Origin: a virus
DNA length: 64,000 nt
Reading direction: 5' to 3' (one strand)
Virus record (IMG/VR): IMGVR_UViG_3300017598_000768
Coordinates: 1 to 64,000 of that record
The translations under genes were made by a program, and so were the position numbers. This document shows positions 1-64,000 of this stretch, one piece after another (the first letter of the stretch is position 1; each line of letters starts with the position of its first letter). The notes beneath the pieces were generated by a model. The model was not told where the DNA came from, made no database searches, and saw only the letters and a list, made by a program, of their open reading frames with translations.

Positions 1-102
1 GTGCGTAAGTATTTGATATTATTTTTTATACTTGCGTTTTGGCTATACGTTTTTACGTATACCGATGACTATAAACTTTTAGGGGAATTCGTAGGGGCGT
101 GA
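1..102 (+). CDS. possible small membrane peptide
   Basis: A plus-strand reading frame opens at the window edge with GTG and ends in TGA at 100-102. It encodes about 33 residues with one hydrophobic stretch (YLILFFILAFWLYVF), so a single membrane helix is plausible. The true start may lie outside the window. Its stop overlaps a GTG by four bases (GTGA), which begins another short frame (99-194). It points toward the leftward gene cluster, so transcription would be convergent. Function unknown; it could be a chance frame. Confidence 0.3.
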   Translation: MRKYLILFFILAFWLYVFTYTDDYKLLGEFVGA

Positions 103-384
103 CGTTGGGTACATATAATGCGTTATCGGGTACGTTTGTATTTGACGTTCTCGGGTCTTCATATAGGGTGGTCTGTGGTATGGGCAGCTATTGATTCATT
201 ACTCTTATACATGGGGTGCTTTCTCCAACCCCGCATATAGGTAGGGTGTTAAATGGCTCTTTTACGTCCTTCCTCTGACGCCCCGCATACGGCCCGTATT
301 GTTATGGTGCGTGACGCTTATGGGGAGAGGTATTCGTCATGGCCCGCTTATTCAGCGTTGCAATCGCTTGCAAACGGTGCCCTT
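103..384. other. interval with tiny plus-strand ORFs, no clear gene
   Basis: This stretch holds a chain of short plus-strand frames (99-194, 191-244 from TTG, and a frame opening with ATG at 253) but no recognisable protein. The 253 frame would run into the first minus-strand gene, so most of it is probably a shadow. The only distinctive element is the 16-bp palindrome at 358-373, just beyond the last minus-strand stop codon at 385. No intrinsic terminator with a T-run is evident. Confidence 0.4.
358..373. repeat. dispersed palindrome copy 1
   Basis: TTGCAATCGCTTGCAA, full core GCAATCGCTTGC. It lies 12 bp beyond the stop codon of the last gene of the leftward cluster. Confidence 0.85.
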
Positions 385-573
385 CTACGGTGCCCTTTTC
401 TCCAGCCTCAACACCAATCGCTTTCGTTTGATCGACTGCACCTTGAATTTCGAGCCTTTTATCACCAATCTTTCACCAACTCTGAAGACTCCAGACAGTC
501 CGGGCCATTTACGTTCTGCCTGCTCATACAATTCTTTCGGTATCTCTTCAAAATGTCCTCTTCCTGTGTCCAT
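385..573 (-). CDS. hypothetical protein, 62 aa
   Basis: This is the last gene of the long leftward cluster. Start is supported by GGAGG six bases upstream of ATG at 573. The protein is small and basic; its C-terminal half alternates hydrophobic and basic residues (FKVQSIKRKRLVLRLEKRAP), suggesting short beta strands. No family was recognised. The reading frame is preferred over the overlapping plus-strand frames because of its ribosome site and its place at the end of a contiguous minus-strand series. Confidence 0.65.
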   Translation of the reverse strand: MDTGRGHFEEIPKELYEQAERKWPGLSGVFRVGERLVIKGSKFKVQSIKRKRLVLRLEKRAP

Positions 574-576
574 TCT

Positions 577-795
577 TCACCTCCAAACATTGTTCCATAT
601 CATTAGCATGAGCACCGCAAGCATCACGTAGTATGCAACCTGTGCAACCTTACCAAATTCTGCTTTGATTTTTATCGGGCACAGAATGCATACGATCAAC
701 AAGAATAGCAGGCCGAGGAATGCTGTAACAACTGACAGCATTACGCAGCCTACACATTCTGCAAAGCCTCTAAACAATCCTGTGGCCGCATCCAT
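577..795 (-). CDS. small membrane protein, two predicted helices
   Basis: I chose ATG at 795 because AGGAGG lies about eight bases upstream; an in-frame start further up (858) would overlap the preceding gene heavily. The 72-residue product has two hydrophobic segments, about residues 14-40 (VMLSVVTAFLGLLFLLIVCI) and 54-70 (YYVMLAVLMLMIWNNVW), joined by a short basic linker (IKIKAEFGK). It is therefore an inner-membrane protein in all likelihood. Function unknown; small phage membrane proteins of this type may act in host takeover or superinfection control, but nothing specific shows it. Confidence 0.65.
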   Translation of the reverse strand: MDAATGLFRGFAECVGCVMLSVVTAFLGLLFLLIVCILCPIKIKAEFGKVAQVAYYVMLAVLMLMIWNNVWR

Positions 796-1000
796 CGCCA
801 GCCTCCTTTCGTTCAACTTCAACAACGTCGACTTTACAGTGCCTTCTTCTAAACTCATCTATTTCGTCCAGTAGGCCAATTGAAACTTTCAACTCCTGCA
901 ACCGTCTGCTGTCTGTCTCATCAATCTTGAAGGTTACTTCCTCCTCCAGCATCTTTGCATCGCAGACCATCAATGTCAGTCTGTACATTTTGCCTTTCAT
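770..1000 (-). CDS. hypothetical acidic protein, 76 aa
   Basis: A compact soluble protein rich in Glu and Asp (for example MLEEEVTFKIDE), ending in the first codons of the next gene (26-bp overlap). GGAG lies about ten bases upstream of ATG at 1000. No domain recognised. The central part (ELKVSIGLLDEIDEFRRRH) is probably helical. Confidence 0.6.
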   Translation of the reverse strand: MKGKMYRLTLMVCDAKMLEEEVTFKIDETDSRRLQELKVSIGLLDEIDEFRRRHCKVDVVEVERKEAGDGCGHRIV

Positions 1001-1112
1001 TGTGCAACTCCTTCGCCTGGTTCTTCATTAACTCGACGACATCTTCTATCTCGGCTTCACCATTTCTAAAATCAAACACCTTGTGCTGAAGGCGGCTGAG
1101 CATTGCATGCAT
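921..1112 (-). CDS. hypothetical protein, 63 aa, overlapping frame
   Basis: The frame from ATG at 1112 (or 1103) encodes a helical N-terminal part (MLSRLQHKVFDFRNGEAEIE), which looks like protein. Its last 27 or so residues lie within the next gene (770-1000) in another frame. No strong ribosome site is seen. It overlaps the end of the preceding zinc-ribbon gene by about 40 bp. The call is uncertain and rests mainly on the gap that would otherwise remain at 1001-1071. Confidence 0.45.
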   Translation of the reverse strand: MHAMLSRLQHKVFDFRNGEAEIEDVVELMKNQAKELHNERQNVQTDIDGLRCKDAGGGSNLQD

Positions 1113-1383
1113 TAGGTTCGCTGTCTGGCATCTTCTTTTGAGAGGCATTCTCCTCCTTACATTTCGCGCAGTATAAATGATGGCATTCTTCGCACATGAT
1201 TTCCCCGTCTTCATTATCAGGTGCCGTGCAATCGAACTCTCCAGTCCAGTATCTGTGACCATAGCCACAAGCTTGCGCCGGTCTCATTCCACATCCAGGG
1301 CAAGGCATTCTATTTCCAAAGCTGACTTGCCATAAGTCCCAAAATCTTTCCCAGAACATTTCTTTCTTCATTTCATAAATCAT
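1072..1383 (-). CDS. small zinc-ribbon-like protein
   Basis: The product has clustered cysteines: CPGC in the first third, then CEECHHLYCAKC in the C-terminal half, typical of two structural zinc sites. The N-terminus is aromatic-rich (MFWERFWDLWQVSFGN). The start is uncertain: ATG at 1383 overlaps the preceding stop by 11 bp, ATG at 1371 follows that stop directly, and a longer form reaches 1431. Role unknown; small phage zinc-ribbon proteins often bind nucleic acid or RNA polymerase, but that is only general knowledge. Confidence 0.65.
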   Translation of the reverse strand: MIYEMKKEMFWERFWDLWQVSFGNRMPCPGCGMRPAQACGYGHRYWTGEFDCTAPDNEDGEIMCEECHHLYCAKCKEENASQKKMPDSEPNACNAQPPSAQGV

Positions 1384-1813
1384 CCAGATCACGTCCGAAC
1401 GGAGTACCATGGGTGCGTGCAACGGCTCCAACCTCTCCTTGCTTATAACATAAAAGGCATAGACGTGTCAGCTTCACCCCATTCACTGGCTCCAGTGGAA
1501 CTACACGCTCTCGGCAACACCCACATACCCTGAGCCCATGCTTCTTAAGCAACTGGGCATCTATTCGGTCTCCTTCTTCTAATCGTCTTTCACCGCGTTG
1601 GATCTTACGTATCAGCCATCTCGAACAGTTCATTATCTTTGCGATTTCTCTGACAGTCAAAATTCCTGTCAACGCGATAACTGTCACTGAACTGATATCT
1701 TTTCTTGGCTCTCCTGCCTTCTTTTTTCTTAGGTAGAAGTTCAGCAACTGCTGAACGGGGCCTACCACGTAATCAGGCGCATTCTCTCCTCGTGCCGTTG
1801 TCGGTTCCACCAT
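1373..1813 (-). CDS. helix-turn-helix and zinc-motif DNA-binding protein
   Basis: Residues about 50-75 contain LTVREIAKIMNCSRWLIRKI, a clear helix-turn-helix of the resolvase/sigma-region-4 kind. A later CGCCRERV and CLLCYKQG give a four-cysteine zinc site. The protein (146 aa) is thus a probable DNA-binding regulator. The start at 1813 has no strong ribosome site, so the N-terminus is uncertain. It overlaps both neighbours (52 bp upstream, 11 or more downstream) and is likely co-transcribed with them. Confidence 0.7.
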   Translation of the reverse strand: MVEPTTARGENAPDYVVGPVQQLLNFYLRKKKAGEPRKDISSVTVIALTGILTVREIAKIMNCSRWLIRKIQRGERRLEEGDRIDAQLLKKHGLRVCGCCRERVVPLEPVNGVKLTRLCLLCYKQGEVGAVARTHGTPFGRDLDDL

Positions 1814-2088
1814 ACGAGCAATGCAAGGGCGATGATCTCAATCTCCCTGTCTTTCCTCTCAAGCATACCTTCTTTGATCATCGCAGCCAGTCTTTTCCTC
1901 CATTCGAGCAAGTCCTTACCATCGCCGTCCCATCTTGGACTTCCGACCTCCGATACTATCAGAGATAATGCCCTTTCGACCTTTGGTGTCAATGCTTTTC
2001 TCAACACCCCTGTCAACCTCTGTGCAACTTTCGTTTCGTCCTTACTCTTGTGCCTTATTTTCGGTGGCTTCGTCTTGTCTTTGATCAT
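1762..2088 (-). CDS. hypothetical basic protein, 108 aa
   Basis: A very strong ribosome site (AAGGAGGAATGCG before ATG at 2088) supports the start. The N-terminal 25 residues are lysine-rich (MIKDKTKPPKIRHKSKDETK); the rest looks helical, ending WWNRQRHEERMRLITW. It overlaps the thymidylate-synthase-like gene upstream by 47 bp. No family recognised; it might bind nucleic acid because of its charge. Confidence 0.65.
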   Translation of the reverse strand: MIKDKTKPPKIRHKSKDETKVAQRLTGVLRKALTPKVERALSLIVSEVGSPRWDGDGKDLLEWRKRLAAMIKEGMLERKDREIEIIALALLVWWNRQRHEERMRLITW

Positions 2089-2926
2089 CGCATTCCTCCT
2101 TCATACATCGCAACTGTGCAAGCCTTTCCGCATAGCCGTATAAATGCAAACCTTTACTTTCAACAATCATCTCTCCATCCTTCACTCCAATCTCATTTGC
2201 CATGTATTCTTTCAAGTGCTGGATTGCAGGCAGGTTCGCCGGAAGGCCGCCCCATAAATCCCACGACCTAAAATACACGAAAAAATGCAACGTGTCGTCT
2301 TGAATCCGTGTATCAATCTGACGCAGACATGGCGGGTCTTGCAGAAGATCATCATCAGGCTTCGCAACTTGCAGAACCCTCTGATTATTTCGTGGCCCAA
2401 ACAGCATGTAAGTCTTGATGGTCAGCTCCACCTGATTCAGATAGAACACTCCATCCTCTTCTATAATAACTCTTGGATCATTCCATATAACGTCTTCCTG
2501 TACAAAAATCTCCGGGCTCAGTTCCCATACCGGAGTTCCTTCTTTCGTGTGCAGCTCATCAACCGTGCCAAGTCGATGCCTCGTCAACCTTTCACCATAC
2601 GTATAAGACTCATTCGGATTCTTGATCGACCCCATCACGTACTCAACATACGATCTTTCATAACCATCTCCTCCATACACATAATCAAACTCTACTGGAT
2701 TCGGTATGCCTATCGCCGGTGGGATCTGTGGCAGTATCTCCGGTGTAAAACTTCCATGGCCCGGATGCCGAACGTGACCTATGAAATAATCATACTCCAG
2801 TCTTGTTTGGCCTTCATAACTGCCTCTGTGGATTTCGAATCTCCTTCCGACATCCAAGATGTCGTTGACGGCTTGAAACCAGAGATCAGGCAGATCCCTG
2901 GCTACTATCTTGTGAATGTTGATCAT
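2042..2926 (-). CDS. thymidylate synthase family protein
   Basis: The family transfers a one-carbon unit from methylene-tetrahydrofolate to C5 of dUMP (or dCMP in hydroxymethylase members). Visible signature: PPC at 198-200 gives the catalytic Cys200; FRSWDLWGGLPANL (219-232) matches the RS-x-D ... LG-x-P-x-N block; HLYGY at 261-265 matches the C-terminal nucleotide-binding block. Asn231 is at the position that selects uracil bases in thymidylate synthases, where dCMP hydroxymethylases carry Asp. Length (294) is normal. The form of the motif resembles archaeal and phage members rather than E. coli ThyA. It may make dTMP or a hydroxymethyl-dUMP for a modified genome; sequence alone does not decide. 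GGAGGTGA precedes ATG at 2926. Confidence 0.85.
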   Translation of the reverse strand: MINIHKIVARDLPDLWFQAVNDILDVGRRFEIHRGSYEGQTRLEYDYFIGHVRHPGHGSFTPEILPQIPPAIGIPNPVEFDYVYGGDGYERSYVEYVMGSIKNPNESYTYGERLTRHRLGTVDELHTKEGTPVWELSPEIFVQEDVIWNDPRVIIEEDGVFYLNQVELTIKTYMLFGPRNNQRVLQVAKPDDDLLQDPPCLRQIDTRIQDDTLHFFVYFRSWDLWGGLPANLPAIQHLKEYMANEIGVKDGEMIVESKGLHLYGYAERLAQLRCMKEECDDQRQDEATENKAQE

Positions 2927-3092
2927 CAGTCACCTCCAATCCTCTTCTCTTCATTTCTTTACGTACAACTTCAATTAGGCCACGATAGAAATGCGCCGCC
3001 GTGTTATTCTGATACATCAAATGCACCATTTCAACAATGGCTCTCCCCATCTGGCTGCCAGCCTTCCTTCCTCTAACCGTAGCTCCTGCCAT
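2886..3092 (-). CDS. hypothetical protein, 68 aa
   Basis: AGGAGGGTGATA precedes ATG at 3092, which I prefer to a longer frame reaching 3200 inside the terminase gene. The N-terminus is Gly/Arg-rich (MAGATVRGRKAGSQMGR), followed by an amphipathic helix (IVEMVHLMYQNNTAAHFYRG) and a polar Ser/Gln tail. It lies between the large terminase and the thymidylate-synthase-like gene, overlapping the latter by 41 bp. Function unknown. Confidence 0.65.
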   Translation of the reverse strand: MAGATVRGRKAGSQMGRAIVEMVHLMYQNNTAAHFYRGLIEVVRKEMKRRGLEVTDDQHSQDSSQGSA

Positions 3093-3102
3093 TATCACCC
3101 TC

Positions 3103-5142
3103 CTAAACCATTCTTGACTTCCTTCTTCTGCCAATCTTAACAGACCTGACTCCAGTGCTTTTCGGTCGTGTCCTTGTGCGCCTCCGCGCTGGCCTTCCAA
3201 ATCTGGCCTCCTTCTGCATCAACATATACACCACACCAGCAACCGAGTCTGCACAGTCCTTGCTCCCTCCTTTCGGGTGATCAATTTTATCCTTCTTCTT
3301 ATCTCGTTCCACCGTCCTTAACTCTGTCGTCAGGACCGGATGGTTCGGATACAGTATGCGTTCATCCTTGATCGCCAGTTTCACTTCAGTGTACGGGGCT
3401 ATGCTCGTGTCGACCGATAATACTCCGGATCTCATTCGCGCCTTCCTGAACGCCTGTATCATCATGGCTGACTGGTACGAGTCCATCGTTGCCCATCTTA
3501 CGAACAGGTGGCCTCGCAGGAACAGGATCAGGTCTCGGATCGCCTCCAAGTCGACTTCATCACCAGGCTCTGCAATACACCGCAGTACTCCGTCAATCGT
3601 GTACATCGGAGCACGTGCATCCGATACTTCGACGAACTCCTTCGTTCTTTCATTGTACACACGCATGTTTGGCAACAGTCTGTAACCCGTAATTCTGCCA
3701 ATGCCTACCCCTGCTGCATCTCCAGTTAATCCGACGTCTATGTGCGCAGCAAAAACTGTACTCTTGTCCAGAATCATTTCTTCGAGATATTCGCGGTTCA
3801 CCAGCCTCCAGAAATCTTGGCTATAAGCTTCTTCGGGCGGTAGAATATCCTGTATGACTACTTCGTCATGAAGAAAGAGTTGATTGCCTTCTCCCACAGT
3901 AGCCTCATACGTCTCGTATGCCTTGACTATCAGCTCCTTATGTGGGATAAATGGGTGCTTAGTTCCGGCTGCTATACCACCGAGATCCCTCAGTGCGTCA
4001 TCAAGGTTTCTTTCAAAAGCTGGTCTGTACTCAGTCGGAACTTCAATAACATCATCTGCATCTTTTGCATCTTCCCTCGTTGCAACAATGCGCGACTGTT
4101 TATATTCATTCCCTACCTCTACTAAAAACTTGTCTCCACAAAATCTGTCAGCAGGCAGCGCCTCCCATTGGGCATAGTTCATCACAAATATCGACGGATC
4201 AGTTGCGGCTTCGTCCATCTTCCTGTCCGTAAAATCGCCTGGGTAACTTCTCGACGAAACAAGCAGCAACTTTCCTGGCAGCCTTCCTTGCTGCATGAAC
4301 CTTGACCTCATACGATTTATCAACGTGTTATACAGTCTTTCTGCCTGATCGTACTCTTCTTCACCAGTATGGCGCGTGTACGTACTATCAACAACACGTT
4401 CCATATAGTTCATCTCATCGATCATCCCTCCATATACGTTCATACCAAGGGCGGACGTGTCCGAGCCTCCAATCGGGTAAACGTTTATCTGTTTCGGAAA
4501 TCTTAGTTCTGACTTGACCTGTGGATCGAACGGGAATAGCTTCTGGAAATACGGTGATCTTTTGAGTCTTGCTGCGAACTGCTCAAACGCAACTTTCTGT
4601 GCAAGCGTTGCAGTCTTGGACTGTAAGATAAAAACAATCGAGGAGCCCGGAGCAAGCCCATACTCAATCTGCGGATTGTGATAACACGAAAGCTTACATA
4701 TCATGTACGCCAGTGCAATGTCTGCGAAATAATTCTTGCCTATTCCAATTGCTCCTGTCAGTACAGCTTCTACAAATTCTCCACCACCAAACAGTCTTTG
4801 CAATTCATACTTGATCACCGGCCTTAGATAACCCCTCTGGTTCATATACTCCGGTGACTCTGCAAACTCTTCGATGTCCGGCACCTTCCACCTTCTGCCT
4901 CTCTTCTGCATCAGCCAGCTTGAGTCTTTCTGTTCAACGGCTCTCTGGAAATTCTGTATGAAACCCTTCAGGTCTGACAGTCGGAACACTCCTCCGTCTT
5001 CCAGCTCTATCAGTGGCACCGACTTCACCAACAGAGACAGCACTTCTTCTTCTCGAAGAGACAGGCCCCTCTGCGTCTTTGCAATCTTCATCATCAAGTG
5101 CAGCGCATAATCAGCTTTGACTATCTGTAACGTCTCCGCCAT
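3103..5142 (-). CDS. terL: terminase large subunit
   Basis: The motor that packages DNA into the capsid, with N-terminal ATPase and C-terminal RNase-H-fold nuclease. Walker A is GAIGIGKN at about 130-137, Walker B with catalytic acid is GGMIDEMN at 238-245, and LLVSSRSYPGD (294-304) fits the coupling motif. The nuclease domain begins at HIDVGLTGD (467-475), with later acidic motifs MDSYQ and CADSVAG. The C-terminal 30 residues are strongly basic (RPARRRTRTRPKSTG), a likely DNA-contact tail. Length (679 aa) is on the long side for the family. The start overlaps the preceding small-subunit candidate by 32 bp. Confidence 0.9.
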   Translation of the reverse strand: MAETLQIVKADYALHLMMKIAKTQRGLSLREEEVLSLLVKSVPLIELEDGGVFRLSDLKGFIQNFQRAVEQKDSSWLMQKRGRRWKVPDIEEFAESPEYMNQRGYLRPVIKYELQRLFGGGEFVEAVLTGAIGIGKNYFADIALAYMICKLSCYHNPQIEYGLAPGSSIVFILQSKTATLAQKVAFEQFAARLKRSPYFQKLFPFDPQVKSELRFPKQINVYPIGGSDTSALGMNVYGGMIDEMNYMERVVDSTYTRHTGEEEYDQAERLYNTLINRMRSRFMQQGRLPGKLLLVSSRSYPGDFTDRKMDEAATDPSIFVMNYAQWEALPADRFCGDKFLVEVGNEYKQSRIVATREDAKDADDVIEVPTEYRPAFERNLDDALRDLGGIAAGTKHPFIPHKELIVKAYETYEATVGEGNQLFLHDEVVIQDILPPEEAYSQDFWRLVNREYLEEMILDKSTVFAAHIDVGLTGDAAGVGIGRITGYRLLPNMRVYNERTKEFVEVSDARAPMYTIDGVLRCIAEPGDEVDLEAIRDLILFLRGHLFVRWATMDSYQSAMMIQAFRKARMRSGVLSVDTSIAPYTEVKLAIKDERILYPNHPVLTTELRTVERDKKKDKIDHPKGGSKDCADSVAGVVYMLMQKEARFGRPARRRTRTRPKSTGVRSVKIGRRRKSRMV

Positions 5143-5878
5143 CTTCGTTTCCCTTCAGTATATAACGACCGTCATCTCCTATCTCCATGGTCAGTGCCGA
5201 CTTCTCTGCTTCTGCCAGAAACGTGCTTGTTGCTTCGATCATTGCTACTCCACCATCTCCGACCGTATGCTTCATTAGGCCGTCAAATCGGTGCTTGACA
5301 TTCAGATTGAATTCTGATGGCGGAGCGTCGAGTAAGCCAAGTTCCATGCATCTGCATACATACTGGTTCAAAAGCTCTCCAAGGATCTTAACTGACCTGT
5401 CTGTACTTTTCAATGGAACATTCGTCTTCTTCTCCGTCGATCGGTACAGCTCTATCCGCTCCGACTGGATCTCAATCAGCCATCTTAGCCTACCCATCCC
5501 ATCAAGCTTATCTTTTATCTTATCTTTCAGTTTTCTGATCACCTTCTTGTCTTCTGGCGGCTTGTTCGGGTCCACCATCTCTACATTTATCTGGCCTATC
5601 GCCTGGTCTCTGAATTTCGCCAGTGCTCTCCTCATGGACTTGTTCGAGCTTTTCTCCATAATCCCCCATTCATTTCTTACTATGCGCATGATGTGGGCTG
5701 GAGTCTGACCTCTCCTGAGCCTGTGGAATATTTCCGTCAACTGTCTGTCTGAGAGTAGTCGGAGCCACGTCCCTTTTCTTCCGGGCGGCTGGGCAATCCT
5801 TCTTAGTCGCTTAACTATAGACGCCCCAGTCACCTCGACTTTTCCTGCAATATCATTCGGCGTTTTATTAATCGACAT
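5111..5878 (-). CDS. probable terminase small subunit
   Basis: Located directly upstream of the large terminase with a 32-bp overlap. The N-terminal third has a helix-turn-helix-like segment (LSDRQLTEIFHRLRRGQTP followed by HIMRIVRNEW), as expected for a packaging-site recogniser. The middle has a charged helix (KKVIRKLKDKIKDKLDGMG) consistent with oligomerisation. The acidic C-terminus ends GNEDGGDVTDSQS. The call rests on position and DNA-binding character rather than on a clear family match; 255 aa is longer than most small subunits. Confidence 0.6.
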   Translation of the reverse strand: MSINKTPNDIAGKVEVTGASIVKRLRRIAQPPGRKGTWLRLLSDRQLTEIFHRLRRGQTPAHIMRIVRNEWGIMEKSSNKSMRRALAKFRDQAIGQINVEMVDPNKPPEDKKVIRKLKDKIKDKLDGMGRLRWLIEIQSERIELYRSTEKKTNVPLKSTDRSVKILGELLNQYVCRCMELGLLDAPPSEFNLNVKHRFDGLMKHTVGDGGVAMIEATSTFLAEAEKSALTMEIGDDGRYILKGNEDGGDVTDSQS

Positions 5879-6761
5879 CGTTTACCTCTCCAAGCAAATC
5901 GTCAATATCAAGTTGTTCTTCGTGAACTTCTTCCAAAAAATCTCTGTGGATTTCAATGAACTCATCTACGTCTAACAATACTAACATTCTTTCCACCACA
6001 CTGTCAAACGTAAAACCATGAGACATCACTTCACGAGCATGACCTTCCACCATCTTGTAAGACTCCTGTCTCATTCGCACCCATATATGCTTCTTGCCTC
6101 CAAAATCCAGAATCATGAAATTCGCAGGCAGCGTGCTGCCAAACTGCGTAAACAGCTTGTTCAGGAGCAGGCTGAGATCATCAACCGTTCTAAGTTCATC
6201 ACGTGCGTCATCGAACAACTTTTTCATATCGTCGGTAGGCAGTGCATCTCTGGCTTCATCCAACAGATCTTGGAACTCGTCAACATTGACAAAACCTAAC
6301 TCATGGGGCAAGTCTTCAAGCTCCATATCACTCTTCTCCACCAGCTTCTCAACCAGCCGCGAGAACTTCTTTGCAGACATACTGCCTCGGATCTTGTTCA
6401 TACGAACAGTCTGTCTCATCTGTTCGACTTCGTCCATTCTTTCTGGCTTGGCTACAACACACCGGATCGTGGAAGCATCAGCCAGTCTTTGCTGTTCATA
6501 CCTATGCTCCCCATCAATTATTCTGAACTTTCCAGTGGGAAGCGGCACTACCAGAAGCGGATCAAGGAAATCAACGTCTTCTACGTTCTCAGACAGCATG
6601 TCAAACTCTTCTGCTGACATTTCGTTCGGGTTCCACTCATTTGCTTCAAGCAGACTCGTTGGGATATCAAATATATCACCATGCTCCCACTTCTTAGGCA
6701 GCTTGAACGTTTTCCTTGAGCGTGCTGCTACACTTTTCTGTTTCGTTTTTACCTTCGCCAT
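5868..6761 (-). CDS. ParB/Srx-like domain protein
   Basis: The first 110 residues carry the ParB N-terminal fold: a conserved NPN (WNPNEMSAEEF), the strand motif DPLLVVPL and the signature IDGEHRYEQQRLAD. In chromosomal ParB this domain binds and hydrolyses CTP and acts with a separate DNA-binding module; in many phages related proteins are nucleases or regulators near terminase. The remaining 190 residues are helical and acidic and end DIDDLLGEVNDVD, an acidic tail resembling the SSB encoded at 24194-24952. No ParA is seen here. It is one candidate ligand for the dispersed palindrome, but there is no direct evidence. It overlaps the small terminase by 11 bp. Confidence 0.8.
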   Translation of the reverse strand: MAKVKTKQKSVAARSRKTFKLPKKWEHGDIFDIPTSLLEANEWNPNEMSAEEFDMLSENVEDVDFLDPLLVVPLPTGKFRIIDGEHRYEQQRLADASTIRCVVAKPERMDEVEQMRQTVRMNKIRGSMSAKKFSRLVEKLVEKSDMELEDLPHELGFVNVDEFQDLLDEARDALPTDDMKKLFDDARDELRTVDDLSLLLNKLFTQFGSTLPANFMILDFGGKKHIWVRMRQESYKMVEGHAREVMSHGFTFDSVVERMLVLLDVDEFIEIHRDFLEEVHEEQLDIDDLLGEVNDVD

Positions 6762-6774
6762 TTTTAGCTCCTAA

Positions 6775-7110
6775 CTACTTCTTTGGAAATCGTATCGTTC
6801 TTACCGCATCACCTACACTCAGCATTCGGACTGTTTTCCGTTCTTCACTGCTAACTGCTGGCATCAACATCTCCAGACTGTCAGGCTCCACGGAGCATCG
6901 CATGCTTACTTCCTCTCTGAGAAGCACACGCTGGTCTAAGCTGCGGACTCCATCAAGAGCAGTGTAATGCTCCATGTACTCACTTTCTACATCGATAACT
7001 ACTGACGAGCACCTGAACTGGAGTGAAGCGACGGGGGCATCTTGTGAGCCTGCTCCCTCAAAGCTTACTATTCCTTCACCAAGCATCATCGAGCTTATTC
7101 TTTCTGACAT
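6775..7110 (-). CDS. hypothetical protein with VRTIRF C-terminal tail
   Basis: ATG at 7110 is preceded by a G-rich ribosome site; an in-frame ATG at 7125 is possible. The 111-residue product looks beta-rich (LQFRCSSVVIDVESEYMEH) and contains RVLLREEVSMRCSVEP. It ends AVRTIRFPKK, a tail shared with the proteins at 26244 and 26536. It lies between the ParB-like gene and the sugar epimerase. Function unknown; a virion component is possible. Confidence 0.65.
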   Translation of the reverse strand: MSERISSMMLGEGIVSFEGAGSQDAPVASLQFRCSSVVIDVESEYMEHYTALDGVRSLDQRVLLREEVSMRCSVEPDSLEMLMPAVSSEERKTVRMLSVGDAVRTIRFPKK

Positions 7111-8135
7111 CCGCCATCCCCCCATCTGTGCTCAATCTCGTTCACTATCTTCACCGACACATTTTTGCCATACGGCTGTTCCCATGCATCAGCAAACTTG
7201 GCATGCTTCATTGCACTCGCCATATACCGCGAGGGCTGCATTGGACTTATCAACACATTACACTTAAGCGCCAGCGTCTCCTGCCGCTCGGTATTCGGTC
7301 TTATAGTAAACGTTCTCGTTCCAAGCACGCATGCCTCTTCTTGGAGTCCTCCACTGTCAGTAAAAACATACGAAGACTGTTCAATCATTTTCCACATTCT
7401 CTTCGGTCCAACAGGAGCCATGGCAACTATATGCGGTGGGATCTGCAAGTCGCTTAGCGTCAACATGTCCTTCGTCAACGGGTGGATTGGGAAATGAACA
7501 TTCATCCTTTCCGACTCTGCAAAGTCGTTTACTGCCTTCAGCGTCCTGGCAAACATTGGCTTGTTTCTTACTAACTCGGGTCTGTGGAGTGTCATCACAC
7601 CGGACCTTTCCCTTCGGGGCGACCCAGCTCTAATCACATCTACTATCGTGTTGCCAGTAACGCACATCTTGTTAAACGGTATGCCTTCATCAAGACAGTT
7701 CTGTATGTTCATTCGAGTCGGGCACATTAGCACGTCCGCTGCATGGTCTATCATCTTTCTGTTTCTTTCCTCCCGCATGCTTTCGTCAAATGACCTTAGA
7801 CCAGCCTCCACATGCACCAACGGTGTTTTCGTGTGAACCGCTGCAAGGGCACCGAGAACTCCAGACGTTGTGTCTCCCTGAATAATCACCACGTCCGACT
7901 CTTCTGCAAAACCAGCTATCTTTTCAAAATCATACAGAACCATCCTTCTATCCAAACACTTCTTGCTGTCCACCTCATAGCCCAACTCATCAAAAATGGC
8001 TATGGACATATCCTCCGAAAAATGCTGCATGGTGTATGCGAACATCACCATCCATTTCCTTCTCTGCATCTCCTTAACAACCGGACATAGCTTAATGATC
8101 TCCGGACGCGTCCCAGCAACAATCAATACTCTCAT
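7095..8135 (-). CDS. wecB: UDP-N-acetylglucosamine 2-epimerase (non-hydrolysing)
   Basis: Interconverts UDP-GlcNAc and UDP-ManNAc. Family signatures are clear: GTRPEIIKLCPV near the N-terminus, QGDTTSGVLGALAA, HVEAGLRSFD and EERNRKMIDHAAD in the N-terminal Rossmann domain; VTGNTIVDV at the hinge; and TDSGGLQEEACVLG and RPNTERQET in the C-terminal nucleotide-binding domain. Length (346 aa) is close to the usual 360-380. GAAGGAGGATGA precedes ATG at 8135. A perfect copy of the 20-bp palindrome lies 18 bp upstream of the start. It heads the first sugar block and probably supplies an activated amino sugar to the glycosyltransferases. Confidence 0.92.
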   Translation of the reverse strand: MRVLIVAGTRPEIIKLCPVVKEMQRRKWMVMFAYTMQHFSEDMSIAIFDELGYEVDSKKCLDRRMVLYDFEKIAGFAEESDVVIIQGDTTSGVLGALAAVHTKTPLVHVEAGLRSFDESMREERNRKMIDHAADVLMCPTRMNIQNCLDEGIPFNKMCVTGNTIVDVIRAGSPRRERSGVMTLHRPELVRNKPMFARTLKAVNDFAESERMNVHFPIHPLTKDMLTLSDLQIPPHIVAMAPVGPKRMWKMIEQSSYVFTDSGGLQEEACVLGTRTFTIRPNTERQETLALKCNVLISPMQPSRYMASAMKHAKFADAWEQPYGKNVSVKIVNEIEHRWGDGGCQKE

Positions 8136-8155
8136 TCATCCTCCTTCACCATTAT

Positions 8156-8171
8156 TTGCAAGCGCTTGCAA
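8156..8171. repeat. dispersed palindrome copy 2 (perfect)
   Basis: TTGCAAGCGCTTGCAA, extended to the perfect 20-bp palindrome ATTTGCAAGCGCTTGCAAAT at 8154-8173. Intergenic, between tRNA-Gly and the epimerase ribosome site. Confidence 0.9.
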
Positions 8172-8192
8172 ATTTTACGCTGCCTCCATTCA

Positions 8193-8267
8193 TGGAGCGG
8201 ACAGGAGGATTCGAACCTCCGACCTCCAAGCGGGGAGCCTGGCACTCTACCACTGAGTTATGCCCGC
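8193..8267 (-). tRNA. tRNA-Gly (anticodon CCC)
   Basis: A 75-nt cloverleaf can be folded by eye. Acceptor is GCGGGCA with TGTCCGC (one G-U), D stem ACTC/GAGT, anticodon stem CCAGG/CTTGG, T stem GGAGG/CCTCC with loop TTCGAAT, and an encoded CCA end. The anticodon loop is CTCCCCG, so the anticodon is CCC, decoding GGG. Position 37 is C, unusual because this site is normally a purine. It lies between the flavin reductase and epimerase genes and is presumably processed from the leftward transcript. Confidence 0.9.
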
Positions 8268-8274
8268 TTTTGTT

Positions 8275-8793
8275 TTAGATACACGCTCTCACTTTTCCAT
8301 CAAAGACAAAGTCTGAGTTATGCTTCCCCCAGTAAAACAGACGGTCTTCTCTTTTCGATCCTTTCGGACCATAATCCGTGCGCCTGACTTCTCCTACAAA
8401 AATCGTGTGCGAGCCAACTGTCATTGACGATATCTTTCTACACACCATAACACACGGAGAACCTTTTAGCAATGGACATACTGACGTGTCCGACCATTCA
8501 ACTCCTTCCATTATTGTCAGCTTATTCCCGTCTACTCCAGAGCATGAGCCGTAAACCCGCGCCAGTTCTGCATCTGCTGATCTTAGAAAATTCACTCCAA
8601 ACCAGTCAGCTGCCATCAACAAGCCGTGCGAGAACCTCCTCTTGCTTATGGCAATCATGTATTGCTGCGGATTATACCCACAGCTCATGTGCCATTCTAC
8701 AGGGAGGCAGTTCGATGGGCCGTCTGGGACTTTCACACTGACCAGAACTATCTCCCTCGGGCCATGTTGAATCCTTTCATCATAACCAGCCAT
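8275..8793 (-). CDS. flavin reductase-like FMN-binding protein
   Basis: The split-barrel fold of the flavin reductase family is suggested by the order of motifs: MSCGYNPQQYMIAISKRRFS near residue 40, GLLMAADWFGVNFLRSAD, and PLLKGSPCVMVCRK followed by HTIFVGEV. Such proteins reduce FMN/FAD with NAD(P)H or bind FMN for another redox reaction. Length (172 aa) is typical. AGGAGGATGC precedes ATG at 8793. It sits in the sugar block between tRNA-Gly and an NDP-sugar SDR; its partner is unknown. It might serve sugar or nucleotide modification, but this is inference. Confidence 0.8.
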   Translation of the reverse strand: MAGYDERIQHGPREIVLVSVKVPDGPSNCLPVEWHMSCGYNPQQYMIAISKRRFSHGLLMAADWFGVNFLRSADAELARVYGSCSGVDGNKLTIMEGVEWSDTSVCPLLKGSPCVMVCRKISSMTVGSHTIFVGEVRRTDYGPKGSKREDRLFYWGKHNSDFVFDGKVRACI

Positions 8794-8802
8794 GCATCCT
8801 CC

Positions 8803-9771
8803 TTACAGCCAAGCAGGATTCTTGATATGCCATTCATACGCTACTCGCATTCCTTCTACGAACGGCGTCGTGGCCTTCCATTCCAGCAGTTCTTCCGTAT
8901 GCGTCGGATCGATATAACTGACCCTGATGTCAATCGCCCTCTTGTCTGTGTGGACAATACCAACATTCGGATTGATCTCCTGCATAGCCTGAGCCATCTG
9001 TAACACTGTCGTCTTCCATCGAGGAACCAGATATACAATCTGATTTCTGGCTTCCGGCCTTAGACACTTGACCTGCGCCTGTACTATGTCTTTCACATAC
9101 AGGCATTGCCTCCATTGGCTTCCGTCACCATGCACTGTGATCTGTTCATCCTCCAAGGCTCCCTTAATGAAATAATGCTCCACAACTCCAGGCATCATTC
9201 TTGGGCCAAAGGCAGTCCCAAAACGCATCTGGGTTACGCTCTGCCCAGTTAGCACATGGTAGTCCCAGAGCGCCATCTCCATCGCAATCTTATTCGATAC
9301 ATACGGGTGGTAGCTTCGCGCCGTGTTGACCCAAGCTTCATTCGATTCAACTTCAAGAGTCACCGGATCACATTTCAGTATCCCAGATATCAAGCTTGAG
9401 CTTGCAACCAGAATTCGTTCGAAATGCCAGTGCCTCTCTTCCGTAAACTCCCTGCACACGTCAAGCAAACAGACGAAACCATACACTCCAGCTTCATAAG
9501 CGGCCCGCGCTCCCATCGCCGACGACACCGTGTGGCTGATCCCGGCAAGGTTGTAGATCACACTGATCTCTTGGTCGTATATTATTTCACGCAGCAGTTC
9601 TTTGTTCGTAATCGAGCCAAGATGCATCTTATCCACGAAACCCTTCACCTGCCTGAACCCACCTAACGATACATCGAGCACAGTCACAACATGACCTTCC
9701 ATGGCAAGCTCTTCGCACAGGTGGCCTCCAATAAATCCATTGCCTCCTATTATCAAGCAATTCCTTTTCAC
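8803..9771 (-). CDS. NAD-dependent epimerase/dehydratase (extended SDR)
   Basis: An extended short-chain dehydrogenase acting on nucleotide sugars. The N-terminal Rossmann glycine motif is GGNGFIGGHL, with an acidic residue at the end of strand 2 (VLDVSLGG). The catalytic Tyr-x3-Lys is YVSNK after SYHP, with Ser residues upstream (VASSSLIS). Length (322 aa) is normal for UDP-glucose 4-epimerase or GDP/UDP-sugar dehydratase types; the substrate is not decidable. The GTG start overlaps the upstream aminotransferase stop by GTGA, so the two are translationally coupled and probably act in sequence. Confidence 0.88.
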   Translation of the reverse strand: MKRNCLIIGGNGFIGGHLCEELAMEGHVVTVLDVSLGGFRQVKGFVDKMHLGSITNKELLREIIYDQEISVIYNLAGISHTVSSAMGARAAYEAGVYGFVCLLDVCREFTEERHWHFERILVASSSLISGILKCDPVTLEVESNEAWVNTARSYHPYVSNKIAMEMALWDYHVLTGQSVTQMRFGTAFGPRMMPGVVEHYFIKGALEDEQITVHGDGSQWRQCLYVKDIVQAQVKCLRPEARNQIVYLVPRWKTTVLQMAQAMQEINPNVGIVHTDKRAIDIRVSYIDPTHTEELLEWKATTPFVEGMRVAYEWHIKNPAWL

Positions 9772-10940
9772 TTCAGCACCTCCTTCACTACTTCCTCCGT
9801 CACCTCGCAGGCCCTTGCAATCTCAGCATCCGTCATGAATTCATAGAACGGCATACAGATATGCCTTTGGGAAAAATCCCAAGCTACCGGAAAGTTCAAA
9901 TTTCCGTACCTGTTCAGATAAATCGGCTGCCTATTAATCGGTAGATCGTACACATCACCTGACAGATGAACTCCCTTTGCTCCAGTCCGCTGTTTTATCA
10001 GTATCTTCTTATCATGCGTACAGCCGGAAGGCAGCATCACCATATACTTGTAATAATTGGACTTGAGATTCGGCGTCTCCGGAACCTTCCGCAGAACATC
10101 GTCATACAACTTAATGCACGCGTCGTATCTTCCCGCGACACGCCTTCTTTCTTCTACAATCTCTTCAACTATTTTCGTCTGTTCCAGCCCAAGAGCTGCC
10201 GTGAACTCCGTCATGCGGAAATTGTTTGCATCGCGGATAATCACCGATATGCTGAAATTCCCGGATCTGCCATAGTTGCGGTACAGTTTGGCCTCTGCTT
10301 CCCATTCAGGATCGTCCATTAGCAGCATTCCGCCCTCCGCCGTATTCAGTACTTTCGTGGCATAGAACGAGAAGCATGCAATGTCACCAATGTCTCCTAC
10401 TTTCACTCCGTCTATCTCCGTACCATGACCATGAGCAGCATCTTCCAGTACCCAGATATCGTTTGCATCACAATACTTCGCAATCTCTAAGGCGTCACCA
10501 TTAACGTGACCTCCGCACGGCATCAAGCATACAGCCTTCAGCAAAAGTCCGAGCACACTCCTTGCCTCCATCACTTGCTGCAACGTGAAATTGATATTAT
10601 TATTCATATCAATATCAGCAAACCATGGCTTGCCTCCAGTTCTGTCGAGGGCAGTCACCACCGAGTAAAAACCATTCGCCGGTACCATCATATACCCTCC
10701 ATCGATATTCAATAGCTGCGGCTTCAACGCAATCTCCAGTGCAGCTGTATCATTCGATACCGCCACTCCATAGCTTCTTCCGCAGTAACCTGACCAGGCA
10801 CGTTCAAAACTTTTCGTTTCTTCTCCGAGGATCACCCAACCACTGTCAAGAATCTTATCCCATCTCTTCTTGACCGCAGCCATCATGTCTTCACGGTACA
10901 CAATCTTTGCCCCCGGAATCACCATTGCTTCGTTCTCCAT
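9768..10940 (-). CDS. DegT/DnrJ/EryC1/StrS-family sugar aminotransferase
   Basis: A PLP-dependent transaminase of the family that aminates keto-sugars. Visible motifs: VSNDTAALEIAL (cofactor-phosphate region), VLEDAAHGHG with the PLP-stacking Asp, and SFYATKVLNTAEGGML with the Schiff-base Lys in ATK. ATG at 10940 is preferred, five bases after GGAGG. Length (390 aa) is typical. It lies directly upstream of the SDR gene with a 4-bp overlap; together they could convert a nucleotide sugar to its amino-deoxy form. Confidence 0.9.
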   Translation of the reverse strand: MENEAMVIPGAKIVYREDMMAAVKKRWDKILDSGWVILGEETKSFERAWSGYCGRSYGVAVSNDTAALEIALKPQLLNIDGGYMMVPANGFYSVVTALDRTGGKPWFADIDMNNNINFTLQQVMEARSVLGLLLKAVCLMPCGGHVNGDALEIAKYCDANDIWVLEDAAHGHGTEIDGVKVGDIGDIACFSFYATKVLNTAEGGMLLMDDPEWEAEAKLYRNYGRSGNFSISVIIRDANNFRMTEFTAALGLEQTKIVEEIVEERRRVAGRYDACIKLYDDVLRKVPETPNLKSNYYKYMVMLPSGCTHDKKILIKQRTGAKGVHLSGDVYDLPINRQPIYLNRYGNLNFPVAWDFSQRHICMPFYEFMTDAEIARACEVTEEVVKEVLK

Positions 10941-10949
10941 GAACACCTC

Positions 10950-11645
10950 CTATTCTCCTGTTTCTGAGTTCCAGCCGCCTTTTCGCTCCCATTCCTTTCT
11001 GAAGGGCGACTTTTCTTTGAACAAACACACCATAAAATCATGCGGAGCATACGAATGATCTACCATAACACGTTCACTCATTCGTCTGGCCTGCTGAAAC
11101 ACCCATACAGGGTCAAAGGCCATTTCATTCTCGTCGCACTCCGTCATATACGTACTGTGAACCGTAATCGCACAACCACGGACACACGATCGATACATAA
11201 AATCCATTATATCGAGAAACATCTTGTTCGCATGGGACAGTCTGCAATCTCGTCTCGCAAATACTCCAAGGGCCACACACCATGCATGTGTATGGATCTG
11301 CCCCCAGTTAATGACATCATCGAGTACGTCTCTCGTAATAAATGAGGCTGCGTCGTCTTCCTTGTAACGGCGGGCCGCGAACTCTATGGCTGGCTCATAT
11401 ATATCAACCCCTAAGTAGTCTCCACCAATCCTCATCTCTCTAAGATACGAAAGAAAATCCGCTGTGCCACAACCGACATCAAGCCAGCTCTCTTCTGGCA
11501 GTGGCAAGAGATTTGCTAATACCCTATGAAACCTGAGCCTTTGCACCCATTTCGTCGGTGATATCCACTTCTCCAGTCCATGATTGTTCAGCCGCGAATC
11601 ATAGTACCTTGCGTTCAGCTCGGCCTGTTGGCTCACATCATTCAT
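10950..11645 (-). CDS. class I SAM-dependent methyltransferase
   Basis: The SAM-binding motif I is WLDVGCGTADFLSYL at about residues 54-68, with motif II acid in YLGVDIYEPAIEFA. Length (231 aa) is common for small-molecule methyltransferases. AAGGAG precedes ATG at 11645. Its stop is about 10 bp from the aminotransferase start. A sugar or glycan substrate is inferred from the neighbours only. Confidence 0.8.
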   Translation of the reverse strand: MNDVSQQAELNARYYDSRLNNHGLEKWISPTKWVQRLRFHRVLANLLPLPEESWLDVGCGTADFLSYLREMRIGGDYLGVDIYEPAIEFAARRYKEDDAASFITRDVLDDVINWGQIHTHAWCVALGVFARRDCRLSHANKMFLDIMDFMYRSCVRGCAITVHSTYMTECDENEMAFDPVWVFQQARRMSERVMVDHSYAPHDFMVCLFKEKSPFRKEWERKGGWNSETGE

Positions 11646-12219
11646 ACTTTCTCCTTTTCATCATTGCTAACAATATCCTTTCCGCCATCGTCTTGTATCC
11701 GAGATTATTCAGATGGACTCCATCGGCATAACAGTCTTCCGGAATCCTCGCCATGTCCACCAACTCAACAATCCGTCCCCAGTCACCTGAAATCTTCACA
11801 AGCTCTTCATTGTAATCATCAATCAGGTCCGGGCGCATGAAGTCCGGTGCCCCAAAACCTTTGAGCGCCGGTATCGTACACAGGTAACTGACTTTCTCCC
11901 AGCGCTTCGCACACCTAAGAATAGCATTCACCTGTTCTGCATATCGTTCTGGTGGCGTCTGCACCTGTATCTTCGCGTCATTCGTTCCGCACAGGAGAAC
12001 CATCTCCGTCGCCTCCGGATACGATCGAAGCACCTTGTATGCTCTCTTGTAGATATCAATAGACGTCTCTCCATTCACACCTTCATTTATGCAGTTCCAA
12101 TTCTGTTTGAACGTCTTCCACAAAAGCAGCTCAAGCTCGACAGGATAGCCTCGCCAAAAATCACAACGAGCGCCAGCTGTCAAGCTGTCACCAAGGCAAA
12201 TTATACTTCCGTATACCAT
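11638..12219 (-). CDS. SGNH/GDSL-family hydrolase
   Basis: Catalytic blocks are plain: CLGDSLTAG (block I Ser), EGVNGETS (block II Gly), CGTNDAK (block III Asn) and DGVHLNNLGY (block V Asp-x2-His). The family includes esterases and carbohydrate de-O-acetylases. In this context, with hexapeptide acyltransferases at 41-43 kb, trimming of acetyl groups from host or virion glycan is a plausible role. No signal peptide. Length (193 aa) is typical. AAGGAGGCG precedes ATG at 12219. Confidence 0.88.
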   Translation of the reverse strand: MVYGSIICLGDSLTAGARCDFWRGYPVELELLLWKTFKQNWNCINEGVNGETSIDIYKRAYKVLRSYPEATEMVLLCGTNDAKIQVQTPPERYAEQVNAILRCAKRWEKVSYLCTIPALKGFGAPDFMRPDLIDDYNEELVKISGDWGRIVELVDMARIPEDCYADGVHLNNLGYKTMAERILLAMMKRRKYE

Positions 12220-12252
12220 CGCCTCCTTCCTTTCCCCTCGTCACAATCCGCC

Positions 12253-12366
12253 TTACCCCTTCAGCTTTCGAACAACAATACTCATTACCCAACAAAACAC
12301 TACCAGCATCGTCACTCCAACCATGCAGTCAAACAACGTCTTTATGCAGTGCAGAAAGTAATCCAT
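12253..12366 (-). CDS. 37-residue membrane peptide
   Basis: ATG at 12366 shares its A with the TGA stop of the upstream small gene (TGATG), which implies translational coupling. The peptide has one hydrophobic helix (VGVTMLVVFCWVMSIVV) and a basic C-terminus (RKLKG), giving a predicted N-out, C-in orientation. Function unknown. Confidence 0.55.
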   Translation of the reverse strand: MDYFLHCIKTLFDCMVGVTMLVVFCWVMSIVVRKLKG

Positions 12367-12533
12367 CATTCAACGAACTCCTCTCCTGTCATTGTCTCAT
12401 ACCATTGCTTCAAAACCAGCCTAACTTGTGAAGACAGGCTCCGTTCCTCCTCTTTGCCCTTGCTCTCTAAGAACGCAACAAGCGCCTCCGGAGTTTCAAC
12501 AGTGAGTCTCCTATAGCCCTCTTTTACTGCCAT
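12366..12533 (-). CDS. small ribbon-helix-helix-like protein, 55 aa
   Basis: GGAGGTAAGA lies just before ATG at 12533, inside the end of the glycosyltransferase gene. The sequence begins YRRLTVETPEALVAFLE and continues SLSSQVRLVLKQWYETM; a short beta strand followed by two amphipathic helices is the layout of Arc/CopG/MetJ DNA-binding dimers. Call by pattern only. It could be a local repressor; no operator was identified. Confidence 0.6.
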   Translation of the reverse strand: MAVKEGYRRLTVETPEALVAFLESKGKEEERSLSSQVRLVLKQWYETMTGEEFVE

Positions 12534-13974
12534 TCTTCTTACCTCCTTTCACTTTTTCATAACGCGGTTGCCTTCCACCAACATCTTTTATCTTCGGGTG
12601 GAATGTCAAATAACTATACAGCTGCCATGCCGTGACTTTCCCACGCGCCCCAAGAAACCAAATATCCTCCCTGTACTGGTTGTCGTCTGACGTGGCAATC
12701 GAGTGCATGAGATCCGCAAGATGAAACATCTTAGGCATTCGGTCAATGTGCAAGTCTACCATCTGGGCATTTCCGCTCGGAACTTCTGGGTTCCCGAACT
12801 TCTTTGGAGGCCACATCTCCCTGCACTGTCTCTCCATGGCGTTAAAAATATCAATGGAGCATTTCTGTTCACTTGCATTCTTCTCCATCCATTGAGGCAC
12901 CCAGGACACCTTAGCTTTCGCTTCCTCATAATTCTCATAAATCCATTTCATCCATCCATACGCCTCCTGGAACGTGCCGTACTTGAACGGATAGTCTGAC
13001 CACTTCTCTTTCATCATGGCCTGTGCCCATGGAAACTTCGGCAAGATAGTCACTATCCCTGTTGCCATCTGCTCGTGCAGCCCAATGCTGAATCCTTCAA
13101 TACGAGATGAAGACAGCAGTACATGGCTCCTAACGCATTTCTCCAAAAACTGTTCTGTATTCAGCGTCGGATAGATTTCTATCTCCTTCGGCACCTCCAT
13201 CGGCAGGGTGGGTAATGGTGAAGTAATAATAATACGTATCTTACGGCCCGCTGCAAAGAACTTGTCATAGGTTTCAATTAGCTGTTTGGCTCTCTTCGCG
13301 GCGTTTAGCCTACCTCCAAAAAACACCGTGAACACCGCATGCTTCCTCTGCGTCTTCTTCTTCGCCCGGACCTTCTTCAGTATATCAAAAGGAAGACCAT
13401 GAGGGAACACCATCATATCGTTCTTGATGCGTTTGCAAGCGCTTGCATTTAAGTAACGCCTACACATCTTCATTGCCACTCGCTTCTCATGCTCTGTCTC
13501 TACAATCGTCTTACACGTACTGTACGCAAAAGCACGCGACTGCAAATCGATGTCTCCTATTCCTTTTACCATCGGCGTACTGTAATCTGCAACCATGGAC
13601 TCTTGAATCCATACTGGCAGATAGCTGCCTTTACCATCCCACAGCATTCTTTGCAGATATCCAGCCGCTCCTGTGCGAGTCGTGAGAACTGCATCCACAT
13701 ACAGTTTTGGCTTCCCTATATTCACCCAATCAAGCAAACCTGGCTGGATCTCTCCCATCGCAACATGGAACTTCTTCCATTTTCCTAACGGCAAATAGAA
13801 CAGTCCCGGCTCGGGCTTGACTTTTTTTATATCAGTCATATCGGCAGGGATCACCATGTAGCTTGTGACTCCAGCTGACTCATGAATCGAACGTGCAAAC
13901 CTCCGGAACTGGCTAATCTCCGACTCTGTTGCCCACGTTTTATGCGTCACGCATGGAGTTATCAGTATTCTCAC
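12511..13974 (-). CDS. glycosyltransferase, GT4-like (GT-B fold)
   Basis: The C-terminal Rossmann half shows VFFGGRLNAAKRAKQLIETY and SSSRIEGFSIGLHEQMATG, the latter with the E-x7-E pattern of retaining GT4 enzymes. GTG at 13974 is preferred as start: it gives MRILITPC, typical for GT-B enzymes, with GGAG six bases upstream and just after the preceding stop; an in-frame start at 14010 also exists. About 487 aa, longer than usual, with an extra C-terminal ~100 residues. Palindrome copy 3 lies inside the coding region. Confidence 0.82.
   Translation of the reverse strand: MRILITPCVTHKTWATESEISQFRRFARSIHESAGVTSYMVIPADMTDIKKVKPEPGLFYLPLGKWKKFHVAMGEIQPGLLDWVNIGKPKLYVDAVLTTRTGAAGYLQRMLWDGKGSYLPVWIQESMVADYSTPMVKGIGDIDLQSRAFAYSTCKTIVETEHEKRVAMKMCRRYLNASACKRIKNDMMVFPHGLPFDILKKVRAKKKTQRKHAVFTVFFGGRLNAAKRAKQLIETYDKFFAAGRKIRIIITSPLPTLPMEVPKEIEIYPTLNTEQFLEKCVRSHVLLSSSRIEGFSIGLHEQMATGIVTILPKFPWAQAMMKEKWSDYPFKYGTFQEAYGWMKWIYENYEEAKAKVSWVPQWMEKNASEQKCSIDIFNAMERQCREMWPPKKFGNPEVPSGNAQMVDLHIDRMPKMFHLADLMHSIATSDDNQYREDIWFLGARGKVTAWQLYSYLTFHPKIKDVGGRQPRYEKVKGGKKNGSKRGL
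13433..13448. repeat. dispersed palindrome copy 3
   Basis: TTGCAAGCGCTTGCAT, full core with one end mismatch. It lies within the glycosyltransferase coding sequence. Confidence 0.85.
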
Positions 13975-13975
13975 T

Positions 13976-14152
13976 TTATTCTCCGGAGCACACGAGCATG
14001 TCAATGTCATCCTTCGTGATTCTTATTCTCGTGTACTCTTCATCGCTTGTCCACTCTCCAATACGAACACCAGCACCATTGTCGTCTTCTATTTCCACGA
14101 AACCACACTGGTGCCCTTCAATACACAAGACTATATTAATCGCCTCCGCCAT
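13976..14152 (-). CDS. hypothetical acidic protein, 58 aa
   Basis: An intact frame from ATG at 14152 to TAA, below 60 residues. It starts MAEAINIVLCIEGHQCGFVE and contains GVRIGEWTSDEEYTRIRITKDDID; the alternation suggests a small beta protein. It overlaps the zinc-ribbon gene upstream by 17 bp and ends two bases before the GTG start of the glycosyltransferase. Function unknown. Confidence 0.65.
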   Translation of the reverse strand: MAEAINIVLCIEGHQCGFVEIEDDNGAGVRIGEWTSDEEYTRIRITKDDIDMLVCSGE

Positions 14153-14387
14153 CGCTATCCCCTTTCCTTAAAAGAATCACTTCCATCAGGCTGTATATCT
14201 CCGTCCATGATGCTCCACAATCAGGACATGACACATCCTGTATTGCGCCTCCACCTTCTATCTTGGGATTCGCGTAATCAAGACCCTTGCTCTGACAAAA
14301 AGGACATGCAAGCGGCGAATACTGAAGAGCCTTCTTCGCTCGCTTTAGTTCCTTCTCCTTCGCCGATAATTCTACTTTTTCAGCCAT
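14136..14387 (-). CDS. small zinc-ribbon protein, 83 aa
   Basis: A charged helix (ELSAKEKELKRAKKAL) is followed by CPFC and, 28 residues on, CPDC, forming a four-cysteine zinc ribbon like those of transcription-associated or nucleic-acid-binding proteins. The C-terminus is GDSDGGGD. It overlaps the upstream gene by 8 bp. Role unknown. Confidence 0.7.
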   Translation of the reverse strand: MAEKVELSAKEKELKRAKKALQYSPLACPFCQSKGLDYANPKIEGGGAIQDVSCPDCGASWTEIYSLMEVILLRKGDSDGGGD

Positions 14388-14784
14388 GCTGCACCTTTAC
14401 TGGATTCATAATCAATTCCATCTTTTCCATAAACATGCGCTCACACATCCTACCTATTGGATCGTGCGTGTACCACCGAATCTTCTTGCCGCATCGGACT
14501 GCATGGTTTACTTCTTTTGCCGTACTTAATCCCATGTAATCATAGCGGTTCAACACAAAAATCTCATGGGCTATCTCGATCTTTGCAAAATGCAGCTTAT
14601 CCATCTTTTCCGCGCATCCCTCGGCCTCAGCAAGATGCGAGTCAGGGGCGTCATACCACCAAGGCAATAAATGCAGACTCAGACAGATCACCCCTTCCTC
14701 GCGCTCCAGTAGCCAACCACATACAGCCATCTGCTGAACAAATCTTGACGAACCACAAATAGTAACTATCTTAGGCTCAAGCAT
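14380..14784 (-). CDS. nucleoside 2-deoxyribosyltransferase-like protein
   Basis: I chose ATG at 14784 (GGAG and AGG upstream) rather than the longer frame to 14826, because the core begins KIVTICGSSRF. That GSSRF loop, the central KMDKLHFAKIEIAHEIFVLN and the later MGLSTAKEVNHAVRCGKKI match the Rossmann-like deoxyribosyltransferase/DUF4406 group common in phages, which process nucleosides or nucleotides. About 134 aa, typical length. A role in nucleotide salvage is inferred from the family. Confidence 0.65.
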   Translation of the reverse strand: MLEPKIVTICGSSRFVQQMAVCGWLLEREEGVICLSLHLLPWWYDAPDSHLAEAEGCAEKMDKLHFAKIEIAHEIFVLNRYDYMGLSTAKEVNHAVRCGKKIRWYTHDPIGRMCERMFMEKMELIMNPVKVQHG

Positions 14785-14802
14785 AACCTGCTCCAAAATG
14801 GA

Positions 14803-14867
14803 GAAAATCCGGAAGCGCTGGGACACAGAGGCAACATGGGCGCGGCGATCTACACTCCCGGATTTTC
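14803..14867 (-). other. inverted repeat between genes
   Basis: GAAAATCCGG (14803-14812) and CCGGATTTTC (14858-14867) form a perfect 10-bp inverted repeat with a 45-nt loop in the 86-bp gap between the RarA-C-like gene and the deoxyribosyltransferase-like gene. As leftward RNA it would fold just upstream of the next ribosome site. It lacks a T-run, so it is more likely a processing, stability or regulatory element than a terminator. Confidence 0.5.
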
Positions 14868-14870
14868 ATA

Positions 14871-15875
14871 TCAGTTTTTCTTACTTCGCTTCTCAAGGCA
14901 CCAATTTACGATACTCTTCAGCTCTGGCCTCATTTTCGTTCTCCATAGCCTGACAACATCCAGTGCTGAATAATCTCCAAACGGCAAGTCCCTTTTGACT
15001 TGAACGCCCCACCACATATTTTCAATCGCCGTTGGCTGGGCCTTAAGGCTGAATTTTTTCACCTTCATCAACGACTTTGGAACCTTCGCCGACTCCAGAT
15101 CAAACCATATCCATTCGAACTTATCTTTCGTCAGTCCCGGAAAATCTTTCGCTTTGTGTTTCATAAACACCGACGACGCAAACTTTCCTGCCGCTGTATG
15201 CATATCAAAAACATACCATGGCAGTTCTTTCTTCTTCGGCTTTTTTCCTCCAGCGACTTTATATCGTTTCAGTCCGTCTGCAATATCCTGCTTGACTGTT
15301 TTCGGGTCAAATCCCGGCCTGTTGTTGACCAGTACCATCCCGGCAAGGCATGCCATCCGATCGTCATACATGCCTCCTTGAAACATTCTGGAGTGAAGCA
15401 TTCGTGCAGCTCTCATCCTGTATTCTTCCACCTTCTGTTCTTTCATACCATCAAGCAGGACTCCTGCTGCCTCTAACGGTTCTGTTGAAACCATGCCAAG
15501 CAGTTCTCTCATCTCAACAAGTTCCGCATGCTCATTCTTCTTTTTCTTCGTGTCCTTGGCTGTGTAATATAACGCCTCAGTATCTTTCGACTTCGAACAT
15601 AGCGCCAGCTCTATCAGCATTTTCAGCCAAGCCTTTCTATGCGCCTCCGGATCTTCCTTTACTTTTTTCACGCGACCATAAAAAAGAGACAATTCTCCGA
15701 GCATGTGCCAAACATCTTCTTCGCACAAGACCGTCGTTCTCCATTGCAACCAATTTCTCTGGGCTTTGACTTCCCACAGCGTATCAAACGCCGTCATCAC
15801 AAGATCCAAATCACCTCGCCGGATTCCTTTCTGAATCGCCGATCTGCAACCATACAAAAAATCGTCTGCTTTCAT
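14871..15875 (-). CDS. protein resembling the C-terminal domain of RarA/MgsA
   Basis: The N-terminal 120 residues resemble the C-terminal oligomerisation domain of the AAA+ protein RarA (MgsA/WRNIP1): SAIQKGIRRGDLDLVMTAFD, then LCEEDVWHML and LALCSKSKDTEALYY occur in the same order as the family's SAL-x-KS-x-RG, SEDIG and APKSN blocks. The AAA+ motor itself is absent, so this would be a stand-alone remnant or adaptor. The C-terminal part (PWYVFDMHTAAGKFASSVF) is unassigned. 334 aa. A strong promoter (15897-15925) lies directly upstream, making it the first gene of a leftward unit. Confidence 0.55.
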   Translation of the reverse strand: MKADDFLYGCRSAIQKGIRRGDLDLVMTAFDTLWEVKAQRNWLQWRTTVLCEEDVWHMLGELSLFYGRVKKVKEDPEAHRKAWLKMLIELALCSKSKDTEALYYTAKDTKKKKNEHAELVEMRELLGMVSTEPLEAAGVLLDGMKEQKVEEYRMRAARMLHSRMFQGGMYDDRMACLAGMVLVNNRPGFDPKTVKQDIADGLKRYKVAGGKKPKKKELPWYVFDMHTAAGKFASSVFMKHKAKDFPGLTKDKFEWIWFDLESAKVPKSLMKVKKFSLKAQPTAIENMWWGVQVKRDLPFGDYSALDVVRLWRTKMRPELKSIVNWCLEKRSKKN

Positions 15876-15896
15876 TCCGCCTGTCCTTTTATTTTA

Positions 15897-15925
15897 ATTA
15901 TAACACGTACGGCCTGATTTGTCAC
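15897..15925 (-). promoter_or_regulatory. sigma-70-type promoter, leftward
   Basis: On the minus strand GTGACA (15925-15920), a 17-bp spacer, then a perfect TATAAT (15902-15897). It lies just ahead of the gene at 14871-15875; its -35 overlaps the last codons of the previous gene. Confidence 0.7.
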
Positions 15926-16404
15926 TTGGTTTCCGCTATCTGCTGCTTCTCCAAATCCACTGCAATCTGTTTTCTGAACTGTCTTCCCAACTCCTCAACC
16001 TTCTTCGGAAGATCGTTGAATACATTCGTGATCGGCACCGAACAGCCAGCCAGTCTAATCTTCTTTATCGCAGCATCTTTCAGCTCCCTGATTTGCTGAC
16101 CGACTCCATTAGTGGCAGACCTCATTCTGTCCTCAACCATTTCGTCAATCATCGACTTGAACCCTAACGGCGAGTGCCTCTTAGTCTCAAAGTCTTTCAG
16201 CTGGCTATTAATTTCATCCAGCCTCTCCTTCAACTGAAGGCGTTCCGAATAGAGCTTGTAGACGCCAAGATCTATTCTTACATCTCTGGTGATCTGCTCT
16301 TTTTTTGTCGCCTCCGCCGCATCTATCATTCGGAGGATCGGACCAAACTCCTCTGCCACCATCTCCATGTACATCTCAAGCTCAAACTTAGTCAGTCTTG
16401 CCAT
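15922..16404 (-). CDS. hypothetical coiled-coil protein, 160 aa
   Basis: Mostly helical: YKLYSERLQLKERLDEINSQ is a strong coiled-coil candidate at about residues 49-68. GGGGTGAATA precedes ATG at 16404, and a TATAAT-like box lies at 16418-16423 without a good -35. No family recognised. It lies between the acidic-tailed protein at 16476 and the RarA-C-like gene. Confidence 0.65.
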   Translation of the reverse strand: MARLTKFELEMYMEMVAEEFGPILRMIDAAEATKKEQITRDVRIDLGVYKLYSERLQLKERLDEINSQLKDFETKRHSPLGFKSMIDEMVEDRMRSATNGVGQQIRELKDAAIKKIRLAGCSVPITNVFNDLPKKVEELGRQFRKQIAVDLEKQQIAETK

Positions 16405-16475
16405 TATTCACCCCGCTATTATATAAAAGGTAGGCGTGGTGGCATCACCTGTCAGACAACACCACCACAACCGGA

Positions 16476-17300
16476 TTAATCAAGGTCGAGAATATCGTCA
16501 ATGTCGAGATCATCGGCGTCATCATCTTTTCCATCGACCTTCTCCATGACTTTCTCGCTCTTATCCTTGCTTACGGACTTCTTCTTTTTGGCCTTTTTGT
16601 ACGTAATCTTGACCTCATATACATCTTCCATGTAGGCTACGAGATCATCAATGTTCGTACGCTCCGGAGACGAGCCTTTATCAGCCAGCCAGTCTTGGCA
16701 AATCATCTCAAGAGCTACCACTGCATTTTCATTCTCAGTGAGCTTCTTGGCTTCCTCGATGGCCTCCGTGATAATATTCGCCTCCGACTCTGACATCCGA
16801 AGCGTCATTGTCGTTACTGTCGGGACGTCTACGCCGGTAACATCTCTCTTCCTTACAATTTTGACCGCCTCCGTCAATTCCCGGCTTGTCATTTTCGTGG
16901 CCTTTTCCATCCACTCCTTAGCTGTCTCTGCCGTGATAACACTCGCAATCTCTTTCATCTTCGTCCAGCCAAGGCGTGCAACCTTGCGCTTATCGAGCTT
17001 CAGAGACTTCACCTTGTCCCAAATCTCAACAAAATACATAGCCTTTCGATACTTGATGTCGAGTTCTTCTTGGCAGTAGGCTTCAAAATCCTCAAAACCC
17101 CACTCCTCAAAGAAGCTGCGGTGGTATGCCTCAGACAAGAGCTTGCACAGGTCAATGTAGCCAGTTTCAATGTTTTCTTTGGCAATCTTAATCAGGTCTC
17201 GTACAACCTCTTGACGATCCTGCTTGACCGTGCTCTTTACAGCCTTGCCTGTCTCCGTCGCGGACTTCGACTTAACTGTTGTCCTTTGTTTTTTTGTCAT
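16476..17300 (-). CDS. hypothetical protein with acidic C-terminal tail
   Basis: The N-terminus is basic and Thr/Ser/Lys-rich. The middle (YIDLCKLLSEAYHRSFFEEW, then CQEELDIKYRKAMYFVEIWD) resembles DUF3102-type phage proteins thought to bind DNA. A Lys-rich linker (KKAKKKKSVSKDKSEK) leads to the tail DDDADDLDIDDILDLD. That tail is similar to the ends of the SSB (24194) and the ParB-like protein (5868). 274 aa. It overlaps the Ycf46-like gene upstream by 29 bp and may work with the replication proteins. Confidence 0.65.
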   Translation of the reverse strand: MTKKQRTTVKSKSATETGKAVKSTVKQDRQEVVRDLIKIAKENIETGYIDLCKLLSEAYHRSFFEEWGFEDFEAYCQEELDIKYRKAMYFVEIWDKVKSLKLDKRKVARLGWTKMKEIASVITAETAKEWMEKATKMTSRELTEAVKIVRKRDVTGVDVPTVTTMTLRMSESEANIITEAIEEAKKLTENENAVVALEMICQDWLADKGSSPERTNIDDLVAYMEDVYEVKITYKKAKKKKSVSKDKSEKVMEKVDGKDDDADDLDIDDILDLD

Positions 17301-18879
17301 TCTTCGATACTCCTTTCTTCTTAGTTTTAATCATTCTCACTTGTCCGAGCTTTTCTGTCGGCTCGCCACCATCCACAAGCCGCGCTCTCGTCGACATCCA
17401 TTCTCTAATGTTCTTAATGGATTCCGCATCTCTTGTTGACTGAGGAATTGTATCCGAAATGGCTGTCAGAATGTACTTGGTCGAGACCTCTTTTCCTTCA
17501 TCAAATGCCGAAAACATCGCGTCCTCAATACATCCCTCTATCTCTGCACCAACATGCCCAGGTGTCTTTCTCGCAAGCAACGGTATATTAAACAGCTTCG
17601 GATCTCGCCCTCTCTTGCTCAGATGAATACTGAAAATATCCTGTCTAATCTCTTCAGTAGGCAAGTCCGTAGCCCACACTTCATCAAGCCTGCCTTTCCT
17701 GTAAACCATTGATGGCAGTGTAGCCACATCATTAGCAGTCGCAACCAGCATCACTGGCCTGTCTGTCTCCTGTCTCCACGTCAACACAGTCGAAACTACT
17801 CTTGACGTGACTCCTGAGTCTAACTCACCAGAACCACGCATGCCTGCCAGACCCATATTAATCTCATCGAGCCATAGAACCACAGGGCTTACCGCTTCAG
17901 CTACCTGCAACGCCATTCGCATCGCCGCCTCACTTTCTCCAACAAGTGATCTAAACACTTTACCCATGTCCAGTCGCAAGCATGGAATTCGCAGGAAATG
18001 CGCCACTGCTTTTGCTGCCAGCGATTTCCCAGAACCTGCAACGCCTACCAATAACACCCCTCGGGGATAAGGTAAGCCGTATTCTCTTGCTTCGTCTGAG
18101 AATGCCTTTCGCCTTCGGATCATCCATGACTTAAAATCCATGAACCCACCAACGGCGTCCATTCCCTCACTCGTATTAATAAACTCCAAAACATCCGACT
18201 TTCTTACTTCCTGTTCCTTTTGAGCTTGGATAACCCGGACGCTTACTTTCTCACGAAGCGCCAGACTTAGCGCAAACGCATTTTCAGCTCCGATCATGTC
18301 AAGCCCTACCGCCGCCGTCGCAGCCTCATGCAGCAGTGCATCATACTCATCTCTAACAGACGGTAGATTAATATCATCTTTGTACGCCGTCGCGATCTTA
18401 TTAAATTCATCCTTGATCGCCGTTACAGACGGGAGCGGACAATCACAATACGTCACCAGATTCTTTAACTCCGGTGGCAGCTCCAAGTGCGCCCCAACCA
18501 AAATCACATGGGACGATTTCACTCTGACCGCCATCAACGTATCAATCATCTGTTGGATTACATCGCTATGTCCGATATACTGTCTGACATTATGAAAAAT
18601 CGCCACGATGGGCCTCGTACTCATCTCCACATGTGCAAGAGCATCAATCAAATCTTCTTGGACCTTTTCTCTCATCTCTCCAAGCTGATCTGCTCTTCCC
18701 ACACTCAATCCTGACGTTACCTTCCACACAGCATAGTCAGCACTGAGAACTATGTCGAGTTCTTCCATCGCATCTCGAACTTTCTTCTCTGCTGCTACAC
18801 ACTCAACAGTCGGCAGGAACAAACACGGATAACCTGCCTGTAAATAGTCTCTTATCGTCGGAGAACCGTTCGTCTTCAC
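17272..18879 (-). CDS. Ycf46-type AAA+ ATPase
   Basis: GTG at 18879 follows GGAGGTGA and is preferred to a GTG at 18918 with no ribosome site. N-terminal part: GYPCLFLPTVE and an extended regulatory half, as in Ycf46. Motor: Walker A GVAGSGKS at about 279-286, then LRLDMGKVFRSLVGESE, Walker B VVLWLDEIN at about 334-342, sensor VATAND and the arginine block YRKGRLDEVW. The spacing matches Ycf46/CbbX-like ATPases of cyanobacteria and plastids. In genomes these often occur with DUF1257 (Ycf35) and DUF2997 proteins, both of which appear at 30.6-31.2 kb here. Biochemical role unknown. A consensus promoter lies upstream. Confidence 0.85.
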   Translation of the reverse strand: MKTNGSPTIRDYLQAGYPCLFLPTVECVAAEKKVRDAMEELDIVLSADYAVWKVTSGLSVGRADQLGEMREKVQEDLIDALAHVEMSTRPIVAIFHNVRQYIGHSDVIQQMIDTLMAVRVKSSHVILVGAHLELPPELKNLVTYCDCPLPSVTAIKDEFNKIATAYKDDINLPSVRDEYDALLHEAATAAVGLDMIGAENAFALSLALREKVSVRVIQAQKEQEVRKSDVLEFINTSEGMDAVGGFMDFKSWMIRRRKAFSDEAREYGLPYPRGVLLVGVAGSGKSLAAKAVAHFLRIPCLRLDMGKVFRSLVGESEAAMRMALQVAEAVSPVVLWLDEINMGLAGMRGSGELDSGVTSRVVSTVLTWRQETDRPVMLVATANDVATLPSMVYRKGRLDEVWATDLPTEEIRQDIFSIHLSKRGRDPKLFNIPLLARKTPGHVGAEIEGCIEDAMFSAFDEGKEVSTKYILTAISDTIPQSTRDAESIKNIREWMSTRARLVDGGEPTEKLGQVRMIKTKKKGVSKNDKKTKDNS

Positions 18880-18942
18880 TGTCTCACCTCCCTTCTGTTC
18901 TGGATTTACGACCTTCACTCAAATATTATTAAGGTTAAAAAT

Positions 18943-18970
18943 ATTATACCACGTACTCCGTATTTGTCAA
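18943..18970 (-). promoter_or_regulatory. consensus sigma-70-type promoter, leftward
   Basis: On the minus strand a perfect TTGACA (18970-18965), a 16-bp spacer and a perfect TATAAT (18948-18943), driving the Ycf46-like ATPase. Palindrome copy 4 lies 29 bp upstream of the -35. Confidence 0.85.
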
Positions 18971-18993
18971 GTATTTTCCGTAGAAATTCTGGA

Positions 18994-19533
18994 CTATTTT
19001 GCAATCGCTTGCAAATCCTTTCTGAACTTCTTCAACACCTGTTCTTCGTATTTCAGCAGCGGTCTGAGACGCGCCTTCGGGTTATGGAAATGGAATCCGA
19101 AATCAGCCAGAGCATACGCTACAAACTCATCGTGCTTCTTGAACTCCACCTTGAATTTTTTATACACAGCAACAGGGATCATGTCTTTCTTCAGATCTCC
19201 TCTGCCTGATATCCACTTCTTAATTACTCCACTTCCAACGACAGTCGGATGCTTGCCGGTCCATCTCCACAACACCAGCTTCACTATCCCGCCAAGCTCT
19301 GCCAGCGTCGCCAGGCTTGACTTCTTCGGGCTGATCCCATACGCATAGTCTTCTATGAAAAAAATATCTCCTTTGGCGCTGTTCTTCCGGATCTCATCGG
19401 CAATCTGAAACGATCGTTCTGTTATATTCCCACAACCCGGACTCGTACCAAACCACCAATGCTCATGGTCGTCGTTTGCCAGCCTCACCATTCCGGTTCC
19501 GGTTAACGACAAATCAAGACCTACTATTCCCAT
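18994..19533 (-). CDS. RuvC-like Holliday junction resolvase
   Basis: RNase-H fold nuclease that would cut four-way junctions. Acidic residues appear in the expected order: MGIVGLDLSLTGTGMVRL (first Asp, strand 1), IFFIEDYAYG (Glu) and HDEFVAYALADFGF (C-terminal acids). ATG at 19533 is preferred because AAGGAG lies six bases upstream; an ATG at 19554 overlaps the upstream stop as ATGA but has no ribosome site. About 179 aa, normal for RuvC-type enzymes. The gene lies with PD-(D/E)XK nucleases and the recombinase, consistent with processing of recombination-dependent replication intermediates before packaging. Confidence 0.82.
   Translation of the reverse strand: MGIVGLDLSLTGTGMVRLANDDHEHWWFGTSPGCGNITERSFQIADEIRKNSAKGDIFFIEDYAYGISPKKSSLATLAELGGIVKLVLWRWTGKHPTVVGSGVIKKWISGRGDLKKDMIPVAVYKKFKVEFKKHDEFVAYALADFGFHFHNPKARLRPLLKYEEQVLKKFRKDLQAIAK
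18999..19014. repeat. dispersed palindrome copy 4
   Basis: TTGCAATCGCTTGCAA. It encodes the last residues (LQAIA) of the resolvase gene and lies 29 bp upstream of the -35 of the next promoter. Confidence 0.88.
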
Positions 19534-19550
19534 CCCAACTCCTTCCCCTG

Positions 19551-20426
19551 TCATTTACTGAAACAAATCTTCTTGCAAGGGCATGTGTTCGCCCGCCAAC
19601 ATCCTTTATTCCTCTCACACTCTCTGTGCTTCGGAGGCAAATTCTTCGGGTAACTTGCTATCCCCTTCTTGTAGAGAATCAGCTTGGCTTTTATTCTGCC
19701 AATCAGGTGCGGATCTTTCTGCACAGGGAACATCTTCATCGGAAACAGATCTGAATGCTCCATCTTGGATATATACAGTACGTATCCAACTTCGTCATCA
19801 ATCTCCACCGGCATGTTCTTACATTTATTTGCTGCCCACATATACGTCTGTATCTGCCACATGTGCGCTATCATTGGAGCTTTCAGCGACGGGAACGCGT
19901 TGCCGGTGATCGTTTTGATCTCCGTAACACGATGCTTCTTTCGCAGCAGGAACATATCTGGGTGCCCGGTCACGATCATCCCATTCTCGTCTACCTCCAG
20001 ATAATGCTCCTTATACTCCGACGCCTTTGCATTCGCTCCACACGAGCATTTACGCTTCGGCGGACCTCCAAAAAATCGGACAGTCCCGCATGCCAAGCAT
20101 TTCCACCATCCATATCTACGATCCCCAAACACATCCGGCGTATTCTGAATCCAATAATGGACGGCTCCTCCTATGCCATAAGTCAGTCGACCTTTGAAAT
20201 TCACCCGCTGGTAGCGTTTGTATCGCTCCTTCGTCCCAATCACATGCATTCGGATGCAGGCATCATACAGCGAGGATGCTCTCGGAGCACGAATCAAATT
20301 CCTCTCCTCCTCCGGAGCAATATCGACCAGCGAAGCTGCTATGGCTTCGGGGTTTCCGCTCTCCTCGATCTCATCAAGCGCCTTGCCTCCTCGCCTGAAC
20401 CTAACCGCTCGCGTCACAAATGACAA
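19551..20426 (-). CDS. PD-(D/E)XK exonuclease with cysteine clusters (Cas4/RecB-like)
   Basis: The nuclease core is visible as VTGHPDMFLL (metal-binding Asp), VTEIKTITG (E-x-K) and HMWQIQTYMWA (QxxxY). A zinc knuckle precedes it (CLACGTVRF ... CSCG). The C-terminus holds four or more closely spaced cysteines (CERNKGCWRANTCPCKKIC), like the iron-sulfur cluster of Cas4 and AddB. 291 aa. It overlaps the upstream endonuclease gene by 26 bp. Likely role: 5'-end resection for recombination with the RecA-like protein; no CRISPR array is present. Confidence 0.85.
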   Translation of the reverse strand: MSFVTRAVRFRRGGKALDEIEESGNPEAIAASLVDIAPEEERNLIRAPRASSLYDACIRMHVIGTKERYKRYQRVNFKGRLTYGIGGAVHYWIQNTPDVFGDRRYGWWKCLACGTVRFFGGPPKRKCSCGANAKASEYKEHYLEVDENGMIVTGHPDMFLLRKKHRVTEIKTITGNAFPSLKAPMIAHMWQIQTYMWAANKCKNMPVEIDDEVGYVLYISKMEHSDLFPMKMFPVQKDPHLIGRIKAKLILYKKGIASYPKNLPPKHRECERNKGCWRANTCPCKKICFSK

Positions 20427-20916
20427 CGTTCTCCTCCGTATAAAATTCGTGCCTCAACACCCAAGGAATTACAAGTACTGGGACATGCCTATTTCTCATT
20501 CTGAACGCCTCAAGCTTCTTTCTCGCACCAATCCACCACACGCCCTTAACCTCTACCACGCATTTATGATCTGGCAACCAGAAATCAGGAGACCACCATT
20601 TATCTACTCCGATCATAAACTCCCACATTTCGTACTGGAACCGTATTCCGCTTTCATGCATCCACTCCGCAACGTGCATCTCAAAAAACGACCGGAACGA
20701 CATACCCAGCAGTTCTGAGTAGCAGTGATCGGGCCTGCTTAACTGGCATGATACCATCGGGGACGGAGTCGGCTGGCACTGCCGTGCTCCACTCTTCTCC
20801 ATCCACTTGAGAATGCATTTCTTGCAGCAGACAAAAGCTCCGTGATCTAAATACTTCCACTCTCCCTTTGGGACACGTACAAACTGTTCGCAAATCACAC
20901 ACGCAGACGACGCCAT
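20401..20916 (-). CDS. PD-(D/E)XK-fold endonuclease-like protein with zinc motif
   Basis: N-terminal CVICEQF and CCKKC form a treble-clef-like zinc site. The C-terminal half has WWSPDFWLPDHKCVVEVKG, the PD-x-n-E-x-K signature in the arrangement of Vsr, DUF1064 and T7 endonuclease I-like enzymes, followed by RKKLEAFRMRNRHVPVLVI. 171 aa. It is between the RecA-like gene and the exonuclease, so a repair or junction-cutting role is likely. Exact substrate unknown. Confidence 0.72.
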   Translation of the reverse strand: MASSACVICEQFVRVPKGEWKYLDHGAFVCCKKCILKWMEKSGARQCQPTPSPMVSCQLSRPDHCYSELLGMSFRSFFEMHVAEWMHESGIRFQYEMWEFMIGVDKWWSPDFWLPDHKCVVEVKGVWWIGARKKLEAFRMRNRHVPVLVIPWVLRHEFYTEENVVICDASG

Positions 20917-20924
20917 CTGACCTC

Positions 20925-22022
20925 CTATTTGGACAATCTCGCTTTCGCTCTGTTTATAATTTCAAGCTGGGTTCTGAATTTCTCATCTGGCATCTTCTTC
21001 CACAACGTCTGGATGTCAGCAAGTCTCTTGGCTTTCTTCCCGAAATACATATAAACTTTGCCCTTCTTTTCTATTACCCCATACGTCTTGGCATAGTTCA
21101 GCACTGAGGCATAGTCGTCTATATCACCAGAATTCAAATCAAGCTCTGGTATGTTTTCGCGGATTCGAACATACTCCCCAACTCCAGCCAGCGTCAACAC
21201 CTTAGTTTTTCGGATCGAAAACGAATGCCGTTGAGCAACCGCAAACTTGCGCTTGGTATCGTAAAACTTCTTCTTGTCTGTGTCTGTCAACGCCTTCTTC
21301 ACACACCGAAACAACAATGAGAACTCGTGCTGAAGGCCCTTCCCTCCAGGCATCGTCTCCGGATCTCCATACACGTTCATGATCTTCATTCTAATCTGGT
21401 TCGTGAACAGGACAGCGCACGGGTGATCTCTCTTCCTTTCTCTGGTGAGCCTCTGCTTCAACTTTCTGACAAGACGCGTAATCATTCGGGCTTGCAGACC
21501 AATGAAATCCTGCTCTGCATCGGCCTCCATCTCTGACGCTGGAGTCAACGCCGCGAGCGAATCTATAACCAACAGTCCGCAGTCGTCTGCGCGAAGCGAT
21601 GACTCCGCAATGTTCGCATATTGCTCTCCGTAGTCCGCCAAAACTATATACATCCCCTTCGGATCTGCGCCAATCCTCTCCGCCCACCCTTCATCGAGTG
21701 TGCCTTCTGAGTCAAGCCAAGCCGCCCCCATTCTCGTCGTTTTAGTCGAGCAGGTGCAGTACTTCGCCGGATTGAAACACTTCCAACACATCCCTTTTGC
21801 TGACTTCACCGTGTTCAGCGCAAGACTTGTCTTACCGCCAGCCTCCGGACCCCATGTACAGGTAGTCGCCCATATCGGCAGCCCTCCTCCACTGGAGTAG
21901 TCGACAGAAAAGACGCCAGTAGGCAGCCTCGGTGGATCGCGCCTTTTATCTGTTCCTCTGAACATTGTCCCTTGACCACACTGCTCGTTCACACTTTGCA
22001 TCAGCTGTGCCATTTTCGTCAT
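20925..22022 (-). CDS. RecA/UvsX-like recombinase with inserted zinc motif
   Basis: Forms filaments on ssDNA and drives strand exchange. Walker A is GPEAGGKT at 58-65; Walker B LLVIDSLAALTPASE at about 150-164; the L1/L2 region includes FTNQIRMKIMNVYGDPETMP with the conserved NQIR and PGG-x-x-L. Unusually, CWKCFNPAKYCTC (79-91) lies between Walker A and the next strand (MGAAWLDSEGTLD), suggesting a bound zinc not seen in standard RecA. 365 aa. The start overlaps the upstream gene by ATGA. Confidence 0.9.
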   Translation of the reverse strand: MTKMAQLMQSVNEQCGQGTMFRGTDKRRDPPRLPTGVFSVDYSSGGGLPIWATTCTWGPEAGGKTSLALNTVKSAKGMCWKCFNPAKYCTCSTKTTRMGAAWLDSEGTLDEGWAERIGADPKGMYIVLADYGEQYANIAESSLRADDCGLLVIDSLAALTPASEMEADAEQDFIGLQARMITRLVRKLKQRLTRERKRDHPCAVLFTNQIRMKIMNVYGDPETMPGGKGLQHEFSLLFRCVKKALTDTDKKKFYDTKRKFAVAQRHSFSIRKTKVLTLAGVGEYVRIRENIPELDLNSGDIDDYASVLNYAKTYGVIEKKGKVYMYFGKKAKRLADIQTLWKKMPDEKFRTQLEIINRAKARLSK

Positions 22023-22342
22023 GCTTCCCCCGCCTCATCAGTTAGCCTTGCCACTTCAGCATCTGTCATACGGTCAACCATCTTCCTCACCTGTTTCCAT
22101 ACGTCTTCTACCTCCTCAACATAGCAGGGGCACGTGACCATAACATCAACTCTCACGTTCGCATAAGGTTCGGTCGGAATCGTTGCTCCGTACTTAACTG
22201 ACACTGTGGCTGTTTCAGTTAAAAACGGTCGTATCTTGATTTTCTTCTGTCTCGACTTCTGCTGCTCTCCGGCTTTTCTATCAAGAAGCGTCGTCGTAAC
22301 TATCAGATCTGCTTCTTTCTCCGAATACTTTTTCTTCGTCAT
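22019..22342 (-). CDS. hypothetical protein, 107 aa
   Basis: ATG at 22342 is chosen because GGAGGTGACA lies just upstream. The protein has a basic helical start (TKKKYSEKEADLIVTTTLLD), then a beta-rich part (TVSVKYGATIPTEPYANVRV) and a C-terminal amphipathic helix (KQVRKMVDRMTDAEVARL). This layout matches a set of small uncharacterised phage proteins found with recombination genes, but I cannot name the family. It overlaps the RecA-like start by 4 bp, so the two are probably coupled. Confidence 0.65.
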   Translation of the reverse strand: MTKKKYSEKEADLIVTTTLLDRKAGEQQKSRQKKIKIRPFLTETATVSVKYGATIPTEPYANVRVDVMVTCPCYVEEVEDVWKQVRKMVDRMTDAEVARLTDEAGEA

Positions 22343-22344
22343 TG

Positions 22345-22779
22345 TCACCTCCACCGATCATATAGCCATGCGGACAGATCTCTTATCTTCCAGCTGCTAT
22401 TGGAATCATACAATCTGAACGCTTCTATAATTAAATTATACTGCTTGACTGAGTACAGCCGCCAGCCAGAGGCGAGCCAGTGAGTCGCAGGCGGTATTAC
22501 TCTCGTTCGCTGGTACTCTGCAACAGTCGGTCCTGCTCTTCCAATCGCCTTGGCAACAGCTCCTCTTGTGTAAAACCTTACACCGCTCTTCGATATTACA
22601 ATACACCTATCCCTCGGCGGCTTCCTGCGCCTCTCGTCATAATCGCGCGTCTGTTCGAGGCACTTCTTCCTGTACTCCACATCTTCTTTATACCGCTTTC
22701 GACGGGCTTCGTTTCGAGCGGCCTTGTTATTCTTCCACCACTGCTGGAAATACGTCATCCCTTCATCAGAACTTCCCAT
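22345..22779 (-). CDS. MerR-like HTH protein
   Basis: The N-terminal 60 residues are strongly basic (RNEARRKRYKEDVEYRKK). The C-terminal part has FYTRGAVAKAIGRAGPTV followed by GWRLYSVKQYNLIIEAF, the helix-turn-helix and wing pattern of MerR/excisionase-type DNA-binding domains. 144 aa. It starts 14 bp inside the helicase gene and ends just before the small gene at 22019. Likely a regulator or accessory DNA-binding protein. Confidence 0.65.
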   Translation of the reverse strand: MGSSDEGMTYFQQWWKNNKAARNEARRKRYKEDVEYRKKCLEQTRDYDERRRKPPRDRCIVISKSGVRFYTRGAVAKAIGRAGPTVAEYQRTRVIPPATHWLASGWRLYSVKQYNLIIEAFRLYDSNSSWKIRDLSAWLYDRWR

Positions 22780-24142
22780 CTCTTCTCTCCGTAATTGTCA
22801 ACCTCCCGCGCCTGTATTTCCTGAGCCTTTTGTCCCCCCAGCCAACAGAATCTTTATACGCCATATCGATAATATCAATTACAACCGGCTCTTTCTTGTC
22901 AGGGAACAGCCTTTCAATTCTCCCTTTTGACTGAGCTACTTCAGACTGCGGAGTCGCATACACCAACGCTGCCAGTTCAGGGATGTCAGTTCCAAGCGCC
23001 ATCATTCCGTATGTCGCAAAGATAATATTGCAATCGCTTGCAACGCGAGTCCTTTCTTCCTCACTAACTTTCAGCTTTTTGCTTCCGGTATCAAGCGAGC
23101 TTGTGTAGAACCCAATCTCTTCTTTATCAATACCATGAAGCTTCTCCATCATGGCAGCAAGCATCCACAACTGATGCGTCCTGTCTGACAAGATCACCTG
23201 TTTACGGTCAGACCTATAAATAAGGTTGATGTACTTGCACAACAGCATATTACGCTCTGTGCTGTTCGCAAGGAGCGACAGGAGCATGCCTCTTCGGTTC
23301 AGTCGCTTAGACCCTCCATGCAGATAGCCTGAGTTCTTCGAATACTTGTGGACTATCACCTGCGGAATCATTCTCGCATCATCCTGACCAGACAGCATGC
23401 ACTCACCCATGTGCTTCTGGAACACCACGTGCAGACCATCCGGCCTTCGTAGCGTAGCCGACGCTCCTATCCTTATTCTGCTCGGAAACATTTCAACTAC
23501 CGGGCAAAAAGTCTTTGGAGGGACTGATCTATCTACCTCGTCAAATATAGCTACTCCAAGTACCTCCTTCAACTCATCTTCATATCTGCCCAGCGCCAAC
23601 GTGTGAACCAGACCGACGATTATTTTTGCGCCTTTCCATCTCATCTTCGTTCCTGAGATTATCCCAATATCACCTCGTCTTATATTGGTATGCTCGATAA
23701 TTCTCTCGATCCACTGACCCACCAGATTCGACCTCGGCACTACTACAATTGCAGTTCGTCCTACAATCTGCGCCATTTTCAGCAACAAGACGGTCTTACC
23801 AAATCCGGGCGGGGCTTGGAGTATAAACCCGGTTCGCCCGGACTCAAAATTCCGTCTAAACTTCTCGGCGAGTCTGTCCTGTTCCTCTCTAAGAACTGAG
23901 GTAAATCGGAACTTCGCAACGTTTCCACCAGATCGTTTATCAACCAGCTTCTCTGCTTCCAGTTTCCTCCAATGACATAGAGGCACCCCGAACATCTTAC
24001 TGGTTTGCTTCCACAGCACGACATCCGTAGCATCTTCATACTTGCCGCTGATCGTCAGGCCCCTCTTCTCTGCTTCAATCGACCGTACTTCTCCTTTCGG
24101 CACCCAACACATATCGTAAAGCAACGCTCTGCTGAAAATCAT
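22766..24142 (-). CDS. superfamily 2 DNA helicase (UvsW/DEAD-like)
   Basis: Motif I QAPPGFGKTVLLL at about 108-120, motif Ia VVVPRSNLVGQWIERI, motif II IFDEVDRSVPP (DEVD instead of DEAD/DEAH), motif III GASATLRRPDG, motif V FATYGMMALGTDIPEL and motif VI QSKGRIERLF. 458 aa, compact. Such phage helicases (T4 UvsW type) remodel D-loops and stalled forks. It lies between SSB and the RecA-like module. Palindrome copy 5 is inside the coding region. Confidence 0.88.
   Translation of the reverse strand: MIFSRALLYDMCWVPKGEVRSIEAEKRGLTISGKYEDATDVVLWKQTSKMFGVPLCHWRKLEAEKLVDKRSGGNVAKFRFTSVLREEQDRLAEKFRRNFESGRTGFILQAPPGFGKTVLLLKMAQIVGRTAIVVVPRSNLVGQWIERIIEHTNIRRGDIGIISGTKMRWKGAKIIVGLVHTLALGRYEDELKEVLGVAIFDEVDRSVPPKTFCPVVEMFPSRIRIGASATLRRPDGLHVVFQKHMGECMLSGQDDARMIPQVIVHKYSKNSGYLHGGSKRLNRRGMLLSLLANSTERNMLLCKYINLIYRSDRKQVILSDRTHQLWMLAAMMEKLHGIDKEEIGFYTSSLDTGSKKLKVSEEERTRVASDCNIIFATYGMMALGTDIPELAALVYATPQSEVAQSKGRIERLFPDKKEPVVIDIIDMAYKDSVGWGDKRLRKYRRGRLTITERRDGKF
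23028..23043. repeat. dispersed palindrome copy 5
   Basis: TTGCAATCGCTTGCAA within the helicase coding sequence. Confidence 0.88.
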
Positions 24143-24193
24143 ATTGCTCCTCAGTTGTAATTGAACTTGTACAGGTATGATTCGTTCTATCTG

Positions 24194-24952
24194 TTAACCG
24201 AGCAAGTCGTCTATAGACTCCGCTTCATCTTCTTCTTTACCTGCGCTATCGTCATCTTCACCTCCGGTGTCAAACGGAAGATCGTCATCACCAGTCTTAT
24301 CACCCTCCGCCCCTACCGGAGTTTCTCCGCCAGCCAGTTTCGTCAGGTCTTCAACACTTAACGGTGCAAAAATCTTCTCGTAGTCAAACGGATTCAACCA
24401 GTCGTCATTTTCCCCTTTGGGAATCAACTTCGACAGTGCCTTCTTTGTGAGACGTTTCAAGAACTCAAAGTCTTCACCAGTTGCTGCTTCTGTCTGCGTT
24501 GTGCCTCGGGCCATTTCATACGCACAGAACTTCAGGTTGTTGTCTCGCCGTTCGATCTGCTTCAACAGCCTCTGCCTGGCTCTGCCCTTCGCAACGAACA
24601 ACATCTTCTCATTCTGATGCATCGAACCGTCTGAACTCTTCCATTTTTTATGGTTGATCACAGTCCCGACCAGAATGAAACTCGGGTTTTCACCACCTTC
24701 GCAAAGCGGACAAGAATCAATCTCCTTGATACAAGTGAAATAATTTCTCCACTTGTTCCCGATCTTAATCGTATGCTCCCAGATAAAAAACTGCGGGTTA
24801 TCGAGGAACGTCAGTTTTGCAGCCGAATCATACTCCAACCAGAACCGCATCGGACCAGCCGCATCCCTTCTTGCCTTGGCTTCAGTGTCGACCTTCTGCG
24901 ACTCCTTCACCCCTTCTTTGCCTTTCTTAAACCACGCCTTCTTCTTAGCCAT
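24194..24952 (-). CDS. gp32-like single-stranded DNA-binding protein
   Basis: Coats ssDNA at the fork. The core RFWLEYDSAAKLTFLDNPQF, then EHTIKIGNKWRNYFTC, CPLCEGGENPSFILVGTV and NEKMLFVAKGRARQRLLK follow the order of phage gp32-type SSBs with a zinc site. The N-terminus is basic (KKKAWFKKGKEGVKE). The C-terminal 40 residues are strongly acidic and end ESIDDLLG, the usual protein-docking tail of SSBs. 252 aa. It stands between primase and the UvsW-like helicase. Confidence 0.82.
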   Translation of the reverse strand: MAKKKAWFKKGKEGVKESQKVDTEAKARRDAAGPMRFWLEYDSAAKLTFLDNPQFFIWEHTIKIGNKWRNYFTCIKEIDSCPLCEGGENPSFILVGTVINHKKWKSSDGSMHQNEKMLFVAKGRARQRLLKQIERRDNNLKFCAYEMARGTTQTEAATGEDFEFLKRLTKKALSKLIPKGENDDWLNPFDYEKIFAPLSVEDLTKLAGGETPVGAEGDKTGDDDLPFDTGGEDDDSAGKEEDEAESIDDLLG

Positions 24953-24965
24953 TTCATCCTCCTCT

Positions 24966-25982
24966 TTAGTTTAAAACTTTCATAAGATCTAAAGCTTCTC
25001 TCAATTGATCTCTACTCTCCAACTCCCCCGGATCGCTGCAACTCACATCGCTCCAATCAATACAATATATCCGTGCAGAATCTTTAAGGCTTTCAAAAAC
25101 TCGCTCCGACGCCTTTCGACCGGATACATCATCGTCGTATCCTGATATATAACTCGATCCTGCAAGCGCCTGTAATTGAGCAGTTGTGACATTCGAGGTA
25201 GACGACGCAACAACATTTGGGAATCCCAGTGTAACAAGCCTCAACGCTTCCATTTCAGCTTCAACCAACATCACCGGCTTCGACCAGTCAACAGCGAACA
25301 TATTAAACCAGACACCAGACCGCGTTAGGCTTGGAAACTTCATATCCTTGAAGTCAGGCCCCGCGATTTCTGGGCTCACAGTCCACATCCTCTTTGTCTT
25401 TCTGAGGCGTTCTCTGAGAATATACACTATCCCATTCACGTCGGTAAGCGGAAAGATTAGGCTGCTGTTATCGGCATTATACCGCACACGCGCTGAAAAC
25501 GCCGCCCACCTCGAAACTCCGCGTTCAAGTTCTAAAAAAGAAATACAACGTCTCCCTTCATAATCCTGCCCTTCCTGCAACAATGGATACTGCCGAACCA
25601 CTCTTTTATCCATCGGCACGTCTTTTTTCTTCGGCTTAGTCCAATCATCATACTTATCTGACGGCGTTATCTGCCTAACCGAATGGTTCTCTTCCAGCGA
25701 ATATACAGCCGCCGCCTCCCATGGATAACGGCCTGACAGGATATAAATATTATGAAGCAGCCTCGCCAGTGGCTGGGCCTCCGTTGTGCAACCAAAACAA
25801 TAGTAGATAGATCTGCCTTCGTCGGAAACAGTAACACCAAAACTCGGTCGCTTATCCTCGCCAGACTCATGTGTCCATGGAGCAAGGGGGCACTTCGCCC
25901 TTATCCACTCTTCGTCGTCTCGGATATCGTCCTCATCTATTCCTATCTCAAGCAGGAAATTTATTACGCCTCGTTTTCGCAT
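24966..25982 (-). CDS. DnaG-like DNA primase (zinc finger plus TOPRIM)
   Basis: Makes RNA primers for lagging-strand synthesis. The N-terminal zinc-binding domain runs from CPLAPWTHESGEDKRPSFG to YYCFGC (Cys/His then CxxC). The TOPRIM domain has MLVEAEMEAL (Glu) and ISGYDDDVSGRKASER (DxD-type acids). At 338 aa it lacks the long C-terminal helicase-binding domain of bacterial DnaG. Weak ribosome site; the start overlaps the membrane-protein gene upstream by 35 bp. Confidence 0.88.
   Translation of the reverse strand: MRKRGVINFLLEIGIDEDDIRDDEEWIRAKCPLAPWTHESGEDKRPSFGVTVSDEGRSIYYCFGCTTEAQPLARLLHNIYILSGRYPWEAAAVYSLEENHSVRQITPSDKYDDWTKPKKKDVPMDKRVVRQYPLLQEGQDYEGRRCISFLELERGVSRWAAFSARVRYNADNSSLIFPLTDVNGIVYILRERLRKTKRMWTVSPEIAGPDFKDMKFPSLTRSGVWFNMFAVDWSKPVMLVEAEMEALRLVTLGFPNVVASSTSNVTTAQLQALAGSSYISGYDDDVSGRKASERVFESLKDSARIYCIDWSDVSCSDPGELESRDQLREALDLMKVLN
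25160..25175. repeat. degenerate palindrome candidate
   Basis: CTGCAAGCGCCTGTAA matches the 16-bp consensus at 13 positions and lies inside the primase gene. It may be chance and is not counted among the 14 copies. Confidence 0.3.
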
Positions 25983-26250
25983 CTTCGAATCGTTCCTCTA
26001 CTTCATCGGCTTTGGTTTGCAAGCGCTTGCAAACACTGGTCCAGCGCCAGTCTTGAAATGCAAAAGTGGTTGCGCACCCCAAATGAGTTATACAAGTCTC
26101 CGTATTCCCCCGCTCATAATGCTTCAAAGCAGACAGGGCAAATGTCCAGAACACAATCGGACCGTACAACCACCACTTCTTCCACCTCCAATAAAAATGG
26201 AAATGGAAAAAATACATGCGCCAACCTACAAAATACAACAGCTTCACCAT
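25948..26250 (-). CDS. aromatic-rich membrane protein, 100 aa
   Basis: AGGAGGCAGAAGAA precedes ATG at 26250. The first 40 residues are very rich in Trp, Phe and Tyr (MYFFHFHFYWRWKKWWLYGP, then IVFWTFALSAL), probably one or two membrane segments. The C-terminal half is charged and helical (KADEVEERFEDAKTRR). The palindrome at 26017-26032 encodes CKRLQ here. Function unknown; position between primase and small proteins gives no clear hint. Confidence 0.55.
   Translation of the reverse strand: MVKLLYFVGWRMYFFHFHFYWRWKKWWLYGPIVFWTFALSALKHYERGNTETCITHLGCATTFAFQDWRWTSVCKRLQTKADEVEERFEDAKTRRNKFPA
26017..26032. repeat. dispersed palindrome copy 6 (perfect)
   Basis: TTGCAAGCGCTTGCAA, extended to a perfect 20-bp palindrome GTTTGCAAGCGCTTGCAAAC at 26015-26034, 35 bp upstream of the primase start and inside the membrane-protein gene. 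Confidence 0.9.
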
Positions 26251-26546
26251 TTCTTCTGCCTCCTAAAACGGATCGTCCTCACCAGCTCGTATTTCATTCT
26301 CTCCACATCTGCTTTGGTGAGTTGCAGCTTGGGAGAAGCTACCCCTTCTCCTGTAAGTGCCTGTACAGCCTTTATTGACTCTCTGAGGTTCACCCCAGCA
26401 ACACTTCCAGCCACCGCCGCATAACGAAACGCCTCCGCCATCTGGCTCATGGACATCCTTGACCTATCGACCGCTTTTTGCATCGCCTTAGCTAATGCTT
26501 TTGCATCTACATCAAGGTTAACATGTATTTTAATTTTAGTCGCCAC
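26244..26546 (-). CDS. hypothetical protein with VRTIRF tail, 100 aa
   Basis: The N-terminus is IKIHVNLDVDAKALAKAMQK, a strand then a helix; the middle is Ala-rich (YAAVAGSVAGVNL). The end LVRTIRFRRQKKW shares the VRTIRF motif with the next gene upstream and with the protein at 6775. It overlaps both neighbours by about 10 bp. No family recognised. Confidence 0.65.
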   Translation of the reverse strand: MATKIKIHVNLDVDAKALAKAMQKAVDRSRMSMSQMAEAFRYAAVAGSVAGVNLRESIKAVQALTGEGVASPKLQLTKADVERMKYELVRTIRFRRQKKW

Positions 26547-26811
26547 CTTTCTTAAACCTTATCGTTCGTACCGGCTCCCTAAGCTTCGGTAGTTTCACAT
26601 TGCTCACAACTGCAACAACGCCGTCTTTCAACGGACTATTACCGCACACCATCAAATGCTCTCGCATTACAGGAATGATAATCTCCCTTAACACCATCTC
26701 CAATAAGTCTTCTTCTGACGGTATCGTATTCAACGCCAACGCCTCATCAAATTCCCCAATCGCTGCTCCGCGACCCTCAATCACTTTTCTGTTTCTTATA
26801 TTAGAAGTCAT
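26536..26811 (-). CDS. hypothetical protein with VRTIRF tail, 91 aa
   Basis: Contains SEEDLLEMVLREIIIPVMRE (helical) and VVAVVSNVKLPKL (strand), ending PVRTIRFKKGGD. The tail is almost the same as that of the adjacent downstream protein, though the rest is unlike it. It overlaps the DnaB-like gene by 11 bp. Function unknown. Confidence 0.65.
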   Translation of the reverse strand: MTSNIRNRKVIEGRGAAIGEFDEALALNTIPSEEDLLEMVLREIIIPVMREHLMVCGNSPLKDGVVAVVSNVKLPKLREPVRTIRFKKGGD

Positions 26812-28054
26812 AGTCCGTTACTCCTACACCAACTCCGCGAACCACCGAATGCTGACTGATATTCATTCGATCCATGTCGTAGTGGATTCTGATCACTCCA
26901 CGCTCCCCCTCACGACCTTTCAACAATTCAAGCAGCTTGTATCCTTCAAGCTCCGCAGGATCATCCGGCTCTCCCTCATCTTCGATCCCAATAACCATAC
27001 TCGCAAGCTGACCGACAGCATCTGACAATGCAATATTCCCAAGGCTTCCCGGTCCCCTTCGGTTGAACTGATACGTTGCGATCACTGGGATCATAAACTC
27101 CGTTGCAATCTTCTTCAAATACTCTGCCGTCGACGTTACACGTTCCCAGTGCGACTCCTGACGCCCTGACGTTCTCAACATATAAGCGCCGTCGACATAA
27201 ACTATATGAGGTCTCGTTTCCCGAATTCTCAACACCAAGTCGTCGACAGTACTGGTGAGGGTTCCTTGCATAAAATAAAATGGATGAGTCGCTCCATCTG
27301 CAATATTCGCCAATGCGTCTCCGACGACCCTTCTACCCAACCACCCGACCTTGCCAATACGAATCAACGTGGCTGGTACATGCGATCGTAGAGCAAGAAT
27401 ACGTCGAACACACTGCTTGACCGGCATCTCCAGCGTCACTACCAGCGGGATTCTGCCATGGTTATACGCATTATTCGCGTTACTCAAGAGCAAATAGCTC
27501 TTTCCCATCCCTGGTCTACCTACCAGCGCCACCGTATCCCCTGGTTGAGCGCCATTGGATACATAATCGAGGTGCTCTATTCCAAACGGCACCCCATCTA
27601 TATAACCCTTTCTCCGTAGTTCATCGTGGTCGACAACCACCGCATCGGCTACATCCTTCAGCTGATGCAATCTTTCCTCCGGATGTCTCTCTTCGAGGCG
27701 CAGGTAAACATCTCGAACAGCAGTCCGAGCTTCAGCCACCTGCCCTTCCCTCAACAGCTCATCAACACGAGCATTCGCCTCCGACAGCATAAACGACTGA
27801 TGCCTCTGCTCAAATCTGTCTAACCAGTAGCCAATCGGTTCATCAGGGAAAGGCTGAATCACCACTCCGGTTTCTGCCTCTATGGTTTCAACCTCTGGCA
27901 AGCGACCGAACTGGATTACGTGCTCATTCATGTATTCGAACACAGGCTTCTCATCGCCCCTAAACAAATCCCCTGAAATTCCGTGCTCACCCAGCAGCGT
28001 CATAGGACTGCTATCCTGAACCATTCGTATTAAGAGCCCAAGACCTACACTCAC
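26801..28054 (-). CDS. DnaB-like replicative helicase
   Basis: Hexameric 5'-3' fork helicase. The RecA-like C-terminal domain starts at about residue 160 with GDTVALVGRPGMGKSYLLL (Walker A GRPGMGKS), then VVTLEMPVKQCVRRIL, Walker B-like HIVYVDGAYML and IPVIATYQFNRRG (Q-loop and arginine). The N-terminal 110 residues are the usual DnaB collar, shorter than in E. coli. GTG start at 28054 with AGGTG upstream. Ends 417 aa. It follows directly the genes at 28057 and 28731 in the operon leading away from the origin-like region. Confidence 0.9.
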   Translation of the reverse strand: MSVGLGLLIRMVQDSSPMTLLGEHGISGDLFRGDEKPVFEYMNEHVIQFGRLPEVETIEAETGVVIQPFPDEPIGYWLDRFEQRHQSFMLSEANARVDELLREGQVAEARTAVRDVYLRLEERHPEERLHQLKDVADAVVVDHDELRRKGYIDGVPFGIEHLDYVSNGAQPGDTVALVGRPGMGKSYLLLSNANNAYNHGRIPLVVTLEMPVKQCVRRILALRSHVPATLIRIGKVGWLGRRVVGDALANIADGATHPFYFMQGTLTSTVDDLVLRIRETRPHIVYVDGAYMLRTSGRQESHWERVTSTAEYLKKIATEFMIPVIATYQFNRRGPGSLGNIALSDAVGQLASMVIGIEDEGEPDDPAELEGYKLLELLKGREGERGVIRIHYDMDRMNISQHSVVRGVGVGVTDYDF

Positions 28055-28056
28055 AA

Positions 28057-28734
28057 TTACACCTGTCCTTTCCTAATTGTCAGCTTGTCAATCTTTTTCG
28101 TTACTCCGAGAACATCAGCCTTCTGTTCTATAATCGCTGTCACACCAACTCCAAAACCGTTCTTGATGTCAGCAAAAACTTGCGAGACTGACTTTGCGCT
28201 GACTGCCTTTTCCGACAAAACTGGAAACATTGTCCTCGCATTCCTCAATCCCGCCCGCTTGCTCAACGTATTATAAAAACTTCCGGCATAGCTTAGACTC
28301 AACGCCCCTCCCTGCGTTATGCCATCCAAAACTAAAAATCCAGCATGTGTCAGCGAATGAACCGCCTCTCCAGCTGGATCAATTTCAAAATCATCACGTG
28401 GTAGCCTTGCTCGATAGAATCGTAACATATCCTCGACGGACGAATTGAACACTTTCATTCTCGTCGTGAGACAAACCGTTGACGGAACATAAATTGCAAG
28501 CGATTGCAAAAGCTCCAAACTATTACTCATTACAAGCAACCACGGCTTCGCCTTTTCCTTGAAAAAAGCGTCGAGCACCATGTCGATGCCCTTTTTTGTG
28601 CTATCGTCCGGCTCCACTTCTATTTTTTTAAGAGGATACCCTCTCTTGTACATCAAATCATACAGCCTGTCCTTCGTGAATTGGTTTCCTTTGAACTTCG
28701 ATGAGTCCCACGGATAAACATATTTACCAGTCAT
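28057..28734 (-). CDS. hypothetical replication-operon protein (possible helicase loader)
   Basis: Between the initiator-like gene (ATGA overlap) and the DnaB-like gene (2-bp gap), where many phages carry a helicase loader. However, no Walker A is visible; segments such as KPWLLVMSNSLELLQSLAIY and GFLVLDGITQGGALSLSY have the spacing of a degenerate P-loop fold. 225 aa. The loader role is inference from position. Palindrome copy 7 lies in the coding region. Confidence 0.6.
   Translation of the reverse strand: MTGKYVYPWDSSKFKGNQFTKDRLYDLMYKRGYPLKKIEVEPDDSTKKGIDMVLDAFFKEKAKPWLLVMSNSLELLQSLAIYVPSTVCLTTRMKVFNSSVEDMLRFYRARLPRDDFEIDPAGEAVHSLTHAGFLVLDGITQGGALSLSYAGSFYNTLSKRAGLRNARTMFPVLSEKAVSAKSVSQVFADIKNGFGVGVTAIIEQKADVLGVTKKIDKLTIRKGQV
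28494..28509. repeat. dispersed palindrome copy 7
   Basis: TTGCAAGCGATTGCAA within the gene at 28057-28734, about 1.6 kb left of the origin-like region. Confidence 0.88.
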
Positions 28735-29672
28735 ACCTCGCCTTCCTCCACAATGAATCTTTCGTCATCATCAGGTTTCTCTGAGCCCCCATCCATCATG
28801 TCGCATACCAGCCAGTCCATTATCTGCCTGCGGTATCCATAAAACTGTGTGAAGTTGACCGACCTTGACAGGCGAACCTTCTTCCCGTCTTCATTCGTCA
28901 TGTCCGTCCTGAACTCCGCCCACCTTCTACACACAGTTTCGAGCAGCTCTACCGGCTCCAGTTCTGCCAGCTCCATTTCCTTCAACCAGTTTCTGGCTTG
29001 ACCCAGCAGCTTCTTCGTCCAAGAATCATTATAAGGGCAGCCTTCCAATTCACAAAACTCTCTCATGATACTGCCAATCCATGACGGCTTCAGCTTGCTG
29101 CTTTTTCTCCTTTCGATTATCTTCTTTCTTGTTGCGATTCCTCTGGCACGTGCTTTTTCACCAAGGGCACGCATCGTATTCTCCTGCCCGGTCGTTTCTT
29201 TCATTGGTTTGACTCCACCATCGTTCATGTGTTTTGACAACCTATCACGCAGATCACTTAACACTTGTAGCCCATACCTTTCTGACTCGTCACCGTAGAA
29301 TACCTCCGTCTTCTCAATGACAAAACTAATAACACCAATCACGTTTGGAGTTATCAATGTCTGATGTCGCACTCCTTTCATTTTATTTCTGAAAGTGAAA
29401 ATACCCCTTTTCGACAAATCAGTTTTCGCTCTCGACACTGCGTCTTCTGAAACACCAACGCTATCACAACAGCCGAAACGCCACCACTTGTCTCCATCGA
29501 AAAAACACCGCGTATACATCAACTTCTTGAATCGCCCTTCTCCAACAGTTCGATCCCACAAAAAATTAAAAAGGAGTTTCTGAACTCCTTCCTTAATTAA
29601 AAAATGCTCGACAGTGCGACCACAATTAAAAATAACCCGCCTGTCCTCAAGTAGTGGGAAAACTTTCTTCAT
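28731..29672 (-). CDS. putative replication initiator, winged-helix type
   Basis: First gene of the leftward replication operon, with GGAGG upstream of ATG at 29672. The N-terminal 110 residues resemble the winged helix of phage replication proteins (O/DnaD-like): CCDSVGVSEDAVSRAKTDLS followed by KRGIFTFRNK. A basic central segment (KARARGIATRKKIIERRKSS) and an acidic C-terminus (DDDERFIVEEGEV) follow. 313 aa. Such initiators commonly bind repeats in or next to their own gene; the A+T-rich repeat region immediately upstream would suit. Confidence 0.6.
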   Translation of the reverse strand: MKKVFPLLEDRRVIFNCGRTVEHFLIKEGVQKLLFNFLWDRTVGEGRFKKLMYTRCFFDGDKWWRFGCCDSVGVSEDAVSRAKTDLSKRGIFTFRNKMKGVRHQTLITPNVIGVISFVIEKTEVFYGDESERYGLQVLSDLRDRLSKHMNDGGVKPMKETTGQENTMRALGEKARARGIATRKKIIERRKSSKLKPSWIGSIMREFCELEGCPYNDSWTKKLLGQARNWLKEMELAELEPVELLETVCRRWAEFRTDMTNEDGKKVRLSRSVNFTQFYGYRRQIMDWLVCDMMDGGSEKPDDDERFIVEEGEV

Positions 29673-29708
29673 AAGCCGACCTCCGAAAAAAATTACATCG
29701 TTAAATAA

Positions 29709-29737
29709 TGAATATCACACATACCGCACTTTGTCAA
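29709..29737 (-). promoter_or_regulatory. probable promoter of replication operon, leftward
   Basis: On the minus strand a perfect TTGACA (29737-29732), a 17-bp spacer and TATTCA (29714-29709), followed by GGAGG and the initiator-like ATG at 29672. The -10 is weak. Confidence 0.55.
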
Positions 29738-29920
29738 GGGATTTATTTCACATGCCAAAAAAACCGACAGCGGCACAGCGGCGCGAAATGTCCCAAATTC
29801 TTTTTCTCTTTAACAGCTGAAAATCTTTGTGTAAAATCACTTTGGAAAAACTGAGAAAAAATCTTTGTGAAAAGATGCGGGATGCGCGAAGCGCTATCTC
29901 TAAAATCTTTTTAATCTTTT

Positions 29921-29940
29921 CTTTTTACTTTAGTAAAAAG
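29921..29940. repeat. inverted repeat CTTTTTACT-TT-AGTAAAAAG
   Basis: Nine-bp arms around a 2-base centre. It shares the core TACTTTAGTA with the inverted repeat 28 bp to the right; possible binding sites or an unwinding element of the origin-like region. Confidence 0.7.
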
Positions 29941-29948
29941 GAAAGATC

Positions 29949-29968
29949 GTAAATACTTTAGTATTTAC
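29949..29968. repeat. inverted repeat GTAAATACT-TT-AGTATTTAC
   Basis: Nine-bp arms around TT. Second member of the TACTTTAGTA pair. Confidence 0.7.
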
Positions 29969-30066
29969 TATGGGAGAAGTAGGCGTAGGACCCACTTTTT
30001 ACCCGACCCACGTGTGGTGGTTGCAATCACTCGTTGCAATCACACTTTTGGCTAATATTCTCCAAC

Positions 30067-30091
30067 AAAAAAATTTGCAAGCGATTGCAAA
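30067..30091 (-). terminator. palindrome copy 8 acting as possible leftward terminator
   Basis: Read on the minus strand, TTTGCAATCGCTTGCAAA can fold into a 7-bp stem with loop TCGC, followed by seven T residues (plus-strand A-run 30067-30073). That is the form of an intrinsic terminator for leftward transcripts arriving from the 30.2-31.8 kb genes, isolating the origin-like region. Confidence 0.5.
30075..30090. repeat. dispersed palindrome copy 8
   Basis: TTGCAAGCGATTGCAA, 8 bp upstream of the -35 of the rightward promoter at 30099. Confidence 0.9.
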
Positions 30092-30098
30092 AAAAGAC

Positions 30099-30127
30099 TT
30101 GACAAGTGTGATTCGGTGTGCTATTAT
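30099..30127 (+). promoter_or_regulatory. near-consensus sigma-70-type promoter, rightward
   Basis: TTGACA (30099-30104), a 17-bp spacer, TATTAT (30122-30127). It is the only clear plus-strand promoter and drives the short RNA at 30134-30216. Confidence 0.85.
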
Positions 30128-30133
30128 ACAGAA

Positions 30134-30216
30134 AATGGCGGTAGTAATCCTCGTACTTGCCGCCCCGCCGACCTGAAGCTCACTGTCACCTGTCAGATAG
30201 TGGGCTTCACTTTTTT
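30134..30216 (+). ncRNA. short plus-strand transcript with micro-ORF
   Basis: The interval from the predicted start (about 30134) to the T-run of an intrinsic terminator is only about 83 nt. A first hairpin can form between GGCGGTAG (30137-30144) and its partner at 30157-30164; the second is the terminator. An ATG at 30135 opens a 13-codon frame, MAVVILVLAAPPT, rich in Val/Ile/Leu, whose TGA touches the terminator stem. It is virtually leaderless. No sense gene follows; the 3' end is antisense to the last codon of the gene at 30207. It could be a regulatory RNA, an attenuator-like leader or a replication-linked transcript. Confidence 0.6.
30175..30216 (+). terminator. intrinsic terminator of the short transcript
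   Basis: GAAGCTCACT (30175-30184) pairs with AGTGGGCTTC (30199-30208), one G-U, followed by AC and six T residues (30211-30216). Confidence 0.8.
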
Positions 30217-30509
30217 GGAACAAACATTTTCTCCACAGTACTTTCAGACGACACCAGCATCTTATCCAGCAGATCTATCTCTGCTTGGATCGCATCTTTT
30301 CTTTCCGTAAAAACATACTCTGTTCTCTGCTCTGTTCCGTCTGGTTTTACCACCCAGATACGCCATTTTTGATCGACTTCATCCCAACGAATATTAGATG
30401 CTCGTCTGATTTGCAGCTGACCAAAATCTCGGAGCATTGATTCGTCATCATACATGAAAAAGATCTCTCCTTCTTTCGAAATCCTAATCGTAATTTCTTT
30501 TCCTGCCAT
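30207..30509 (-). CDS. hypothetical protein, 100 aa
   Basis: ATG at 30509 follows AGGAGGGGGAC, preferred to a longer frame to 30551. The sequence KEITIRISKEGEIFFMYDDE and KWRIWVVKPDGTEQRTEYVF suggests a small beta sheet, with a C-terminal helix (KDAIQAEIDLLDKML). It lies downstream of the DUF2997/DUF1257 pair in the same direction, and may belong with them. Its stop codon overlaps the plus-strand terminator. Confidence 0.7.
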   Translation of the reverse strand: MAGKEITIRISKEGEIFFMYDDESMLRDFGQLQIRRASNIRWDEVDQKWRIWVVKPDGTEQRTEYVFTERKDAIQAEIDLLDKMLVSSESTVEKMFVPKK

Positions 30510-30566
30510 GTCCCCCTCCTGAAACAGCAGCAGCTCCACAGGTAATCCCATGGAGCTGCGCGTATT

Positions 30567-30758
30567 TTATGCTCCGACTTTCACTCCGCTACCGCCTGAC
30601 TGGTGGTACTCGGGCTTCTTTTTAACCTCCGTGTTACCAAGTTTCTTCATGATATCACCCATGAAGTCTAAACAGCCAGTGCCTTCAAACTTCTGAGCGT
30701 CAATCTCCACCTCGGAACCATCGGCACTTATTTTAATCTCGTACTCTCCTTGTGGCAT
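30567..30758 (-). CDS. DUF2997-like protein, 63 aa
   Basis: The pattern EIKISADGSEVEIDAQKFEG, then TGCLDFMGDIMKKLG and a polar tail containing KKKPEY, matches DUF2997 proteins (a beta hairpin with the phrase G-x-x-C and a helix ending in LG). Function of the family is unknown, but it is typically next to DUF1257 (Ycf35), as here, and near Ycf46-type ATPases. The ORF is short and intact. Confidence 0.7.
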   Translation of the reverse strand: MPQGEYEIKISADGSEVEIDAQKFEGTGCLDFMGDIMKKLGNTEVKKKPEYHQSGGSGVKVGA

Positions 30759-30773
30759 TACGTCACCTCCCCA

Positions 30774-31172
30774 TTATGCGGCCCTGACTTTTAAAACAAG
30801 CGACCCGTCAGGATTCTCTGTGCGGTTTTTAATCCTACCACCTTTTCTTCGCACACCTTTTTCAATGAAACTCTGCGAGTAACCTCTTGTCAGTTTGCCG
30901 CCGTTCCTGCCAAGACGACCCGTCAATGAACTGTACCTCGGATCGTTGTCAATAATCAATCGAAAACCACCGCCGTCCTTGACCAAAAATGCCTCTCGAC
31001 GGCTTCCACGACCACCACCAACCTGATCACGCAGGGTTGCTTGAACTTCGTATCCCCTCATTTTAAAATTGGCGTCTGTGTTTTCGATATACTCAACACT
31101 TTGCTGATCACATGATCTCTTGAAACATTCAAGATCGCTTATAACCACACCACATTTTGCCCAGAAACTCAA
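30774..31172 (-). CDS. DUF1257/Ycf35-like protein
   Basis: The start (MSFWAKCGVVISDLECFKRS) matches the DUF1257 opening, in which a short strand is followed by DL-x-CLK. The middle has GYEVQATLRDQ and EAFLVKDGGGFRLIIDND, and the C-terminal QSFIEKGVRRKGG fits the family's last helix region. 132 aa, typical length. It is immediately upstream of the DUF2997 gene. Similarity is judged by eye, so moderate confidence. Confidence 0.6.
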   Translation of the reverse strand: MSFWAKCGVVISDLECFKRSCDQQSVEYIENTDANFKMRGYEVQATLRDQVGGGRGSRREAFLVKDGGGFRLIIDNDPRYSSLTGRLGRNGGKLTRGYSQSFIEKGVRRKGGRIKNRTENPDGSLVLKVRAA

Positions 31173-31224
31173 AAGACACCTTCCTTTCTTCTAAATGTTT
31201 TTGTGAATAATAAATACATACCCC

Positions 31225-31734
31225 CTACTTCTTGCCACCTCCCTTCCCAATTCGTATCGCTCTGATTCCTTTTCGCAACACTGTCTTGTCAATCGTTATC
31301 ATCTTCCTCAACGTATCTACCGGGAGCATCCCTTGTCTGGATACAAAACGTGCAGACTCTGAACCTTCACCAAGCAGCTTAATCGCCGCCTTGTTCGATA
31401 TGAAGCTCCCCTGAGCCTGAAAAAAATATCCGGTCTTGTCAACGCTGAACGGCTTCAAAGTCACAAGCGGAAATGCATTGCCCATGCGTATATAAAAGGA
31501 ATAGTATCGCTTTCGAATGCCAAATCCCTGCTCCGACACAAAAACTTTCACTATCGGATACACACACTGCCAGTAGTCCTCATCTTTTTCATGCACTTGA
31601 ACCACCAACGAGTTCTCCTTCATCTGGTAGAACGGAACCTCGTTCCCATTGACCAGAAAAAACAGCATGAACTTCTCCAGCCTGTGTTGCTGGCTTTTTA
31701 CTGCCCCGCCTCGCCATTTGAATTTACACACCAT
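31225..31734 (-). CDS. hypothetical protein, 169 aa
   Basis: GAGG lies about ten bases before ATG at 31734, and a strong promoter with an operator-like inverted repeat lies upstream, so this is the first gene of the DUF1257/DUF2997 unit. The sequence mixes strands (MLFFLVNGNEVPFYQM, YYSFYIRMGNAFPLVTLKPF) and ends LRKGIRAIRIGKGGGKK, a basic tail loosely like the VRTIRF tails elsewhere. No family recognised. Confidence 0.7.
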   Translation of the reverse strand: MVCKFKWRGGAVKSQQHRLEKFMLFFLVNGNEVPFYQMKENSLVVQVHEKDEDYWQCVYPIVKVFVSEQGFGIRKRYYSFYIRMGNAFPLVTLKPFSVDKTGYFFQAQGSFISNKAAIKLLGEGSESARFVSRQGMLPVDTLRKMITIDKTVLRKGIRAIRIGKGGGKK

Positions 31735-31752
31735 ATCATCATCCTCGCCTCT

Positions 31753-31790
31753 GTTAGTGTTATTTCCATTGTTTAGATAATAACACTAAC
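31753..31790. promoter_or_regulatory. operator-like 12-bp inverted repeat
   Basis: GTTAGTGTTATT (31753-31764) and AATAACACTAAC (31779-31790) are perfect inverted arms separated by 14 bp. The right arm covers the -10 of the leftward promoter at 31777-31805, the centre covers the likely start site. This is the layout of a repressor operator. Confidence 0.75.
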
Positions 31791-31805
31791 TAACTGGAAT
31801 GTCAA
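31777..31805 (-). promoter_or_regulatory. consensus sigma-70-type promoter, leftward
   Basis: On the minus strand a perfect TTGACA (31805-31800), a 17-bp spacer, TATTAT (31782-31777). Palindrome copy 9 lies 16 bp upstream of the -35. Confidence 0.85.
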
Positions 31806-31821
31806 GTGTTTTTCGAGTTAT

Positions 31822-31837
31822 TTGCAATCGCTTGCAA
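31822..31837. repeat. dispersed palindrome copy 9
   Basis: TTGCAATCGCTTGCAA, 2 bp beyond the stop of the gene at 31840 and 16 bp upstream of the next promoter's -35. Confidence 0.9.
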
Positions 31838-31839
31838 AC

Positions 31840-32196
31840 TTAGCGGCCTGTCTCTACGGCATCTTCCGGCTTCTTTCGACCCTTCACTTTGTGCAACTCG
31901 TCTTCTCCGAAGTCCTCGTCAAATCTTCGGTCCAGCATCCCATCGCTTCCACCTTTTAAGCGCTCTGGGATTTCAATATCTTCAACGTCTGGGTAATCCG
32001 TTGCTGAAGCACTCTGGGTCTCTTTTCCTTTGTGGCTCGTTACTGGCATCTTCTCCTCCTTATTTTTTCTATCATAAATGTTGTGGCATATCGCAGCTGC
32101 TTGGATTGGATCATTGGCTGTTCCTTCCTCAATCACATACGGTATGCATCTGTCAACAAAATCTTTCCTTGATTCACCTTCTTGCGGTACTGGCAT
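31840..32196 (-). CDS. hypothetical protein of the portal region, 118 aa
   Basis: ATG at 32196 follows GGAGGCGTG. The opening MPVPQEGESRKDFVDRCIPY, with AAAICHNIYDRKN at about 36-48, is a pattern found in many phage proteins encoded near portal and head-protease genes; the role is not known to me. The remainder is polar and acidic (DEDFGEDELHKVKG). Last gene of the head block before the promoter at 31.8 kb. Confidence 0.7.
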   Translation of the reverse strand: MPVPQEGESRKDFVDRCIPYVIEEGTANDPIQAAAICHNIYDRKNKEEKMPVTSHKGKETQSASATDYPDVEDIEIPERLKGGSDGMLDRRFDEDFGEDELHKVKGRKKPEDAVETGR

Positions 32197-32204
32197 CACG
32201 CCTC

Positions 32205-32444
32205 CTACGCATCATATCCAAACTTCCACAACTCCATCACTAAAACACTGAAATGCTTTTTCGTTCCGGCCTTGTAAGTCACCTTCATTGTGCCTCGAAC
32301 ATTCCCATAGTTTTCGGCAGTTCTTGTTGTGTAATCAGATATCAACAGCTTCCTCAGCTTTTTGTCCTTGGTCTTTACAACTGGACCCTCCCCAGCGACC
32401 CAGCTGAACTCCCCAACCTTCTTGCCTTTTTTATAAATATTCAT
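32205..32444 (-). CDS. hypothetical protein, 79 aa
   Basis: A small, probably beta-rich protein: KKVGEFSWVAGEGPVVKT and GTMKVTYKAGTKKHFSVLVM. It overlaps the end of the MuF gene by 14 bp and ends 8 bp before the next start. Position suggests a head-related role; no family recognised. Confidence 0.65.
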   Translation of the reverse strand: MNIYKKGKKVGEFSWVAGEGPVVKTKDKKLRKLLISDYTTRTAENYGNVRGTMKVTYKAGTKKHFSVLVMELWKFGYDA

Positions 32445-34041
32445 GGCCTTCGAAAATCTTCTCCTTCATGAATCCATATATCGTCGGATTCTTCTTCTGT
32501 AGTCTGGCACCATCCGTAATATACACCGAGAATGTTTCTGCAAAATGCTCGTTATTATCAACTCCTGCATAAACAGATATTCTCTTCGACTTCGGCGTCT
32601 TACTGCTTAGCGCATTCCACTCAGTCTTCCAGTATCCATTGTTTGCCGCATACGTTTCATGTCCTATTTCATGCAGACCCACCTGCCTCATCGTCTTTAC
32701 GCCACTTTCTCTGATAAAAACTGCATTCGATCCCGCCGCGTGGGAGCCCATTACATCCATGCTCAGCTGCTTCATGCCCGGAAGATACTTGCTGTCTACC
32801 ATTCCAGACGCTGCTTTTCGAAATCTTTCTTCCCTTGCTACTGCAACAACCTTAAACTTTGTTCCTGCTTTCTCCAGACCCTCAAAGTGCGTTCGCATAT
32901 TTGGAGGCATATCATTCCACATCGACGTCGACAACGCTCTCCACTTCTCCTTGTTGGCTCCTCTAAATACTGGACTGAACGCAGTGGCCTTGTAGTCTTT
33001 CGCCTGTGGCAACGGAGCGGGACCCTTTGGTAGCGGAACGGCAACTTCACCCCACAGGTACACAATATCACATCTGCATTTATTATGAAATGGGGGCAAA
33101 AAGCCAAGCGCTCGAACCTGCGACGGCGACTTGTTGTCTATGTCTGGCAATCGCGGAAACGGAGCTGCTGCCACTAAACCATCGGCATCAACTGGCGCTT
33201 CCAACAGCTGCATCATATTCGCGTGCGCTGGAGCGACATCAACATACTTACCGTCAAAGCTTTCACAGACGGGGCACGTTACTTCATCTCGGTGGGCAAC
33301 AATCTGACAGGCGGTGACTCGGTTCTGCTTCGCCATCTCCAGCCCAGTAAACGTCCATGCCCTCCCAATTTGGACATCTGCTACCCCGTCAATATACTTC
33401 CCAGGCATCTTCGTGAACGTCTCGATCCGATTCTTCAGATTCGCCTTATCTATCAGCCTCTGACCCGGACTTAATTCAGCCAGCTTCACCAGCCGACGCG
33501 CTTCCGGGTGTAGAACCCTTTTTGGGAATTGAGTCGTGAATGCCTCTACGTGATCTCCAAGCGCCTCAGTCATCCACAACTGAAACGCCGCCTCTTGCTT
33601 CTGAACCTTCTTTGTTGTCTTCTTTGACTGCTTAATGTAATGCTCTTCCGCTCTTTCAGATGCGACTGCAAGCGCTTGCAACACCTTCTCTTTCGACGCC
33701 TTCCATACATTCTTCATCTTACTGGCTGTCACTCTCACAATCGCCTTCCTCGCCTTCTTTCCATCAACCGAAATATCACCTGACGTGTCAAAGGCGGCGA
33801 CGAAGTCCTTCATTGCGGCACTGTTCTCTTTTCGGAAAGCTCTGATAAGCGCCTGCGACGCCATCTCTACCTCTGGACCCCACATCTGCGTCCTCTTGTC
33901 TGCTTTGGTGAGCCTCTCCAATGCCTCCGATAGCGGTGCCATCTTCACATAGCCCATCATCACCATGAACGCAAGGTCGAACGAGTCAAGTTCAGTAAGC
34001 GCGTCCTCTTCAGGAACCCTACATGATAAGTGACTTATCAT
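32431..34041 (-). CDS. MuF/SPP1-gp7-like minor head protein fused to zinc metallopeptidase domain
   Basis: Residues about 220-330 are a MuF-type head morphogenesis domain: GRAWTFTGLEMAKQNRVTAC, CPVCESFDGK (256-265) and FHNKCRCD (318-325). The C-terminal 130 residues form a separate domain with HEIGHE (457-462) and a downstream NEHFAETF (497-504), the HExxH plus Glu pattern of a gluzincin-type metallopeptidase. This is the architecture of MuF polymorphic proteins, in which a toxin or enzyme is attached to the virion protein and delivered with DNA. It overlaps the portal gene by 23 bp. Palindrome copy 10 lies in the coding region (LQALA). Confidence 0.85.
   Translation of the reverse strand: MISHLSCRVPEEDALTELDSFDLAFMVMMGYVKMAPLSEALERLTKADKRTQMWGPEVEMASQALIRAFRKENSAAMKDFVAAFDTSGDISVDGKKARKAIVRVTASKMKNVWKASKEKVLQALAVASERAEEHYIKQSKKTTKKVQKQEAAFQLWMTEALGDHVEAFTTQFPKRVLHPEARRLVKLAELSPGQRLIDKANLKNRIETFTKMPGKYIDGVADVQIGRAWTFTGLEMAKQNRVTACQIVAHRDEVTCPVCESFDGKYVDVAPAHANMMQLLEAPVDADGLVAAAPFPRLPDIDNKSPSQVRALGFLPPFHNKCRCDIVYLWGEVAVPLPKGPAPLPQAKDYKATAFSPVFRGANKEKWRALSTSMWNDMPPNMRTHFEGLEKAGTKFKVVAVAREERFRKAASGMVDSKYLPGMKQLSMDVMGSHAAGSNAVFIRESGVKTMRQVGLHEIGHETYAANNGYWKTEWNALSSKTPKSKRISVYAGVDNNEHFAETFSVYITDGARLQKKNPTIYGFMKEKIFEGHEYL
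33666..33681. repeat. dispersed palindrome copy 10
   Basis: CTGCAAGCGCTTGCAA, full core, one end mismatch, within the MuF gene. Confidence 0.85.
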
Positions 34042-35695
34042 TTTCAGTCACCCTTTCGACAAGGTCTTGTACCATGACCAACGTCTTGTACAGCTGCTTT
34101 TCATCAGCTGAAAACATGTCGGTCTTCAGCATCTTCGTCGTGGCAGCAGGCAGCAACTTCGGCTGCACCGGCTTCGGCGTCACCACCTTCGGCGCACTGG
34201 CAAAATCTTCGACACCTTTCAGCTGCATCTCGCCTTCAAGCAGCTTCATCACAATCGCGAGCGGGAAGTTTGCCCATGGGAAGTCGTACTTCGACATCTC
34301 CAAAGCAAACGCCTGGTTCGCCAGGTCGATCGCCTGGTTAACCGATAGCGCTCCAGCAGCTGAGAACGTAGCAACACCCTTTGCAATCTCCTCGGACCCA
34401 ACAATCTGCGGGCCTTTCGACTTGTAAGACCACAGTTTGAGTCCAAGCTCTTTTCTTATAATACGAGCATTTACCGGCTCATCAAAATCCTTACGCTCCG
34501 GCACGAATATCTGCTCCTCAGCAACATTCTGTGACGCTTTCGCCGTGGCGTGTGTATACGTAGCAGCTGACCCAACATACATTGGCGGAAGCCTAAATCG
34601 ATACCGCGTGTTGTCATGTGTGGCTGTCAGATACTTCTGGAACATCAAGTCTTCTTTCCGGTAATCAGACAGATTCTTCAGATCTATCTTCGCAGTCCCC
34701 TTGTCTTCCAGACCAACAGCTTCCACAGTGGATTCAAGAATCATCGTCCTGTTCCACTTCTCTGCTCCTCTGGCGCTTCGGATCAAATCCTCCAACTCCT
34801 CAATTGACTCTTCAGTCAGCGTGCCTCCGGAGACAAGAATCGCCATTGGCGGAATGCCCTGCGATTCGAACAGGTCCCAGTTGACAAACGAGGCTTGCCT
34901 TCTTCCCATAACATCCAGCACCGCACCTATCCATCTTGGCATCCCATACGCTAAACCGGCAAAATGATGCTTGAAATGCATGAACTCAGACGCCACAACT
35001 TTGCAAGCGCCTGCAGTGGATTTGAATTCTCCGGTCGTGGCATCGAGAAATCTCGGATCTCCATAGCTTTTGAACCAACAAAGATTCATTCCACTTACCG
35101 CACTGATCTGCGCCCACCTTCGGAATCTCTTTTTGATCTTGATCGGTACAATCCGTCCATCCCTCGGGATATTCTCCGTAACTGATATCAGCCTACCCTC
35201 ACTTTTCGACATACGCATGTAACGCATTGGCAAGTGATACAACAGCTGCGCAGCCCCGATCCTGTTTCGAACAACCTCAAAACCTCCGTTCCCGAACAGT
35301 TCATAATCTTCACGCATTTTCTTTCGGATCGTCATGAAGCTCTCATCCTCATTTGCGTGATCAAAAAAGTTTTTAGCTTTGATTTCCTCCTTTACCGCAT
35401 CGGGTGCTGCTCTGGCTTTGATATCGTCTCCAAGGAAAATGAGCTGATACCCAAAACCATCAACGTTCATCGTCATTGCCTCGATGCATTCCTGTAGTAC
35501 ATCACTCTCTTCATAGATTGTGAACAGCCTCTCATAATTATAAGGTGGAACCAAAAGAGCATTCTCCCCATACAAATCGACGAACGGATCTTGCGTTTGC
35601 TGCCGCGAATACAGATCCATCGAATCATCTGCCTTCGACACTAACACTTTCACTCGCCTTCTTCGGCGTGGTTTTTCCTTCTTTTTTTCAGCCAT
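34019..35695 (-). CDS. portal protein
   Basis: Forms the dodecameric DNA gate of the capsid. Features: a basic N-terminus (KKKEKPRRRRRVKVLVSK), Pro/Tyr-rich entry (LLVPPYNYERLFTIYEESD), the wing/stem region FMTIRKKMREDYELFGNGGF with the phrase GNGGFEVVRN, and GMPRWIGAVLDVMGRRQASF, typical of PBSX/SPP1-like portals. 558 aa is normal. Directly upstream of the MuF gene, as in most siphoviruses. Confidence 0.88.
   Translation of the reverse strand: MAEKKKEKPRRRRRVKVLVSKADDSMDLYSRQQTQDPFVDLYGENALLVPPYNYERLFTIYEESDVLQECIEAMTMNVDGFGYQLIFLGDDIKARAAPDAVKEEIKAKNFFDHANEDESFMTIRKKMREDYELFGNGGFEVVRNRIGAAQLLYHLPMRYMRMSKSEGRLISVTENIPRDGRIVPIKIKKRFRRWAQISAVSGMNLCWFKSYGDPRFLDATTGEFKSTAGACKVVASEFMHFKHHFAGLAYGMPRWIGAVLDVMGRRQASFVNWDLFESQGIPPMAILVSGGTLTEESIEELEDLIRSARGAEKWNRTMILESTVEAVGLEDKGTAKIDLKNLSDYRKEDLMFQKYLTATHDNTRYRFRLPPMYVGSAATYTHATAKASQNVAEEQIFVPERKDFDEPVNARIIRKELGLKLWSYKSKGPQIVGSEEIAKGVATFSAAGALSVNQAIDLANQAFALEMSKYDFPWANFPLAIVMKLLEGEMQLKGVEDFASAPKVVTPKPVQPKLLPAATTKMLKTDMFSADEKQLYKTLVMVQDLVERVTENDKSLIM
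35001..35016. repeat. degenerate palindrome candidate
   Basis: TTGCAAGCGCCTGCAG, 14 of 16 positions, within the portal gene. Its place (1.3 kb beyond copy 10) fits the close spacing near the centre, but the core has one mismatch. Confidence 0.45.
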
Positions 35696-35704
35696 GGTTA
35701 TCTC

Positions 35705-38700
35705 CTATATCGTGAGTTCTTTCATTTCAGCTGCATTCAGTCCTACCGAAATCCCCGCCGATAACGGCACAGACATCTTGTAGCCAAAGTCTCTCTCAAT
35801 AGGCGGATTCTCCATCTCGTACTTGACTATTTTAGCGTAATCTTCTACCTTCGAATTATCTTTTACCTCGTATACCAGTTCGTCATGGATAAACAAGACG
35901 TTTCTGAACTCCTCCGGATTCAAATCCCTCTTGTCAATTTCGTTGTTCGCCATCAATACAACATCTGACGACGGATTCTGGATTGGATGATTCACTGCCA
36001 TCCTTTCTGCTCTCCTCTTAACGCCATAATTCTTTGCATTAATTTCCGGTAGACGCCTTCTCCTGCCAAAGATGCTTTCTACATACCCCAGAATCTTGCA
36101 CGACTCGATTATCCTACGGTGGTACTTCGGAAGCCCCGGATACATACCAAAGAACACTTTGATGTACTCCTTCGCCTGCTTCAACGTCAGCTTCACTCCA
36201 TACTCTCTCCACGAATACTCAACAAAACCGTCTGGAGACATCAAAAACAACAGACCAAAATTCACTGCCTTTGCACTTTGCCTCCCTTTCTCAATTCCTG
36301 CCTTGTCAAGCCTATCCCATTTCGGATGCCCAATTAGCCTCTCCGCTGTCGCAAGGTGAATATCTCGGTGATCAATGAACACCTGTTTCATGTTCTTGTC
36401 TCCAGACACCTCAGCAGCCCATCTCAATTCAGAGTTCTTCGACACAAGGCCATTCGCCAATACATACGTATGGACGTTCTCAACCTCAATCTGACAGGTT
36501 TCGACCATCCCAACCTCTCGTATTTCAACAACCTTATGGTTTCGCGGCCTCCTTGGAAAAAACAGATTGCTGCACCTTTTCGAACACGTTGTCTCATGCG
36601 CTTTCGACGGCGGCCTGTAAAACGTCGTTCCGCACACAGGGCAGGTTTTCGTCGCCCCGCTCCTTCGACCATACATCGGGTTGTTTCTTCCAGACGCATG
36701 TATCGACTTATGCTGCGAAACAGTTAATACTTCAATATTGCTCCGTACCCAGTTCACCTTGTCGAAATCTTCGTGGTGCGTCTCATACCCTTCAGGCACT
36801 TCACCTCCGGCTAAGTAGTTCGCCACTACGATATGCTTTCTCACTTGCTGCTTATCTTCGACCCACCATCCTCGGCTTGAAATGCCCCAAGTCGGATAGT
36901 CACTACCACTCGACCAGACATGCATTAGCTTATCTCCGACGACAATTTGATCTGCAAACTGCCACTCCCCAGACCACATTCTAAATCTGTGATCTACGGA
37001 ACACTTCGTACTGGAGCCATCTTCCAGCACAATCTCGATTACTTTCTTGAGACCTGTACTGCCTCCACTCACAACATTCTGGAACGTCAGCTCTCCGTCG
37101 TCGTCAACCGTCAGAACTGGCGTCAGTCTTTCAATAACCTGAGCCAGTGTCTGCACACCATCTATCGTGATAAGCTCCGTCTCCGGGACTAAACATTGCT
37201 CTTGATCTGACGCCATCAACAGATAGCCTGGCCTTGCAACAATTAAACGCCTTATCTGTTTTGACGCCTCGGACCTTTTGGGATTGTTCATCATGTTCGG
37301 GTCGCTGCTTGCAACCCTTCCAGTAACCGCCCTCGTCAACGTATTCGACGAATGGACTCTCCCGTCATACTTCACATGCTTTCTGAATCCATTCAGATAG
37401 CGGCTATCCAACGTGTGATACTCGCTCCACTCGTCAAAAGCCTTCAAGAATCGTCGCGCCGGTGCTGGAATACGTGAAGCCAGCAATTTCTTCCTGACCT
37501 CCTTGTCAACAGACCATGCATCTCCACCCTTCGTTTTCTTTACAGGCGGAAGTCCAAAACCTCTTTCATTAAACAACACGTCCCTTACCAAATCGTCGCG
37601 TGTCAGCTTTAGCCCTTTTTTCTGGTGAAGCTCCATCTCCTTGACTGCGTCAGGGGCTACATTCATCGCAATGTTAAAATTCTTCTTGATCACCTTCCTC
37701 ACTGCCTTCTGCACTTCAGGAAGCTCCTCAAGATCAATCGCGGCTCCGTTCTCTTCAAGCCAAAACAGCGATCGGTGTAATGTCGGCTGGACAAAACGCG
37801 CCGTGTAGCGGAGAAGTCTGAAATTCTCCTTCTTTCTCAGCTCCTCTCTAATTGCAAGACCAGCCTGCAACGTTATGTCAGCATCAGCACACGCATACGG
37901 CGTCCTATCGTGCGTTGGGACCGCAAGCATGTCTGCTTTGTCGTGCTTCTGCTCGAACACCAGATTGTAGTTCCCTCTTACATCAGTGAACGCTCGCTGA
38001 ACAGCAACCAGACTTGCCAACTGGAAATTATTTTCGTCTATGACGTGTGCCGCCGCCTGTACATCCATAGCATAGCCTTGAATCTTCGGCGGCTCAATTT
38101 CATTACGTCTGCATAGAGCATGAATCGAATGCAGATCGTAATTCCCGGCAAACAAATACTTTCTGATCTTCGGGTTTTCAACAAACGATAGCAGATCGAG
38201 CACCTTCCGCTCAAAATTATCCGCTCGCTTCACGTACACCGTTGTCGGTGCTTTCCGCTTCTTACCTTCCTCCTTTCGAGGCCATGTTATCGTAAAATCG
38301 TAATCGTCCTCATCACCTTCTTCATACAATATCACATCATACGCCTGCCCCTTCATCAAAGATATTGAATAAGACAACATCAGAAAGTTTTCGTCCATCC
38401 AATCTTTGCCTTGGGTTTCTGTATCAATACTTGCGTCAAATGGCAAGACCATCTCACGCAAAAAATCCAAGGACTGAACTTCCTGATAGTCTGTCTCCCT
38501 GTCCTCCTTCAGTGGCTTAAACTTATTCCGTATAAACGCAATCAGCGAATCCATGCTCTGCTCAAATATGAGCTTCTTCGACGGATTTCGCAGAATGTAT
38601 GCTGGGTGAAACATCGGTAATACCCAGCAGTTAAACTCCTTGTTCCACCTCCAGCCCTCGTCTATCGCCTTCGTGATTCCACTCTTACGTTCAATCTGCC

Positions 38701-39064
38701 TAAGCGCAATGTCTCCCAAACAAACAACCGCTTTTGGCTTCATGAAATGCAACAACTTCTCAAGCTTCACTCTGCAACATTTGAGAACCTTTGTAATTTC
38801 TTTCGCCGACATTTCATCTTTATTAATCATGCAACGTCCCGAGTTTGCCAGCATTGTCTTTGGGATACTCAAACCTTTGCCCTTCGCCGTTTCTCGTAAA
38901 AGCACTCCTGCATCACCGATAAAAGGTTTCGGCGGCCTTGCAAATATCTCACTCTTACCAGGCGATTCTCCGACCCATACTATCTTTGCGTTTGTTGGCC
39001 CTGAATACGGAACCTCTGTTTTCTTGCGAAGGGGACACTCCAGACACAACCCTGTCTTTGCCAT
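35705..39064 (-). CDS. polA: DNA polymerase I with N-terminal UDG-like domain and intein
   Basis: Residues 1-180 look like a family 4/5 uracil-DNA glycosylase: VWVGESPGKSE, PFIGDAGVLLRE and the signature MFHPAYILRNP, with cysteines at CLECPLR and near CRVKLE that could hold an FeS cluster. A 3'-5' exonuclease follows (DASIDTET; later YACADADITLQ). The polymerase domain has TGRVASSDPNMMNNP, motif A split by the intein (ASDQEQ | SELRW), motif B KAVNFGLLFLMSPDGF and motif C FIHDELVYEV. A UDG-like domain fused to Pol I is known in SPO1-type phages. 1119 aa with the intein, about 865 after splicing. Confidence 0.92.
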   Translation of the reverse strand: MAKTGLCLECPLRKKTEVPYSGPTNAKIVWVGESPGKSEIFARPPKPFIGDAGVLLRETAKGKGLSIPKTMLANSGRCMINKDEMSAKEITKVLKCCRVKLEKLLHFMKPKAVVCLGDIALRQIERKSGITKAIDEGWRWNKEFNCWVLPMFHPAYILRNPSKKLIFEQSMDSLIAFIRNKFKPLKEDRETDYQEVQSLDFLREMVLPFDASIDTETQGKDWMDENFLMLSYSISLMKGQAYDVILYEEGDEDDYDFTITWPRKEEGKKRKAPTTVYVKRADNFERKVLDLLSFVENPKIRKYLFAGNYDLHSIHALCRRNEIEPPKIQGYAMDVQAAAHVIDENNFQLASLVAVQRAFTDVRGNYNLVFEQKHDKADMLAVPTHDRTPYACADADITLQAGLAIREELRKKENFRLLRYTARFVQPTLHRSLFWLEENGAAIDLEELPEVQKAVRKVIKKNFNIAMNVAPDAVKEMELHQKKGLKLTRDDLVRDVLFNERGFGLPPVKKTKGGDAWSVDKEVRKKLLASRIPAPARRFLKAFDEWSEYHTLDSRYLNGFRKHVKYDGRVHSSNTLTRAVTGRVASSDPNMMNNPKRSEASKQIRRLIVARPGYLLMASDQEQCLVPETELITIDGVQTLAQVIERLTPVLTVDDDGELTFQNVVSGGSTGLKKVIEIVLEDGSSTKCSVDHRFRMWSGEWQFADQIVVGDKLMHVWSSGSDYPTWGISSRGWWVEDKQQVRKHIVVANYLAGGEVPEGYETHHEDFDKVNWVRSNIEVLTVSQHKSIHASGRNNPMYGRRSGATKTCPVCGTTFYRPPSKAHETTCSKRCSNLFFPRRPRNHKVVEIREVGMVETCQIEVENVHTYVLANGLVSKNSELRWAAEVSGDKNMKQVFIDHRDIHLATAERLIGHPKWDRLDKAGIEKGRQSAKAVNFGLLFLMSPDGFVEYSWREYGVKLTLKQAKEYIKVFFGMYPGLPKYHRRIIESCKILGYVESIFGRRRRLPEINAKNYGVKRRAERMAVNHPIQNPSSDVVLMANNEIDKRDLNPEEFRNVLFIHDELVYEVKDNSKVEDYAKIVKYEMENPPIERDFGYKMSVPLSAGISVGLNAAEMKELTI
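36434..37195 (-). mobile_element. intein with HNH homing endonuclease in polymerase motif A
   Basis: The insert is 254 codons. It begins with Cys (CLVPETELITIDGVQTL, block A), has a block B-type CSVDHRFRMW, and ends HTYVLANGLVSKN before Ser+1 (blocks F/G). The middle carries HHEDFDKVNWVRSNIEVLTV ending with a His-x3-His, an HNH nuclease, plus CPVCGTTF and CSKRCSN as a zinc site. It lies exactly within the catalytic motif A (D-x-x-Q-S-E-L-R), so splicing is needed for activity. All splice-junction residues look intact. Confidence 0.92.
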
Positions 39065-39073
39065 GGACTCCTC

Positions 39074-39808
39074 CTATTTCTTCAACCTTTTGAGTGTCTT
39101 TCTCGCAATCTCTTCTTCCGACTTAACTGACAGCAGCGCCATTACAAAACCCACACAACCGTTCTTCAGACCATGCCCCTTCTTTCTCGATCTAATCTGC
39201 ACCGGATCTCCAACAGTATTCGCATACCAGTCGGATCGTGGAAATCGCCCAAACAAGAAATCATAATACTGAGACTGTATCGCAAACAGCCTGTCTCTTT
39301 TCTTGTCTTGCATCCATATAAGCTCAAGCTCTCCCAAATCCTTCAAATACCACAGCACCGGCTCTATTTTTACAAAGTCCTTCGTCTTGCACCAACTAAG
39401 CACAACCTGAGTCGCTTTCTTTTTGAGATCGTCCTCTGCCCTGCCAACAGGCACCATCCCTTTCATCGGCTTCCCGAGATACATGACCTCTTTGTTAGTC
39501 GTTATGAGCTTCCCTCCTACTGACAGCTGAATCCACGGATGTACTGACACCAACGCCTTGTTCGAATCCCTGCTCTTTCTGGCACCAAACGGAACTCCTT
39601 CCTGCAACGGCTTCAACTTCTGCCGCGTCTGTTTTACCACCTCCTTCCCTTTCTCCGTCACTTGTCCACCAGTTACAATTAATCCTGCTTCAGTCAGTCG
39701 TGGCACCGTCTCTGGATCTCTAATCACTTCGCGATCGTTTACAGCTACTTTCCACTTGCTGTTGTGAGACAGCAACGCCACCAAGTCGGCTTTCTTCAAA
39801 TTCTTCAC
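39074..39808 (-). CDS. hypothetical protein, about 244 aa
   Basis: GTG at 39808 has GGAGG about nine bases upstream; an ATG at 39838 with GAGG is an alternative. N-terminal VKNLKKADLVALLSHNSKWK and RLTEAGLIVTGGQVTEKGKE resemble a winged-helix half. The C-terminal part is basic and contains SQYYDFLFGRFPRSDWYAN. No family recognised. It lies upstream of the polymerase gene, 9 bp from it, and might assist replication. Confidence 0.65.
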   Translation of the reverse strand: MKNLKKADLVALLSHNSKWKVAVNDREVIRDPETVPRLTEAGLIVTGGQVTEKGKEVVKQTRQKLKPLQEGVPFGARKSRDSNKALVSVHPWIQLSVGGKLITTNKEVMYLGKPMKGMVPVGRAEDDLKKKATQVVLSWCKTKDFVKIEPVLWYLKDLGELELIWMQDKKRDRLFAIQSQYYDFLFGRFPRSDWYANTVGDPVQIRSRKKGHGLKNGCVGFVMALLSVKSEEEIARKTLKRLKK

Positions 39809-39838
39809 ATCGCTCCTCCTTCCTCTGAATTTTAGCAT

Positions 39839-40186
39839 TACCTCTATTATAATAAGGTACCATTTCGTCCTCTAAATGTCAATAATTTTCCGTTCAAGCC
39901 AGAAAAATGCTGACTCGCTCAATCAGGTTTGAATATAAGTATAAGGGGTGTCCTGAGATCTTTTGACATGAGGCTTTACATAGCCCTTTTGAAATTCGCG
40001 TGGCGGTAGGAATGATAAGGGTTTACAATGATTCGCACGCTTTCGGTATCTCACCAAAGCCCTTTCTGGTTCAACTTAACTTCAAAACGCGCGAAACGCT
40101 TTATTTGCGCATGGAACGCTATTTTTTTGGCTCAGCGCATTCCCGCCAAATATTTCCTACGAAGGGACGGTTGCAAGCGATTGCAC
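39839..40186. other. 348-bp non-coding interval
   Basis: No convincing gene on either strand. On the minus strand TTGACA (39882-39877) is followed by TATTAT/TATAAT boxes (39846-39854), but spacing is 22-25 bp, too long for a standard promoter; a TACCTT at 17 bp is poor. Palindrome copy 11 lies at the right end, directly after the stop codon of the glycosyltransferase at 40187. The interval separates the second sugar block from the polymerase unit, so a promoter or terminator is expected here. Confidence 0.5.
40171..40186. repeat. dispersed palindrome copy 11
   Basis: TTGCAAGCGATTGCAC, full core, one end mismatch. Abuts the stop codon at 40187. Confidence 0.85.
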
Positions 40187-41104
40187 TTAATGAGGCCAAT
40201 TCGACAGCCAGTCTTCGATATCCTCCGTCATCTGACCTCTAATAATTTTTCTGTGATCTTCGCAAGTCGACAGAACACTGTCCAAAATCGAAAACCAAAT
40301 TCGCCTGCTGCCTCTCCTCTGACTGTCAATAAATCGTGTGGCGAGATCTACACCTCCAAATAAATAATTCGCGATCGTTCTATTTCGAACATAATCGTCT
40401 TTGTTCCAGCTATACCCTCTCCTGTCTCCATGGTGATACAACGGCTCGCCCGGCATGATCCACTTCTTTCTGCCAGTAACAGCAAGGGCAAAATTCATAA
40501 AATTTTCGCCTCCGCCATAGATCCCAAGCTCGGCAGGCCAGCCTCCCAATTCATCATACAGTTTTCGGGTCATCATCATTCCGCACGTAGACATGCACGG
40601 AACCTCGTATGGAAAATCTGCATCCCAATACCCTTTAAAGGTATAATGAATATCTCCGACTGAGAGGTCTGACTTCAGCCCATAAATCAGCTTCTTCCTT
40701 TCAAGGATTTGATACGTGAGCGGAAGATGCATCGTGCCATTCAAAGATTCGTGGTTTTCTCTGTAATACTCGAACATCTTCCAAAGAGCCCCTCTCCCAA
40801 CCATGCAGTGGGCGTCGCAATGCCACAGGAACTTCCCGGACGAATTTTCTATTCCGACTCGCTTTGCATTCCAATGCGACAGCTTATCATTATATTTCAC
40901 AACCTTCAGCCATGGATGATACTTCCTGATCCCCCACATGTACGGGGTCCCTCTATCTTCTTTGCCTACTGACGGGTGAAAGTTATCGATCGCAATGATC
41001 TCAAAATTCACTCTTCCTCTAAGCTCCTCTACAATGCTCCGGATCGTGAAAACCACTTGAGCCCATTCATTCACGAACGGCACGATGCAACTAAGCTCTA
41101 TCAT
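40187..41104 (-). CDS. glycosyltransferase family 2
   Basis: GT-A fold: the opening MIELSCIVPFVNEWAQVVFT, an acidic residue in IIAIDNFHPSVG, and the DxD-like metal-binding HCDAHCMVG at about 94-102. A later GGGENFMNFALAVTG gives the catalytic-region acid (GGxxxE-like pattern in GT2/GT27 types). 305 aa, no membrane segment, so cytoplasmic. Last gene of the second glycan block; substrate unknown. The start overlaps the upstream gene by ATGA. Confidence 0.85.
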   Translation of the reverse strand: MIELSCIVPFVNEWAQVVFTIRSIVEELRGRVNFEIIAIDNFHPSVGKEDRGTPYMWGIRKYHPWLKVVKYNDKLSHWNAKRVGIENSSGKFLWHCDAHCMVGRGALWKMFEYYRENHESLNGTMHLPLTYQILERKKLIYGLKSDLSVGDIHYTFKGYWDADFPYEVPCMSTCGMMMTRKLYDELGGWPAELGIYGGGENFMNFALAVTGRKKWIMPGEPLYHHGDRRGYSWNKDDYVRNRTIANYLFGGVDLATRFIDSQRRGSRRIWFSILDSVLSTCEDHRKIIRGQMTEDIEDWLSNWPH

Positions 41105-41505
41105 ATCCTCCCTCCTTGTCTTCTGAAGCCACGTGCTTTCAACACTTCTTGCTTGAACTTCGGAAAATCACCTACCAACGCACTTGACAGATCAAGCACA
41201 TCCTCCACCTTAATCGACGCAAAATGGACAACGTGAGCAGAAGCGAGTCTCACCTGCTTCCCCTTCATCTTCTTTATCTTCGCTTTAAAACCTGCCGACT
41301 TCTTGATCAGACCATAATAATCTAAAGCGAGAACCAAATCTGTACCAACTGTTGTCCCTATTATCTTCCCAAATGACGAAGCCGTCAATCTTCCGTCACG
41401 AACGGCTACAAGTTCAAGCTGCCCGAGCACACCTTTGCGAACTCCAGACAACATCACCTCTTCTTCAAACCTGCCTAAATACTTTCTGAAGTCTGTTCTT
41501 TTCAT
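41101..41505 (-). CDS. hypothetical protein, 134 aa
   Basis: A basic protein with TDLVLALDYYGLIKKSAGFK, RLASAHVVHFASIKVEDVLD and a basic C-terminus. It sits between an acyltransferase (ATGA overlap) and the GT2 enzyme (ATGA overlap), so it is translationally linked to glycan genes although no enzyme family is apparent. Function unknown. Confidence 0.65.
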   Translation of the reverse strand: MKRTDFRKYLGRFEEEVMLSGVRKGVLGQLELVAVRDGRLTASSFGKIIGTTVGTDLVLALDYYGLIKKSAGFKAKIKKMKGKQVRLASAHVVHFASIKVEDVLDLSSALVGDFPKFKQEVLKARGFRRQGGRI

Positions 41506-42002
41506 TTTGGTCTCTTTATCATCCTTGCGGGCGATCCAACATAAATGGCTCCTGGAACGTCGCAGTTCTTTGTCACGTATGACATTGCCCCGATTTTTAC
41601 CCTATCAGCAATCTTGATACCGAAGTTTATCACAGTCGCCGTACCTATAAAAACATCTTCACCTACTATGATCGGGTTCTGGTGAGGATCTCCTTTGGCA
41701 TCCATGTAAATCGTCATCACGTTCGGAGAGATAAAAACATTCTCACGCACAATCACATTTCGCGCAATCGTAACCCCGTACTTCAGAATCGACCCGTCGC
41801 CGACTTCGTTACTTCCAGAGCTTCGCACATAGCTGTCAAGGATAACTCCGTGTCCGATTTTAGTCCCTGCCTTCAGATGTACGTAGCTTCCAATAACAGC
41901 TCCATTCCCAATAACAACTCCGTCTTCTATAACGCAGAAATGCCCAATGTTGAAATTGACACCTATATCAACATGCTTTCCTATGACATTACCATTCACC
42001 AT
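41502..42002 (-). CDS. hexapeptide-repeat acyltransferase (left-handed beta helix)
   Basis: ATG at 42002 (or the adjacent ATG at 42005) follows GGAGGTT; longer frames reach into the upstream gene. Imperfect [LIV]-G-x4 hexads run almost from the start ([34 protein letters not shown]) to the C-terminal cap (IYVGSPARMIKRP), as in WbbJ/MaeB-type O-acetyltransferases. About 166 aa, nearly all beta helix. Likely transfers an acetyl or similar group to a sugar. Confidence 0.85.
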   Translation of the reverse strand: MVNGNVIGKHVDIGVNFNIGHFCVIEDGVVIGNGAVIGSYVHLKAGTKIGHGVILDSYVRSSGSNEVGDGSILKYGVTIARNVIVRENVFISPNVMTIYMDAKGDPHQNPIIVGEDVFIGTATVINFGIKIADRVKIGAMSYVTKNCDVPGAIYVGSPARMIKRPK

Positions 42003-42750
42003 CATAACCTCCAATCCTTCTTGCGGGCGATCCGACATACGTTCCCGGCTTCTCAATATCTTTTGACGCCACAGACCCGATGCCCAAACGCACTCCAGAA
42101 GCAATCTTGATGTTATCCCTCACCAACGCACCCATCCCAAACCAACAGCCTTCCCCTATCTTTGCCGATCCTCCGATATGAACATTCTCCGCCAACATCG
42201 TTCCAGCCCCTATTTCGACGTTATGTCCAACATTGCAATGGCCTCCAATTTTCACCTCTTCCATAAGAACCGTCGAGTCAATAGTCCCTCTGTTGACTAT
42301 ACTAAGCGGCCCCACTTCAACAGCATCTCTCATTACAATATTGCCCATGTGCTTCATACGAACCAGCCCAGACTCTCCACGAACAAATCGCATTCCTTCA
42401 GCACCAATCACCGCTGTTGGGTGTATCACAACCGATGGAGCAAATTCATTCGCTGCTGGAGTCCTATGCCGGTTTACCTCGTTGTGAAACAACACGAACG
42501 TCTTTATCAAACCATCCACAACTATCGGCCTAATCTTCTTCTTAACTTCCACAGGCAACTGCTGAGCACGATATGAAAGCTCCTTCGGCACCAACGTGAA
42601 CAAATCTACACTCATCGCACTTAGAATTGACAACCACCGCTCATCCTTCGCAAACGTCACTGAGTTGCGTTTCGGATTCTTTATCGTACATGTCGCACGA
42701 AAACCGTGAGTCAGCCTAATCAGCTCATCTAACGTTACATGCCCTATCAT
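41989..42750 (-). CDS. hexapeptide acyltransferase, LpxD-like
   Basis: An N-terminal ~110-residue domain precedes a left-handed beta helix: [60 protein letters not shown] and the end [12 protein letters not shown]. The conserved GHCNVGHNV with paired His resembles the catalytic region of LpxD (acylation of UDP-sugar). 253 aa, shorter than LpxD. It overlaps the next gene by 14 bp and the previous by 4 bp. An N-acyltransferase acting on an amino sugar is a fair inference. Confidence 0.82.
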
Positions 42751-43460
42751 ATTATCTCCAATGCATTCACTTGATCAATAATCTTCGCCGGAACTCCATA
42801 AACAACTGCATACGGTGGGACGTCCTTCGTCACGACGGCACCCATCCCAACCATCGAATTAGCTCCAATCTCTACGCCCGGAGCAATCGTGACGGAACAA
42901 GCAATCCGAGCAGCTCGTCTGATTATAAAAGGCTCATCTACATAATTGATAATATGCCTTCGCTGGTGCGCCATGCGCGGATCGTTCGCCCCAGTAAAAA
43001 GCATACCTATAAATACCTTGTCTTCTATAACCACGCCCCTCGTAATGCTACAGTGCGTATGAATAAGCACATCGTCTCCAATTTGACTTAGTCCCTCGAA
43101 CACAGTCAAGTGACCTACCCTCGTATTATTTCCTATCTTTGTTTTCGGTCGTAGTACACATCCATTCCCTATGAACGAGTTCTCCCCTATTTCGCACTCC
43201 TCCTCTATCACAACATTGTGGCAGATTCGAGTTCCTGCGCCTATCTTACAGCCTCCACTAATCACGCAGCCTCTTCCGGTTGAAACGTTCGGACCTATCT
43301 GAACTATTCCGCTGCTCTTGCTGAAATCAAAAACCAAGTCGCCGCTTATCTCGGTGTCCACTCCATGCCGCACGCTGCCAGCCTGTATCCCTTGATGGAT
43401 AGAGAAAAACTTTCTAAACTCCGGAGGCGGCATTGGCTCAATTTTTAGTCTGTCCTCCAT
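42747..43460 (-). CDS. hexapeptide acetyltransferase, third paralogue
   Basis: ATG at 43460 follows AAAGGGGGAGTA. A short leader ([20 protein letters not shown]) is followed by hexads such as [19 protein letters not shown]-like repeats, [20 protein letters not shown] and the catalytic-cap sequence [14 protein letters not shown]. Resembles the WlbB/PglD-type N-acetyltransferases. About 237 aa. It overlaps the upstream glycosyltransferase by 23 bp. Confidence 0.85.
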
Positions 43461-44391
43461 TACTCCCCCTTTCGCGCTCAAATAGCTTTAGCAACTGCGC
43501 TGCCTGAACCTCACAGCTGTACTTCTCTCTGACAAATGACTGCCCCTGCTTTGCAATCCGCTCCCGCTCCTCCTCATGCTCCAAGTAATACCTTGCCTTT
43601 GCTTCAAAATCCTCCAACCCATTGAACAGCACAAGGTGCTCGCCGTCTATCAGCCCAACTTTCTTGAAATCGTTTGGCCTCTCTGTCAGCATGAACGTTC
43701 CACTTGCCAGGCATTCAAAATACTTCAACGTCATCTCATTCCATTCACCATTCGCACACGCGAAAATCTTTGACTTTACAATCGCGTCTCTGTAACCCTC
43801 CGCAGGCAGTCTTTCTTTTCCAACTCCTCCGACAAGCGTTGATACTCCGCTCATCTTACTTATGTGCTGCTGCAACGGTCTCCTTCGTGGATAAGCCCAG
43901 CTCACAGTGGCAAAAACTGCCATAATGTCTATGGACTTCTCTGCTTTCTTCCCATCAAAGAACTTCGTATCTACCGACCAAGGAAACCAATACGCTTTGA
44001 TGCGGGCAGGCAGTGCTTCATCATTCTGGTGTTTCTGAAAAAATCTCAACATCTGCTGGCTTCGTAGAATCGCAATATCATATCTGTTTTTTCTGATGTG
44101 CTTGTGCATCGCTTTGAAATTGCGCGGTAGATAATCACCAAGAAAAATCACCTTCAGCGCGTTCATTGATCCGATCCCTTCAAACTGGTGGTTGTACTTG
44201 AAATCTCCAGTGATCACTACATCGAACGGCCCAAGCTCCTTCTCTACCTGAGGCACGAACAGATTTCCGCTATGCTTCCACCTCCAGCCATACATCAAAG
44301 CATTGGACTGATTCTCTACTTCTTCCAGCACTGACTGGACAGCCCAGCTGTACCTCGCTGTCAGATTCGGATGAATGATCAGAATTCTCAT
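43438..44391 (-). CDS. glycosyltransferase, CgeB-like GT-B
   Basis: GT-B layout: [20 protein letters not shown], then [30 protein letters not shown] at the domain linker, and [20 protein letters not shown] followed by [11 protein letters not shown], the C-terminal acceptor of the nucleotide as in CgeB/DUF3880-type enzymes. 317 aa. The start overlaps the upstream methyltransferase by ATGA. Cytoplasmic; sugar donor unknown. Confidence 0.82.
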
Positions 44392-45047
44392 ATCGTCACT
44401 CTCTTTGGCGGCTTTACTTCATCCTTGTAAACAAAGCACATGCTGTCATAGAAATGCATCGACGTTATAAACTGCTCAGTGTACCTGTACGTTTGTGGAT
44501 TCTTCTCCGCAAACTTCTCTGCGCGTGGGCTTCTGCGAGCCCATGGGCACAAATCATCTATCAGGTCTCTCAATAAATTGATCGTATTTGCTCCACTCTT
44601 GCTCCAGAACTTAGGCCAGTACGATGTATGCAGATCCTCAAACACATAAATCCCGCCCAGTCGCATCAGAGGGAACAGCACCGCAAAAGACGTGATCTGG
44701 TCATCCATAACATGACTGCCATCATCAATGACTATGTCGAATCCTCCAGCCTCCTCTGATACCTGTCGAAGAAACTTCGGATCGCCTTGACTTCCTATAG
44801 AAGCCCTGATGCGATCCCCTTCATGCCGCTTGCAGTACTTGTCTACGTCAATCCCAAAAATCTGTGCGTTTGGAAAATACTTCTGCCACATCCACAGCCC
44901 ACCTCCATTCTGAACTCCTATCTCTAAGAGATTCAACTCACGGTGCTTCAACGGCTGGAAATGATGCTGATACGCTTTGAAATAATGCATGTATTTATCA
45001 GTCGTCTTGCCAACTTTCTTAGTCCTCGCTGCATCCAAAACAGTCAT
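44388..45047 (-). CDS. SAM-dependent methyltransferase, MycE/cephalosporin-hydroxylase-like
   Basis: Motif I is LLEIGVQNGGGLWMWQKYFP, followed by FGIDVDKYC (motif II), GFDIVIDDGSHVMDDQI (metal- and substrate-binding acids) and LGGIYVFEDLHTSYWPKFW. This is the order in macrolide-sugar O-methyltransferases such as MycE. 219 aa. Given the glycan context it probably methylates a sugar hydroxyl. ATGA overlaps on both sides imply coupling. Confidence 0.82.
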   Translation of the reverse strand: MTVLDAARTKKVGKTTDKYMHYFKAYQHHFQPLKHRELNLLEIGVQNGGGLWMWQKYFPNAQIFGIDVDKYCKRHEGDRIRASIGSQGDPKFLRQVSEEAGGFDIVIDDGSHVMDDQITSFAVLFPLMRLGGIYVFEDLHTSYWPKFWSKSGANTINLLRDLIDDLCPWARRSPRAEKFAEKNPQTYRYTEQFITSMHFYDSMCFVYKDEVKPPKRVTI

Positions 45048-45646
45048 ATCTTACCCCTCCTCCCAAGAAAAAGATCTGGAATAAACACCTGCCTGCGCAC
45101 CTCCAGCTCCGGATCTATTTTCCTCCACTTCGCAAAGTCTTTCATTAGTCGGTGCATCGCCGCATTATGATGCATACAGCCTTCAGGCGGCTTCTCAGTC
45201 CTATATCCTCCTTGCGCAATGAAGCCCTTGTTCCCTTTATCATGCCAGAATCCTCCGGAACCTTTAACTACATTCAGGAACTTACTGGAACAAAATACTG
45301 CTCTCCCATGGCCTCCGCTGTTGTACGCTGCCTCTCTTCCATTATTAAAGACGAACGCCTGATCTGCATCGATCGTCGCTATTCGGCTGAACACTCTGGT
45401 GTCCTTTACCTCAGTATCGTCATGGATGAACAGTACTGAAGACTGCCCATCCCACAAGTTCATCAGAAAATAATTGTACGCTCCCCACTCCAATCCTACG
45501 TTCTCCTTTAAAACCCATGCCAGATCAAGCGCATGCTTTGGAGGCATACGGTGAGCCACAATCGTTACCGTAAATCTATGGCTGACTTGCATCAGCGACG
45601 TCAGAAACGATTTTCGGAAATACCAACCACAAACGCAAATATTCAT
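45044..45646 (-). CDS. probable glycosyltransferase-like protein
   Basis: ATG at 45646 overlaps the upstream stop as TAATG, with GGGGATA before it. WGAYNYFLMNLWDGQSSVLF leading to IHDDTEVKDTR resembles a GT-A strand ending in the metal-binding acidic pair. A conserved GGFWHDKGNKGFIAQGGYRT and EGCMHHNAAMHRLMKDFA follow. 200 aa, shorter than most GT2 enzymes. The call is moderate, from the DD motif and context. Confidence 0.6.
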   Translation of the reverse strand: MNICVCGWYFRKSFLTSLMQVSHRFTVTIVAHRMPPKHALDLAWVLKENVGLEWGAYNYFLMNLWDGQSSVLFIHDDTEVKDTRVFSRIATIDADQAFVFNNGREAAYNSGGHGRAVFCSSKFLNVVKGSGGFWHDKGNKGFIAQGGYRTEKPPEGCMHHNAAMHRLMKDFAKWRKIDPELEVRRQVFIPDLFLGRRGKI

Positions 45647-46929
45647 TATCCCCATAAAGCACTCTCCGCCATCGCTGGTGCATAAACTCGCTTGTACAGC
45701 GCATCGTAATTATACCTTCTCCTGTGAAACGTTGACGCCTGCAACGCATCATCTTCCCTGATCCTACCGATGATTATCGCCGCAACATCTCTATAATAGG
45801 CATCTTCATTATCAACGTTGTGAGCTGACGAAAATGACCCAAAATCGACGTACAGCCCAGTCACTCCATTTACCTCGAACATCATGTCGAGACTTCTGTT
45901 GAGCACCATCATCTTACCTCCAGACAGTGCTGCCTCCGGGCCTACGAGCCCGAAACTTTCATTCAGCGTTGGGAATATAAAAAGATTGGAACACAGCCAA
46001 AGCTCTCTTAGCATGCGCTTTGAGATCCCTGTTTGGTACTTCTTATCCCATGTAGAAGTAAAGATAAACTCTTCATCTCGCCTGATGCCGTTTCTGTGTG
46101 CAATCTTGTAATACTTCTCCAGATCTTCCCTCCTCTGTCTTCCAGTTGCCCATTGGTTCGGTACTACAAGACATACAGAATGATTATACACCGACTTGAA
46201 ATACTTGAATATCATAATCACTTCACGCAGCCGTTTGCTCTTCAGTCTGTCAGACGACGCCGGATAAATCTGTACTATCTCTGATTGCATAACTGCTGGG
46301 AAGTCGTCAAGGAATCGATACGTCTCCGGAGAAAAATCAAACCATGTTCGAAGGTCTTTGATGTGCGGAATTACTACGACATGCTTCATTGATCCTCTGA
46401 ACTGTTCTGCCACTCGCAGCCGATCAGTGGCATTCGGAAACACCAGCTTGTGTCGTGGCCCATATGCGCGAATCGTCCACCAATCCTTCAACCCACTCGG
46501 AATGCTGTGAATCCAATGGAACCATCTTAAATCCTTGTAGAAGCTTGCCTCTTTCAAAATTCCAAGCGCATAAGGCATATTCCATCCGGTAAAAACCAGA
46601 TCATGTGTAAACACAAAATCAAAGCCTTCAAGCTCATCTCGCACGAACTTCGCCGTCTGATCTACGAGCTTCTTGTGATCATCTGTGAGCTTCTCCTTCG
46701 TCTGGTAGTCAATTAGGCTCCCGAACGGAATTCGAGGCTTGATTTCTGCTTTCTCATACGGGGAATAAGGAATTTGATCTTCAAACTTTGGATTGTACTG
46801 CTCGCAAACATAAATCGTGACTTTGTGACCGTACTTGCTGAGCATCTGGGCTTGATCGAGGACTATCCCTGACAGGGAATATCCGGGGTTCAGATCCTGA
46901 AAATTCGTCAGAATTGCTACATTACTCAT
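45646..46929 (-). CDS. glycosyltransferase family 4
   Basis: ATG at 46929 follows AAGGAGGAAAG. N-terminal Rossmann half: MSNVAILTNFQDLNPGYSLS and QMLSKYGHKVTIYVCE. C-terminal half: IYPASSDRLKSKRLREVIMI, then LFIFPTLNESFGLVGPEAAL, the E-x7-E nucleotide-sugar motif, and GLYVDFGS. 427 aa, a full GT4 enzyme. Retaining transfer of a hexose-type sugar is the family norm. Confidence 0.87.
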   Translation of the reverse strand: MSNVAILTNFQDLNPGYSLSGIVLDQAQMLSKYGHKVTIYVCEQYNPKFEDQIPYSPYEKAEIKPRIPFGSLIDYQTKEKLTDDHKKLVDQTAKFVRDELEGFDFVFTHDLVFTGWNMPYALGILKEASFYKDLRWFHWIHSIPSGLKDWWTIRAYGPRHKLVFPNATDRLRVAEQFRGSMKHVVVIPHIKDLRTWFDFSPETYRFLDDFPAVMQSEIVQIYPASSDRLKSKRLREVIMIFKYFKSVYNHSVCLVVPNQWATGRQRREDLEKYYKIAHRNGIRRDEEFIFTSTWDKKYQTGISKRMLRELWLCSNLFIFPTLNESFGLVGPEAALSGGKMMVLNRSLDMMFEVNGVTGLYVDFGSFSSAHNVDNEDAYYRDVAAIIIGRIREDDALQASTFHRRRYNYDALYKRVYAPAMAESALWG

Positions 46930-46987
46930 CTTTCCTCCTTTCATCAACAGTTCCCTTACGGGCTGATGCTATGAAAAAATCGTTCTG

Positions 46988-47629
46988 TTACAATTTTAGC
47001 AATATCGCCCAGTAGCCTGATGTCTTCTCATAAAGCACCCGCGCTGGGCTAATATAATCAACAATCTCCTTTCTCGTCACCGTCAGAACATGGGAACCAC
47101 AGTAGTCATCCCAACTTGGTCTGATCGGGATCTCCAATGCAGCATAGCGGCTGCATTCTTTCATAAGATCAAACGTCTTCTTCGCCTGATCCCAGTTCAA
47201 ATGCTCGATCGTATGAGACGACACAAAAACATCGAACTTCTTCTTGACTTTCATGTCATGCCACCACGTCTTGAGCGCATGTCCTTGATACCTGCTATCA
47301 TCCGTCACCGGCTCCGCAATAGCTCCCTCCATTATATCAAACCCGGTCCACGAAATGATGCCCTGGAAATCAGTCAGCATTTTGCTTGCGAGGAATCCCT
47401 GGCAGCATCCCAGCTCAATAACTTTAGTCCACTTCCTATTCTCGCAGATCATATCAAACATATCATTCCATCTTGCCTTGTGGAAACAGTTTTGCTTCGG
47501 GATCTTTCGGTACACCCCATTGTTGATCTGCTGGAGCTGGTCGAACGTAAGGTCGTCATACACCTCGCGAAACAAATTCCAGTCCTTAACCTTCGTTATC
47601 CTTGCAACATCTTTTTCGTCAGCAGGCAT
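46988..47629 (-). CDS. SAM-dependent methyltransferase with duplicated leader
   Basis: ATG at 47629 follows AAAGGAGGATC, which abuts palindrome copy 12. Motif I is VIELGCCQGFLASKML, then WTGFDIMEGAI and VFVSSHTIEHLNWDQA (motif III area), as in Methyltransf_11/23 enzymes. The first 40 residues (VKDWNLFREVYDDLTFDQLQ) closely resemble the separate 57-aa protein encoded just upstream. 213 aa. Confidence 0.82.
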   Translation of the reverse strand: MPADEKDVARITKVKDWNLFREVYDDLTFDQLQQINNGVYRKIPKQNCFHKARWNDMFDMICENRKWTKVIELGCCQGFLASKMLTDFQGIISWTGFDIMEGAIAEPVTDDSRYQGHALKTWWHDMKVKKKFDVFVSSHTIEHLNWDQAKKTFDLMKECSRYAALEIPIRPSWDDYCGSHVLTVTRKEIVDYISPARVLYEKTSGYWAILLKL

Positions 47630-47638
47630 GATCCTCCT

Positions 47639-47654
47639 TTGCAAGCGATTGCAA
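47639..47654. repeat. dispersed palindrome copy 12
   Basis: TTGCAAGCGATTGCAA, in the 26-bp gap between two genes, touching the ribosome site of the methyltransferase. Confidence 0.9.
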
Positions 47655-47655
47655 A

Positions 47656-47829
47656 TTACGGCTTTTCTTTGATCTTCATCTTGACGTCCTTCTCCCACTT
47701 GTTAGGAGGAACGAGGTCAGTCACTCCATTGATTTGCTGAAGTTGTTCAAACGTAAGGGCATTGTAAATACCCCTGAACAAGTCCCAATCCTTTACATCA
47801 ATAATGCGCTGAATCTTCTGCTCAATCAT
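47656..47829 (-). CDS. 57-aa paralogue of the methyltransferase leader
   Basis: An intact short frame from ATG at 47829 (sharing TAATG with the upstream stop) to TAA at 47656. Its residues 11-34 (VKDWDLFRGIYNALTFEQLQ and QINGV) match the first part of the next protein almost residue for residue. It lacks the methyltransferase domain. It may be a free-standing copy of a docking or dimerisation module, or the remnant of a tandem duplication. Confidence 0.7.
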   Translation of the reverse strand: MIEQKIQRIIDVKDWDLFRGIYNALTFEQLQQINGVTDLVPPNKWEKDVKMKIKEKP

Positions 47830-48140
47830 TACAGCTCTTTGATCCTCATACTTATATCCAACTCGTACTTATTAACAAGACTTGTCACAGCGCGAAACGT
47901 AATCTTGTAAGGTGTCAAATTCTCCGTTCCGTCCTTAACTCTGATCTTCAACAGCCCTTCGTCAACTACCTTTGCTCCGATTGTCAGTACATCAGAAGTC
48001 GCATCATCTCCATTCTTATCTTCTGCTATCACATCTGATGTACCTTCAGTAATAGTTTCGCCAGTATCCAGATCTGCTGAGAAATCAGCCGCCACCATAA
48101 AAGTCTCGTATGGTTGCTTAGTGAAGTATTCTAACGCCAT
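47829..48140 (-). CDS. hypothetical virion-region protein, 103 aa
   Basis: Beta-rich and acidic: AADFSADLDTGETITEGTSD, DATSDVLTIGAKVVDEGLLK and KITFRAVTSLVNKYELDISM. This is the style of small immunoglobulin-like or accessory tail/head proteins found in siphovirus adhesin regions. No named family. It begins 8 bp after the KTA-repeat gene. Confidence 0.65.
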   Translation of the reverse strand: MALEYFTKQPYETFMVAADFSADLDTGETITEGTSDVIAEDKNGDDATSDVLTIGAKVVDEGLLKIRVKDGTENLTPYKITFRAVTSLVNKYELDISMRIKEL

Positions 48141-48148
48141 GGTTCCTC

Positions 48149-48472
48149 CTATGATGAACAGGGAAATATCGGAAAATCAAATACTTTCTGCTCTGCTGTT
48201 TTAACAAAAACCTTTTGCTCTGCCGTCTTGATGTATGTTTTCACAACTGCTGTCTTCACATACTCTTTTACTACTGCCACTTTGACATAATCCTTGTCAT
48301 ATGCAGTTTTAGTAAACAGTTTCGTTGCTGCTTCTTTGACGAATATACAATGAGGCTCTGAATCAGGTATCTGAGCAAGAGACTCTAAAACATAAATTCT
48401 TCCCGCTGTTGCTGTCGACTTGGCAGAGCGAACCGCCCTCCCTTTTGTCGCTATCGATAGGGAATGGCTCAT
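48149..48472 (-). CDS. protein with KTA-type short repeats, 107 aa
   Basis: The C-terminal half is a run of 8-9-residue units of the pattern [YF]-[VI]-K-[TV]-A-[VE]-[VQ]-K: for example DYVKVAVVKEYVKTAVVK, TYIKTAEQK, VFVKTAEQK, VF. Alternating hydrophobic and Lys/Thr residues suggest a beta-solenoid or fibrous strand. The N-terminus is Ser/Ala-rich. It overlaps the repeat-rich tail gene by one base. Probably a structural or adhesin accessory protein. Confidence 0.65.
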   Translation of the reverse strand: MSHSLSIATKGRAVRSAKSTATAGRIYVLESLAQIPDSEPHCIFVKEAATKLFTKTAYDKDYVKVAVVKEYVKTAVVKTYIKTAEQKVFVKTAEQKVFDFPIFPCSS

Positions 48473-49854
48473 TATGCTTTCACAACCTTATAGGTGTCAA
48501 GCTCGTCATCTGTCCATGTTGCTGTGATAGTATAGGTTGCAAGCACATCGCTGGCAGTTCCAACAGATCCGGCAACACTGTATACCCTCATTCTTGCAGA
48601 TGTCAACAACTTCACATCAAAACCGGACGGATGAGCATAAGTACTATACACCGTCTGATCCATATAATGATTCTCTTGATTCAATCCAAGAGCTCTCAGC
48701 AACTCCGCCTGTTTTGCAAGAATAGTACTTGCCTCAATTTCTACGAGGGTCGGTAGTCCAGAGACATCAGCCTTAAAGTCATCAACGTCCGTGACGCCAA
48801 CCCCTTTAACTGCTCCAATATCTACTTCTCCAGTCAAAGTTCTTGTGACAGCTCCCCATACTGCAGTTGCCACATCAGCTACTAACGTCCCGAATGAGGT
48901 CAGCGTCCGTGTTCCTGAAGCCCATATATCAGTGACAAGGGTTCCAAAGGAAGTCAGGGTTCGAGTTCCCGCCGCCCATACATCCGTTACCATCGTTGAT
49001 AATGTGGAAGTTATTGCATCAATCTTTGTCTCATTGGCATCTACCTCTACTATGATCTCATCCTTGTTTGAAGTAGCATTTGCTTCTGTAGCCAATGCTG
49101 AAACATCTGCTTTGAAGTCATCAATGTCAGTAACTCCAACTCCTTTGACAGCACCGATATCTACTTCACCTGTCAGTACTCTGGTTCCATACGCCCAAAT
49201 ATCAGCAACTAAGGTTCCGAACGAAGTCAATGTTCGAGCTCCTGCTGCCCATACCGCAGTAGTAATATCTGCTACAAGAGTTCCGAATGAGGTCAAAGTT
49301 CTCGTACCAGCAGCCCATATGTCTGTCACCAAAGTCGAGAGTGTGGTTGTTATTGCATCAATCTTAACTTCATTCGCATCCACTTCAGCAATGATGTTTG
49401 TCTCTGCCGCATCTAACTCTGCCTTCGTCGGTGCCGTATACGTTCCCAAACCTGCGGTAACATGTCCCTCTACATTGGCTTCAATAGCAAGAGCACTAAC
49501 ATCCGCCTTGAAATCTGCTACTCCAGCGACGCCGACACCTTTTACTTCACCAATATCAACCTCGTCTGCAGCGGGATCAAATACGCTTGCGCCATCCAAT
49601 AGTCTAAACGGTTCAATATCTTCTCTTGCATAGACAGGACTCCCTCCACCTGTGTCCCATTCAATTCCAACAGCATTATCAGGAACATTGACCGCTGGAA
49701 CTCCATAACCACCATTGCCCAAATCAACAACTCCGGTAGTCGTTCGGGCTACAGAATCCGTGTTATCATTCTGATACAGACGATATCCAGTTGTTGCGAT
49801 TGCGGCATAATTACTTCCGAAATCTGCTTCGAACCATGGTTGTGTAAAAGCCAT
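48472..49854 (-). CDS. repeat-rich tail/fibre protein
   Basis: After a ~90-residue N-terminal domain (WFEADFGSNYAAIATTGYRL), residues about 100-390 consist of imperfect repeats of two kinds: IWAAGTRTLTSFGTLV-type units (at least six) and a longer unit GEVDIGAVKGVGVTDIDDFK with NETKIDAITSTLSTMV. The C-terminal 70 residues are distinct. 460 aa. The repeats differ at many synonymous sites, so they are not recent. A trimeric fibre or baseplate-attached structural protein is likely. Confidence 0.75.
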   Translation of the reverse strand: MAFTQPWFEADFGSNYAAIATTGYRLYQNDNTDSVARTTTGVVDLGNGGYGVPAVNVPDNAVGIEWDTGGGSPVYAREDIEPFRLLDGASVFDPAADEVDIGEVKGVGVAGVADFKADVSALAIEANVEGHVTAGLGTYTAPTKAELDAAETNIIAEVDANEVKIDAITTTLSTLVTDIWAAGTRTLTSFGTLVADITTAVWAAGARTLTSFGTLVADIWAYGTRVLTGEVDIGAVKGVGVTDIDDFKADVSALATEANATSNKDEIIVEVDANETKIDAITSTLSTMVTDVWAAGTRTLTSFGTLVTDIWASGTRTLTSFGTLVADVATAVWGAVTRTLTGEVDIGAVKGVGVTDVDDFKADVSGLPTLVEIEASTILAKQAELLRALGLNQENHYMDQTVYSTYAHPSGFDVKLLTSARMRVYSVAGSVGTASDVLATYTITATWTDDELDTYKVVKA

Positions 49855-49857
49855 AAT

Positions 49858-50085
49858 TTACATCCTTGCGATCTGCTCATTTAACATGGCGATCTGTCTT
49901 TTTGTTCTTGCTGTTAAATCTTTCTTAACCAAATCGTACAGTTTCTCTCTTGTGTCGTCACTCATCTCGTCAACCAACTTCTGAAGATTGATCATTGCTG
50001 ACTCACTTTGCGGATTAATTAGCAAAAACGCTGGCAGTATTGCCATGAGTTTATTGCTTTGATCTTCGCCAAGTAATTTCTCCAT
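49858..50085 (-). CDS. small helical protein, 75 aa
   Basis: Entirely helical by pattern (SAMINLQKLVDEMSDDTREK, TARTKRQIAMLNEQIARM). Starts at 50085, with TTCTCC/GGAGAA context upstream, and ends 3 bp before the repeat-rich gene. Possibly a chaperone or coiled-coil accessory for the neighbouring fibre proteins; no family recognised. Confidence 0.65.
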   Translation of the reverse strand: MEKLLGEDQSNKLMAILPAFLLINPQSESAMINLQKLVDEMSDDTREKLYDLVKKDLTARTKRQIAMLNEQIARM

Positions 50086-50095
50086 TTTCTCCTCC

Positions 50096-50809
50096 TTACA
50101 GATAGTCTTTCGGCACTACACGTACCTCAACTTCTCTTATCCTTATTTCGTTTCCTGCATGTGCAGAACCGAATCCAGTTAATCTCAAGTAGCTTCCCCT
50201 CTTGGAAGCACTAAATTCAATTTCATTCCAATCGTTATCAGTCGATATCGTTATTCCGGTAGCAACCAAATTACTCGCATCGTCTAACTCGTTTAATGTG
50301 CGAGAAAAGTAAACATCAAGGTTATTGAGCGCACTTCTTACATTCGTTTGTCTCCTGATTCTTATCTTGGTCACTTTCTTCCAATAAGATCGGAGTCTGA
50401 AATCTATCTGGTGGGCTTCATCAGTATTATGCTGCCAGAATGTAGTAGTACTACCATCAATCGCAAGGACAGCTTCGTTCCCAGTCTCTTCTCCGCAGTG
50501 TGCTTCAACTGCTTCTGGAGAATACCACTCTCCATCGTACAGCGTCATGTTATGCACTATCGTATCATAATCCAAAGCGTCGAGCTGGTCTTGTCTTTGA
50601 TCCAGTTCATCCTGAATTACCGCATCAAAACTTTCGACACTACTTAAACCCATACCCGCAAACATCATTTCTTTAATTCGGTCATCTAATGCGAGCAATG
50701 CTGTAAAAAAAGTAATGTCATCTTCCAAGACCGAACGCTCAAGCAACTCCGGATCAGTCCATATTTTAATGTTGTCCGCACCCTGCTTTTCAAATAGTTT
50801 TTGTGCCAT
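50096..50809 (-). CDS. virion protein with F5/8 type C-like (discoidin) domain
   Basis: The N-terminal 100 residues are helical (LDDRIKEMMFAGMG, QDELDQRQDQLDALDY). From about residue 110 the sequence has the discoidin-like order AVLAIDGSTTTFWQHNTD, QIDFRLRSYWKKVTKIRI, LDVYFSRTLNELDD and SKRGSYLRLTGFGSAHAGNE followed by IREVEV. This fold binds carbohydrate or lipid surfaces, so receptor binding is a likely role. 237 aa. Confidence 0.72.
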   Translation of the reverse strand: MAQKLFEKQGADNIKIWTDPELLERSVLEDDITFFTALLALDDRIKEMMFAGMGLSSVESFDAVIQDELDQRQDQLDALDYDTIVHNMTLYDGEWYSPEAVEAHCGEETGNEAVLAIDGSTTTFWQHNTDEAHQIDFRLRSYWKKVTKIRIRRQTNVRSALNNLDVYFSRTLNELDDASNLVATGITISTDNDWNEIEFSASKRGSYLRLTGFGSAHAGNEIRIREVEVRVVPKDYL

Positions 50810-50820
50810 TTACTTTCTCC

Positions 50821-52227
50821 TTACGTAGTTGTGGTGGTCGTACTGGTTGTCGACGTTGTTGTTGTGGTGGTGGTCGTGGTCGTCGTCGTAAATGTACTAT
50901 CAGTCGCCAGTCCAAGGTTCACCAGCGCAGCGATGAGAGAGGCTAAAATGGCCTTGGCGGCAGGGTCTGTAACGGACGATAGAAGACCAGTAATGTCCTG
51001 CTGAATCGTCGGTGCGGTACCGAAGAATCCCGCATTCGACCCATCGTGATTCAAGTCACCGTCAATCTCTATGGCATTGAGCAACATGTCGTCGTCGCCA
51101 GTGGCACCGATGAGTACCCTTCCTCCTCCCACAACGTCAGGATCAATTATTAAGTTCGTGGCATTGTAGTAAATCTTCGAATCATATCCGCCACCGAACC
51201 AGATCGCACCGCCACCGGGATCATCACTGTGCAGCACTATGCCGTAATCGTCAGTTGCTCCTGCTACAACTCCGATGTAAATACCGTAGTTGAGTGCCGA
51301 TGTTCCAACAATACTGTTGATCCATAAGCCACAATTCTTCGTATCGGCAGTTGAGAGATCTCCGACATACGCACCATACTGATTAACTAATGTCATTGTG
51401 CCAGTAGCAGTAGGTGATTTTTCAGTATTCTCAACCCATAGTCCAGCTCTATTTGTAATTGCTAAGACTGATGTGTCCTCGGCATTAAGCTGTCCAAAAG
51501 GTGAAAGTGGAGTAGGCGGAATCATGGCGAGAACCCAATAGTCTATCGTCATTACTGCATTATTAGTTGTTCTTGGTCTGGCAATATCACGAACAGCCAA
51601 CATATAGTCCATCGTTCCAACAGCAGCTCCGTCAGCGACAGCTTTGCCACGCTGATCCATTCCTACCATATCGCAAGGTGGTGCTCCGAGAGTATTAGAA
51701 AAGCACGTTCCTTCCTGTGCTAAAACCGCCATAGCATTAGACCACGTGGGACTCTTAGCTCCAAGCGATGTAACGACTACGGACATTACTAAACTTGAGG
51801 TATATGCCAAGCCCGACAGATGAGTATAATCCACGGTTCGCTGGTCATTTATAAGATGACTTGAACCAAGTGTACCTGCTACTGTGCTGCCAAATGCTTC
51901 TACGCAAATAGCACCCGCACCAAATAATACGGGATTGTGTATGTTGGGATAGAGCGATACACGTCTATCTATTATAAAACTTCCGCCTGTATATACGCCA
52001 CCTGTCAGCTCTGCGGCGGTAGCATCAAGCGTTAAATCGTTACCATCCGCCACGAGCGACCAAGTATTTATGCCAAGTTCCTCAAGTGTAATGCTCGGAG
52101 CTGCATGCTGAATAAGCAGACCACCAGTCATTGCCCTTGAGCCATCGATCAGTAAGTAATTAACATGATCATCGTCTCCCAGTCCTCCCAGTTGATCATG
52201 TTCACTTATTACTAATTCTGCTGTCAT
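50821..52227 (-). CDS. tail fibre-like protein with poly-threonine C-terminus
   Basis: The N-terminal part contains HVNYLLIDGSRAMTGGLLIQ, a phrase common in phage fibres and their trimerisation regions, followed by long beta-rich Gly/Ala/Asp sequence (VGGGRVLIGATGDDDMLLNA). The last 20 or so residues are almost pure Thr with a few Ser, encoded by mixed ACN codons (about 50821-50890), so not a simple slippage tract. 468 aa. Such tails are known acceptors for O-glycosylation in other systems; here this is inference. Confidence 0.78.
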   Translation of the reverse strand: MTAELVISEHDQLGGLGDDDHVNYLLIDGSRAMTGGLLIQHAAPSITLEELGINTWSLVADGNDLTLDATAAELTGGVYTGGSFIIDRRVSLYPNIHNPVLFGAGAICVEAFGSTVAGTLGSSHLINDQRTVDYTHLSGLAYTSSLVMSVVVTSLGAKSPTWSNAMAVLAQEGTCFSNTLGAPPCDMVGMDQRGKAVADGAAVGTMDYMLAVRDIARPRTTNNAVMTIDYWVLAMIPPTPLSPFGQLNAEDTSVLAITNRAGLWVENTEKSPTATGTMTLVNQYGAYVGDLSTADTKNCGLWINSIVGTSALNYGIYIGVVAGATDDYGIVLHSDDPGGGAIWFGGGYDSKIYYNATNLIIDPDVVGGGRVLIGATGDDDMLLNAIEIDGDLNHDGSNAGFFGTAPTIQQDITGLLSSVTDPAAKAILASLIAALVNLGLATDSTFTTTTTTTTTTTTSTTSTTTTTT

Positions 52228-52237
52228 GGTTTCACCT

Positions 52238-52582
52238 TTACTTTCCTTGCAATTTTCTTTGCCTTTCTTCAGCCAACTGCCTTTGTTTTATCGCCTCCTG
52301 AAGCTGAGCTTGATTACCTGCATGTGGCAATTTCTGACACTGTACTCTCCAGAACATTTCCATCTTCAGCCAATACTGTACGTCCCTTTGGGCATCATGA
52401 ATCGCATTCTGTTTGCTGATCTGCTTGAACTGCTCTACAGTCGACTGGGCAAACAGATCGTGGATCTCTCTCGGCGTCCAGTGCCGATCCATTGCCCATG
52501 TAAATCCAAGCAAAGTCGCCAACATAGCAATCAGGGTAGCAGCTCCGCATGCTGCTTTCTTCATGTTCGACCAATTATTCAC
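52238..52582 (-). CDS. membrane-anchored lysis-region protein (possible i-spanin)
   Basis: GTG at 52582 follows AGGAGGGTGTT. One N-terminal membrane helix (ACGAATLIAMLATLLGFTWA) is followed by a charged, helical domain (LQEAIKQRQLAEERQRKLQG), the topology of an Rz-like inner-membrane spanin. A lipoprotein gene lies nearby (53170). The assignment is by topology and position only. 114 aa. Confidence 0.55.
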   Translation of the reverse strand: MNNWSNMKKAACGAATLIAMLATLLGFTWAMDRHWTPREIHDLFAQSTVEQFKQISKQNAIHDAQRDVQYWLKMEMFWRVQCQKLPHAGNQAQLQEAIKQRQLAEERQRKLQGK

Positions 52583-52591
52583 AACACCCTC

Positions 52592-52900
52592 CTATGGCCT
52601 TCGTTCGTACTCGACCCATGCCAGCGCCCCGGTCCCGGTCAGAGCAATATACAGCCCATTGTCTATCGGAACGTCGTCAAAAGGCACCCACCCAGGCGTA
52701 TCAGCCCCAGCAATTGCATACTCAGCAAGAACCTTTCCACTTGCATCTTCGCTGTCATACAAAGTCACTGTTATCGCATTCGACCCGTCTGTTGCCCACT
52801 TCAGTTTCTTCATCCAATACTCGACACCAGTCACCAATGTGAGGACCTTGGCAGAAGCGTCAATCTTATCCGTACTAACAGTTCTTCGTGGCTCCTTCAT
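52592..52900 (-). CDS. hypothetical beta-rich protein, 102 aa
   Basis: Contains VLTLVTGVEYWMKKLKWATD, AITVTLYDSEDASGKVLAEY and GLYIALTGTGALAWVEYERR, alternating strands that suggest a small jelly-roll or decoration protein. Similar small proteins are frequent in tail-fibre neighbourhoods. It begins downstream of a marked stem-loop (52928-52980). Confidence 0.65.
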   Translation of the reverse strand: MKEPRRTVSTDKIDASAKVLTLVTGVEYWMKKLKWATDGSNAITVTLYDSEDASGKVLAEYAIAGADTPGWVPFDDVPIDNGLYIALTGTGALAWVEYERRP

Positions 52901-52927
52901 TTATGCCTCCTTCAATATTTTTTGATA

Positions 52928-52980
52928 CACTGCCCAGCCATGGAGAGTTTGCGCGCGCAAAGTCCTATCACTGGGCAGTG
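52928..52980. other. stem-loop with internal 14-bp palindrome
   Basis: CACTGCCCAG (52928-52937) and CTGGGCAGTG (52971-52980) pair perfectly over 10 bp; between them TTTGCGCGCGCAAA (52948-52961) is itself a perfect palindrome. It fills most of the 88-bp gap between two lysis-region genes. No T-run follows on the minus strand, so it is not an ordinary terminator. It may stabilise or process the mRNA, or bind a protein. Confidence 0.65.
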
Positions 52981-52988
52981 CAGGCTTG

Positions 52989-53168
52989 TTACGCCCCGTG
53001 CGCGTCAAGCCGTTCTCTTAACGACTTTTTCACTTCCACTTGAGCATCGAACTGAGCATCGCACTCTTCGTCAGTCATGCCTTTCACTTTATTCATAAGC
53101 GAAGCATACTCGATGATCTCCGTAGCAACAAATTCAATTAATTTTACCTGCGCTAATGTCAACGACAT
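52989..53168 (-). CDS. small helical protein, 59 aa
   Basis: An intact short frame with GGAGGAGTGAT before ATG at 53168. The sequence is helical and acidic (LAQVKLIEFVATEIIEYASL; DAQFDAQVEVKKSLRERLDA). It ends eight bases before the stem-loop. Function unknown. Confidence 0.65.
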   Translation of the reverse strand: MSLTLAQVKLIEFVATEIIEYASLMNKVKGMTDEECDAQFDAQVEVKKSLRERLDAHGA

Positions 53169-53169
53169 A

Positions 53170-53535
53170 TCACTCCTCCTTTATGTCAAGACCGTATTCA
53201 ACGAAAAGCAAAAATGCTTTGTCCTTGATACCCATATAAAGCCGATGTTTCGCCTCCGGATCATCACCAGCTTTCACCGAGTCGACCCACAGGCCCATAA
53301 CATCATCAAGCTCCTTCACAACCGGATCAACCTTCACTCTGAGCATCTGTTGCATCTCTGGACTTGCTGCATCATAGCGATTGAGGTAATCCCCCATAAT
53401 CCTGTTATGCGTGCTGATAGCCGTAAGCTGCTTTTGCTTTGGTGTCAAAGCGCAGCCACTAACATGCGCCAGGATCAGCATTAGCGACAGCACTCCTATC
53501 GCAATGCCAGTGAAACGATACGAAATTCTTTTCAT
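53170..53535 (-). CDS. lipoprotein of the lysis region (possible o-spanin)
   Basis: A signal peptide with basic start (MKRISYRF), hydrophobic core (GIAIGVLSLMLILAHVS) and lipobox VSGC at residues 25-28 indicates lipid modification and periplasmic or outer-membrane location. The mature part is helical (EMQQMLRVKVDPVVKELDDV). 121 aa, longer than a typical Rz1. In the lysis context an outer-membrane spanin is possible; a superinfection-exclusion lipoprotein is an alternative. Confidence 0.65.
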   Translation of the reverse strand: MKRISYRFTGIAIGVLSLMLILAHVSGCALTPKQKQLTAISTHNRIMGDYLNRYDAASPEMQQMLRVKVDPVVKELDDVMGLWVDSVKAGDDPEAKHRLYMGIKDKAFLLFVEYGLDIKEE

Positions 53536-53537
53536 CC

Positions 53538-53825
53538 CTATCCTCCTTCCGTAATTGCATTAATCTTCTTGTCTTTGTCCTGAGAAGACTGACTCGTGCC
53601 AAAATAAAACGTGAAGATTGACGTCACCAGCGTAATAACAGCACCAACTATCATCATTCGCGTCTCTCCCTTCACTTTCATGGCTACATCGAATAGAAAG
53701 TTTCCTCCAAAAAGTACTATGGTCAGAGCAAACAGCTTTCTAAACAGCCCGTCAGTGATAGCCTTGAAGACCGCTAAATTCTCTTCAGCGGTTCTCACCT
53801 TCTTCGCCAATAATTCTTCAGTCAT
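53538..53825 (-). CDS. probable holin
   Basis: Two hydrophobic segments: LFALTIVLFGGNFLFDVAMK and MMIVGAVITLVTSIFTFYFG, separated by a short basic linker, with a charged C-terminus (QDKDKKINA). 95 aa and close to the endolysin gene, as expected for a class II holin. It ends two bases before the lipoprotein start. Confidence 0.65.
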   Translation of the reverse strand: MTEELLAKKVRTAEENLAVFKAITDGLFRKLFALTIVLFGGNFLFDVAMKVKGETRMMIVGAVITLVTSIFTFYFGTSQSSQDKDKKINAITEGG

Positions 53826-53848
53826 TGTCCCTCCTTTCTCCCCGTCTG

Positions 53849-54583
53849 TTACTCAGCAATCTTAATGTGCAGATCCATGATCTCGCTCGGAGCTGTGTCT
53901 CTGAAGATGTCAACTTCTATTTCTGCCGAGTTGACTGAGACTATATCCCAAGCAGCATATCCCACCACGACAAAATACTTCTTCAGCTGTACGTCTGGCG
54001 GAAAAGTGGACGCAGGTACTTCTGCTGTAACGTCATCTTCATTCCCTTGCACATTATCAACCTGCAAAAGCTCCGTGTACGGCCCTCCAGCAGCATCTGA
54101 CATAAGCACCTTCCAGTACGTCACCCTTCCTGCTGGAGTCTGAGCCCAGTGAAGATCCACTGCATCAGTCACATCATTATAAACTCCAGTCAAGTCACCA
54201 ACAGGCGGAAGGATCGTCAAGTCCACTTCTAAATCTACCTCATTCGAATCTCCTGAGAAGTTGCCTCCTCCATCATAAGCGCGGGCCACAAAATGGAACA
54301 CTGACAGCACTCCCTCTACGGCATCTACATGTGACGGCTTTACACATTCTCCGTCCGAAGTTTCTTCCGTCAGACACTCACTGGCTTGGATCGTACACGC
54401 TACAGTCTCCAAAGGATTCTCATAGTCGTAGGCTCCGCTGTTGAGCCGGTCATATAACGTATACCCTGCCATGTCTTCTTCTACGTTCGGAGACCACTGG
54501 AGCGTAAAATCAATTCTCTTCGCTGATACAGCACCAGCCACCAAAAACACACTTGCCAGTAAAATCAAAAATGCTTTTTTCAT
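53849..54583 (-). CDS. secreted fibronectin-type-III-like protein
   Basis: A cleavable signal peptide (MKKAFLILLASVFLVAGAVS then AKR) is followed by two beta domains. The first, IDFTLQWSPNVEEDMAGYTL to VLSVFHFVARAYDGGGNFSG, has the WSP...DMAGY and FVARAYD...GN phrases typical of bacterial Fn3 domains; the second has VDLHWAQTPAGRVTYWKVLM. Four Cys in the mature protein could form disulfides outside the cytoplasm. 244 aa. Export of such a protein by a phage is unusual; a surface or periplasmic role in the infected host is likely. Confidence 0.75.
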   Translation of the reverse strand: MKKAFLILLASVFLVAGAVSAKRIDFTLQWSPNVEEDMAGYTLYDRLNSGAYDYENPLETVACTIQASECLTEETSDGECVKPSHVDAVEGVLSVFHFVARAYDGGGNFSGDSNEVDLEVDLTILPPVGDLTGVYNDVTDAVDLHWAQTPAGRVTYWKVLMSDAAGGPYTELLQVDNVQGNEDDVTAEVPASTFPPDVQLKKYFVVVGYAAWDIVSVNSAEIEVDIFRDTAPSEIMDLHIKIAE

Positions 54584-54975
54584 CCCTCTTCCTCCTTTTT
54601 AAATCGTTTGCAGTAATAATTAAACACACCGCGTTTCATTCCAAGTAGTTTTGCACCTTTTGTAATATTGCCTTCAGCTCTCTCCAAAGCCTTTAGCGCT
54701 ACATTATTTTGAAATCTTGCGGTCGCCTGGCCTATTGTGAGCCCTTTATGGGGCACCATTAGCAATAAATCATCAACTATTTGCTTGGCTTCTCCAATAT
54801 CATCTCTCAACTGATTTACAATGACAGACACCTGATTGACCTCAATTTTCGCTCCATCTCCCATTACTTTGGGAAGGTTATCGATCTTTATGCTCTGGTT
54901 GCTTGAGCCAGAATTGTTACAGGACACCAAGCATCTTGACAATAAAAATTGCAGCCGTTCAATTTGCTGATACAT
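54580..54975 (-). CDS. Fis-type helix-turn-helix protein
   Basis: The C-terminal 40 residues (ALKALERAEGNITKGAKLLG followed by MKRGVFNYYCKRF) match the Fis/NtrC DNA-binding helix-turn-helix closely. The N-terminal 90 residues are helical (VNQLRDDIGEAKQIVDDLLL), perhaps a dimerisation part. No ATPase or receiver domain. 131 aa. It lies between the endolysin and the secreted Fn3 protein with ATGA-type overlaps, so it may regulate late genes. Confidence 0.7.
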   Translation of the reverse strand: MYQQIERLQFLLSRCLVSCNNSGSSNQSIKIDNLPKVMGDGAKIEVNQVSVIVNQLRDDIGEAKQIVDDLLLMVPHKGLTIGQATARFQNNVALKALERAEGNITKGAKLLGMKRGVFNYYCKRFKKEEEG

Positions 54976-55391
54976 TACCTCACTCTTTCGTAGTGGACCA
55001 GATCTTGAAAGTCCTGATCAGTAATCGGTTCGGCATCCATGTCCCAGTTCCCTCCCCACCTTATCTTTATACCAAGTTTCACCGCACAAGTCAAAACAAT
55101 TCCTGCCAAGACGCAGCAGTGCAACTTATTCCATGATATCTCACCGTTTATATAAGGCGCGGCATCAACAGCGTCTGACGGATCGCTGTTGTGCTTCCCA
55201 TCAGGCCACTTCGCTCTTGACTTCTGTGGCCTGCCGTAGTAATACTCGTTTTGCTTCTTCTTCCCACGATGCCCACAAACGATCGCGATATCAATTATAC
55301 CCATCGCAAGCGCTTCCCTCAATACCCGCTGGACGTCGAGGTGGCATGTCCCAAGCCTACGCTCCGACGTTGCTCCATAATAGAATTTCAT
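54975..55391 (-). CDS. endolysin, peptidase M15 (L-alanyl-D-glutamate peptidase type)
   Basis: Cleaves the peptide stem of peptidoglycan. Zinc and catalytic residues appear in the T5-endolysin order: GHRGKKKQNEYYYG, SRAKWPDGKHNSDPSDAVDA (His and Asp ligands) and DFQDLVHYERVR (Glu-x-x... His-Tyr-Glu near the end). IRWGGNWD is typical of the family. 138 aa, no signal peptide, so release depends on the holin. It overlaps the upstream membrane-protein gene by 4 bp. Confidence 0.9.
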   Translation of the reverse strand: MKFYYGATSERRLGTCHLDVQRVLREALAMGIIDIAIVCGHRGKKKQNEYYYGRPQKSRAKWPDGKHNSDPSDAVDAAPYINGEISWNKLHCCVLAGIVLTCAVKLGIKIRWGGNWDMDAEPITDQDFQDLVHYERVR

Positions 55392-55798
55392 GATGTGTCC
55401 TTCACTCCGGCCTTCTTAATAGCACTCAGTTTGTCTCGATCCGCCTGGTCTTTCATATACTGCTGTACCCGGCCCATGAACAATGTAAAATTACTGATGT
55501 GGACTTCAATCTTTTCAATATCAACCTTTGTCTCTCCCACATCACTTACAACCACATCGATTTTTCTGCATAGCGTAGAAGATAATACTTCATGCTTGTC
55601 TTCACAATCACCTTTATCAACCAGCTCTGCCGTAGACGGACACTTCTCTTTACAGTCGTCTTTCGTCATGAACCGAGCCTTGCTGATCGCAACAACCACC
55701 CCTCCCACAAAAATCGCTATCGCTATCAACGTTGACACATAATACAACGGGGTAGTTAAAATTGCTTGGGCCGCGTTAACAACTGCTCCATTATCCAT
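55388..55798 (-). CDS. membrane-anchored protein of the lysis region
   Basis: ATG at 55798 follows AAGGAGGTGAGATTTG. One helix (LYYVSTLIAIAIFVGGVVVA) near the N-terminus is followed by a long soluble part with four Cys (DDCKEKCPS, KGDCEDKH, LCRK) and a coiled-coil-like stretch (VGETKVDIEKIEVHISNF). It could be an anti-holin, a spanin or a pinholin partner; the Cys pattern suggests a periplasmic domain. 136 aa. Confidence 0.6.
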   Translation of the reverse strand: MDNGAVVNAAQAILTTPLYYVSTLIAIAIFVGGVVVAISKARFMTKDDCKEKCPSTAELVDKGDCEDKHEVLSSTLCRKIDVVVSDVGETKVDIEKIEVHISNFTLFMGRVQQYMKDQADRDKLSAIKKAGVKDTS

Positions 55799-55812
55799 CA
55801 AATCTCACCTCC

Positions 55813-56193
55813 TTATGCTTCAACCAAGAAACCAAAGAGGTCTACTGCGTTTGTCGCTCCACCAACATTTGTCCCAACGTCCATCTGAAATACAACTCCC
55901 GCCGCATACGTTTTGAGCTTGACTGGCGTGGCGACAGGGACTGGCTGCAAAATCACCATGTCTCCATCAGCATCCAAATTGGAAAGGGTCTGCGTATTGA
56001 GGAAATCGGTCAAAGCCCCAACCCTTCCAACAGTAACAGTAGTAACAGCTGCATCCGCTCCACATCTTACCACAAGCAAGATCGGAATAAACAGCTTCCC
56101 AACCGGCACAGTAAAAAGCGTGATCGCCGCTATAGCGTCAAAAGGTACATTTGTGGTGCTTATCAACGTCAGTGCGTTTTCTTTTAACTCCAT
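55813..56193 (-). CDS. hypothetical beta-rich virion protein, 126 aa
   Basis: ATG at 56193 follows AAAAGGAGGGCGAA, which abuts palindrome copy 13. The sequence is hydrophobic-beta in style (AAITLFTVPVGKLFIPILLV, VTTVTVGRVGALTDFL, KLKTYAAGVVFQMDVGTN), like capsid decoration or tail-accessory proteins. No family recognised. Confidence 0.65.
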   Translation of the reverse strand: MELKENALTLISTTNVPFDAIAAITLFTVPVGKLFIPILLVVRCGADAAVTTVTVGRVGALTDFLNTQTLSNLDADGDMVILQPVPVATPVKLKTYAAGVVFQMDVGTNVGGATNAVDLFGFLVEA

Positions 56194-56205
56194 TTCGCCC
56201 TCCTT

Positions 56206-56221
56206 TTGCAAGCGCTTGCAA
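56206..56221. repeat. dispersed palindrome copy 13 (perfect)
   Basis: TTGCAAGCGCTTGCAA, between the stop of the 58-aa gene and the ribosome site of the next gene. Confidence 0.9.
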
Positions 56222-56398
56222 TTAGCTGAATCTTACCAGGATCTCTCCTTCGTGAGTCACCACTTCTCCGTCGTGGACAATGACCCCAGTATGTAGGCTA
56301 TTCACAAACGCTTCTATTAAATCAAAATTCGTCTGCACAACACTGATCCAACCAGACGTTCCGGTTGGAACTGTTTCAAGTACTAATTCTTCTGTCAT
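56222..56398 (-). CDS. hypothetical protein, 58 aa
   Basis: An intact short frame with AGGAGG before ATG at 56398. MTEELVLETVPTGTSGWISV and NFDLIEAFVNSLHTGVIVHD, ending EGEILVRFS. The TGTSGW...NF.LIEAF-type phrase is common at the N-terminus of phage fibre proteins. It lies one base after palindrome copy 13. Function unknown. Confidence 0.65.
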   Translation of the reverse strand: MTEELVLETVPTGTSGWISVVQTNFDLIEAFVNSLHTGVIVHDGEVVTHEGEILVRFS

Positions 56399-56407
56399 AA
56401 CAACCTC

Positions 56408-57820
56408 CTAAACGAGTGTCACCGTGATCTCTTCCACCAGCGAGGTGTAAGTCACTCCAACCTCTGCTATATAATTATACACCCGTATTGTCAAATCCTT
56501 CGGGCCTCCATCAGCAATATTCATCGCATCTGTGTATGTCCACGTCTCTGCCGTGATCCCAGTCGTCGATCTCACTACAGCAGCATCCATCAAGACGTCA
56601 ACTCTGAACTCACCTTCATACGTACCCGGACTGTCAGTCTCTTCCGGCAGCTGGGAGCCTGCGCCCTGCCCTCTGACTCTTGCATCCCACGTCAATACAA
56701 CATCTTCTCCACCATCATAGATCGGGTACTCCTCAGCCAGCTCGTCATTCGCCCGTAAATTTGCCACTGGATACGGCGCTTTTCCGCGTCCACGGATCGT
56801 TACGCTATCACTGGGAGCTTCTGATATATCCCCAAGCGCAAGCGTCGTGGCAGGAACTGGCTTGAAATATATATCCGATCCTACAAGCATGTTTGCGTCA
56901 CCCTGTGAGAAAGCGGTCGTTCCTATAAACCAGAAATCTTCACCAGCTGCATGTTCTACGATTTCTGTGTCAAACCTCCCTCCCCAGATTCCTATTACAT
57001 GATACCTGCCCGAAACTACTGGATCTGGGGTGATCGTCTGAAAACAAACGATCTCTTCACCAATCAATGCCATGTTATACCCTGCAAATAGGGAATCTCG
57101 TGTTATCGATTCTACGCTGCTCCAATCTGCATTATAACTCGCGTCGAACGTAAATCCCCATTTATCATCAATCCTCGTTCGGTCTGCTCTATATGCAGAA
57201 ACCAGTGTGCCGTGGGGAATGAAGTTATTCACCGCAACTAATGAAGTATACGACGTTCCTCCATCCAACGACATGTATAGGACATATCTTGCCTCCTTAC
57301 CACTAACCCTTGCTGCCAGCGGAGTCACACGGATCACATCGCCAACCAGAACATAAGGCGCTTCTAAAACCTTAAAATTAACTAACGGGTCCACATCCAG
57401 CAGGCTCGCATCAGGTGATGAATGGCTGCTGTACCCACTGCTGTCATATACCGAAACTGCCGTCGTCACGTAATTCGGATCTCTGATGCACGTGATCGTG
57501 AGAAATTCGTCGTCCAACGCTCCTTCATCTATCTCTTGTATTCTCACAACCATGTCAGTTATCCCATACTTCGTTGAAGACCACTTAAAACATTGTCCCG
57601 GATACAAATCAAATGCTTCTCTGTTTACTTTTAATCTCACCTCAAACGCTGGGAAGCACAACGACCTCACAGCTCTGTCAGCCGCCCACAGAGCATTTTC
57701 AGTGTGCGTAAAATACATCAGCTTAATACTCTTGTGGTTGATCTTCCCAAGAAGCTGCAAGTTGGCAATGTCATCGACCTTGATGGTCTCCGCCTGTATG
57801 TCGTAGTATTCATCAGCCAT
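56408..57820 (-). CDS. tail-tip protein, C-terminal part of GTA-like host-specificity module
   Basis: Sequence such as VNREAFDLYPGQCFKWSSTK, GEEIVCFQTITPDPVVSGRY and IWGGRFDTEIVEHAAGEDFW, with late Fn3-like segments (VVLTWDARVRGQGAGSQLPE), corresponds to the phage-tail_3-like C-terminal half of gene-transfer-agent host-specificity proteins. Here it is a separate 470-aa protein directly downstream (one-base overlap) of the two large tail-tip paralogues. Probably part of the baseplate hub contacting the host. Confidence 0.7.
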   Translation of the reverse strand: MADEYYDIQAETIKVDDIANLQLLGKINHKSIKLMYFTHTENALWAADRAVRSLCFPAFEVRLKVNREAFDLYPGQCFKWSSTKYGITDMVVRIQEIDEGALDDEFLTITCIRDPNYVTTAVSVYDSSGYSSHSSPDASLLDVDPLVNFKVLEAPYVLVGDVIRVTPLAARVSGKEARYVLYMSLDGGTSYTSLVAVNNFIPHGTLVSAYRADRTRIDDKWGFTFDASYNADWSSVESITRDSLFAGYNMALIGEEIVCFQTITPDPVVSGRYHVIGIWGGRFDTEIVEHAAGEDFWFIGTTAFSQGDANMLVGSDIYFKPVPATTLALGDISEAPSDSVTIRGRGKAPYPVANLRANDELAEEYPIYDGGEDVVLTWDARVRGQGAGSQLPEETDSPGTYEGEFRVDVLMDAAVVRSTTGITAETWTYTDAMNIADGGPKDLTIRVYNYIAEVGVTYTSLVEEITVTLV

Positions 57821-60117
57821 TATTTCACCCTAAATGTTTTCATATATCCATCAGTTGAAACGCCTGTATAAACAACCGCAAATATCTGCTGACTGATTTG
57901 AACAATGTAAGGATTTGCTCCAAGCCCTAACCCTGTGTCAAGTGTGAGATCATCCAAATCATCCCCGATTATGCCAAGAGATGAAATTTTCATTGTTTGA
58001 ATTTCCAAACTGTTTGAATATGCGTGAGCCCTGACATGACCCTCACCAAGAACGTGATGCAAATTGCTGTGGGATGCAAACTTCAATTTTTCATCCATCT
58101 TTGTGATGGCTCCGCCACTGCCAATTTTATATGTACCAAACCTTTCATCTCCGCCTGTGATCTGATAAAATGACGCAACCCCGTAAAACCCCCCCTTAAT
58201 GTCCCTTAAAAAATGACCTTCACCAACAGGCAACCCGGTTGGTGACAAATAAATGTTCAACCTGTCACTGACACCTGTGAAAGTCCCGGCTGCTGAACAT
58301 CCGATTGTGACCAAATCAATCCCATACCTGCTCGGCCCTGCCGGGGCTCTTATGTATTGCTGCACAACAATTTCATCTTGAAATCCAAATCCCCTTTCAT
58401 GCAATTCAATGGCAAAAGTATTGCTTGACCATGCTGCTGTCGGCCTTGTCCAAATCTGAAGGCTGTCAATTTCTGCTGAAATATTTCCCAAAACATCAAT
58501 TCCCCAACTTGACAAAAACACATGGCCTGAAACCCCATGCATATAAGGAACAATAAATGTGCCGAATGCTTCACTGAAATGACATATTAAATCTGTTCCG
58601 CCCACTTGAGATGCATTGACGGAAATTGCCTGACTGTCAATGATTGATTTAGCAATTGTTCCATCATCATTGATCTTGAATGTGAAAAGTTCCGGCCTGT
58701 TGTTGTTGGATGATTGAATATATACCACAAATATTGCATGGTCTGATCTAAGATAAGCCCGCTTTATATCCCCCATATTACTGAAACCAATTGCCGGGTT
58801 CCATGTGTCAATATAAGGTTCTGTGATTTCCCCGTCTGTTGCGATTTCAACTGTCCTGACAGTGTTTGTGCTATAATAAAAGATCACATAAATATTGCCC
58901 ATGACATGCCTGATGATCTGGAACAATGATTGAGTCGTGTCATATTCATAAAAATCAATTTCACCTTTAATCTCACCTTGGAACACCACAAAGTTGTGAT
59001 TAATCTTACTATACAGCACTTTGAGATCATTGAACGTGTCCTCCCATGATCCCACGTTAAGCACCGGAACTTCCGCAACCATGTCGTCGTCAATCGTCTC
59101 CATAGATGACACAGACACATCATCACGCAGGACTCCCAGCTGTAGCTCTCCCTCGACCTCAACTAAGGAGGCTCCAACATGAGTCATTATTCCTTCTACG
59201 TATGACTCCGCATTGATCTGCCTGTTCATAAGCAAACTCACCCCAACATAATCAGTGCCCTTGAAATAATTTGCCGTTGATGCAAATGTCACTGCGTCCA
59301 GAAGCGCTGTTGGCATACCAACATGATTCTCTGACAAATACCATATCGCATGCGCTGGATTGTAATCTATATCATTGATCTTCGCCAACGAAGCCGATCC
59401 TATGGCTGAAATTTCGGGCCACTTGCCCAAGACTATCTTAACGGATGGCGCTTTTGCATAACTTCCTATCATAACATCATCAAAACAAGCATACACCATT
59501 CCTCTGTACGCCGAGCTATAATTTGAATCTTCCAATGCAGCCGTGGCTTTCGCATTCGGGATCTGGTTATTCGTCCCAAAGTAAAAAGTCATTGAACCTA
59601 AATTCTGACCAGAAGTATCTCCAAGCTGAACTGTCTCCTCCCCGTCTGCATCGTCGTCTGTTAATTCGCCGTACCACACTACCGCATCATTAAACAAAAC
59701 TGAAAATAGAACTTCTGCCGGATCTGGACCATAAGAAAACGACAGGAGCCAAGACAGATAATGCTGATAGCCTACAACCACCGTCTGCGTCTCTTCACCT
59801 CCCCCACCTTTAGCCCCCGGCGTTGACTGTTGCTCAGTTATCTCCACTACTCGATGTCCCCAGTTATGAATAATATTTCCGGCGACCTTTACTGTTCCAA
59901 CAAAATCAGGCAGGGGATCTCCGTACCCAGCAAGCGTAATATCCAGAGTATCAAGCTGTGAAGAACCAGCCGTATCAGATGCGTCCGGATCTATTGCACT
60001 GACCATCGAGCCGATCGCCATCCCAGCAGCAAACCCGATTACAGCACCTGCCGGGCCTCCAATAAAGAAGCCAGCAACGCCTCCAATTACTCCAGTCAGT
60101 AGTCCTTTTCCACTCAT
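57820..60117 (-). CDS. tail-tip/baseplate hub protein, paralogue B
   Basis: The first 385 or so residues are closely similar to those of the next gene: a Gly-rich hydrophobic start (GGVAGFFIGGPAGAVIGFAA), TVKVAGNIIHNWGHRVVEIT, VVVGYQHYLSWLLSFSYGPD and GMVYACFDDVMIGSYAKAPS. The remaining 380 residues are different and consist of beta-propeller-like units ending in phrases such as TFKINDDGTIAKS. Base and codon use in about 57.9-58.95 kb looks unlike the neighbours, suggesting replacement of this part. 765 aa. Likely receptor-facing. Confidence 0.75.
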   Translation of the reverse strand: MSGKGLLTGVIGGVAGFFIGGPAGAVIGFAAGMAIGSMVSAIDPDASDTAGSSQLDTLDITLAGYGDPLPDFVGTVKVAGNIIHNWGHRVVEITEQQSTPGAKGGGGEETQTVVVGYQHYLSWLLSFSYGPDPAEVLFSVLFNDAVVWYGELTDDDADGEETVQLGDTSGQNLGSMTFYFGTNNQIPNAKATAALEDSNYSSAYRGMVYACFDDVMIGSYAKAPSVKIVLGKWPEISAIGSASLAKINDIDYNPAHAIWYLSENHVGMPTALLDAVTFASTANYFKGTDYVGVSLLMNRQINAESYVEGIMTHVGASLVEVEGELQLGVLRDDVSVSSMETIDDDMVAEVPVLNVGSWEDTFNDLKVLYSKINHNFVVFQGEIKGEIDFYEYDTTQSLFQIIRHVMGNIYVIFYYSTNTVRTVEIATDGEITEPYIDTWNPAIGFSNMGDIKRAYLRSDHAIFVVYIQSSNNNRPELFTFKINDDGTIAKSIIDSQAISVNASQVGGTDLICHFSEAFGTFIVPYMHGVSGHVFLSSWGIDVLGNISAEIDSLQIWTRPTAAWSSNTFAIELHERGFGFQDEIVVQQYIRAPAGPSRYGIDLVTIGCSAAGTFTGVSDRLNIYLSPTGLPVGEGHFLRDIKGGFYGVASFYQITGGDERFGTYKIGSGGAITKMDEKLKFASHSNLHHVLGEGHVRAHAYSNSLEIQTMKISSLGIIGDDLDDLTLDTGLGLGANPYIVQISQQIFAVVYTGVSTDGYMKTFRVK

Positions 60118-60119
60118 AA

Positions 60120-62384
60120 TTATTGCACTTTATAAGTATTGATTGCTGCTGTAGCACCCCTTGCACTCGCATATATAGAACCATCCACATTAACCAATGC
60201 ACAGTATTGTGAGCCTCCCAATGCTCCAGACTCGGTGAAGTTGCACTTCTCAATGAGAGTGATAGTTCCGTCGCTTTCAACTTTTAATGATCGTAAATGA
60301 AAATCTGGCTGCACAGACGGCGGACCGCTGTAACCTACAAGAACCCCATTACCAAGCGCGTTTAAAAATCGCTGATGAACTACATACGTATCTAAGTCTT
60401 CAGAATCCTCAAGCGCAAGTGAGGAACCTCCAGTCACACTTACCGCCTTGAGTTTTCCGCCTGAAGTGTGCAATCCATATCCAACCAAACATCCTGAAAA
60501 CCCATCTATGTCAGTAATGATCTGAGGGGTTGCATAATAATATATTATCGAATCCCCGGCTGAAATATCAAGCGAATCTAACTCTGCCGCGAGAGTATTA
60601 CCAGTACTGAGTAATTTCACCCTCACAACAGAAGGAGAGCCTGTTACATAAGTGATAACACTTACACCCTCTGAAAGTCTTGCTATTGATGGCGCTAAGC
60701 CATCAGCACCAAGCTGATATTGATAGCCTGCACCTCCATTTTGTGTGACCAAACCAATGAGTCCACCAGCAGAAATAGAAAATATCTCAATTCGTGCAGA
60801 TCCAGAAAATCCTTCATAAATAGCTGCATATTCAGACCCTTTAACCCTTGTGAAAGTCTCCATTGAATACCCACTAATTGAACGGCTCGGTCTTGAATAC
60901 TGATCTATATAGCTTTTCGTTATCGTTCCGTCATCGGCGATGGTAAAAGTTACAATTTCTGCGTTACTCCATCCAACACCTTTTAAAACTGCAAATATAT
61001 TAGTACTGCCAAGTACTTTTAGAAACCCACCATTCTGTGCAACGCCTGCGTCCAAATTCCATGAATCTATCAAACTTCCGATATTACCATCAGAATCTAT
61101 ATCGAAAGTCTTCAGCCACATGCTTGCTGAATTACGTCTGTACAGGACTGCAAAAACATCACCGTGAACATTCAATAAACTGTGATCCATCGCAAAAATT
61201 GAATCATGGACCCACGAATCGATGGCACCACAAGCTATTTCTCCGCTAAACGTTGTAAAGTTATGATTAATCTTACTGTAAATCACTTTTAAGTCGTTGA
61301 ATGTGTCTTCCCACGACCCAACATTTAGCACTGGAATTTCCGCAACCATCGCATCATCAATTGATCCCATGGAACCTATATCAACATCGTCTCGCAGAAC
61401 GCCCAGATGCAACTCTCCTTCAATCTCAGACAGGGACGCTCCTACATGAGTCATTATCCCCTCAACATAAGACTCTGCCACCACTTGACGGCTGATGAGC
61501 ATACTGATCCCAACATAGTCCGTCGCTTGAAAATAACCCGCTGCTGCTGTAAACGATGCGGCATTCAAAAATGCTGTCGGAACACCAGAAAGGGTCTCCG
61601 CCAAATACCATATTGCAAATGCTGCGTTGTAGTCTATGTCATTAATCTTCGCCAACGAGTCTGACCCTATCGCTGCTATCGAAGGCCATTTACTCATGAC
61701 AAACTTAACAGACGGGGCTCTGGCATAGTCGCCAATCATAACGTCGTCAAAACAGGCGTAAACCATTCCGCGATAAGCAGAACTGTAATTCGCGTTACTA
61801 AGAGCAGCTGTAGCTTTTGCATTCGGCGCTTGATTACTTGTCCCAAAATAGAACGTCATCGAACCAAGATTCTCGCCAGATTCAGAACCAAGCTGAACCG
61901 TCTCTTCACCATCAGCGTCGTCATCGGTCAGCTCCCCATACCACACAACTTTATCGTCGAACAGGATAGAGTGCAACACTCCCGCTGGGTCTGGCCCATA
62001 CGCAAGAGCATGTACCCACGACAGATAATGCTGGTATCCAACTACTACAGTCTGTGTCTCTTCGCCTCCTCCCCCTTTCGCTCCCGGCACTGACTGCTGT
62101 TCCGTTACCTCCACTACTCGATGGCCCCAGTATTGGATAATATTTCCTGCAACTTTCACAGTTCCTAAAAAGTCAGGCAATGGGTCTCCATACCCAGCCG
62201 TTGAAATATCCATCGACTGCGTCTGTGAAGCACCCGGAGTATCGACAGCATCTGGTGTCGTCGCATCAACCATCGCTCCTACTGCCATTCCAGCAGCAAA
62301 GCCTATCACTGCCCCAGCTGGGCCTCCAATAAAAAACCCAGCGACTCCTCCTACTAAACCTGTTACTATACCTTTTCCGCCCAT
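60120..62384 (-). CDS. tail-tip/baseplate hub protein, paralogue A
   Basis: N-terminal half as in paralogue B (GGVAGFFIGGPAGAVIGFAA; VVVGYQHYLSWVHALAYGPD; EGIMTHVGASLSEIEGELHL), resembling the hub of GTA-like tails with the small-domain phrase VLNVGSWEDTFNDLKV. The C-terminal half has repeated units (WLKTFDIDSDGNIG, EIVTFTIADDGTITKSYID, KVESDGTITLIEK) consistent with a beta-propeller. 754 aa. It follows the NlpC/P60 gene without a gap and precedes its paralogue by 2 bp. Confidence 0.78.
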   Translation of the reverse strand: MGGKGIVTGLVGGVAGFFIGGPAGAVIGFAAGMAVGAMVDATTPDAVDTPGASQTQSMDISTAGYGDPLPDFLGTVKVAGNIIQYWGHRVVEVTEQQSVPGAKGGGGEETQTVVVGYQHYLSWVHALAYGPDPAGVLHSILFDDKVVWYGELTDDDADGEETVQLGSESGENLGSMTFYFGTSNQAPNAKATAALSNANYSSAYRGMVYACFDDVMIGDYARAPSVKFVMSKWPSIAAIGSDSLAKINDIDYNAAFAIWYLAETLSGVPTAFLNAASFTAAAGYFQATDYVGISMLISRQVVAESYVEGIMTHVGASLSEIEGELHLGVLRDDVDIGSMGSIDDAMVAEIPVLNVGSWEDTFNDLKVIYSKINHNFTTFSGEIACGAIDSWVHDSIFAMDHSLLNVHGDVFAVLYRRNSASMWLKTFDIDSDGNIGSLIDSWNLDAGVAQNGGFLKVLGSTNIFAVLKGVGWSNAEIVTFTIADDGTITKSYIDQYSRPSRSISGYSMETFTRVKGSEYAAIYEGFSGSARIEIFSISAGGLIGLVTQNGGAGYQYQLGADGLAPSIARLSEGVSVITYVTGSPSVVRVKLLSTGNTLAAELDSLDISAGDSIIYYYATPQIITDIDGFSGCLVGYGLHTSGGKLKAVSVTGGSSLALEDSEDLDTYVVHQRFLNALGNGVLVGYSGPPSVQPDFHLRSLKVESDGTITLIEKCNFTESGALGGSQYCALVNVDGSIYASARGATAAINTYKVQ

Positions 62385-62861
62385 TTATTTTTTAATCCTA
62401 AACCCAGTCGAGAGTCGGTCTATCTCAAGACGTAGGCTATTTTTTAAAACTCGACTTCTTGCAAGCGCTTGCCACACATACCCATCAAAATAAATAGTCG
62501 CATGTGCTGCCGCCCTCCCATATCTAAAAAGCAGTATGTCTCCATTCATAGGCGGAGTGACCCGTGGATCAAATTCTTCACAGAAAGGGAACTGATTAAT
62601 CCCTTGGCTTAACAGCTCGCTCGTTCTGTGTAAGTGCCAATCAGATGCATAGTCTGGAACCACGAACTTACTCAGGACTCCGACTTCAACCATCACTCTT
62701 CCTACGAAATGGATACAGTCAACTCCCTTCCCCTTCACCGCAGTCTTATGTTTATACGGCGTACCTTCCCATGACTTCAAGATTGTCAGCAGCTGTTGCT
62801 GCTTCTTTTCTGACTCAAAAAAGTTCGTTAAGCCAGTGCTGTCGTTACTGGATTGTCCCAT
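62385..62861 (-). CDS. tail-associated NlpC/P60 cell-wall peptidase
   Basis: Cys-His hydrolase that opens peptidoglycan during DNA entry. EGTPYKHKTAVKGKGVDCIH carries the catalytic Cys (VDC) and AAHATIYFDGYVWQA the His. NGDILLFRYGR is the usual strand between them. 158 aa, typical of the GTA gp14-like tail peptidases. Overlaps the DUF2163 gene by 34 bp. Palindrome copy 14 lies near its 3' end. Confidence 0.88.
   Translation of the reverse strand: MGQSSNDSTGLTNFFESEKKQQQLLTILKSWEGTPYKHKTAVKGKGVDCIHFVGRVMVEVGVLSKFVVPDYASDWHLHRTSELLSQGINQFPFCEEFDPRVTPPMNGDILLFRYGRAAAHATIYFDGYVWQALARSRVLKNSLRLEIDRLSTGFRIKK
62459..62474. repeat. dispersed palindrome copy 14
   Basis: TTGCAAGCGCTTGCCA, full core, one mismatch, within the NlpC/P60 gene. 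Confidence 0.82.
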
Positions 62862-63664
62862 GGAACCTCTGTAAACCCTAAAAAATTAAGTACGTTGTCA
62901 AACTTCTCATAACACATCTCTACCGTCCCATCACAGCCAGCAAAAACTGTCACTGTGTGACCTGCCTCCAGCCCCGGAATTGCGTATCTTAGATAGAAAT
63001 CGGCACCGTCTTGCTTCGCAATCATTCTTTTGTAGTTTCCATATTGCGCAAATCCATATCTCGTCCAATTATCAGTGCTCTTTCCAGCAGCAATCATCAA
63101 CGTCTCTATGTCTGTCGACTCAAAATACAATCCATCAGACGATATAGCTGACACAACTCCCGAAAAATCGTAATCAGTAGAAACTATTCCGCACGGAGTC
63201 GTGTAAAGCAGGTGATTACATGTCGCCTGGTATCGATATTGTGGAACTGCTTTCTTGAAGAGACCCTTCAGACCAGACGCAGTCACTTTCAATGACAATC
63301 CTTCAAAACTCGCCGTCTTTACTCTTCCAACAAATCTTATGTTGGCTTCGAACGGACTCATATCACGGTGGATCTTCATGATCTTAATCCACACCGTATC
63401 TACAATCGTCTGGTCTATGTAATCACTCATCGGCTCCCCGACATCTATGAAGTCAATCGTCACCTTCGATTCTTCCATCGTAGACGTCTGTCGGAAGCTG
63501 CCTCGCTTGATCGTCGCCGGAAGATACGTATCTCCGTCATATACCACTGCAACATCTCCGGACGTGAAATACTTATCTACAATTCCTGTTTGCCACAGGT
63601 GGTATAGCTCTGCCGGTCGTCGCTCCTGATCTTTTTCCGCATCTATGAAATCTTGGCTTACCAT
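62828..63664 (-). CDS. DUF2163/BR0599-family tail assembly protein
   Basis: Matches the family fairly well: N-terminal YHLWQTGIVDKYFTSGDVAV, the central PQYRYQATCNHLLYTTPCGI with paired Cys, and the C-terminal CDGTVEMCYEKFDNVLNFLG then FTEVPWDNP. In gene transfer agents this protein sits just before the NlpC/P60 peptidase and the hub, as here, and is an iron-sulfur-binding hub component. 278 aa. AGGTGAGGA precedes ATG at 63664. Confidence 0.85.
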   Translation of the reverse strand: MVSQDFIDAEKDQERRPAELYHLWQTGIVDKYFTSGDVAVVYDGDTYLPATIKRGSFRQTSTMEESKVTIDFIDVGEPMSDYIDQTIVDTVWIKIMKIHRDMSPFEANIRFVGRVKTASFEGLSLKVTASGLKGLFKKAVPQYRYQATCNHLLYTTPCGIVSTDYDFSGVVSAISSDGLYFESTDIETLMIAAGKSTDNWTRYGFAQYGNYKRMIAKQDGADFYLRYAIPGLEAGHTVTVFAGCDGTVEMCYEKFDNVLNFLGFTEVPWDNPVTTALA

Positions 63665-63671
63665 TCCTCAC

Positions 63672-64000
63672 CTACGTCGTGGTGGTTGTAGTCGTGGTTG
63701 TCGAGTAAGCTGGATCTGAGAACGTGATCAACGCATCGTCATTACTGTAATAGGTTGCTTTAATCCATTCATCAGCTCGAACGATTTTTGAGAGTCTTAT
63801 TTCATCAAGCTCACCAGCATACTCCCTTTCGTTTCCTAAGTCGTCCTGTGCACCTATTCTAAAGTCCTGCGTATGTGTATCAAGAGCACTTGTCTGGGTG
63901 TTGTCTGTACCCTGTGAAACTCCATTTCTCCACAGTTCGCTACCAACCCCAGCTTCAAACGTTCCAGCTATGTGCTGATATCCTGACGTGTGTCCAAGCA
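63672..64000 (-). CDS. LamG-like lectin domain protein with poly-Thr tail (5' part missing)
   Basis: The gene runs off the right edge. The visible 109 C-terminal residues include HIAGTFEAGVGSELWRNGVS, TQDFRIGAQDDLGNEREYAG and ELDEIRLSKIVRADEWIKAT followed by YYSNDD, the closing strands of a laminin-G/concanavalin-A-like domain. The end is YSTTTTTTTTT, encoded by mixed ACN codons. It is the second poly-Thr tail in the window. Likely a carbohydrate-binding virion protein of the tail tip. Confidence 0.8.
   Translation of the reverse strand, partial: LGHTSGYQHIAGTFEAGVGSELWRNGVSQGTDNTQTSALDTHTQDFRIGAQDDLGNEREYAGELDEIRLSKIVRADEWIKATYYSNDDALITFSDPAYSTTTTTTTTT

What the first reader, a model, noticed from the sequence alone, without database searches (positions are those of the whole stretch)
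30099..30216. Isolated promoter-RNA-terminator unit with a Val/Ile/Leu-rich 13-codon ORF
A near-consensus promoter (TTGACA-17-TATTAT) is followed after about 83 nt by a strong intrinsic terminator, with no sense gene beyond. The RNA holds two hairpins and a nearly leaderless ORF MAVVILVLAAPPT whose stop touches the terminator, as in amino-acid attenuators. Palindrome copy 8 is 8 bp upstream of the -35. It is against the direction of nearly all other genes.
Basis: partly seen in the sequence, partly recalled or inferred. Interest (0 to 1): 0.75.

Follow-up and report, generated by a model that had tools for sequence, protein, structure and literature searches.

The report
Counter-transcribed short RNA at phage origin
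The virus carries a short self-ending RNA gene that runs against all its neighbours and sits beside what looks like its DNA-replication start site; the same arrangement, with different sequence, recurs in a dozen related viruses, so it is probably a replication or transcription control element rather than an amino-acid sensor.

Summary
A near-consensus promoter (TTGACA-17-TATTAT with TG before the -10, 30099-30127, +) drives a predicted ~82-nt RNA of two hairpins that ends in a strong intrinsic terminator; the fold z-score is -5.4. The attenuator reading does not hold: there is no sense gene downstream, no alternative fold, and no conserved peptide. Relatives settled what it is. Helicase and portal searches gave 12 diverged viral contigs with the same gene order: 169aa-132aa-63aa-114aa, slot, ~313aa putative initiator, ~225aa, DnaB. 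In the slot, on the strand opposite the genes, all 12 carry a TTGAC(A/T)-17-bp promoter, a 68-160-nt structured RNA and a terminator. Several were picked by eye; an automatic scan found the unit in 8 of 16 close relatives on the opposite strand, 1 of 16 on the sense strand, and 0.1 in shuffles. Between unit and initiator most relatives have 12-mer repeats, often 21-23 bp apart, and an AT-rich stretch: a candidate origin. A TTGCAAKCGMTTGCAA operator just upstream of the -35 recurs in several. Architecture is kept, RNA sequence is not. Best reading: an analogue of lambda pO-oop-tO, a convergent promoter that limits transcription entering the origin. No expression data exist.

The parts
30075..30090 (.). 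Palindromic operator-like site TTGCAAGCGATTGCAA, 8 bp upstream of the -35
   Evidence: a site 7-9 bp upstream recurs in L093, L096 (TGCAATCGCTTGCA core) and L098, and a degenerate one at 6 bp in L094
30099..30127 (+). Promoter TTGACA-17-TATTAT with TG before the -10
   Evidence: the same -35 and 17-bp spacer in 12 relatives
30134..30215 (+). Predicted ~82-nt counter-transcribed RNA
   Evidence: inferred from promoter and terminator; fold z -5.4
30137..30164 (+). 5' hairpin
30174..30209 (+). Terminator hairpin, followed by CTTTTTT
30135..30176 (+). 13-codon ORF MAVVILVLAAPPT, not conserved, probably incidental
30207..30551 (-). 114-aa gene; its stop codon lies in the end of the terminator
   Evidence: homologues in L013, L014, L015, L017, L018, L019
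30567..30758 (-). 63-aa gene of the same cluster
30774..31172 (-). 132-aa gene of the same cluster
31225..31734 (-). 169-aa gene, first of the cluster
31777..31805 (-). Facing sense promoter TTGACA-17-TATTAT, with palindrome 31822-31837 upstream
   Evidence: TTGACA-17 promoters also upstream of the 169-aa homologue in several relatives
29673..30074 (.). Candidate replication origin: AT-rich, inverted repeats; 21-23-bp-spaced repeats in most relatives but not clearly here
29709..29737 (-). Weak candidate promoter of the putative initiator gene (TTGACA-17-TATTCA)
   Evidence: sequence; below the scan threshold
28731..29672 (-). 313-aa putative replication initiator, identified by position and a weak winged-helix-like model
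   Evidence: the syntenic HJ05 protein weakly matches Phage_rep_O
28057..28734 (-). 225-aa conserved gene between initiator and helicase
26801..28054 (-). DnaB-like replicative helicase

Best explanation
The unit is a counter-transcribed, self-terminating short RNA gene at the phage replication origin, an analogue of the lambda pO-oop-tO unit. Shown from sequence: a strong opposite-strand promoter, a structured short RNA, and a terminator that usually ends at or near the stop of the last upstream sense gene, held in the same slot upstream of a putative initiator and DnaB in 13 diverged genomes. Inferred: the sense promoter at 31805 sends polymerases toward the origin and initiator. The facing promoter fires against them, and by polymerase collision, and/or by pairing of the RNA with read-through mRNA in this leader, it limits transcription into the origin and initiator expression. 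The terminator keeps the RNA from running far into the 114-aa gene. A phage regulator binding the upstream palindrome probably sets when the promoter is on; whether it activates or represses is unknown.
For: Conserved gene order around the slot. In the window and 12 relatives the opposite strand of the slot has TTGAC(A/T), a 17-bp spacer and a -10 with A2 and T6 in 13 of 13 and TG before it in about 8 of 13. Exact TTGACA in these slots: 12 on the opposite strand, 1 on the sense strand, 1.7 in shuffles (maximum 6). Automatic promoter-plus-terminator scan: 8 of 16 close relatives on the opposite strand, 1 on the sense strand, 0.125 in shuffles; distant DnaB relatives 1 of 27. RNA folds z -2.1 to -9.2. 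Twelve-mer repeats above the shuffle maximum in L014, L018, L019, L093, L094, L098, L103 and L016, with 21-23 bp steps in most, plus AT-rich stretches. The syntenic HJ05 protein weakly matches Phage_rep_O and PHROG O-like initiators. Convergent TTGACA-17 sense promoters recur. Lambda pO lowers pR-driven expression and its loss impairs lambda replication (PMC3985674).
Against: No expression data. About seven of the 13 promoters were recognised by eye, and some -10 elements are weak (L094 TAGGCT, L016 TACCTT), so the exact 17-bp spacing in those is partly a choice. The window's own slot has no clear iterons. The initiator role rests on position; its model matches winged-helix proteins only insignificantly (best E 0.13). 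A possible initiator promoter lies downstream of the unit, which would weaken an antisense role on initiator mRNA. Two relatives (L016, L102) have a sense ORF across the promoter. L104 and L107 gave no clear unit.
Confidence: 0.55

Rival explanations
1. A plasmid-style counter-transcribed RNA (like R1 CopA) that pairs with the leader of the initiator mRNA and limits initiator synthesis, so setting replication frequency.
For: Two-hairpin RNA on the opposite strand upstream of the putative initiator; architecture kept while sequence diverges freely, as expected when target and RNA change together.
Against: The unit lies about 90-620 nt upstream of the initiator start, with repeats between them; the window and L093 may have initiator promoters downstream of it. 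Whether the initiator mRNA contains the complementary sequence is unknown.
Confidence: 0.2
2. A trans-acting small RNA that pairs with phage or host mRNAs, for example through CU-rich loops resembling the 16S anti-Shine-Dalgarno tail.
For: UCCUC in the loop of the window RNA; CACCUC or CUCCU stretches in several relatives.
Against: Anti-SD 5-mers are not significantly enriched: 26 against 17.5 in shuffles, 29 of 500 as high. No consistent pairing with neighbouring gene starts: Stouffer z -0.6 to -2.1 over seven gene sets, not corrected for multiple tests. No conserved seed. Host mRNAs were not tested.
Confidence: 0.13
3. Primer or transcriptional activator of the origin: what matters is polymerase activity beside the origin, not the RNA.
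For: Promoter beside the candidate origin; RNA sequence not conserved.
Against: Transcription runs away from the repeats; for lambda oop the primer idea was abandoned (PMC3985674).
Confidence: 0.1
4. Amino-acid attenuator or leader peptide.
For: MAVVILVLAAPPT ends at the terminator.
Against: No downstream sense gene, no alternative hairpin, peptide absent from relatives.
Confidence: 0.02

Closest known systems
Lambda pO-oop-tO unit (OOP RNA)
   Same: Short self-terminating RNA (77 nt in lambda) from a promoter facing the early sense promoter, between an upstream gene and the initiator/origin, transcribed away from the origin and ending at the upstream gene
   Different: No sequence similarity found; overlap with the upstream gene is at most about 9 nt here against 55 nt of cII; repeats lie between the genes, not inside the initiator; the neighbouring genes are not lambdoid; a dispersed palindrome sits at the promoter
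Plasmid counter-transcribed RNAs (R1 CopA, other antisense copy-number RNAs)
   Same: Strong opposite-strand promoter, short RNA of hairpins, upstream of an initiator gene (from own knowledge of these plasmids)
   Different: Not shown to overlap the initiator mRNA; distance to the initiator start is large and variable
RNA-based origins of extrachromosomal mycobacterial prophages (RedRock and others; PMC7157519)
   Same: Phage noncoding RNA tied to replication
   Different: Those lack an initiator protein and the RNA region is required for replication; here a putative initiator gene is present

Membership tests
Lambda oop RNA | Short RNA from a promoter convergent with the early sense promoter, next to the origin and initiator gene | tested here: met
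   Position, direction and facing promoters in the window and several relatives; the origin itself is inferred
Lambda oop RNA | Sequence homology to a known phage RNA | tested here: not met
   No blastn match of 29700-30600 among 50,697 phage records; no Rfam match above the gathering score in this stretch
Lambda oop RNA | Substantial antisense overlap (55 nt) with a regulator gene such as cII | tested here: not met
   Overlap with the 114-aa gene is at most 9 nt; that gene has no Pfam family and only a weak match to a PHROG of unknown function
Lambda oop RNA | Lowers sense transcription reaching the origin | not testable with these tools
   needs transcript measurement
Plasmid counter-transcribed RNA | RNA complementary to the leader of the initiator mRNA | not testable with these tools
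   initiator transcription start unknown; candidate promoters lie on both sides of the unit
Amino-acid attenuator | Regulated gene downstream in the same direction | tested here: not met
   no sense gene beyond the terminator
Amino-acid attenuator | Mutually exclusive antiterminator and terminator | tested here: not met
   one dominant structure
Amino-acid attenuator | Conserved leader peptide rich in the regulated amino acid | tested here: not met
   absent from 12 relatives

The most novel reading that the evidence does not exclude
A non-lambdoid group of roughly 100-kb phages controls replication with a counter-transcribed RNA whose promoter is set by a phage regulator that also occupies a dozen or more copies of the same palindrome across the genome, so that one protein couples genome-wide control to origin control.
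Probability: 0.15. Interest if true: 0.75.

Novelty: new variant of a known kind. Interest (0 to 1): 0.55.

Why it matters
Origin-proximal convergent RNAs are well studied mainly in lambdoid phages. Finding the same layout, without sequence similarity, across diverged uncultivated phages with their own DNA polymerase and helicase suggests that opposing transcription at a phage origin is a recurrent solution. It gives many natural variants for comparison and points to the replication origin of this poorly known group.

Tried and rejected
Amino-acid attenuator: rejected. Anti-Shine-Dalgarno mimicry: not significant. Pairing with neighbouring gene starts: no consistent signal. Known RNA family: none. 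Conservation from the near-identical contig L003: uninformative. Nucleotide search among named phages: none. A DNA pattern scan of viral contigs found only that contig. Helicase search of genome contigs: no relative; the portal search gave relatives at 39% or less, and of nine extra loci scanned (L188, L189, L190, L192, L202 from that search, and L179, L180, L109, L110) none showed the slot genes, so the host stays unknown. HJ05 and RcMenchie each have a candidate opposite-strand unit upstream of the syntenic DNA-binding gene, but weaker (9/12, and 10/12 with a 16-bp spacer); five other named phages scanned did not. The G016 contig breaks inside the slot region.

Full report
What was checked. 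The window is the first 64 kb of a 99,832-base virus record. In the whole record this is the only + strand promoter of at least 10 of 12 matches followed closely by a strong terminator, and the RNA folds far better than its shuffles (z -5.4). Two further facts matter. The terminator ends at the stop codon of the - strand gene 30207-30551, and an equally strong - strand promoter at 31805, also with the palindrome upstream, faces the unit.

Finding relatives. Single-protein searches returned only contig L003, which is identical over 26585-32240 and so uninformative. Alignments of portal and DnaB proteins reached viral contigs at about 39-55% identity. The gene order 169aa-132aa-63aa-114aa-slot-313aa-225aa-DnaB is kept, with some losses and insertions.

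The unit recurs. Reading the slot in each relative gave a unit on the strand opposite the genes in L014, L015, L016, L017, L018, L019, L093, L094, L096, L098, L102 and L103. With a 17-bp spacer, all 13 promoters, the window's included, read TTGAC(A/T), have A at position 2 and T at position 6 of the -10, and most have TG before it. Because several were recognised by eye, two less selective tests were made. An automatic promoter-plus-terminator scan of the region upstream of DnaB found the unit in 8 of 16 close relatives on the opposite strand, 1 on the sense strand, and 0.125 on average in shuffles. Exact TTGACA occurs 12 times on the opposite strand of the 13 slots, once on the sense strand, and 1.7 times in shuffles. 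More distant DnaB relatives show no excess (1 of 27). The RNAs are 68-160 nt, fold with z from -2.1 to -9.2, and are not alike in sequence.

What lies next to it. Between unit and initiator, eight relatives have 12-mers repeated more often than in any shuffle (L014, L018, L019, L093, L094, L098, L103, L016), in most with 21-23-bp steps, along with AT-rich stretches. That is how initiator-bound iterons and an unwinding element look, so the slot is a candidate origin; the window's own slot has inverted repeats and AT-rich DNA but no clear iterons. The 313-aa protein is called an initiator from position. Its model has modest confidence (pLDDT 72) and only insignificant winged-helix matches; the syntenic protein of Aeromonas phage HJ05 weakly matches phage replication protein O (E 5.6e-5, below the curated cut-off).

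The palindrome. TTGCAAGCGATTGCAA is one of 13 exact and 4 one-mismatch copies of TTGCAAKCGMTTGCAA across the first 81 kb. A palindrome 7-9 bp upstream of the -35 recurs in L093, L096 (core only) and L098, and a degenerate one at 6 bp in L094. Several relatives carry many copies of the same or a related palindrome. Its binding protein was not identified.

How it most likely works. The layout matches lambda: sense promoter, upstream genes, convergent short RNA, origin, initiator, helicase functions. In lambda, pO lowers pR-driven expression and its loss impairs replication, with polymerase interference the favoured explanation (PMC3985674); OOP is 77 nt and overlaps cII by 55 nt (PMC3349717). 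By analogy the unit would limit transcription entering the origin. This is inference: no transcript has been measured, and an antisense role on initiator mRNA or a trans-acting role remain possible. Tests of the latter found nothing significant. It works like oop; it is not a member of that family by sequence or by overlap with the upstream gene.

Noticed in passing
window 358, 8156, 13433, 18999, 23028, 26017, 28494, 30075, 31822, 33666, 40171, 47639, 56206, 62459; record 71789, 77107, 81093: Dispersed palindrome TTGCAAKCGMTTGCAA, none found in the last ~19 kb; several copies sit directly upstream of a Shine-Dalgarno-like sequence or near strong promoters (30099, 31805, 18970). Looks like a dispersed operator set.
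   Followed up: partly
L268 and L109 (record G016), L017, L098: Relatives have their own centre of the palindrome: G016 has 17 copies of TTGCAAACGTTTGCAA, L017 TTGCAATAAATTGCAA types, L098 mostly TTGCAATTGATTGCAA, which suggests a co-evolving DNA-binding protein.
   Followed up: partly
window 5868-6761: Protein with a ParB N-terminal domain match; not tested as the palindrome-binding protein.
   Followed up: no
window 35705-39064: DNA polymerase gene of 1,119 aa with an HNH-endonuclease-like stretch in the middle; relatives' homologues match on both sides of it without it, so probably an insertion such as an intein.
   Followed up: no
window 26061-26584 against L003: The otherwise near-identical contig lacks 168 bp here and is diverged beside it; the palindrome copy at 26017 differs by G to T within the allowed motif.
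   Followed up: no
window 7095-12219: Cluster of sugar-modifying genes: UDP-GlcNAc 2-epimerase, NAD-dependent epimerase, DegT aminotransferase, methyltransferase, GDSL lipase.
   Followed up: no
L002 14577-19740 (record 94.6-99.7 kb): Right end holds consensus TTGACA-16/17-TATAAT promoters on the - strand at 99740 and 99251, and small genes mostly without families: probably the early region.
   Followed up: no
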